Virus record (IMG/VR): IMGVR_UViG_3300010883_011181 | Span: 1-23,817 of that record | Strand: one strand, 5' to 3' | DNA from: a virus | DNA: 23,817 nucleotides | Part shown: piece after piece, positions 1-23,817 of the stretch | How positions within the stretch are numbered: the stretch's first letter is position 1 | How the letters are laid out: the number at the start of each line of letters is the position of its first letter | Program-made: the position numbers and the translations under genes | Notes under the pieces: generated by a model | The model's input: the letters and a program-made list of their open reading frames with translations, nothing else | Databases searched by the model: none | What the model was told of the DNA's origin: nothing

Positions 1-202
1 AAAATTTGTTCGAGAATGGTTAAATGTTTCTCATAAACTAAAAAATAGAGAAAATAAACTTGCTAAAATAATGCAAATAGATTATTTTAAAAAAAGAAAT
101 ATTCCAATACCAACAGTCCATGCTGGTCTGAGTCATCAATGGCCCAATCGACCAGCTGGTGGGTTTGTCCGAAGCATGAAAACATACGAACAGTTTATAT
201 AG
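1..202 (+). CDS. C-terminal fragment of an unknown protein (5' end outside window)
   Basis: A reading frame is open from base 2 to a TAG stop at 200-202, giving 66 residues of a protein whose start lies outside the window. The fragment is basic and hydrophilic, with a Lys/Arg/Asn-rich stretch and a Pro-Asn-Arg-Pro turn near the end. I do not recognise a family. It lies 18 nt upstream of the APS-kinase-like gene on the same strand, so it is probably in the same transcription unit. The frame could be open by chance, but it has no stops, coding-like codon use and a plausible ribosome-binding site for the next gene just after it. Confidence 0.55.
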   Translation, partial: KFVREWLNVSHKLKNRENKLAKIMQIDYFKKRNIPIPTVHAGLSHQWPNRPAGGFVRSMKTYEQFI

Positions 203-220
203 ATATAGGAGAATTTGAGA

Positions 221-673
221 TTGAAAATATTAATAGTGGGATTACCTGACTCTGGTAAAACTTGGTTAGGTAGTAGAATTGCTGAAAAATTAGATATCCC
301 TTTTTGGGATGCTGATGTTGTGAGAAAAATATATAATGATTGGGATTTCTCTGGACGGGGTAGAGATAGACAATCAGTGCGTATGCGTAAACTTGCAGAA
401 GTTGACCCTATATCAATTTCTGCTTTTATTGCTCCTTTGCCTGGATATATAAGAAACTTTTTTCCAGATAAACTTATTTTTATGGATACTGTAAAAGATT
501 GTAAATATGAGGATACAAATAAATTATTTAAACCACCTCAAAACCCTGATGTTAGGATTAGAAAATGGATAGACGAAAACCAACTGTTCAAATGCTTGGA
601 CGATATCAACCTTGGCACAAAGGACATACAGAACTTTTCAAACGAGCTCATAGAAAAACTGGACAAGTTGTGA
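221..673 (+). CDS. cysC: APS-kinase-like P-loop kinase
   Basis: Adenylylsulfate kinases phosphorylate APS to PAPS, the sulfate donor of sulfotransferases. The protein opens with a Walker A loop (GLPDSGKT, residues 7-14), then the family's DxD/VR region (FWDADVVRKIYND) and the DFSGRGRDR segment, and further on FMDT followed by EDTNKLFKPP, a pattern I associate with marine phage APS-kinase-like proteins. I chose TTG at 221 because AGGAG at 207-211 sits 9 nt upstream and the P-loop then starts normally (MKILIVG); an in-frame TTG at 215 is too close to that site. At 150 aa it is shorter than cellular CysC (roughly 180-200). The last 109 nt overlap the nucleotidyltransferase in another frame. The family is fairly sure; the real substrate could be another small molecule. 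Confidence 0.75.
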   Translation: MKILIVGLPDSGKTWLGSRIAEKLDIPFWDADVVRKIYNDWDFSGRGRDRQSVRMRKLAEVDPISISAFIAPLPGYIRNFFPDKLIFMDTVKDCKYEDTNKLFKPPQNPDVRIRKWIDENQLFKCLDDINLGTKDIQNFSNELIEKLDKL

Positions 674-909
674 TAATGGTTCGTGACACCGGCGAAGAAT
701 TTTTTGACCAGAGTGTGGTAATAGGTGAATTATTTAATCATGGATTTGAGTATAATAAAGACTATATTATTATGGTAGTTCCTAATATTGTAAACATTAC
801 TTATGGTAGAGATGTAGGATACAAAATCGAACAGGAAAAACTGTCTAGTGATATTGAGTCTATTTCTGCCACCAAGATTCGGGCCAATGCTGGATATAAC
901 CCTGTATAA
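565..909 (+). CDS. HxGH nucleotidyltransferase (cytidylyl-/adenylyltransferase superfamily)
   Basis: Two signature motifs of the nucleotidylyltransferase alpha/beta-phosphodiesterase superfamily are present: GRYQPWHKGHTELF near residues 12-25 (HxGH, binding the nucleotide triphosphate) and ISATKIRA near the C-terminus (ISSTKIR-type). Such enzymes transfer NMP from CTP or ATP to a phosphorylated substrate such as phosphocholine, glycerol-3-phosphate or NMN; the substrate is not readable here. At 114 aa it is a minimal single-domain version. ATG 565 is preferred because the PTVQMLGRYQPWH segment looks like the conserved start of phage homologues; ATG 592 is an alternative. It overlaps the kinase by 109 nt and its 3' end overlaps the convergent APH-like gene by 50 nt. 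It may work with that kinase (phosphorylate, then activate with a nucleotide). Confidence 0.8.
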   Translation: MDRRKPTVQMLGRYQPWHKGHTELFKRAHRKTGQVVIMVRDTGEEFFDQSVVIGELFNHGFEYNKDYIIMVVPNIVNITYGRDVGYKIEQEKLSSDIESISATKIRANAGYNPV

Positions 910-1477
910 CTGAAACAGGTTTATCGGGATTAGGTTTTTTTAATCGAAGGTTATATGAGTGACAAAGAGCAATTTTATCAAGAGTTTTGATTTTATCAAA
1001 GTTCAGATTATTTCCAGTCGAACAATTGTAAAGGAAGATTAGTTTTTTCAATCCAGTCCAACCAATCCATCTACGAATCATTCTAAGTTCCCAATGCGGG
1101 TCACCTATACATTTTTTGTCCCAATCAATAAGACCTTGAAGCTTTTTATCTTTGACTATCACGTTTTTATACCATAAGTCACCATGTATTAAAGTGTTTT
1201 CTGATAATGTATCCTTTATTTCATCAAATTCTTTTATTGCCTCTTCGCAAAATCTTTCATTGTCTGATGGGGGGTGTTTTCTTAATTTATCTACTGTTTC
1301 GTGCATGAGAGATTCATTTATATTAGGAAAAGCAAAAACTATATATTTTAATTCTAATTCATGAATTTGAACTAAGAGAGAAGAAAGGTCAGAAACAAAC
1401 TCTTGACTTTCATTTCTTTTTACCATATGTTGTCCATCTATCCAGTCCCCACTTATCATATCTAGTACTGGAACCAT
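860..1477 (-). CDS. APH/choline-kinase-like protein lacking the N-lobe
   Basis: The catalytic core of the aminoglycoside phosphotransferase/choline kinase fold is clear: HGDLWYKN at residues 98-105 (Brenner-type catalytic loop with Asp100 and Asn105) and IDWDKKCIGDPHWEL from residue 117 (metal-binding Asp). These kinases phosphorylate small alcohols or sugars. The protein is 205 aa, whereas family members are usually about 260-350 aa. The N-terminal lobe with the ATP-binding lysine is absent, because the sequence begins at the hinge-like PVLD segment. The ATG directly follows an in-frame TGA and has GAGGA about 10 nt upstream, so the short form appears to be the real gene product. It is the third gene of a minus-strand operon, overlapping the upstream sulfotransferase-like gene by 16 nt. 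Activity is uncertain without the N-lobe. Confidence 0.75.
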   Translation of the reverse strand: MVPVLDMISGDWIDGQHMVKRNESQEFVSDLSSLLVQIHELELKYIVFAFPNINESLMHETVDKLRKHPPSDNERFCEEAIKEFDEIKDTLSENTLIHGDLWYKNVIVKDKKLQGLIDWDKKCIGDPHWELRMIRRWIGWTGLKKLIFLYNCSTGNNLNFDKIKTLDKIALCHSYNLRLKKPNPDKPVSVIQGYIQHWPESWWQK

Positions 1478-2148
1478 GCTTCAATTTCCTCATAGTTTGT
1501 AAATATATTTTTATAATCTGGATTATTAATAATTTCTATACCATTAGCTTTTATATAATCTTCATAGATAATGTCTTTTTTTCTAGGAAACATTTTTTCT
1601 AGATCTTTAGTAAAGGTCTCTATCTTCATAAATTTATCAAAATTTTCTTTGGTTGCTGTAAAAGAGTTTGGTTCTGGTATTTTCCTTTTCTTATTATAAT
1701 CAGAAAATTCTCTGTTTGTACCAGAATATTCTTTTCTACTAGTTTCTTCAGCAACTACTCTAAAACAAAATTGGGATATTTTATTTTTATTATGTAACCA
1801 AATAAGTGGGAAATTAGATAAGATTTTATATGCGGTATCTAATTTTTCTTCATAGGATAAATCTTTATCCTCTATCGTATAGGATAATTGTAACGGCATA
1901 CATTTTATAATAAAGTTTTTATTATTTTTAAGGTGTAGAAGTCTTTTGCTTCGTTCTTTATTGGTTATTAGATTTTCATGTATTGTATAGTCAATGGTTA
2001 CTGGTGAAGTTTTAAACCCATCATAATGAATTTTTTTCATTCTACCAAACCACTCTTTTCCATTATCAAGATTCATAGTTTCGCTTAAATGTTTTAGAAT
2101 ATAAAATGAACCAGAACGAGGAGTACACACTAAACAATGTCTATTCAT
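1462..2148 (-). CDS. Sulfotransferase-like protein, divergent paralogue
   Basis: The 228-aa product begins with the 5'-phosphosulfate-binding loop of PAPS-dependent sulfotransferases: TPRSGSFY at residues 9-16, close to the PRSGST consensus, directly after a first beta strand. The second PAPS-contact region is recognisable (WLHNKNKISQF, 117-127), but the Arg and Asp seen in the neighbouring paralogue (WLYRKDVLSQF) are both Asn here (120 and 122), so cofactor binding may be altered. Start ATG 2148 is chosen over upstream in-frame codons because AAGGA lies 7 nt before it and it overlaps the upstream gene's stop (ATGAATAG). Both paralogues end in a similar F-x-N-Y-[DE]-[QE]-I-x-x-W-F tail. The acceptor is unknown. 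Confidence 0.7.
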   Translation of the reverse strand: MNRHCLVCTPRSGSFYILKHLSETMNLDNGKEWFGRMKKIHYDGFKTSPVTIDYTIHENLITNKERSKRLLHLKNNKNFIIKCMPLQLSYTIEDKDLSYEEKLDTAYKILSNFPLIWLHNKNKISQFCFRVVAEETSRKEYSGTNREFSDYNKKRKIPEPNSFTATKENFDKFMKIETFTKDLEKMFPRKKDIIYEDYIKANGIEIINNPDYKNIFTNYEEIEAWFQY

Positions 2149-2773
2149 TGAACCATCCTTTAATTTGATCATAATTTTTAAATTTAGTTTTATAGTTAAT
2201 ATCAAGTGGAAGAGTTAATGTCAAGTTATTTTTTTCCTTGTCATACATATCCCACCACGCCCAACAATCCAGATTATAAATAATTTCTTCTGGATCATTT
2301 AGAAAATCTTCAAATGCTATTAGGGGCTCGCCTTCTTCTTCTTCACCATATTTTTCATATAAGTTCCAAAACTCATGTTGTTTTAGTTGAAATTGTTCTA
2401 ATTCATTTAATGTTGCAGTGAGTGAGTTATCAGGTATATCTGGGCGATCTCTTATGTCTGTTATGTGGTTTACCTTTGTTCGTAATCTAGTAATATGGCT
2501 CAAAAACTGTGACAGCACATCTTTCCGATATAACCACACACAGTTCATCTCTTGATATACCTGTTCATCCAACAGATAATGAGGTAGAATTTTTAAAATG
2601 TGTTGAGTTGAGGCAAATTCTGCATTATCAATATCCTTAAAATTATTATGTTTTAACCACGATTTTGAATCCGCTACACCATAATGGTTACATAAATATC
2701 TACGAAAGTAAGTTGATCCGCTTCTGGATGTGGAAACTATGCCTAACCGGCCCTTGTAAGGAGTTATCGTCAT
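2141..2773 (-). CDS. Sulfotransferase-like protein (Stf0-type PAPS-binding motifs)
   Basis: A 210-aa protein with the 5'-phosphosulfate loop STSRSGSTY at about residues 14-22 and a canonical 3'-phosphate motif WLYRKDVLSQF at 80-90 (Arg83, Asp85, Ser88), the pattern of Stf0-like sulfotransferases that move sulfate from PAPS to a hydroxyl or sugar. It is the first gene of a minus-strand operon: the downstream paralogue starts inside its stop codon. Start ATG 2773 places the P-loop-like strand at residue 10; a longer in-frame start at 2830 would run through the divergent GNAT promoter and gene. No Shine-Dalgarno is visible. Instead the octamer TATATATA sits exactly 5 nt upstream, suggesting a very short or absent leader. 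An APS-kinase-like gene 1.5 kb away could supply PAPS. Confidence 0.72.
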   Translation of the reverse strand: MTITPYKGRLGIVSTSRSGSTYFRRYLCNHYGVADSKSWLKHNNFKDIDNAEFASTQHILKILPHYLLDEQVYQEMNCVWLYRKDVLSQFLSHITRLRTKVNHITDIRDRPDIPDNSLTATLNELEQFQLKQHEFWNLYEKYGEEEEGEPLIAFEDFLNDPEEIIYNLDCWAWWDMYDKEKNNLTLTLPLDINYKTKFKNYDQIKGWFNE

Positions 2774-2778
2774 AGAAA

Positions 2779-2786
2779 TATATATA
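2779..2786. promoter_or_regulatory. Candidate bidirectional late-type promoter (palindromic TATATATA)
   Basis: Only 18 bp separate two divergent start codons. In their exact centre is TATATATA, one mismatch from the T4 late octamer TATAAATA and identical on both strands. There are 5 nt on each side before the ATG at 2773 (minus) and the ATG at 2792 (plus). The same 5-nt spacing follows a perfect octamer at 19482-19489. No other promoter or ribosome-binding site fits in the gap. This is inference from position and similarity; AT-rich DNA makes such octamers common. Confidence 0.4.
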
Positions 2787-2791
2787 CCGAT

Positions 2792-3280
2792 ATGAAATGT
2801 GATATTTGTACCTTTGAAGATATTTTCCATATTTGGGACAAAGACTTGTGGCCCAATAGAGTAAGTAAAATTGAATCTAGAAGTTCTTTATTCTGGGATA
2901 GTCGTTTATGGGAAGGGTTTGGTAACGTATCTATAACAAAGAAACAAAAAGAAATTTGGAAATATGAACCAACTTTCTTTTGCATAAGAGATAATGATAA
3001 AATTATAGGAGTTAATAGTGGGTTTAGAACAGAAAATAAAGTCTATCGTTCCAGAGGATTATACGTTAGTAACTTATATAGATGTAAAGGACTTTCCCAA
3101 AAACTACTTGAAGCAACCATTCAACAAGGAAAACAAGAAGGATGCTCTTGGATCTGGAGCTTACCACGAAAAACAGCTCTCTCATCGTATAGTAAATCGG
3201 GGTTTTATAAGGTTGGAAATTGGATAGATGAAGGCGTTGAATTTGGGCCTAATTGTCTCGCAATAAAACAACTATTATAA
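2792..3280 (+). CDS. GNAT-family N-acetyltransferase
   Basis: A 162-aa single-domain GNAT. The acetyl-CoA-binding core is visible around YRSRGLYVSNLYRCKGLSQ (near residues 85-103), where the RxxGL segment takes the place of the (R/Q)xxGxG/A pyrophosphate loop, followed by the helix KLLEATIQQGKQEG and the YSKSGF motif typical of the last GNAT strand. GNATs transfer acetyl from acetyl-CoA to an amine; the acceptor is unknown. The N-terminal IWDKDLWPNR segment resembles GNATs of other marine T4-like phages as I recall them. It is divergent from the sulfotransferase operon, and its TAA stop overlaps the late promoter of the neck genes (3276-3283). No Shine-Dalgarno precedes its ATG. Confidence 0.78.
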   Translation: MKCDICTFEDIFHIWDKDLWPNRVSKIESRSSLFWDSRLWEGFGNVSITKKQKEIWKYEPTFFCIRDNDKIIGVNSGFRTENKVYRSRGLYVSNLYRCKGLSQKLLEATIQQGKQEGCSWIWSLPRKTALSSYSKSGFYKVGNWIDEGVEFGPNCLAIKQLL

Positions 3281-3283
3281 ATA
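3276..3283 (+). promoter_or_regulatory. T4-type late promoter TATAAATA (gp13 operon)
   Basis: Perfect match to the T4 late octamer recognised by a gp55-type sigma factor, ending 21 nt before the gp13 ATG and overlapping the stop codon of the GNAT gene. With T4 spacing, transcription would start near 3289, leaving a leader of about 16 nt that still holds the strong AAAAAGGAG ribosome-binding site. It is expected to drive gp13-gp16 and read into the ATP-pyrophosphatase genes. Confidence 0.85.
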
Positions 3284-3284
3284 G

Positions 3285-3300
3285 TTAAATAAAAAGGAGT
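3285..3300 (+). repeat. Shared 16-nt leader/RBS element (second copy 19576-19591)
   Basis: TTAAATAAAAAGGAGT occurs identically just before gp13 (3285-3300) and before gp18 (19576-19591). Each copy contains AAGGAG 5-8 nt from the ATG. It looks like a conserved strong translation-initiation leader for highly expressed virion genes. Confidence 0.7.
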
Positions 3301-3304
3301 TATA

Positions 3305-4120
3305 ATGGCAATCCCTACAACAAAAGCGACATTTAAATCATATTGTCTAAGAGCTCTTGGTTCTGGCGTCATTGATATAAATATATCAGATGATCAAGCT
3401 GATGATAGGATCGATGAAGCACTACAATACTTTGCACAATATCATTATGATAGCGTAGAGAGAATGTATCTTAAACATCTTATAACTTCAGCAGATGTTG
3501 CTCGAGCAAAAACTAATGATTCTTCTTCTGCTACAGATCATATTGATAGCTCTGTAACTGCAACATGGAAAGCAGGTAATAATTATATTCCAGTACCAGA
3601 TGCAGTAGTTTCTGTTGTTGATGTATTTCCATTTTATGAAGGTTCAACCTCAAACATGTTTGATGTACGATATCAAATGCGTTTGAATGACCTATATGAC
3701 TTTTCATCCACTTCCATGTTGCAGTATAATTTAACAATGCAACATATAGATTTTTTACAGCATTCGTTAGTGGGCGAGGTTCCTATTCGTTTTACTCAAC
3801 ATCAAAATAGACTTTATTTGGATATGGATTGGGAAAATGACGTTACAGCAGATCAAGATCACATTCTCATTGAATGTTATAGAAAATTAGACCCAACAGC
3901 ATATACTGATATGTATGACGATATTCATTTAAAACGGTATGCAACAGCTCTTATTAAAAAGCAATGGGGCGCAAATCTTTCTAAATTTAGTGGCGTTGCA
4001 ATGTTGGGTGGAGTAACTATGAATGGAGAGACTTTGTTCACTCAAGCTTTAGAAGAACAACAGAGACTCGAAGACGAAATAGCAAATAAACAATATCCAG
4101 ATTTAATGATTAAAGGATAA
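3305..4120 (+). CDS. 13: Neck protein gp13 (T4-like)
   Basis: The 271-aa protein matches the T4 gp13 head-completion/neck family: an N-terminal TKATFKSYCLRALG segment, the acidic helix DQADDRIDEALQYFAQYH, and a late ECYRKLDP segment followed by LKRYATALIKKQWG, then a C-terminal helix rich in Glu/Gln (ALEEQQRLEDEI). Together with gp14 it closes the filled head and forms the collar to which the tail docks. T4 gp13 is about 309 aa, so this is slightly shorter. The ATG has AAAAAGGAG 5 nt upstream and a perfect late promoter before it. gp14 follows after 3 nt, giving the standard T4 order 13-14-15-16-17. Confidence 0.92.
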   Translation: MAIPTTKATFKSYCLRALGSGVIDINISDDQADDRIDEALQYFAQYHYDSVERMYLKHLITSADVARAKTNDSSSATDHIDSSVTATWKAGNNYIPVPDAVVSVVDVFPFYEGSTSNMFDVRYQMRLNDLYDFSSTSMLQYNLTMQHIDFLQHSLVGEVPIRFTQHQNRLYLDMDWENDVTADQDHILIECYRKLDPTAYTDMYDDIHLKRYATALIKKQWGANLSKFSGVAMLGGVTMNGETLFTQALEEQQRLEDEIANKQYPDLMIKG

Positions 4121-4123
4121 CCA

Positions 4124-5095
4124 ATGGCTGTTAATACCGCATTTCATACTAGTGGCGCTGCTGCAACTACTACTGAAAAAAATCTTTATGCTGATTTGAT
4201 TGCAGAAGCAATTCAAATATATGGTCACGATGTTCATTATATGGATCGGACTTTAGTTGCTAAGGATGATATTTTTGGTGAGGATAATCTTGCGAAATTT
4301 AATACTCAAGCAAAAATTGAAATGTATGTTGAGGATGCTGGAGGTGGATACGCTGGACAAAGAGAATTAATGACTCAATTTGGTTTAGAAAACCTTAGTG
4401 AGATAACCTTTGTTGTTAGTAAAAATAGATTTCAAGATTTAACAAAACAAATTACAATAGAAAGTGGTACTGATACTTTATCAGGTTCTATTGTGTTAGA
4501 ATCAGGGACTATCCCCGCTTTTGAAAGTGGGTATATGATAGCAGAAAGCACCCCTACTGATGCTGATAGACCACAGGAGGGTGATTTAATATATCATCCT
4601 ACATTAAGTAGAATTTTTCAAATTAATTTCGTTGACCATGATGATCCCTTCCATCAGTTAGATAATAATCCTGTATACAAAATGAATTGTAGACTATTTG
4701 ATTACAGTCATGAAGCTATTGATACAGATATTGCGGTAATTGATGCAATTGAAACTGATCATTCCTTGAATACAGGGGATCATCAGACAACTATGGAACA
4801 ATCATCTGCTGTTAACGAAAGATTAGGATTAGAAATAGGTATTAGCAACAATGGAGATCAAGGTGTACTTCTGGAAGAGACAGGTGGAAGTTATCTTATC
4901 GGAGAGAACGATTCTAGTTCGATCGGTGTTAATGTTGTTCTTGAAGATGGTTACAGTTATCTATTACAAGAGACTTATGCTGTTGGAGATGGAACAATTG
5001 AAACGACTGCACAGAATGAATTATTTGAAGTTGCAGATAATACCATATTAGACTTTACCGAAAGTAATCCATTCGGTGATGCTGGAGGAACATAA
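4124..5095 (+). CDS. 14: Neck protein gp14 (T4-like) with inserted acidic repeats
   Basis: The first ~110 residues are typical gp14: AEAIQIYGHDVHYMDRTL, then NTQAKIEMYVEDAGGGY and FGLENLSEITFVVS. The GDLIYHPTLSRIFQINFV and NPVYKMNCRLFDYSHE segments further on are also characteristic of this family. gp14 binds gp13 to form the neck. At 323 aa it is longer than T4 gp14 (about 256). The extra length lies in two Ser/Gly/Glu-rich stretches: one near residues 114-143, rich in ESG motifs, and one near 247-283 holding two copies of an [LV]LEE/D-G-x-SYL pattern. The stop overlaps the gp15 start (ATAATG). These repeats may be surface-exposed decoration on the neck. Confidence 0.9.
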   Translation: MAVNTAFHTSGAAATTTEKNLYADLIAEAIQIYGHDVHYMDRTLVAKDDIFGEDNLAKFNTQAKIEMYVEDAGGGYAGQRELMTQFGLENLSEITFVVSKNRFQDLTKQITIESGTDTLSGSIVLESGTIPAFESGYMIAESTPTDADRPQEGDLIYHPTLSRIFQINFVDHDDPFHQLDNNPVYKMNCRLFDYSHEAIDTDIAVIDAIETDHSLNTGDHQTTMEQSSAVNERLGLEIGISNNGDQGVLLEETGGSYLIGENDSSSIGVNVVLEDGYSYLLQETYAVGDGTIETTAQNELFEVADNTILDFTESNPFGDAGGT

Positions 5096-5895
5096 TGTTA
5101 GGACAACAATTTTATCACGAAACTATGCGAAAGATGGTAGTTGCATTTGGTACAATTTTTAATGCAATAACTTTAGTTCGCAGAGACAATGATGGAAACA
5201 TTATACAAACAATGAAAGTACCATTAGCTTATGGACCAAGAGAAAAATTTCTTACTCGTTTAGAGACTGATCCAAATCTTTCTAAACAAGTTGCTGTCAC
5301 TCTTCCCAGAATAGGATTTGAAATTCAAAATCTTACATATGATACTTCTCGTAAATTAAATAGGGTTCAAAAATTTAAAAAAGTAAAGGGAGCAGATTCG
5401 GACCAACTTGATACTCAATATATGCCCGTACCATATAATCTAGATTTTGAATTATATATTCTAGCAAAACAATCTGATGATGCATTGCAGATAGTGGAAC
5501 AAATTCTGCCGTATTTCCAACCCGATTACACTATTACTGTAAAAGATATGGCGGATATGGGAATTTCTAGAGATGTTCCTATTATCTTAAATAGTATCGC
5601 TTATGAAGATAATTATAGAGATGATTTTCAAGCACGTAGAGCAATCATTTATACATTAAGTTTTACGACTAAATTTTATCTATATGGTCCTGTTACTTCC
5701 AGTTCTATCATTAAGACTGCAACAATAGATCAATATACAGATCTGCCTGATAAAGCACCGAAACGTGAACAGAGATATTCTGTCCAAGTTGATCCTATTA
5801 CCGCTGATGCTGATGATAACTTTGGATTTAATGAGACGACCTCATTCTACCAAGATGCACAGGAAATGGATCCGGTAACTGGTACAGATAAATAA
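5095..5895 (+). CDS. 15: Tail terminator / sheath stabiliser gp15 (T4-like)
   Basis: 266 aa, close to T4 gp15 (about 272). Family landmarks are GQQFYHETMRKMVVAFG at the N-terminus, PLAYGPREKFLTRLE, LPRIGFEIQNLTYD, the YNLDFELYILAKQSDDALQI strand-helix segment, and YTITVKDMADMG followed by DVPIILNSIAYEDNY. gp15 caps the finished tail tube and sheath and connects the tail to the neck. It starts within the gp14 stop and ends 14 nt before gp16. Its stop codon region contains a GATAAATA octamer that may serve as an internal late promoter. Confidence 0.93.
   Translation: MLGQQFYHETMRKMVVAFGTIFNAITLVRRDNDGNIIQTMKVPLAYGPREKFLTRLETDPNLSKQVAVTLPRIGFEIQNLTYDTSRKLNRVQKFKKVKGADSDQLDTQYMPVPYNLDFELYILAKQSDDALQIVEQILPYFQPDYTITVKDMADMGISRDVPIILNSIAYEDNYRDDFQARRAIIYTLSFTTKFYLYGPVTSSSIIKTATIDQYTDLPDKAPKREQRYSVQVDPITADADDNFGFNETTSFYQDAQEMDPVTGTDK
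5887..5894 (+). promoter_or_regulatory. Possible internal late promoter GATAAATA before gp16
   Basis: GATAAATA differs from the late octamer only at position 1, which is tolerated in T4-like cyanophage late motifs (NATAAATA). It overlaps the end of gp15 and would start transcription near 5900, immediately before the TAAGGAG site of gp16. It could simply reflect Asp-Lys-stop codons. Confidence 0.3.
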
Positions 5896-5909
5896 TATAA
5901 GGAGTTGTT

Positions 5910-6416
5910 ATGGTGAAAAAACTTGATAAAGAACTTGGTGTAGTAGATGTTGATAAAAATCAATGGCCATCTGGTTTTGAGCTCGGTGTACCATTCGAAG
6001 GCCCCGACGCGACGGCCTCGGATTTAGAAATTGCAGGGGTTGCCCCTTTCGAATCTGATGAAAATACAGTTCCCCAAAAATCAAAAATTAGTCGCTATTC
6101 AACAGAGTTAACGCAGGAGAATGATGTAGATGATGACTACAAATACCAAAGAGAGAACTTTTATAATCTTGTTGAAAGGGGTACAGATGCGATTGATGGA
6201 ATACTTGAACTCGCAAAGGAAGGCGAGCACCCAAGAGCATACGAGGTTGCTGGAAATCTTATCAAACAAGTCGCAGAAGTTGCCGAGAAATTAGGTGATC
6301 TACAAGAGAAGATGAGGAAACTTAAAGAGGTTCCTAATACTGCTCCTAAGAATGTTACCAATGCATTATTTGTTGGTAGTACAGCGGAGTTGCAAAAATT
6401 AATTAAAGGTAAGTAG
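5910..6416 (+). CDS. 16: Small terminase subunit gp16 (T4-like)
   Basis: 168 aa, close to T4 gp16 (about 164). The conserved central region reads YKYQRENFYNLVERG, then AIDGILELAKEGEHPRAYEV, with a long amphipathic helix (IKQVAEVAEKLGDLQEKMRKL) and the VTNALFVGSTAELQKL tail, all typical of T4-like gp16, which forms a ring that selects and regulates packaging of concatemeric DNA by gp17. ATG 5910 has TAAGGAG 5 nt upstream. The N-terminal part contains a short GC-rich patch (about 5998-6045, including an AGGGG-TTG-CCCCT hairpin) and a repeated V-x-PFE motif. Its partner gp17 is not adjacent: 8.8 kb of accessory genes separate them. Confidence 0.9.
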   Translation: MVKKLDKELGVVDVDKNQWPSGFELGVPFEGPDATASDLEIAGVAPFESDENTVPQKSKISRYSTELTQENDVDDDYKYQRENFYNLVERGTDAIDGILELAKEGEHPRAYEVAGNLIKQVAEVAEKLGDLQEKMRKLKEVPNTAPKNVTNALFVGSTAELQKLIKGK

Positions 6417-6421
6417 TTGTT

Positions 6422-7426
6422 ATGAAACTTGAGTGGTTTACTCCACATTATATTCGTATAATGGCTCCTTCTAAAGATTCTAAAAATTATGATGAATGGG
6501 TGAGGAAATTAAAGCGATATCAGAGATTATGTACTAAATTTTTTTCAGTGTGTCTTGTTGATAGATTGGGAGAGTACAATTTTCTTTTTGAAACCCATTC
6601 TCAAGATACTATGATTCCCTTTGAGTATAAAAAAACAGATAGACTTGAAGATCTTTTATATGAAAGAGCATATGAATTAGCCAAGAAAAATGAAATTATT
6701 CAGTTTTTTTGGAGTGGTGGTATTGATTCTACAGCAGCATTATTAGTTCTTAAAGATGTGTGTCCTAAAGATCAATTTTTCATACAAATGACACCAACTT
6801 CTATTGAAGAAAATCCTTTAGTGTGGGAAAAGCTTGTCAAGAATCTTTCTCATAAAATTTATAAGGGCGAACATCTTTTTTCTGTAGCAAATACAAAATA
6901 TCTTGTAGTAGAGTGTGGTTCTGCTGATCAACTTTATAATTCAGCGACAAAGACGACAAAGCTATCGACAATGACAAATGTAAAACGAACTTGGTATATT
7001 AGACGAAGATTCGCATGTGGACATAGAAGATATCGTTTTTTTGCTCATTCTCCTCAACATCAATTAAAATTAGATAATATACAACCATTTTATGATTCAC
7101 CTGATATAGAACAATATTTTATGAATAAAATAATAGATGGTTCTTTAACATACACAGTAAGGGGGCAAGAGGATCCAAATCAAGATTTTACTTCTTCTAA
7201 ATGTGGTCCTATTTACAAAACAATGAAACAGGAATTGAGAGATATTTTAAGAGAGTTTGATAAAGATATGGGCGATAATTTATTGGGAGCATTATCATTG
7301 AGGCCTAATGAAAAATCTCTAGTACTTGCTCATGAAAAGGGAAATCCAAAATGGGGTGTTATGGCAATAACAGAGACAGGTAAAGTTATTCATTCGCTCA
7401 AAGTTAGAAGCAAAGAGGTGATGTAA
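6422..7426 (+). CDS. Asn-synthetase-like ATP-pyrophosphatase, subfamily A copy 1
   Basis: A 334-aa protein with the N-type ATP-pyrophosphatase PP-loop FFWSGGIDSTAALL (SGGIDST at 98-104), which binds the ATP pyrophosphate in asparagine synthetase-like enzymes that adenylate a carboxylate before amidation. There is no N-terminal glutaminase domain: no Cys2, and only ~95 unrelated residues before the loop. The second AsnB signature (GEGADELFGG type) is degenerate here, CGSADQLYNS at 165-174. The C-terminus ends in a small strand motif, GVMAITETGKVIHS, shared with the 10088 paralogue. The gene starts 5 nt after gp16 and abuts the next ATP-pyrophosphatase directly. A basic Arg-rich stretch (around 189-207) is unusual and might bind nucleic acid. 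Substrate unknown. Confidence 0.78.
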   Translation: MKLEWFTPHYIRIMAPSKDSKNYDEWVRKLKRYQRLCTKFFSVCLVDRLGEYNFLFETHSQDTMIPFEYKKTDRLEDLLYERAYELAKKNEIIQFFWSGGIDSTAALLVLKDVCPKDQFFIQMTPTSIEENPLVWEKLVKNLSHKIYKGEHLFSVANTKYLVVECGSADQLYNSATKTTKLSTMTNVKRTWYIRRRFACGHRRYRFFAHSPQHQLKLDNIQPFYDSPDIEQYFMNKIIDGSLTYTVRGQEDPNQDFTSSKCGPIYKTMKQELRDILREFDKDMGDNLLGALSLRPNEKSLVLAHEKGNPKWGVMAITETGKVIHSLKVRSKEVM

Positions 7427-8653
7427 TTGTCTAAAGTTGTTATTGCATTTAGTGACAAACATCTCCAAAGAATAATGAGTTTTTATAATCCTTTAGAGTT
7501 TGAAAAACATAGTTATGATGCTTCATATTATGCAAACATGCCAGAACAAGGTATACATCCATATACTTCACCGTTCTTTAGGGTTCCAGAATATTTTGAT
7601 AATTATCTTTATGCTTTAAGTTCTTTAGTACATTGTCCTGTACCATATGACCGTACTGAAGAATTTAATATGTTAAATTTTCATATAGACCCAATTCCAG
7701 AAGTAGATAAAAATTGGAATAGAACAATTGAAGAAGTTTTTATTGAACGAGCAGAAGAGATTTGGAATCTTAATAAACCAGTACGAGTTTGGTATTCTGG
7801 CGGAATAGATTCCACAGTAGTTCTTATAGCACTTCTTAGGACTAAGAAACCAGAACATGAACTAATAGTTTATCTCAGTGATTTATCTGTAAAAGAAAAT
7901 CCTTCTTTCTATGAAGTTCTTAAAAAAATGAATGATATTACCTTTCAGTGGAATGAGAGAAGTAACATATATGCTTTTGATAATTGGCGTGACAGTACAA
8001 TAAATGTAACAGGGGAAACAGGTGACCCTGTATATGGGAGTTTTGTAGTTGAACATCATATAGACGATGTAGATTCCCCTTGGAAAGATATGATAGAATG
8101 GAAAGATGCTCGATATATACTTAAAGATCAAGATTATAAAAAACCAAGATTTATGGAATTTGCAGAAAACTTTATAAAGAAGTGTCCATTTGAAGTTAGA
8201 ACTACTTTTGACTTTTCGTGGTGGTTAGCATTTTCCATAAAGTGGCAGTGGATAAATGCTAGAATATATGCTCAGTGTGATAATCCTTCTAATTGGCAAA
8301 ACATGATATCTTTTTATTCTTGTCCCGAAGTTCAAAAGTGGAGTATTGTCAATCATGATATGAAGCATAAAGGAACATGGAAGAGCTATAAATGGCCCTC
8401 AAAAGAGTTTATATATAATTATAATAAGGATGCTGATTATAGAGATAATAAAGTAAAAGAAAAAAGTTTACCTGATGCTGGAAGTTCACAAGCAGCGCAA
8501 AATATTCTTCTTATGACATCAGGGGAATATTATCAAAAGACAGAATATAAGAAATATGGAATTGGCGGATTGGACCCCGAAATGGCATTTTTAAATAAGT
8601 GGGATGTGTTCAATAAATCGTTATGGAAAAAATGGCAAAAGATAAAGTTGTAA
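7427..8653 (+). CDS. ATP-pyrophosphatase, subfamily B copy 1
   Basis: 408 aa. The PP-loop is VWYSGGIDSTVVLIALLRTK (SGGIDST at 124-130), preceded by the helix IEEVFIERAEEIWNL that all five paralogues share in some form. The position of the AsnB second motif is NVTGETGDPVYGS (193-205). The C-terminal half is subfamily-specific: a Trp-rich FDFSWWLAFSIKWQW segment, then WSIVNHDMKH, GTWK and YKWPSKEFIY, ending in KWDVFN and WKKWQK. I do not know a named family with this C-terminal half. The start is TTG at 7427, directly after the previous stop, with AGAGGTG 6 nt upstream. No glutaminase domain is present, so ammonia or another nucleophile would have to come from elsewhere. It overlaps the next copy by 31 nt. 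Confidence 0.75.
   Translation: MSKVVIAFSDKHLQRIMSFYNPLEFEKHSYDASYYANMPEQGIHPYTSPFFRVPEYFDNYLYALSSLVHCPVPYDRTEEFNMLNFHIDPIPEVDKNWNRTIEEVFIERAEEIWNLNKPVRVWYSGGIDSTVVLIALLRTKKPEHELIVYLSDLSVKENPSFYEVLKKMNDITFQWNERSNIYAFDNWRDSTINVTGETGDPVYGSFVVEHHIDDVDSPWKDMIEWKDARYILKDQDYKKPRFMEFAENFIKKCPFEVRTTFDFSWWLAFSIKWQWINARIYAQCDNPSNWQNMISFYSCPEVQKWSIVNHDMKHKGTWKSYKWPSKEFIYNYNKDADYRDNKVKEKSLPDAGSSQAAQNILLMTSGEYYQKTEYKKYGIGGLDPEMAFLNKWDVFNKSLWKKWQKIKL
7745..7828 (+). repeat. Near-identical 84-nt direct repeat in PP-loop region (other copy 9055-9138)
   Basis: The DNA around the PP-loop of the first two subfamily B genes matches over 84 nt with four differences, all synonymous (Lys AAA/AAG, Gly GGC/GGT, Ser TCC/TCT, Thr ACA/ACT). 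Flanking sequence is more divergent. This indicates recent duplication or gene conversion restricted to the catalytic segment. Confidence 0.85.
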
Positions 8654-9960
8654 TAGAACTAGGTGGTAGATTTGCGAATAGATTAGTTCGTTATTATAAT
8701 CCCCTTGAATTAGAACAACCACAACAGGAGTGGATACGAGACCCCATTCTTTCTGGCACTAATGTTTTAAATCCAAAAAATATCAAAGGGTGTAGGTCTA
8801 ATCAAGTATTTTGGTATAATAATATACCAGAGCCTGGCAAAAATCCATATTTTGGTATTGCTGATAGAGCTTATAGTTTATCTAGTCATAGAGAGGGTGA
8901 ATATTTTGGTAATTATATGAGAGTGCTCAGTGAATTAGTTAGATGTCCAATCCCCTATGATAGAACAGGTGAATTTAATGTTTATAATTATTTTATTGAT
9001 CCCATACCAAAAGTACCTCAAGGATGGAATAGAACTTTTGAAGAATTGGTTTTAGAACGAGCAGAAGAGATTTGGAATCTTAATAAGCCAGTACGAGTTT
9101 GGTATTCTGGTGGAATAGATTCTACTGTAGTTCTTATATCATTACTCAGAACAAAAAAACCAGAACATGAATTAATAGTATTTATGGGTGAACCCTCAAA
9201 AGTAGAAAATCCTATTTTTTTTGAGGTTCTTAAAAAAATGGATAATATTACAATTCAGTGGAACGATCCTAGTAATTTCTGGTCAATTGATAATTGGTGT
9301 GATGATTCAATAAATGTAACAGGAGAACCAGGCGATCAAGTATATGGAAGTTTTGTATTAGAAAATCATGAGGATGAAATAAATTCACATTGGTCTAATA
9401 TGTTACAATGGGAAGATTGTTGTTACATGTATAAGGAAGATGATTATAGACTTGATTATCACAGGCCAAGATTTATGGAATTTGCAGAAGAGTATATTAA
9501 AAAATGTCCATTTGAAATTAAAAATACTTTTGATTTTACTTGGTGGTTAGCATTTTCTATAAAGTGGCAATGGACTACAAGTTATATTCCATTTCATTTG
9601 GAAAACCCTTCTAATTGGCATAACATGATATCTTTTTATAATTTTCCAGAAATGCAGATGTGGAGTATTGTGAATCATGACTTGAAACATAGGGGGACTT
9701 GGAAAACATACAAGTGGCCCTCTAAAGAATTTATTTACGAATACAATAAGGATAATAATTACCTTAATAACAAAACTAAGGAAAAAAGTATACCGAAAAC
9801 AGTGTCAATGATTAACAAATTTGCACCCAACCATCTTTTAATGACTAGTGGTAAGTTTTATAAGAAGATAGATGATGGTTTAGATCCCGAAATATTGCGT
9901 TTAGACAAATGGGATATTTTTAATAAACCTGTGTGGAAAAAATGGCAGACGATGTTGTAA
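8623..9960 (+). CDS. ATP-pyrophosphatase, subfamily B copy 2
   Basis: 445 aa and the longest of the five. The N-terminus DKVVIELGG then NRLVRYYNPLE matches the other B copies but is followed by an extra ~45 residues (about 37-80) missing in copies 1 and 3. PP-loop SGGIDST at 162-168; second site NVTGEPGDQVYGS; then the B-specific FDFTWWLAFSIKWQW, WSIVNHDLKH, GTWK and YKWPSKEFIY, and the KWDIFN ... WKKWQ tail. The start may be ATG 8623 or ATG 8632; both lie inside the end of copy 1 (31- or 22-nt overlap) and neither has a clear Shine-Dalgarno, suggesting translational coupling. The stop is followed directly by a late promoter. Role: an ATP-dependent adenylation step inferred from the PP-loop; no substrate can be read. 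Confidence 0.75.
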   Translation: MEKMAKDKVVIELGGRFANRLVRYYNPLELEQPQQEWIRDPILSGTNVLNPKNIKGCRSNQVFWYNNIPEPGKNPYFGIADRAYSLSSHREGEYFGNYMRVLSELVRCPIPYDRTGEFNVYNYFIDPIPKVPQGWNRTFEELVLERAEEIWNLNKPVRVWYSGGIDSTVVLISLLRTKKPEHELIVFMGEPSKVENPIFFEVLKKMDNITIQWNDPSNFWSIDNWCDDSINVTGEPGDQVYGSFVLENHEDEINSHWSNMLQWEDCCYMYKEDDYRLDYHRPRFMEFAEEYIKKCPFEIKNTFDFTWWLAFSIKWQWTTSYIPFHLENPSNWHNMISFYNFPEMQMWSIVNHDLKHRGTWKTYKWPSKEFIYEYNKDNNYLNNKTKEKSIPKTVSMINKFAPNHLLMTSGKFYKKIDDGLDPEILRLDKWDIFNKPVWKKWQTML

Positions 9961-9963
9961 TTG

Positions 9964-9971
9964 TATAAATA
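9964..9971 (+). promoter_or_regulatory. T4-type late promoter TATAAATA (second ATP-pyrophosphatase/TRAP/gp17 unit)
   Basis: Perfect late octamer 3 nt after the stop of subfamily B copy 2. Transcription should begin near 9977, giving a leader of about 110 nt to the ATG at 10088. It would drive the A2 and B3 ATP-pyrophosphatases, the DctQMP transporter and, by read-through, gp17. Confidence 0.85.
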
Positions 9972-10020
9972 ACTCGAGCAGATAGGATATACTTTAGCAA
10001 GTAATAACCTTTAGTCTTAA

Positions 10021-10049
10021 AGAGACAATATAGTTAAGAGAGAGACAAT
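10021..10049 (+). repeat. AGAGACAAT direct repeats in the long 5' leader
   Basis: The 127-nt intergenic stretch 9961-10087 holds the late promoter, a weak CTTTA/TAAAG hairpin near 10011-10024, and two copies of AGAGACAAT with starts exactly 20 bp apart (10021-10029 and 10041-10049), followed by AGGA 6 nt before the ATG at 10088. The spacing puts the repeats on the same DNA face, as for a dimeric protein site, or they may act in the mRNA leader. No known element is recognised. Confidence 0.5.
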
Positions 10050-10087
10050 CTTTTTCTGCTCACTAAAAAATTGGACTAGGATATAGT

Positions 10088-11212
10088 ATGACTAAATTTT
10101 TAATGGTAAAAAAATCGTATAAAAATGCGTGGAAACGATATTTAAAAAATGAAAGCGGTGAATACGAAAATTTTTCGAAGGAATTTAAAGAAGAATTTCA
10201 TTTTAAGATTGAAGAAGAACAACAATATTTAAGAAAATATGCTAGACCGCATTATTGGTTTTTAAATGACCAGTTAGGAGAAAATGAATTTGTTGTTAAC
10301 ATGAGTGATGCTCATTTTAACGGTGCTGGTTTAAAATATGAATATACAAACAATCTCCCCTCCCTTAAAGATATTCTATTAGAAAGAGCTCAGAAAATTT
10401 CCAATATGGGTAAAAAGATTCAACTCTTTTACTCAGGTGGAATAGACAGTACAGCTGTACTTCTTGCTTTTTATGAAGTCTGTCCTAAAGATCAACTTGA
10501 AATTATTATGGCTGGGGGAGAACTAGCACCGAAAAATAATCCAAAAGCATTTAAAGATATAGTTCAACATTTAGATCATACTTTTACAGATTATCTTATG
10601 AGCGCTGCTGATTTAAGTCAACATGTTTATACTACAGGGTGTGAAGCAGATAGACTATTCGGTGCTGATGGATATACTCTGTTGATGGAACATGCTCAGC
10701 GAGATGGGGATGATTATAAAATAGATGAAGAGTCAGCGCCCACGACAGATTCACCAGAAAATTGGCAGTGGAATTGGGATAGGTGGTGGGGGATAACCAG
10801 ACATACCTACTTAACACAATCCTTTAGACTTCTATCAGACATTTCACAAGAAAAAATAGATATAGAAAATTATCAACCATTATTTTTTGATAAACGGGTA
10901 CAACAGTTTGCAATAAATTTGCATATTGATAAAGAGCATAAATGGTATAATTCAGGCGAAAGAGCAGATAAAGAACGGTATCGACAAGGTAAGATATGGA
11001 TACGGGATTTTATTTATGAAATGAGTGGCGATAGAGAATATGCTTATGGCAGTGGAAATACAAAGACTGCAGCAAAGGATTTTGATAAAAGAAAAGGAAG
11101 CGTTATGCCAATGGTCTTTAATGTTATTGCTATTACCGAAGACGGCACAATTGTTCATCATAAAAATATTATGGACTATATGAACGCTGATTGTTTAACT
11201 ATAGATGTATAA
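10088..11212 (+). CDS. Asn-synthetase-like ATP-pyrophosphatase, subfamily A copy 2
   Basis: 374 aa. PP-loop LFYSGGIDSTAVLL (SGGIDST at 116-122) and the clearest AsnB-type second motif in the set, GCEADRLFGAD at 184-194 (compare GEGADELFGGY), support an asparagine-synthetase-like synthetase domain that forms an acyl-adenylate. It shares VCPKDQ after the PP-loop and a final NVIAITEDGTIVHH segment with the 6422 copy, defining subfamily A. The first ~90 residues are a charged, Lys/Glu-rich region with no glutaminase motif. A Trp-rich insertion NWQWNWDRWWG occurs near residues 222-232. ATG 10088 has AGGA 6 nt upstream and a late promoter 116 nt upstream. It overlaps the B3 gene by 8 nt, repeating the A-then-B arrangement of the first cluster. 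Confidence 0.8.
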   Translation: MTKFLMVKKSYKNAWKRYLKNESGEYENFSKEFKEEFHFKIEEEQQYLRKYARPHYWFLNDQLGENEFVVNMSDAHFNGAGLKYEYTNNLPSLKDILLERAQKISNMGKKIQLFYSGGIDSTAVLLAFYEVCPKDQLEIIMAGGELAPKNNPKAFKDIVQHLDHTFTDYLMSAADLSQHVYTTGCEADRLFGADGYTLLMEHAQRDGDDYKIDEESAPTTDSPENWQWNWDRWWGITRHTYLTQSFRLLSDISQEKIDIENYQPLFFDKRVQQFAINLHIDKEHKWYNSGERADKERYRQGKIWIRDFIYEMSGDREYAYGSGNTKTAAKDFDKRKGSVMPMVFNVIAITEDGTIVHHKNIMDYMNADCLTIDV

Positions 11213-12407
11213 TTTGGATGATCCTCCACTGGATAAAGTAATTATAGCATGTGGTGCAGCGAATAAACGTCTAGTTCGACATTTTAATCCTTTAGACTTT
11301 GCAAAACCACAAGAAGAGTATACTGGTAGATTTCAACGAATACCAGAACGCTTTGATAATTATCTTTATGCATTGGGACAACTAGTAAATTGTCCCAATC
11401 CATATGATCGTACAGATCGTTTTAATATTTTAAATTATCATATTACTCCAATATGGCCTTTTCCTGATGGATGGAATGAAACATTTGAAGAAGTTTTTCT
11501 TCAACGTGCTGCAAGCATTTGGACAAAGAATAAACCTATCCGCTTGTGGTGGTCAGGGGGTATAGATTCAACTACCGCATTAGTAGCATTACTCAGAACA
11601 AAAAAACCAGAACATGAATTAATCGTGTATATGGGAGATCCTTGTGTAGAAGAAAATCCTAATATGTATGATAAGATTAAAAAAATGGATGATGTTAAAA
11701 TTCAATGGAATGATGCTAATAATATCTGGTCTTTCGATAATTTTACGGATGGTACTATAAATGTAACGGGTGAACCAGGCGATCCTTTTTATGGCTCCTA
11801 TGTTGTAGAAAATCATATTGATGAAATTAATAACCCTTGGACCGATATGCTTCAGTGGGAAGATATTAACCTTGTTGTTAAACCAGAAAATTTTTCAAAG
11901 TTTATGGAATTTGCTGAAATCTTCAATTCAAAATGTCCTTTCGAAGTTAAAACTGTTTTTGATTTTACATGGTGGTTAGCATTTGCTATTAAGTGGCAGT
12001 GGATAGTTGCTAGATTTTATCCCTTTATGGATAACCCATCTAGATGGCAAAATATGATATCATTTTACAATTGTGATACGATACAGTGGTGGAGTATTAT
12101 CAATCATGATCTAAAACACAAAGGAACATGGAAAACCTATAAATGGCCCTCAAAAGAATTTATCTATAATTATAATAAAGATGCTGATTATAGAGATAAC
12201 AAGGTAAAAGAACGGAGTATGCCTAAGACATTACCAAACCATCAGGGACATTATAATCTACATCTTCTTATGGCATCAGGAGAATATTTTAATCAAACAG
12301 AAGAAGAAGTTTATGGTATTAAGGGAATAGACCCCGAGCTCGCACTTTATCATAAGTGGGATATATTTAATGAAGATTTATGGAAGAAATGGAAAAAGAT
12401 GTTATGA
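11205..12407 (+). CDS. ATP-pyrophosphatase, subfamily B copy 3
   Basis: 400 aa, with all subfamily B landmarks: DKVIIACG at the N-terminus, PP-loop LWWSGGIDSTTALVALLRTK (SGGIDST at 117-123), NVTGEPGDPFYGS, FDFTWWLAFAIKWQW, WSIINHDLKH, GTWK, YKWPSKEFIY and the KWDIFN ... WKKWKK end. Its C-terminal stretch NYNKDADYRDNKVKE is identical to copy 1 but differs from copy 2, whereas around the PP-loop copies 1 and 2 are closest, a mosaic relationship. The start overlaps the A2 gene by 8 nt with no visible Shine-Dalgarno. Its stop overlaps the DctQ start (ATGA), so it is physically and probably translationally linked to the TRAP transporter. Confidence 0.76.
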   Translation: MYNLDDPPLDKVIIACGAANKRLVRHFNPLDFAKPQEEYTGRFQRIPERFDNYLYALGQLVNCPNPYDRTDRFNILNYHITPIWPFPDGWNETFEEVFLQRAASIWTKNKPIRLWWSGGIDSTTALVALLRTKKPEHELIVYMGDPCVEENPNMYDKIKKMDDVKIQWNDANNIWSFDNFTDGTINVTGEPGDPFYGSYVVENHIDEINNPWTDMLQWEDINLVVKPENFSKFMEFAEIFNSKCPFEVKTVFDFTWWLAFAIKWQWIVARFYPFMDNPSRWQNMISFYNCDTIQWWSIINHDLKHKGTWKTYKWPSKEFIYNYNKDADYRDNKVKERSMPKTLPNHQGHYNLHLLMASGEYFNQTEEEVYGIKGIDPELALYHKWDIFNEDLWKKWKKML

Positions 12408-12856
12408 TAACCCTAGTAAAATTTTATGCTTGGTTTATATTAGCAATAGTTCTATTAATTGTTTCCAATGTATTAGGTAGATATTTCTTTGATTTACGAT
12501 TTGATTTTGCAGTTGATGTTTCTTGGCAATTATATGGAATGTTAATTATACTAGGGGCAAGTTATAGTCTCGCAAAGGGTACTCATATAAGAACCGATAT
12601 CTATTGGAACCGTTTTTCAGATAAAACTAAAGCATTAATTGATTTGGGGGGATATTGTTTGTTCTTTCCTACTTTTGGTATCCTTTCTTATATTTCAGCA
12701 TTAGACACATATAAGAGCATTTTAATTAACGAAAAGAGCTCTGCAACCATGTCTCAATTAATAATATGGCCTTTGAAAATAGGGATAACTTTTGGTTTAC
12801 TTTTATTGTTATATCAAGGATTTATTGAAATGAGGAAATGCATTAAACGATGTTAG
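12404..12856 (+). CDS. dctQ: TRAP transporter small permease DctQ
   Basis: About 150 aa with four predicted membrane helices, the DctQ/YiaM size and topology: helix 1 ending in the conserved NVLGRYFF, helix 2 in WQLYGMLIILGASYSLAKG followed by THIRTDIYW (the family's G-x-H-[IV]-R-x-D signature), and two C-terminal helices. DctQ pairs with DctM in the inner membrane and docks the periplasmic binding protein in Na+-driven organic acid uptake. ATG 12404 forms an ATGA overlap with the preceding stop; an in-frame ATG at 12380 would add 8 charged residues encoded by the out-of-frame tail of the previous gene and is less likely. It overlaps dctM by 7 nt. A complete, intact gene. Confidence 0.9.
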   Translation: MITLVKFYAWFILAIVLLIVSNVLGRYFFDLRFDFAVDVSWQLYGMLIILGASYSLAKGTHIRTDIYWNRFSDKTKALIDLGGYCLFFPTFGILSYISALDTYKSILINEKSSATMSQLIIWPLKIGITFGLLLLLYQGFIEMRKCIKRC

Positions 12857-14106
12857 CGATTGTTATGTTGGTGTCAATGATATTGGGTATCTTTGTTGGT
12901 ATTCCTGTCAGTTTCACTCTTATATTTCTTGCATTAGGATTTGGATACGTCAGTATGGGAGAGAATGTTTTCGATCTCGCATACTATAATCTTGTCGGCG
13001 GGTTATCAAACGAAGTGTTTATGGCAATACCCATGTTTATATTCATGGGGTATATCTGTGAACGCGCAGGTCTAATAGAAGGTTTATTCGACAGTCTAAA
13101 AAAGATTACTGGAAATTTATATTTTGTTGTTATAGTTATCGCAGTTTTAATAAGTCTTGCTACAGGAGTTGTGGGCGCGTCTGTTACTCTGTTAGGAATT
13201 ATGGCAGCACCTCAAATGATGAGACTAGGTTATAATCCAAAACTAACTGCTGGAGTCATCGCTGGTGGGGGTTCTTTGATTATGATACCGCCTTCTGTGC
13301 CTCTTATTGTTATGGCACCGACCATGAATATTAGTATTATTGATTTGTATGCTGGAAGTCTAATACCAGGCCTGATGATTGCAGTAATGTATATTATATA
13401 TTGTTTTCTTGTTGATAAGACAGAGAAGCCCCCGACAGAACTTTCTATTAAAAATATTGGTAGAGCTCTTCTTGATATACTTCCACTTGCACTTCTTATA
13501 TCTGCCGTGTTGGGATCGATGCTGTTTGGACTTGCAACGTCTACTGAAGCAGGAGCATTTGGTGCGGTTGGTGCTTTATTACTTGCATGTAGGAAACTTA
13601 CATTTACTACTTTACAGGAAGCACTATTGAAAACATGTGATACGTCTGCTGTTGTGATGTTACTTGCAATTGCATCTACTATTTTTGGAGCAGTATTCAC
13701 TTCTTTGGGTGGAGATACAATTATAGTAAATTCACTTAATTCTCTACCCATACCACCTTGGGCTTTAGTTGGGTGTATATTAGCTTTATGTCATTTGTTG
13801 GGTTGGCCTTTTGAATGGCCTGTGGTAGTATTGGTATTTGTTCCAATATTTATGCCTGCTCTTGTTGCATCAGGCGTAGATATGTTATGGTTCGCAGTTT
13901 GTTTGGGTATTGTTATTCAGACTGCATATCTGACTCCGCCAGTTGCTCTAACGTCTTATTATTTGAAACAGGTAATGCCGGAATGGGATTTGAGTATGAT
14001 ATTTAAAGCAATGATGCCATTTATGTGGATACAGGTTCTTGCGGTTATTATATTGTTTTTCATACCCAGTATTGCAACTTGGCTTCCGGACCTACTAAAT
14101 AAATAA
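12850..14106 (+). CDS. dctM: TRAP transporter large permease DctM
   Basis: 418 aa, the usual DctM length (about 425), hydrophobic along its whole length with roughly a dozen membrane helices. Family motifs are present: FMAIPMFIFMGYICERAGL, the GVIAGGGSLIMIPPSVPLIV loop with the Pro-Pro-Ser that lies at the substrate/Na+ site region, MNISIIDLYAGSLIPG, a STEAGAFGAVGALLL half-repeat counterpart, and TAYLTPPVALTSYYL near the end. DctM is the ion-transporter-superfamily subunit that carries substrate with Na+. The start overlaps the dctQ stop, with GAGGAA 12 nt upstream. No frameshift or stop interrupts the gene, so it looks functional. It is followed by dctP after 36 nt. Confidence 0.93.
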   Translation: MLAIVMLVSMILGIFVGIPVSFTLIFLALGFGYVSMGENVFDLAYYNLVGGLSNEVFMAIPMFIFMGYICERAGLIEGLFDSLKKITGNLYFVVIVIAVLISLATGVVGASVTLLGIMAAPQMMRLGYNPKLTAGVIAGGGSLIMIPPSVPLIVMAPTMNISIIDLYAGSLIPGLMIAVMYIIYCFLVDKTEKPPTELSIKNIGRALLDILPLALLISAVLGSMLFGLATSTEAGAFGAVGALLLACRKLTFTTLQEALLKTCDTSAVVMLLAIASTIFGAVFTSLGGDTIIVNSLNSLPIPPWALVGCILALCHLLGWPFEWPVVVLVFVPIFMPALVASGVDMLWFAVCLGIVIQTAYLTPPVALTSYYLKQVMPEWDLSMIFKAMMPFMWIQVLAVIILFFIPSIATWLPDLLNK

Positions 14107-14142
14107 GAACAGTGAATTTATAAAAGATTGAAGGGGTTAATT

Positions 14143-15222
14143 ATGAAATCTATTTTAGCAGCATTCGTTGCACTTATTCTTACATCAACTACAGTTTTTG
14201 CAGATACGGTTATTCGTATTGCAAGCTCCTATCCCGCCATTAGTACTTTTAATGAACAAGCACAGTTTATCGCAGATAGAGTTAAAATTCTAACTGATGG
14301 TAAAGTCCAAATGGAAATTAAACCCGCTGGTGCTTTAGTTCCCGCTTTCCAAGTTCTTGATGCAACAGCATCTGGTGCTGTGGGGGGTGCGTGGACACAG
14401 AGTTACTATTGGGTAGGAAAGGATAAAACCCTTTCTTTATTTAATAGCCCTTTAGGTGGTCCATATGGAATGGATGGTATAGATTTTCTGGGGTGGATGT
14501 TTCATGGTGGAGGATTAGAGCTCTATCGTACATTTTATCAAGATGTATTGAAACTAGACGTAGTACCATTTCCTTCCATGCCCACACAGAATCAACCTTT
14601 GGGTTGGTTTCATCGTCCTATTAAAAACCTTGCAGATCTGAAGAACTTCAAGTGTAGACAGACAGGTATTAATGTAGAGTTGTATGCTCGTATGGGTATG
14701 CAGACTATTGGTATGCCGGGTGGTGAAATTCTTGCGGCTGGACAAAAGGGTGTAATTAATTGCGCTGAATTTGTCGGTGGGCTTGAGGATGAACGTCTAG
14801 GATTTCCTACCATCTGGAAGTACTACTATCTGAATAGTTTGCATGAACATTCTAATACTGGTGATCTTCTGATTAATGGTAAAGTTTGGAGAGGACTTAC
14901 TAAACAACAACAGACTTCAATTCGTTCTGCTGCATATGAATCCTATCTATGGTGGTTGACTTGGGTGCAAGCAGAAAATGGTAAAGCACTTGCACGAATG
15001 GTGAAGAAGCATGGTGTTAAGGTTATGCAAACTCCATCTGATATTCTAGTAGCAGAATTAAAGACTATAGATCAAATGTTTGTAGAGGAATCTGCAAAGA
15101 ACCTTTGGTTTAAGAGGGTTCTTGGCAGTCAGAAACGCTGGGCAAGAAAAGTAGTTCCTTATAAAAATAAAGCATTTACACCATATAGTTACGCTGCTGA
15201 ACATTATTGGGGTAATAAATAA
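14143..15222 (+). CDS. dctP: TRAP periplasmic substrate-binding protein DctP (2-oxo-acid/TakP-like clade)
   Basis: 359 aa with a clear Sec signal peptide (MKS followed by a hydrophobic core, cut after about residue 20 at VFA-DT), so the mature protein is exported to the host periplasm. DctP landmarks: KCRQTG near 170-175, containing the Arg (172) expected to pair with a substrate carboxylate, MPGGEILAAGQKGVINCAEF at 191-210, and DERLGF. The PGGEI...GVI-AE-[WF]-VG arrangement resembles the TakP/lactate-binding clade rather than the C4-dicarboxylate DctP, so 2-oxo or hydroxy acids are plausible substrates (inference). ATG 14143 is chosen because AAGGGG lies 6 nt upstream; an upstream in-frame TTG at 14128 lacks a site. 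gp17 begins 4 nt after its stop, tying it to the packaging gene. Confidence 0.9.
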   Translation: MKSILAAFVALILTSTTVFADTVIRIASSYPAISTFNEQAQFIADRVKILTDGKVQMEIKPAGALVPAFQVLDATASGAVGGAWTQSYYWVGKDKTLSLFNSPLGGPYGMDGIDFLGWMFHGGGLELYRTFYQDVLKLDVVPFPSMPTQNQPLGWFHRPIKNLADLKNFKCRQTGINVELYARMGMQTIGMPGGEILAAGQKGVINCAEFVGGLEDERLGFPTIWKYYYLNSLHEHSNTGDLLINGKVWRGLTKQQQTSIRSAAYESYLWWLTWVQAENGKALARMVKKHGVKVMQTPSDILVAELKTIDQMFVEESAKNLWFKRVLGSQKRWARKVVPYKNKAFTPYSYAAEHYWGNK

Positions 15223-15226
15223 GGCT

Positions 15227-16873
15227 ATGTCAGATCCTAATGTCTATCATGGCAATCCTAATCTTAAAGTAGCGCATATAGATCAAGAGTGGACAAAGGA
15301 GCGTATTGAAGAATATCAAAAATGTATGGAACAACCTCAATACTTCATTGAAACATATTTAAAAATTGTTTCTTTGGATGAGGGCCTAATTCCTTTTAAG
15401 ATGTATGATTTTCAAAAGGAAATTATAGGCACATTTCATAATAATCGGTTTACTATATGCAAATTGCCCAGACAGTCTGGAAAGTCTACAACAGTTATTG
15501 CATATCTACTTTATTATGTTTTGTTTAATGAAAGCGTAAATGTCGCAATTCTTGCTAACAAAGCATCAACAGCGCGGGACCTACTGTCACGCTTGCAATT
15601 AGCATATGAAAATTTGCCTTCGTGGTTACAACAGGGAGTTATGTCATGGAATAAAGGTAGTTTGGAGCTGGAAAATGGTTCAAAAATTCTTGCTGCATCT
15701 ACTAGCGCTAGTGCTGTTCGCGGCGGTAGTTATAATATCATTTTCTTGGATGAATTCGCCTACGTTCCAGCTAATGTTGCTGAACAGTTCTTTTCCTCTG
15801 TGTACCCCACCATTACATCTGGTACAACTACAAAAGTTATGATCGTTTCTACACCGCATGGTATGAATATGTTTTATAGAATGTGGGTCGATGCTGAAGA
15901 AAAACGAAGTTCATATATACCAATTGAAGTACATTGGAGTGAAGTTCCAGGCCGAGATGAAGCTTGGAAAAAAGAAACTATATCTAATACATCTGAGTCT
16001 CAATTTAGTTCAGAGTTTGAATGTGAATTTTTAGGTTCTATTGATACTCTCATAACACCTGCTAAATTAAAAACATTAGCATATAGAGTACCTACACAAT
16101 CCAATGCAGGCCTTGATGTTTATGTGAAACCTATAGAAAATAATACGTATATGCTCACAGCGGATGTTTCCCGTGGAACTAAAAATGATTATTCTGCTTT
16201 TGTTGTTTTTGATATTACAGAAATGCCGTATAAAATGGTTGCAAAGTATAGGGACAATGAAATTAAACCACTAGTGTTTCCTGCTAAAATACATGATGTT
16301 GCAATGGCATATAATCAAGCATATGTGTTAGTTGAGGTAAATGATATAGGGGAACAAGTAGCAAACACTTTACAGTTTGACTTGGAGTATGACAACCTAG
16401 TTATGGCTTCTATGCGTGGTCGCGCAGGGCAAGTCCTTGGCGCTGGGTTCTCAGGGGGTAGAGCGCAGTTGGGGGTAAGAACCACTAAAACGGTTAAGAA
16501 GGTTGGGTGTTCAAATCTCAAACAAATGATTGAGGATAACAAATTAGTAATAGAAGATTTTGATACAATTTCTGAATTAACAACATTTATTGTAAAGGGT
16601 AGTTCGTTTCAAGCAGATGATGGATGTAATGATGATTTAGTTGCTTGTTTATTTATTTTTGGTTGGGCTTCAGATCAGACATATTTTAAGGAATTAACGG
16701 ATAATGATATGCGGCAAACTATGTTGAAAGAACAACATGACGCATTAGAACAGGATATGGCTCCATTCGGGTTTATTATAGATGGACTAGAAGATGATAA
16801 TATCGGTAATATGGTTGATGAATATGGCACAACGTGGAGTGCTGTAGTAAGAGACTATGAAACAGATTGGTAA
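15227..16873 (+). CDS. 17: Large terminase subunit gp17 (T4-like)
   Basis: The 548-aa packaging motor-nuclease has an N-terminal ATPase with Walker A RQSGKST (82-88), Walker B IIFLDE (Asp175 with catalytic Glu176) and the coupling-type VSTPHGMNMFYRMW segment, then an RNase-H-like nuclease with likely metal ligands Asp313 (TADVSRG), Glu370 (LVEVND) and Asp470 (CNDDLVACL). It pumps DNA into the prohead at the portal (gp20) and cuts the concatemer. T4 gp17 is 610 aa; this one is somewhat shorter. AATAAATA ends 5 nt before the ATG, while AAGG is only 2 nt away and too close to be a good ribosome site. Its stop abuts, tail to tail, the stop of the minus-strand TRAP permease. Confidence 0.95.
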   Translation: MSDPNVYHGNPNLKVAHIDQEWTKERIEEYQKCMEQPQYFIETYLKIVSLDEGLIPFKMYDFQKEIIGTFHNNRFTICKLPRQSGKSTTVIAYLLYYVLFNESVNVAILANKASTARDLLSRLQLAYENLPSWLQQGVMSWNKGSLELENGSKILAASTSASAVRGGSYNIIFLDEFAYVPANVAEQFFSSVYPTITSGTTTKVMIVSTPHGMNMFYRMWVDAEEKRSSYIPIEVHWSEVPGRDEAWKKETISNTSESQFSSEFECEFLGSIDTLITPAKLKTLAYRVPTQSNAGLDVYVKPIENNTYMLTADVSRGTKNDYSAFVVFDITEMPYKMVAKYRDNEIKPLVFPAKIHDVAMAYNQAYVLVEVNDIGEQVANTLQFDLEYDNLVMASMRGRAGQVLGAGFSGGRAQLGVRTTKTVKKVGCSNLKQMIEDNKLVIEDFDTISELTTFIVKGSSFQADDGCNDDLVACLFIFGWASDQTYFKELTDNDMRQTMLKEQHDALEQDMAPFGFIIDGLEDDNIGNMVDEYGTTWSAVVRDYETDW

Positions 16874-18199
16874 TTAAAACCACACAAATATAAACGGCAT
16901 AATGTATAACGGCCATGCAATGTACATGGATGTTAATGCGGTTATTATTGGATTTGTTTTCGCAATCTTGGCTGCAGTAAATGATGATAATGCTACAGGT
17001 GGAGTTATCATAGACAATACCCCAAAATATAATACAAATAAATGTGCGTATATATCAGTTATTCCCGCTTCAATCAGAGCGGGGGCAGCGACTATTGCGA
17101 CAAGTAGATAGGTAGAACTTGTCGGCATACCCATTCCTAGAATAATACACAGTATTGCAACCATTATCAATAGTAATATGGAATTTCTCCCAGACACTAT
17201 GTTTAGTATGGATGTTATTTGAAAACTTAGCCCCGTCTGGTCCATAACACCAATTATAAGCCCAATTGCTGCACTTAGTATAATAAGACTATACATTGAA
17301 TCTGATATAGATTTGATGAGATTTGTCTTGACAGAATTTTTATATTCTGGTATAGTGTCTAAGGATACTTTGGGTGTTGTTAAAAGTAGTAAAGTATAAA
17401 ATGCAATCGCCGGGGGTATCGCAACCCAAACCACTTCCCAATAAGAAATCATAAGAATTTCTGCCATTAGAAATGCTGCAGCACCCATAACAGGCGGCAT
17501 CAATTGTCCACCAGTAGATGCAACCGCTTCATATGCTGCTGCTCTTACTTTTGTATATCCACACTGAATCATCAGAGGAATAGTCAGTTGTCCCGTACTC
17601 ATTACATTTGCGACTGCACTACCAGAAACACTACCAAATATAGCAGAGGATAAAATTGCTACACGCCCAGGCGACTTAACACGTTTAAGAATAAATCTAA
17701 TCATTATATCAATAATACCCAGACGTACTAAAATTTGTCCTGCTAGAACAAATAAAAATACAATACCACACATAATAGAAATAGACATACCAAGCATAGC
17801 GGTGTTATCTATTACAATATGAGATATAAGGTCCAGATATTTGATATCCAGAAATAGGGGATATGTAAGAAATCCTAGAAGAATTACCCCAAATGCTTTA
17901 CCACTGGTAAGATAACAACTTATTAATACTAAAATGCAAATCGGTACGGATATAAAATATAATAGTAATTTTTCGTAATTTGCATATTCCGTTAGATATG
18001 GATAATAAAGGAATAATAATATACCTATTATGAGCAAAGGAAGATCAAATTTTTTAAATGCGTATCCTAGAGCGGATAATAGTATCAATATAAACCATTG
18101 TTCATCAAAAATAGGGTATCCGATATAAAAATCAATATCGGATACACCTAGAATTAAAAATAATGGTAAGAGATACTTACTCAAGTTTAAGGATATCAT
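16874..18199 (-). CDS. Compact fused-type TRAP permease (TAXI system)
   Basis: 441 aa, almost entirely hydrophobic. It carries the conserved core of fused TRAP permeases (DctQ and DctM in one chain): IFGSVSGSAVANVMSTGQ near 187-203, YEAVASTGGQLMPPVMGAAA near 223-241, LGMGMPTSSTYLLVA near 360, and YFGVLSMITPPVALSSF near the end. The first ~130 residues are additional helices in the position of the DctQ-like part. Fused permeases are usually above 600 aa, so this one is strongly shortened in its N-terminal and inter-domain parts but keeps both half-repeat signatures. It overlaps the TAXI binding-protein gene by 23 nt, and only a weak GGAG is seen upstream. It would form a complete uptake system with the TAXI protein. 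Intact reading frame. Confidence 0.87.
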   Translation of the reverse strand: MISLNLSKYLLPLFLILGVSDIDFYIGYPIFDEQWFILILLSALGYAFKKFDLPLLIIGILLFLYYPYLTEYANYEKLLLYFISVPICILVLISCYLTSGKAFGVILLGFLTYPLFLDIKYLDLISHIVIDNTAMLGMSISIMCGIVFLFVLAGQILVRLGIIDIMIRFILKRVKSPGRVAILSSAIFGSVSGSAVANVMSTGQLTIPLMIQCGYTKVRAAAYEAVASTGGQLMPPVMGAAAFLMAEILMISYWEVVWVAIPPAIAFYTLLLLTTPKVSLDTIPEYKNSVKTNLIKSISDSMYSLIILSAAIGLIIGVMDQTGLSFQITSILNIVSGRNSILLLIMVAILCIILGMGMPTSSTYLLVAIVAAPALIEAGITDIYAHLFVLYFGVLSMITPPVALSSFTAAKIAKTNPIITALTSMYIAWPLYIMPFIFVWF

Positions 18200-19139
18200 A
18201 TGCTAGTTTCGCTCCATTATGAATGGGAACTCCACCAGTAAAGGCATTCATTTTACTCCTATCAAAGTCACTTACCATCTTTGATGATTTTTTGTATATA
18301 TCTGCCCATGAGTATAGGGCAAGAACTACTGCTTGAACAGTAGAGTCTTTTACATCCTTATGTGTCCATAACATATATGGAAAGGTTAAAATACGGGTGG
18401 GTTTTCGAATGGATGGCCACCTTTTCTTAGGGTGTACCGTAATAACTTGAAATCCAGGCCAACCATTTAGAAGGCGTTTTTCTGCTTCACCACCATTTAA
18501 AGATAACATACGAATACCGCCATGCCGTATATTTCGTGCATGTAGTTTCTTTGCATGTCCAGCACCGACAGCAATAATGGTAACATCTACATTACCTTTC
18601 TGAAATGCAGCCCAATTAGCAGGAAGTGATGTAACTGGCACAGTTTGTACATCTTTCCATGATAGGGCCGGATTGGAATTGAGTAGTTTGTGCTTAATAT
18701 TCCAGTGAAAGCCAGGTGCTCCACGAAACCCAGAAGGTACACGTCTTCCTTTTAAATCGTTATAACTTTTAATATTAGAATCGTGTCTTACAGCAAGTCC
18801 TGTTTTAAAGAAATGTAGATTCGCTACAAAACGCAGATTTTTGTGTGCTTTCTTGGATGTACGGATACCATTGTAACCCCAATTAAAATCAGTAGGATTA
18901 CTGATACCAAAATTAATTTCATTCTTATCCACCTTTTCCAGATAAATTTGAGTTCCCCTATGAGGAATTGGAACTAGGGAAATTCCTGATCGTCTCATTG
19001 TCTTTGCTAATGCAACACCTGTTTGAAAATTAGCACTACCCTTTGTGGTTCCTAATGTGAGTGCTGAAGCAACACCATTTGAAAATAAACCAATTAAACA
19101 ACTTAACACCAAAACACTGATAACTTTTATATAAGACAT
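18177..19139 (-). CDS. TAXI-family TRAP substrate-binding protein
   Basis: 320 aa with an N-terminal signal peptide (hydrophobic core 5-22, likely cut after VASA at about residue 26), so it is periplasmic. The mature start LTLGTTKGSANFQTGVALAK fits the TAXI family (TRAP-associated extracytoplasmic immunogenic), as do INFGISNPTDF, NDLKGRRVPSGFRGAPG and the C-terminal PIHNGAKLAYD segment corresponding to the usual P-x-H-x-GA-x-x-Y-x-E end. TAXI proteins deliver organic acids, amino acids or similar to fused TRAP permeases, which is exactly the next gene. AAGGAG lies 12 nt before the ATG. The gene is 34 nt downstream of the HNH-like gene on the same strand, probably one late transcript. Substrate not predictable. 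Confidence 0.9.
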   Translation of the reverse strand: MSYIKVISVLVLSCLIGLFSNGVASALTLGTTKGSANFQTGVALAKTMRRSGISLVPIPHRGTQIYLEKVDKNEINFGISNPTDFNWGYNGIRTSKKAHKNLRFVANLHFFKTGLAVRHDSNIKSYNDLKGRRVPSGFRGAPGFHWNIKHKLLNSNPALSWKDVQTVPVTSLPANWAAFQKGNVDVTIIAVGAGHAKKLHARNIRHGGIRMLSLNGGEAEKRLLNGWPGFQVITVHPKKRWPSIRKPTRILTFPYMLWTHKDVKDSTVQAVVLALYSWADIYKKSSKMVSDFDRSKMNAFTGGVPIHNGAKLAYDILKLE

Positions 19140-19173
19140 AACTCTACTGATCTCCTTTTAAATGTCTATTTCA

Positions 19174-19476
19174 CTAAATAAGTTCTATTACATCGTTATC
19201 TAATTTTATCCAACAATTAGAACATAAAATTCGAGAAATATTGATTAGGCTGATGACCTCTTTTCTACTTTCGTCATTAGTACCTACTCGTTTGGATAAT
19301 TTTCTAATTTCTCGATTGTGGGGATAAAATTTAAGACAAATGGTTTCACTTTCGCCACAATGTTGGCAAGATTTATCAGAGAGGTATTCATTTAATACTT
19401 GTATTCTTTTCTGATAATTACGACGAGCTACTCTTTTGATAGTCTCTTTGTATTTTTCATAGTGATCATTCGTCAT
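19174..19476 (-). CDS. Degenerate HNH-like zinc-ribbon protein
   Basis: A 100-aa basic protein. A lysine/arginine-rich helix (KETIKRVARRNYQKRIQVLNEY) leads to CQHCGE (near 38-43), LKFYPH and, 45 residues on, CSNCW. This is the layout of small phage HNH proteins (basic helix, CxxCGE, LxFDH, K...EI, CxNCH), but the catalytic DH is PH here and the final His of CxNCH is Trp. It keeps the four zinc cysteines but has probably lost nuclease activity. It may be a decayed homing endonuclease or a DNA-binding derivative. It is the first gene of the minus-strand operon ahead of the TAXI/TRAP genes. TATAAATA ends 5 nt before the ATG and there is no Shine-Dalgarno, implying a leaderless mRNA. Confidence 0.68.
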   Translation of the reverse strand: MTNDHYEKYKETIKRVARRNYQKRIQVLNEYLSDKSCQHCGESETICLKFYPHNREIRKLSKRVGTNDESRKEVISLINISRILCSNCWIKLDNDVIELI

Positions 19477-19481
19477 ATTCT

Positions 19482-19489
19482 TATTTATA
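19482..19489 (-). promoter_or_regulatory. T4-type late promoter on the minus strand (HNH-TAXI-TRAP operon)
   Basis: A perfect TATAAATA on the minus strand. With T4 spacing (octamer at -13 to -6), the transcript would begin at the A of the ATG at 19476. It is the only promoter-like site seen for this operon, and it lies 43 bp from the divergent gp18 late promoter. Confidence 0.72.
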
Positions 19490-19532
19490 AGACTAAGTGC
19501 ATATAAAAGTGATACTTTAAGAAAGTATTTTT

Positions 19533-19540
19533 TATAAATA
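19533..19540 (+). promoter_or_regulatory. T4-type late promoter TATAAATA (gp18 operon)
   Basis: Perfect late octamer 57 nt before the gp18 ATG. Predicted start near 19546 gives a leader of about 52 nt ending in the AAAAAGGAG ribosome site. It forms a divergent pair with the minus-strand octamer at 19482-19489, in a 121-nt intergenic region that holds no other feature I recognise. Confidence 0.88.
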
Positions 19541-19597
19541 ATTGGTGTTAACGGAAGTAATTAAACTCTTAGCAATTAAATAAAAAGGAGTATAAAC

Positions 19598-21610
19598 ATG
19601 GCATTTCTCGTTTCTCCCGGCGTTCATGTTCGTGAGACAGATGCTACTAATAGAGTACCGCAATTAGGTACTTCTACTGGAGCGATTTGCGGGCCCTTTA
19701 AACAAGGACCAGTTAAATCGGTAGTTAGTATCGGTTCTGAAAATGAACTCGTAGAAGTCTTTGGAAAACCACATGCTTCAAATTTTGAGTGGTGGTTTTG
19801 CGCTGCAAATTTCTTACAATATGGTAATTCCTTGAAGGTTGTCCGTTGCGAATCTGCTGTAGTCAATGCTGTTGCATCTGGTACTGCAATACTTATTCGT
19901 GATACGGATCATTATTCTAATTCATACTCTGCTGGTGAAGCATCAGTTGGAGAGTGGGCCGCACGATCTGCTGGAACATGGGGAAACTCTTTAGGAGTTT
20001 CCATGTGTGCTTCAGCTAATGCTTTTGAACAAAATCTAACAGACCTAGTTAATGATGCTGCTGCTGCAGCAGGTGACACCACAATTACACTGGATGCTGG
20101 TATAGCTAATTCAGTTTTTGCTGGTGACTTCATTTCGTTCTCAAGTGCTGATGCATCTTCTGATGCTACTGCATTTGCGGATCTTACTGGACATGAAGGT
20201 ATTGAATACGAAGTTGTTTCGATTTCTTCAAATGTCTACACAATTCGTCAAAAGGACGATCCTAATGCTAAGGGACTTGCTGCTGCTGTTGCAGATGACA
20301 GCTTTGTCCGCCGGCGTTGGAGGTTCTATGACTTTTTTGATGCTGCACCAGGCACATCACAGTGGGCGACTGATAATGGTCGTGGATCTAATGATGAAAT
20401 TCACGTTGTAGTATATGATAGAACTGGTGATATTTCTGGTTCTGACAATGATGTTGCTGGACAACGTGGTAATTCAGTCCTAGAAACTTGGGCAAATATG
20501 TCTAAAAACCCTGTTTCTAAAACTGCTCAGGGTGGTTCTAATTATTATCCTGATGTTATCTATCGTGGTTCACAGTGGGTATACTGGATGGATCATCAAA
20601 CAACTGGTGGTTCTGGTAACTGGGGTACGGACGTAACTGCTACTTATACAGCGCTTAATATTCCAGCTGGTAGTTCTCTTGCTAGTGGAACAGATGATTA
20701 TGCAGTTACTGCTGGTGAGTTAGAACTTGCTTATGACGAATTTGAAGATAAAGAAACACAAACTATTGATCTAGTTATCGGTGGTCCAAGTTCAGGTGTT
20801 ACAAATACTGCAGCTGGAATGGATACACATGTAACAATGATTACCGCTCTTTGCGATACTCGTAAGGATTGCGTAGGGTTTGTTTCTCCATATCGTGCTG
20901 CAACTGTTAATGTCGCAAGTGCGATTACTGCAACTAAAAATGTTAAAGAAGCATTTGACCTTTGTCCTTCTTCATCTTACATGGTATACGATAGTGCCTA
21001 CAAATACATGTATGACAAGTATAATGATGTATATCGTCATGTACCATTAAATGGTGATACTGCTGGACTTTGTGCTAATGCTGATAATGTCGCAGAGACT
21101 TGGTTCTCTCCTGCTGGATTGAACAGAGGACTTGTACGAGGGGCAGTAAAACTCTCATACAATCCAAAACAAAGTCAACGTGATATACTTTATCGTGCTC
21201 GGATTAATCCTGTAGTCAATTTCCCCGGCCAAGGTGTTACCTTGTTTGGTGATAAGACTGCTCTTTCCAAACCAAGTGCATTTGACCGCATTAACGTGCG
21301 TAGGTTGTTCTTGGTACTAGAACGTGCTATTGCAGAAGCTGCTAAGTTCCAACTCTTTGAGTTGAATGATGAGTTTACGCAGGCACAATTTAGGTCAATG
21401 ACTGAACCTTTCTTGAGAGATATTCAAGGACGGCGAGGGATTACCGACTTTAAAGTAGTTTGTGATGCAACCAACAATACCCCAGAAGTTGTTGATCGAA
21501 ACGAGTTTAAAGGTGATATTTATATTAAACCCGCTCGTTCAATTAACTTTATTTCACTTAACTTTATTGCTGCTCGAACGGGTATTTCGTTTAGCGAAGT
21601 GGGAGGTTAA
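19598..21610 (+). CDS. 18: Tail sheath protein gp18 (T4-like)
   Basis: 670 aa, nearly the length of T4 gp18 (659). The N-terminus FLVSPGVHVRETDATNR, followed by GPFKQGPVKSVVSI and FGKPHASNFEWWFCAANFL, is the conserved sheath arm. The C-terminal domain shows NRGLVRGAVKLSYNPKQSQR, INPVVNFPGQGVTLFGDKT, INVRRLFLVLERAIAEAAKF and the final DIYIKPARSINFISLNF, all diagnostic. The protein polymerises around the gp19 tube and contracts to drive injection. The middle (about 150-400) is the variable surface domain, with Ala/Asp-rich low-complexity stretches. It is preceded by a perfect late promoter and a strong AAGGAG, as expected for an abundant virion protein. gp19 follows after 2 nt. Confidence 0.96.
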   Translation: MAFLVSPGVHVRETDATNRVPQLGTSTGAICGPFKQGPVKSVVSIGSENELVEVFGKPHASNFEWWFCAANFLQYGNSLKVVRCESAVVNAVASGTAILIRDTDHYSNSYSAGEASVGEWAARSAGTWGNSLGVSMCASANAFEQNLTDLVNDAAAAAGDTTITLDAGIANSVFAGDFISFSSADASSDATAFADLTGHEGIEYEVVSISSNVYTIRQKDDPNAKGLAAAVADDSFVRRRWRFYDFFDAAPGTSQWATDNGRGSNDEIHVVVYDRTGDISGSDNDVAGQRGNSVLETWANMSKNPVSKTAQGGSNYYPDVIYRGSQWVYWMDHQTTGGSGNWGTDVTATYTALNIPAGSSLASGTDDYAVTAGELELAYDEFEDKETQTIDLVIGGPSSGVTNTAAGMDTHVTMITALCDTRKDCVGFVSPYRAATVNVASAITATKNVKEAFDLCPSSSYMVYDSAYKYMYDKYNDVYRHVPLNGDTAGLCANADNVAETWFSPAGLNRGLVRGAVKLSYNPKQSQRDILYRARINPVVNFPGQGVTLFGDKTALSKPSAFDRINVRRLFLVLERAIAEAAKFQLFELNDEFTQAQFRSMTEPFLRDIQGRRGITDFKVVCDATNNTPEVVDRNEFKGDIYIKPARSINFISLNFIAARTGISFSEVGG

Positions 21611-21612
21611 TC

Positions 21613-22227
21613 ATGGCATTAATTACAGACTTTAAGGCTGCCATGAAATTTGGCGGTGCAAGAAATAATCAATTTAAAATTGTTATGACTTTGCCATCTT
21701 TTGCTGGCGCTCACGGGCCCTCTGCTCCCGCATTCGGACAAAATTCTGGATCGGAAACAGGCCAGGGTGCTTATGACCCAAACAAAATGTCAATGATGTG
21801 TAGGGCTACTAATCTTCCAGGCCAAACTTTGTCAGAAATTCCTGTTGCTTTTAGGGGAAGACAGATTTTCCTTGCTGGTGACAGAAGTTTTGATGATGCT
21901 TGGACAACTACATTCTTTAATGACGCTGATTTTGGTGTTCGTACTACAATTGAACGCTGGATGAATGGTGTTAATGAATTAGCTGATGCAACTGGTGTTG
22001 TTGATCCTGCTGTTTATCAAACAGATTTGTATGTGCAACATCTAGACAGAGATAATAAACTGCTTAAAGAGTATAAATTTATCTCTGCTTGGCCAACATC
22101 AATTTCTCAGATTGATCTTGCTGCTGAACAAGCAACTGAAATTGAGACTTTTGATGTTACTTGGAGGTATATGCACTTTATCACTGGTGGTTTAGGTACT
22201 GGTGGAAGTGGTCCAAACGTAGCATAA
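21613..22227 (+). CDS. 19: Tail tube protein gp19 (T4-like)
   Basis: 204 aa, longer than T4 gp19 (163). It begins LITDFKAAMKFGGARNNQFKI, with the NKMSMMCRATNLPGQTLSEI and FRGRQIFLAGDRSFDDAW segments and a late EIETFDVTWRYMHF strand, all conserved in tube proteins of T4-like phages. It stacks as hexameric rings to form the inner tube through which DNA is ejected. Extra residues lie in a Gly/Ser-rich loop (about 33-54) and at the Gly-rich C-terminus. GGAGG lies upstream of the ATG, inside the end of gp18. It shares the gp18 transcript. Confidence 0.94.
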   Translation: MALITDFKAAMKFGGARNNQFKIVMTLPSFAGAHGPSAPAFGQNSGSETGQGAYDPNKMSMMCRATNLPGQTLSEIPVAFRGRQIFLAGDRSFDDAWTTTFFNDADFGVRTTIERWMNGVNELADATGVVDPAVYQTDLYVQHLDRDNKLLKEYKFISAWPTSISQIDLAAEQATEIETFDVTWRYMHFITGGLGTGGSGPNVA

Positions 22228-22248
22228 TTTTGAAAACAGATATTTTTT

Positions 22249-22264
22249 CTTACTAAATAGTAAG
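22249..22264. other. Perfect inverted repeat between gp19 and gp20
   Basis: CTTACTAAATAGTAAG is a perfect inverted repeat (6-7 bp stem, tiny AT loop) in the 61-nt gap between gp19 and gp20. It also contains ACTAAATA, a 6-of-8 match to the late octamer. There is no T-run after it on either strand, so it is not a typical intrinsic terminator. It may be an RNA processing or stability hairpin, a protein site, or a weak late promoter for gp20. Confidence 0.45.
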
Positions 22265-22288
22265 ACAAAGAGAATATTTGGAGATATT

Positions 22289-23817
22289 ATGGCCGAGTTA
22301 TTTGGTTTTAGAATAGAACGATCAAAGGGAAATGAAGGGGTAGTAGAACCTAGTTTTACTCCCCCTTCTCCCGATGATGGCACTATTGATGTTGCTGGTG
22401 GTGGTTTTTGGGGACAAGTCCTAGACACTGACGGCCGAGAAAGATCCGATATTGACTTGATACGTCGATACCGGAATGTTGCTCAACAAGCAGAGTGTGA
22501 TGCAGCAATTGAAGATATTGTTAATGAATCGATTATCTCAAATGAACGAGATCAATCAGTAGAAATCGTTCTAGAACGTCTACCTTATCCAGAAAAAATC
22601 AAGAAAAAGATTAGAGAAGAATTTAAAGAGGTTCTTCGTCTACTTTCTTTTGATGTAAAGGGCCATGATGTTTTTCGTCGCTGGTATGTAGATGGGCGGC
22701 TTTTTTACCATAAAGTTATTGACCCAAAACAGCCTCGTAAAGGAATAACGGAATTGCGCGTTATTGACCCTGTCAAAATTCGTAAGGTACGAGAAGTTAT
22801 AAAAGAAAAAGATCTCAAAACTGGGGTCGAAATGGTCAAGAAAACCAATACCTATTATGTTTTTAATGAAAAAGGTATTGGACAGCCAGGAACTAATAGT
22901 ACCTCTACACCAAGTCAAGGTTTAAAGGTAGCAGAAGATTCGATTACATATGTTCCTTCTGGTCAGATAGATTCGAACAATGGTAAGGTTCTTTCGCATT
23001 TACAAAAAGCAATTAAATCAGTTAATCAATTAAGGATGATAGAAGATGCATTGGTTATCTATAGGATATCTAGAGCTCCAGAACGCAGAATTTTTTATAT
23101 TGATGTCGGTAATCTCCCTAAGATAAAAGCAGAACAATATCTCAAAGATGTAATGAATCGGTATCGTAACAAGCTTGTCTATGATGCAACGACAGGTGAG
23201 ATTCGTGATGATAGAAATCATATGTCAATGCTTGAAGATTTCTGGCTTCCACGCCGAGAAGGTGGTAGGGGTACAGAGATTACTACTCTTCCAGGCGGAC
23301 AAAATCTAGGAGAGATTGATGATATCGTATACTTCCAAAGAAAATTATACCGTTCACTTAACGTGCCGATTTCACGACTTGAATCTGAAAACGGATTCAA
23401 CCTTGGAAGAGCAACAGAAATTACAAGAGATGAACTTAAATTCACAAAATTCGTACAACGTATACGGAAAAAATTCACTCCCCTATTCACTGACATTCTC
23501 AAAACCCAACTTCTTCTTAAAGGAATAATTGCAGTAGAAGATTGGGATTTGATGCAAGAGCATATTCAATATGATTTCTTGCAGGACGGACACTTTGCAG
23601 AGTTGAAAGACGCAGAACTTCTTAATGACAGAATTGCTACTTTGGATTCCATGCAATCTTATATTGGCACATTCTTTAGTAAAGAATTTGTCCTTAAAAA
23701 CGTCCTACGCATGAATGATGCTGAGATTTCTGAGATGCGTGATCAGATTAAGAAAGAGATGGATACGGATAATGATGAAGGTGGTTTGGATGTTCCAGAT
23801 GGTGGAGATGGTATTAC
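22289..23817 (+). CDS. 20: Portal vertex protein gp20 (T4-like), 3' end outside window
   Basis: The frame is open from ATG 22289 to the window end (509 codons seen; T4 gp20 is 524 aa, so it is nearly complete). Portal landmarks: LIRRYRNVAQQAECDAAIED and IVNESI, FDVKGHDVFRRWYVDGRLFY, then ELRVIDPVKIRKVRE, ITYVPSGQ, YRISRAPERRIFYIDVGNLP, YDATTGEIRDD, MLEDFWLPRREGGRGTEI, LPGGQNLGEIDDIVYFQ and RSLNVPISRLE. The 12-mer forms the DNA channel at the head vertex and the docking site for gp17. GGAG at 22280-22283 precedes the ATG by 5 nt. The visible C-terminus is acidic and Gly-rich. Confidence 0.95.
   Translation, partial: MAELFGFRIERSKGNEGVVEPSFTPPSPDDGTIDVAGGGFWGQVLDTDGRERSDIDLIRRYRNVAQQAECDAAIEDIVNESIISNERDQSVEIVLERLPYPEKIKKKIREEFKEVLRLLSFDVKGHDVFRRWYVDGRLFYHKVIDPKQPRKGITELRVIDPVKIRKVREVIKEKDLKTGVEMVKKTNTYYVFNEKGIGQPGTNSTSTPSQGLKVAEDSITYVPSGQIDSNNGKVLSHLQKAIKSVNQLRMIEDALVIYRISRAPERRIFYIDVGNLPKIKAEQYLKDVMNRYRNKLVYDATTGEIRDDRNHMSMLEDFWLPRREGGRGTEITTLPGGQNLGEIDDIVYFQRKLYRSLNVPISRLESENGFNLGRATEITRDELKFTKFVQRIRKKFTPLFTDILKTQLLLKGIIAVEDWDLMQEHIQYDFLQDGHFAELKDAELLNDRIATLDSMQSYIGTFFSKEFVLKNVLRMNDAEISEMRDQIKKEMDTDNDEGGLDVPDGGDGI

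Follow-up and report, generated by a model that had tools for sequence, protein, structure and literature searches.

Five stand-alone AsnB-type synthetase genes adjoining a TRAP transporter set in a marine T4-like virus

Which chemistry is encoded by five consecutive PP-loop genes placed between the two terminase genes of a marine T4-like virus, and on which substrate would it act? The window, meaning the whole stretch of DNA analysed here, is a 23.8 kb fragment of this virus with the gene order gp13 to gp20, where gp20 matches the T4 portal family and the gp17 large terminase has its nearest isolates in Methylophilales phage Melnitz and Pelagibacter phage HTVC008M. An earlier sequence-only reading described the five genes as two subfamilies in the order A-B-B-A-B, proposed that A and B proteins work together and suspected a connection to an imported acid.

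Gene order and putative late promoters

The cluster is bordered on the left by gp16, the small terminase (5910..6416, phrog_445), and on the right by gp17 (15227..16873, phrog_2), and all its genes lie on the plus strand. The ORF, motifs and tree position identify A1 (6422..7426) as a divergent PP-loop protein of subfamily A, and B1 (7427..8653) begins with a TTG start directly after the A1 stop. B2 (8623..9960) overlaps B1, and the B2 ORF proposed earlier is present with a likely start at either 8623 or 8632. After the single real intergenic gap inside the cluster (9961-10087) follow A2 (10088..11212) and B3 (11205..12407), the latter overlapping both A2 and dctQ. The five genes are thus unbroken, closely packed ORFs in the proposed A-B-B-A-B order, each with an SGGIDST PP-loop. 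The remaining part of the insertion consists of an intact three-part TRAP set with all families above cut-off: dctQ for the small membrane subunit (12380..12856, PF04290), dctM for the large membrane subunit (12850..14106, PF06808) and dctP for the solute-binding protein with a signal-peptide-like N-terminus (14128..15222, PF03480). Rfam and tRNA searches of the window gave no matches.

The gap upstream of A2 contains TATAAATA, the T4-type late-promoter consensus, at 9964..9971 on the plus strand. The number of copies in the window is unremarkable (7 observed vs 4.5 expected), but the 428 noncoding bases contain three complete copies against an expectation of about 0.36; one is situated upstream of A2, one upstream of gp18 and one upstream of the minus-strand block. 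In two relatives (L035 and L024) the same consensus precedes a DctP-like gene and gp13. This placement makes two late transcripts likely, which would be gp13..gp16-A1-B1-B2 and A2-B3-dctQMP-gp17.

Two subfamilies of glutaminase-less AsnB-type domains

A tree of 50 proteins splits A and B into separate clades (support 100), bearing out the two proposed subfamilies. B1, B2 and B3 form one clade (support 94) and therefore look like a local expansion, their pairwise identities being 57-62%. A2 groups with the core members of A, A1 sits on a very long branch, and the two share 30% identity; as the motifs of A1 are also eroded (GSADQLYNS in place of GxEADRLFG), the term "two A genes" conceals a large difference between them. 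Values of dN/dS of 0.20-0.26, with synonymous sites partly saturated, were obtained for the B paralogues and for A2 against its relative in L001, A1 being too diverged, and indicate that the B paralogues and A2 are selected genes. When the A and B profiles were compared they aligned nearly end to end (probability 99.7, E 8e-26), which places them in one superfamily and not in two unrelated PP-loop types. An AsnB-like second motif had been taken as a trait of A; it is present there (GxEADRLFG), but B carries an AsnB-type version as well, G-E-x-G-D-x-x-Y/F (GEPGDPxYG), to be compared with SGEGSDE in AsnB, and a view of B as lacking this motif was therefore rejected. The SGG[IL]DS PP-loop is invariant in the B alignment.

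The enzyme class is not given by curated families, since none of the five proteins reaches the curated score of a Pfam, NCBIfam or PHROG family and the weak PP-loop matches obtained were to phrog_424 (PAPS reductase), phrog_1550 (QueC) and TIGR00268 (LarE), the last with 18.6 bits at best against a cut-off of 150 bits. All window copies fall below the gathering score of PF00733, and at E 0.01 this family matches one of 31 B rows and none of 10 A rows. Against a full-AsnB profile, built from full-length viral AsnB and E. coli AsnB, the A and B profiles gave 94 and 92. A structure model of B3 (pLDDT 90, built from 31 sequences) was then compared with the PDB, and the top 12 entries by Z score are all AsnB-type, among them beta-lactam synthetase (1mc1, Z 14.2), TsnB9 (12.8), human ASNS (12.2), E. 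coli AsnB (11.6) and carbapenam synthetase, while the first family of another type is GMP synthetase (Z 9.6), with LarE near 8. The model of A2 is weaker (pLDDT 64.5) and finds the same families, again with 12 AsnB-type entries at the top. In a Foldseek search of B3 against the PDB the E-values are about 1e-3 and LarE is listed after carbapenam and beta-lactam synthetases, so the AsnB assignment rests on the Z ranking, the full-AsnB profile match and the motifs. Taken with these, A and B are both AsnB-type synthetase domains, and not A alone, in agreement with the ATP-dependent synthetase type suggested earlier. The PDB match is restricted to the synthetase core and leaves the Trp-rich C-terminal part of B unaccounted for. 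Other searches were less informative: a PDB sequence profile search returned for B SusG matches alone, judged to be due to chance, and for A a weak match to nitrile synthetase (E 0.2); a search of phage isolates gave no match for A1 and A2 and one weak match for B3, annotated as MnmA. An anti-phage defence system was considered and rejected, the five proteins matching no PADLOC model.

No glutaminase domain was found attached to the five proteins, as had been stated earlier, or elsewhere in the window: the class II domain PF13537 has no match in the window, no protein of the five starts with MC, and neither PF13537 nor PF00117 is found in the window or in relatives of 88.8 kb and 115 kb. The sole positives in the class I/II searches are the full AsnB genes of G003. 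As the 88.8 and 115 kb records are incomplete, the absence of a glutaminase from the genome is likely and no more than that.

Among the residues of the putative active site, K333 is invariant and K335 nearly invariant in B within an NKxKExS loop, whose counterpart in a loose alignment with E. coli AsnB is RQKEQFS, and B1, B2 and B3 keep all conserved residues. Most of 33 A proteins have a Lys in a YAYxxGKT loop. At this position, likewise loosely aligned, A2 has Asn324 (AAT codon near 11057), and A1 lacks the Lys as well as the EAD motif; the A proteins of L009/L010 are also without this Lys, and an A relative in G001 (L104:1989-2693) lacks the PP-loop altogether. Broken active sites in all copies, which the sequence-only reading had named as a point against itself, were accordingly not found, as the B copies look intact, but A1 and A2 lack the usual Lys. 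This makes a catalytic A-B partnership in the window virus doubtful; either A there relies on a different residue, or its role is altered or not catalytic. Despite its Asn, A2 shows purifying selection.

Comparison with known systems shows what is shared and what is not. E. coli AsnB and human ASNS (PF00733 plus GATase) have the SGG[IL]DS PP-loop, the G-x-G/A-D motif, the fold and, on the loose alignment, perhaps the C-terminal Lys loop in common with the window proteins, which in contrast lack the N-terminal glutaminase (Cys2), fall below the PF00733 cut-off and, in B, have a Trp-rich insertion and tail. Beta-lactam and carbapenam synthetases have an AsnB-type fold, use an amine other than ammonia and keep an N-terminal glutaminase-like domain. 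They are represented in the best fold match for B (1mc1) but differ by this domain, absent from the window proteins, and by an identity of only about 13%. Full-length viral AsnB (L086, L087, L046, L040) occupies the gp15/gp16 and gp16/gp17 sites, often beside a small B, but contains GATase_7 with Cys2. Two phage proteins of BFVD annotated as "asparagine synthase" (A0A8S5PBV1 and A0A6J5LYZ2, 365-398 aa) are of stand-alone length and have a TM of about 0.7 to B3, yet are about 20% identical.

Distribution and the connection to TRAP genes

A scan of 2.9 million viral contigs yielded 95 relatives with the B query, of which 80 were kept, and 29 A loci, and about 85,000 genomes contained two cellular B relatives, in an alphaproteobacterial MAG and on a Kaiserbacteria chromosome. 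According to the locus maps B is mostly located between gp16 and gp17, and A is found upstream of gp13 or at gp15/gp16, in the latter position often as an A-A pair. The interval that houses the window cluster is filled in relatives by A, by B, by full AsnB, by other PP-loop enzymes or by a halogenase, and viruses with a short B of 330 residues often carry QueC-like PP-loop genes and full-length AsnB with Cys2 at gp15/gp16. The gp16/gp17 gap of HTVC008M is the same site and also carries metabolic cargo, but there a 2OG-Fe(II) oxygenase and a Trp halogenase and no AsnB-type genes. This varied content points to a cargo hot spot. The longest A/B run elsewhere in the maps is three (B-A-B in L024), compared to five in the window. 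Many A genes are flanked by a conserved gene of no known family and by sulfotransferase-like/kinase genes, and carbamoyltransferase, radical SAM and Asp/Asn-hydroxylase genes are also found near them. In two arrangements (L001; G002 and G040-G042) a Trp halogenase is found beside A; this would be compatible with a tailoring pathway, but most A records lack the halogenase.

Whether A and B always co-occur, a check proposed earlier, was examined in 30 records searched for both. The two often share a genome but not in every record: 12 of the 30 hold A plus a B-level match and 18 hold A only, most being short fragments. Among the largest records those of 115 kb and 88.8 kb hold both families and that of 64.5 kb A only. 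Direct A-B adjacency outside the window is limited to L009/L010 and L024/L032, A-A pairs are common and B often occurs without a nearby A, which weakens the argument that A preceding B implies joint action and led to the rejection of A-B order as a rule. Co-occurrence of A and B is common, and pairing is not obligatory.

The suspected connection to an imported acid, and the linkage of B to TRAP genes in other viral contigs, found more support. Three independent arrangements (the window, L024/L032 and G001) place a full dctQMP set beside A/B genes. A DctP-family protein (PF03480) lies near B in 20 loci, which together contribute 12 distinct full-length proteins, and 17 of the about 80 loci have a DctP-like protein directly before B, often with a shared stop/start junction or overlapping ends. 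The closest PDB entries to the window DctP are 7ug8, a ketoacid-binding protein, and 2hzk (TakP, a 2-oxoacid binder); the window DctP is close to 2-oxoacid binders. The DctP-like protein preceding B begins MKTIRWVLAHEP and, by inspection, has no signal peptide even when the reading frame is extended upstream to the preceding stop, so that a cytosolic location is expected. Judging from the family, it would keep arginines at the carboxylate-holding positions of TRAP binders. For many B relatives (the 330-residue group and the L014/L019/L025 group) no TRAP gene lies nearby, which makes the TRAP link a feature of a subgroup, and TRAP may be only shared cargo.

Proposed function and rival readings

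AS-like enzymes adenylate carboxylates, which are then attacked by ammonia or an amine, free ammonia being usable, and their products include asparagine, peptide amides, lactams and nitriles (PMC13060819). The reading we prefer, with about an even chance of being correct (roughly 0.5), is that A1-B1-B2-A2-B3 encode late-expressed carboxylate-adenylating amide ligases of the AsnB type acting on TRAP-linked acids. An expanded cassette of stand-alone synthetase domains together with a 2-oxoacid-type TRAP would have been inserted at the gp16/gp17 cargo site and be expressed late. Each working copy would bind ATP by its SGGIDST loop and adenylate a carboxylate, and attack by an amine would yield an amide, if not a lactam, a nitrile or another further product. 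Lacking a glutaminase domain, the enzymes would take their nitrogen either from free ammonia or from an amine that the substrate itself carries. The acid would probably be related to the ligand of dctQMP, or of the signal-less TRAP-type protein preceding B in relatives, and A1 and A2 may represent altered copies or have a regulatory role. Fold type, motifs, the lack of a glutaminase domain, selection and gene order come from the analysis itself, and adenylation, an amide product, an acid substrate and late timing are inferred from them. A more specific version, "capture and ligate", in which TRAP-type binders, including the signal-less cytosolic form, hand an organic acid to co-translated AsnB-type ligases and the amide is used late in infection, is considerably more speculative and by itself rather unlikely.

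A somewhat better chance, if still only about half that of the preferred reading, is given to the same chemistry acting on a macromolecule or glycan (tail fibre, capsid decoration or host surface polysaccharide), with TRAP as unrelated hot-spot cargo. The late, structural-operon position would suit such a target, as would the sulfotransferase-like/kinase, carbamoyltransferase, radical SAM and hydroxylase genes near many A genes and the halogenase adjoining A in two arrangements; however, the recurring neighbour of B is a carboxylate-type TRAP-binding protein and not a glycan enzyme, and dctQMP adjoins A/B genes three times.

The earlier model of a heteromeric synthetase, modified so that B is the catalytic subunit and A a degenerate or regulatory one, appears improbable. 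It would account for the adjacency in the window, L009/L010 and L024/L032, for the missing Lys in the A proteins of the window and L009/L010, for the G001 relative without PP-loop and for the presence of both families in the two largest records, but A lacks a B-level match in 18 of 30 records (mostly fragments) and A-A tandems are common. Slightly less probable still is another PP-loop chemistry, i.e. sulfur transfer (LarE/MnmA-like) or a PAPS reductase-like or QueC-like reaction, perhaps in DNA or tRNA modification. The weak PHROG and LarE matches are the only sequence matches, LarE appears in the Foldseek list and one phage match is annotated as MnmA; against this, AsnB-type structures rank clearly above LarE and GMP synthetase by Z score, the second motif and, on the loose alignment, the Lys loop are AsnB-like, and by inspection the five proteins contain no CxxC cluster of the C-terminal zinc-binding QueC type.

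The enzyme class, AsnB-type, is a known one whose members produce asparagine, beta-lactams, lasso peptides and nitriles. In the open-access literature no viral TRAP or AsnB-type cassettes were found; both families, the array of five genes and the linking of an AsnB-type ligase with a TRAP binder that has no signal peptide appear to be undescribed in the searchable open literature. The two glutaminase-less viral families occur at fixed genome positions across about 100 marine viral contigs, with a subgroup tied to acid-binding proteins. If the preferred reading is true, ocean phages would run an amide-forming chemistry, for which no assay was found in the literature, on acids from the host or the environment, and the coupling of a signal-less transport-type binder to a ligase would offer a direct route to the substrate.

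Genes adjoining A and B

Some B genes are directly preceded by DctP-family (TRAP solute-binding) proteins that lack a signal peptide, 12 distinct ones including that at positions 7057-7998 of locus L035 (L035:7057-7998), and these proteins match phrog_31178, which is of unknown function. In these viruses, the neighbours of A/B and AsnB genes repeatedly include a family of ~100-residue proteins with no match in Pfam (L035:715-1056, L010:9123-9416, L087:6213-6569, L024:9193-9492 and L104:1697-1996). Genes of the Trp-halogenase family adjoin A genes at L001:8068-9537 and L102:6617-8065, the order in the latter locus being halogenase, ThyX and A.

Relatives of A and B

In L104, a locus of record G001, a relative of subfamily A (1989-2693, minus strand) has lost the PP-loop and is located close to dctQMP. 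On a Kaiserbacteria chromosome (L107:7842-8939 and 10923-11792), a B relative lies ~2 kb from another SGG-type PP-loop gene.

Further gene blocks of the window

The second TRAP system of the window, a TAXI-type pair between gp17 and gp18 (16874-19139, minus strand), consists of a DctM-like permease and an NMT1-like binding protein; at this site relatives harbour an ABC-type permease and an NMT1-like protein in its place. Another block (860-2830, minus strand, and 215-909, plus strand) contains two sulfotransferase-like genes that match PF13469 weakly and are arranged in tandem with one for an APH-like kinase, together with an additional kinase and a cytidylyltransferase-like gene; this block is found again in relatives, upstream of gp13.

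Follow-up and report, generated by a model that had tools for sequence, protein, structure and literature searches.

Predicted organic acid importers in cargo slots flanking the terminase gene of a marine T4-like phage

The window, that is, the whole 23,817-base stretch of an IMG/VR virus record that was analyzed here, carries two TRAP importers, one on each side of the large terminase gene gp17. The transporter genes are real, viral, and under selection, and they are placed in late transcription units. The simplest explanation would be that they bring in acids to support the making of virions. We consider it likely that they encode importers of 2-oxo or 2-hydroxy acids and, probably, of glutamate-like acids, which would be made late and would feed the host during virion production from cargo slots flanking the terminase; their expression, Na+ coupling, substrates, and benefit are what we infer.

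Two transporter units in the window

The genes gp13 to gp20 are present in T4-like order, with gp13-gp16 upstream of dctQMP and gp18-gp20 downstream. The isolates nearest by gp17 are Methylophilales phage Melnitz (69% identity) and Pelagibacter phage HTVC008M (65%); they share the structural gene order of the window, but no TRAP genes are annotated in their homologous region. The window is a piece of a marine T4-like phage that is probably lytic. The region 860-3280 holds a minus-strand kinase-like gene and two sulfotransferase-like genes and then, before gp13, an acetyltransferase-like gene (all named by eye), and this block recurs in relatives.

The first cargo is bounded on the left by gp16 (5910..6416, +), the small terminase as judged by position and synteny with relatives, and on the right by gp17 (15227..16873, +), the large terminase matching PF03237/PF17289 and phrog_2. 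Between them lie five PP-loop ATPase-like genes carrying an SGGIDST motif (ORFs in 6422..12407, +), followed by intact dctQ, dctM, and dctP in one operon. A sequence-only reading had described the three subunits as intact and in order, and Pfam searches agree: dctQ, the small permease subunit with a 4-TM scaffold (12404..12856, +), matched PF04290 (E = 1.8e-18); dctM, the 418-aa large permease subunit with the elevator/transport domain (12850..14106, +), matched PF06808 (E = 6.6e-62) over positions 1-412 of 413 and SiaQM/IseQM entries in the PDB; and dctP, the periplasmic solute receptor (14143..15222, +), matched PF03480 (E = 4.7e-29). No stops or truncation were found in the three genes. The gene junctions in that reading were all confirmed: the start of dctQ (12404) and the stop of the PP-loop gene before it (last base 12407) share an ATGA, dctM and dctQ overlap by 7 nt, and a 4-nt gap separates the dctP stop (15222) from the gp17 start (15227). 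The start of dctP is likelier the ATG at 14143 than the TTG at 14128 that opens the longest frame; the ATG is preceded by AAGGGG, and the Sec-type signal MKSILAAFVALILTSTTVFA-D, recognized by eye, follows it, as the claim of a signal peptide on DctP had it. The PP-loop genes, which are part of the same cargo block, gave no match to the Pfam families tested, and their homologues accompany transporter cargo in several contigs. In addition, phrog_31178, listed as 'unknown function', weakly matches DctP (14128-15222) and could be re-annotated.

The sequence-only reading caught dctQMP and missed a second TRAP importer, of TAXI type, on the minus strand between gp17 and gp18 (16874-19139). Its receptor gene taxiP (18177..19139, −) encodes a TAXI-type protein with a signal peptide, MSYIKVISVLVLSCLIGLFSNGVASA (by eye), that matched PF16868 (9.5e-14) and scored 96.8 bits against TIGR02122 (cut-off 84.35). 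The permease gene taxiM (16874..18199, −) matched PF06808 (7.7e-55). Against TIGR02123, the fused permease, the window protein reached 313.7 bits (cut-off 320.65) and a relative in L062 reached 330.3. Because its 441 aa are below the size of a full-length fused QM protein (~600 aa or more), we call it a reduced TAXI-TRAP relative. The viral taxiM proteins (430-447 aa) are ~200 residues shorter than their bacterial matches (626-712 aa) and lack ~95-100 C-terminal residues, a middle insert of ~60 or more, and part of the N-terminus. A TAXI receptor with a single permease polypeptide is also the arrangement of VcGluPQM (PMC11574862). The taxiM model (pLDDT 73) matches SiaQM structures with a TM of about 0.6, the same SiaQM/IseQM folds matched by DctM. 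The first gene of the minus-strand unit is a conserved small HNH-like gene (19174..19476, −; phrog_3106, 4e-6). Both TRAP systems occur together in five other contigs (L026, L027, L028, L029, and L013/L062). A weak match of phrog_6856 ('unknown function') to the TAXI receptor (18177-19139) was also found, and this family could be re-annotated.

Viral relatives and variable cargo slots

At least 26 further viral contigs encode DctPQM (24 plus two from further scans), with DctM identities of 68-88%. The carriers span several genome positions and at least four phage lineages: dctQMP lies upstream of gp13 in L003-L007 and L021, before another gene block preceding gp13 in L011/L012, downstream of the major capsid gene in L002 and L006, beside DNA polymerase and helicase in L008, and beside ribonucleotide reductase in L016. 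The carriers have a T4-like terminase, gp23, or both; one of them is a jumbo-phage-like contig of 228 kb that gave no gp17 match. Their gp17 identity to the window is 77-81% in some, 59% in one (154 kb), and 34-35% in two (116 and 244 kb), both of which have gp23. Where two phages share only 35% identity in their terminases, their DctMs are still ~70% identical, suggesting transfer between phage lineages. A second DctP-family protein is encoded in L002 (9486-10568, +) and L016 (7945-9024, +); the two are 70% alike, are barely related to the window DctP, and have no obvious signal peptide.

In a tree of 117 DctM sequences, 14 distinct viral DctMs form one clade with no bacterium inside (SH-aLRT 100), on a stem of length 2.0 within alpha- and betaproteobacterial sequences; the viral taxiMs likewise form one virus-only clade (support 100/100). 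The best bacterial DctM identity was 49-52% among the matches listed, so that a closer relative may exist. No DctP match at E ≤ 1e-90 was found in 297 genomes of one order (probably SAR11), and DctM identity was at most 52% in 398 genomes of the same phylum; on these two results, a recent pick-up of dctQMP from Pelagibacter-like hosts was rejected. Among phage isolates there was no close TRAP match, and the matches, of only ~23-28% identity, came mostly from unannotated or fragmentary records, Salmonella genome contigs included.

The median dN/dS was 0.10 for dctQ, 0.08 for dctM, 0.10 for dctP, 0.13 for taxiM, and 0.18 for taxiP, compared with 0.06 for gp17. The viral DctMs are under strong purifying selection, and dctQMP are metabolic genes of cellular type that virus genomes retain stably. 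A set of host genes picked up recently and now drifting to loss would fit a patchy module in a variable slot, but this is very improbable given the long stem, the lack of a close bacterial relative among the matches listed, the strong purifying selection, and the reading frames free of stops and truncation.

The sequence-only reading had proposed that trees without viral relatives would mark these genes as contamination; instead, many viral DctPQM relatives and a viral-only DctM clade were found. In favor of an assembly chimera, or of bacterial sequence misassigned to a virus, is that the exact dctP-gp17 junction was seen only in the window contig. This explanation is largely refuted, and we regard it as having almost no chance of being correct, since the 26 further viral contigs encode DctPQM, several of them alongside phage hallmark genes, the DctM clade is virus-only, the overlap of a PP-loop homologue with the dctQ start recurs in L011/L012, and there is no composition break along the window.

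That dctQMP lies within a phage late operon, as first read, was supported, with the amendment that the site is a cargo slot of variable content, which close relatives leave unfilled: gp16 adjoins gp17 without cargo in L209, L210, and L214, and among the 80 contigs nearest by gp17, one has dctQMP in the flank that was covered. Across the same 80 contigs, the gp17-HNH interval was empty in 51. It was filled by the TAXI system in 8 (and in 5 cut intervals), by a TctA-family permease in 3 (and in 1 cut interval), by a receptor together with an ABC permease in another 3, and by other genes in 6; three cut intervals showed nothing. The TctA-family permeases in the TAXI slot (L209 11632-13473, −; L214 6823-8661, −; and L220) have an extra C-terminal membrane part. 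In L213 (2695-4394, −), L226, and L231, the slot holds an NMT1-like receptor with a signal peptide and an ABC permease, and no ATPase gene was adjacent to this pair within the gp17-HNH interval. The gp16-gp17 slot of L227 contains a PP-loop-like gene and after it, at 3470-6052 (+), a putative exported receptor, which has an apparent signal peptide and no Pfam match, and TctA. In the 228-kb jumbo-phage-like contig (L009), a TctA-family permease (13854-15146, +) lies two genes after dctP, and the intervening gene is PP-loop-like.

Receptor pocket and predicted transport

The solved receptors nearest to DctP were 7ug8, a ketoacid-binding protein (E = 8e-46), and TakP of Rhodobacter sphaeroides (2hzk, E = 6e-42; also 2hzl). 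In TakP, pyruvate is held by Arg177 and Tyr100, and the cation by Gln156, Glu214, and Glu240 together with the Trp215 carbonyl (PMC1839085). The alignment with 7ug8 and 2hzk pairs TakP Y100, Q156, R177, E214, and E240 with DctP Y89 (codon 14407-14409), Q151 (14593-14595), R172 (14656-14658), E209 (14767-14769), and E235 (14845-14847), all on the plus strand, so that all ligand side chains are kept, including the selectivity arginine R177 (R172 in DctP). TakP W215, which gives the cation its main-chain oxygen only, is replaced by F210 in DctP, as by F in 7ug8, and TakP I47 by F. The residues R172, Y89, Q151, E209, E235, and F210 are invariant across 13 viral DctPs. The AlphaFold model of DctP had a pLDDT of 49, and the pocket reading therefore rests on the alignment. 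Because the TakP ligand residues are aligned and invariant in the viral set, our best guess for the ligand is a cation-assisted 2-oxo or 2-hydroxy monocarboxylate, which upholds the TakP-like pocket proposed in the sequence-only reading.

DctM aligns end to end, at low identity, with SiaQM (7qha, 7qe5, and 8thi) and isethionate IseQM (9pym). Glu322 of the viral DctM aligns with HiSiaM Asp521, as in PpSiaM, whereas the acid at HiSiaM Asp304 is not kept and aligns with Ser111. DctPQM would carry out Na+-driven uptake: DctP would be exported, would bind a cation and a small monocarboxylate of the 2-oxo or 2-hydroxy type, and would hand the acid to DctQ/DctM, which would carry it inward with Na+ by elevator movement. 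The reduced TAXI-TRAP may import a second acid in the same way. Glutamate-like acids are the commonest known ligands of TAXI receptors (PMC12344293). The second acid would most likely be glutamate- or 2-oxoglutarate-like.

Virus-borne uptake genes are known, such as cyanophage pstS (PMC6359870) and a tctA domain hit on a SUP05 viral contig (eLife 03125). Those examples amount to lone receptors, transporters made from one gene, or a domain hit, whereas the window carries complete receptor and permease sets; its dctQMP are virus-borne and in the order Q-M-P, whereas the nearest bacterial loci are P-first. Beyond the tctA domain hit, nothing was found in the literature on TRAP genes in phages, and full sets for carboxylate import by several subunits seem not to have been described there. 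The arrangement that the sequence-only reading called unusual is recurrent rather than a one-off.

Late promoters and the proposed role in infection

TATAAATA is a T4-type late-promoter motif. Its exact sites in the window include the late promoter of gp13 (3276..3283, +), conserved in 24 of 28 relatives; a site at 9964..9971 (+), in a 127-nt gap that is followed by the last two PP-loop genes, by dctQMP, and by gp17; the late promoter of the HNH-taxiP-taxiM unit (19482..19489, −), conserved in 53 of 58 relatives; and that of gp18 (19533..19540, +), conserved in all 53 distinct relatives. The distance of the motif to gp18, HNH (−), and gp13 is nearly fixed across relatives, and it was upstream of gp17 in 0 of 62. 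Three of the seven exact sites lie wholly, and a fourth partly, within the only 444 non-coding bases of the window. The number of sites does not exceed what chance would give, since 15 of 100 shuffles have as many, and the late-promoter argument therefore rests on their position and conservation. A generic sigma-70 scan gave sites no more numerous than in shuffles. The late-promoter reading of dctQMP proposed earlier is backed by conservation in relatives, although the nearest exact site is 2.4 kb upstream of dctQ and separated from it by two PP-loop genes; L002/L025 have a site 13 nt ahead of the dctQ match. Judging from these sites, 9964 and 3276 would drive transcription of dctQMP and gp17, and 19489, on the opposite strand, that of the TAXI unit.

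A conserved RNA hairpin of 13 pairs was found in the 5' coding part of taxiM (18116..18145, −), ~50 nt after its start, with 94% of cells paired. Eight of the 13 pairs are changed on both sides, and the covariation score exceeded all 500 shuffles and all slid versions. Synonymous recoding with phage codon usage reached the stability of the hairpin in 0-3 of 1000 trials for each of 18 sequences, indicating that the encoded protein does not by itself account for it. Rfam gave no match at this hairpin or anywhere in the window. The hairpin could lower permease output relative to the receptor or protect the receptor message.

If late promoters drive both importers, carbon skeletons would be taken in during particle assembly, when the transporter genes of the host would be off. 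Starvation is common among marine hosts, and the importers might serve mainly a prolonged or dormant infection of starved cells rather than virion production; this is improbable, as both units carry the motif of the T4-type late promoter, which is active when particles are built. Phages use membrane proteins for exclusion, and the TRAP proteins might be made for purposes other than feeding, namely envelope exclusion of phages, a receptor decoy, or an ion leak preparing lysis. Such a role would suit late-promoter motifs common to the TRAP units and structural genes, but we hold it to be unlikely: every side chain by which DctP would bind its ligand is the same in 13 viral sequences, the three subunits are retained together at a dN/dS of ~0.1, and unrelated importers (TctA type and ABC receptor-permease) replace TAXI in its slot, suggesting that import is what these cargoes have in common. 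Given the virus-only branches of both importers, it is probable that viruses of this kind supply small organic acids to the dying host during particle building.

More broadly, we give about even chances to a model in which marine T4-like phages have interchangeable importer slots with late promoters flanking the terminase, where TRAP, TAXI-TRAP, TTT, and ABC systems are swapped, in which DctPQM and the mini-TAXI are old virus-only lineages, and in which the TAXI hairpin sets the receptor-to-permease ratio. The shortened TAXI permease may be the smallest workable form of that transporter, and through the swappable slot one could ask directly what nutrient is limiting for virus production in a given water. 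Should the importers function, some marine phages would keep the cell eating dissolved organic acids until lysis, beyond plundering existing stores, which would bear on the viral movement of carbon in the sea.
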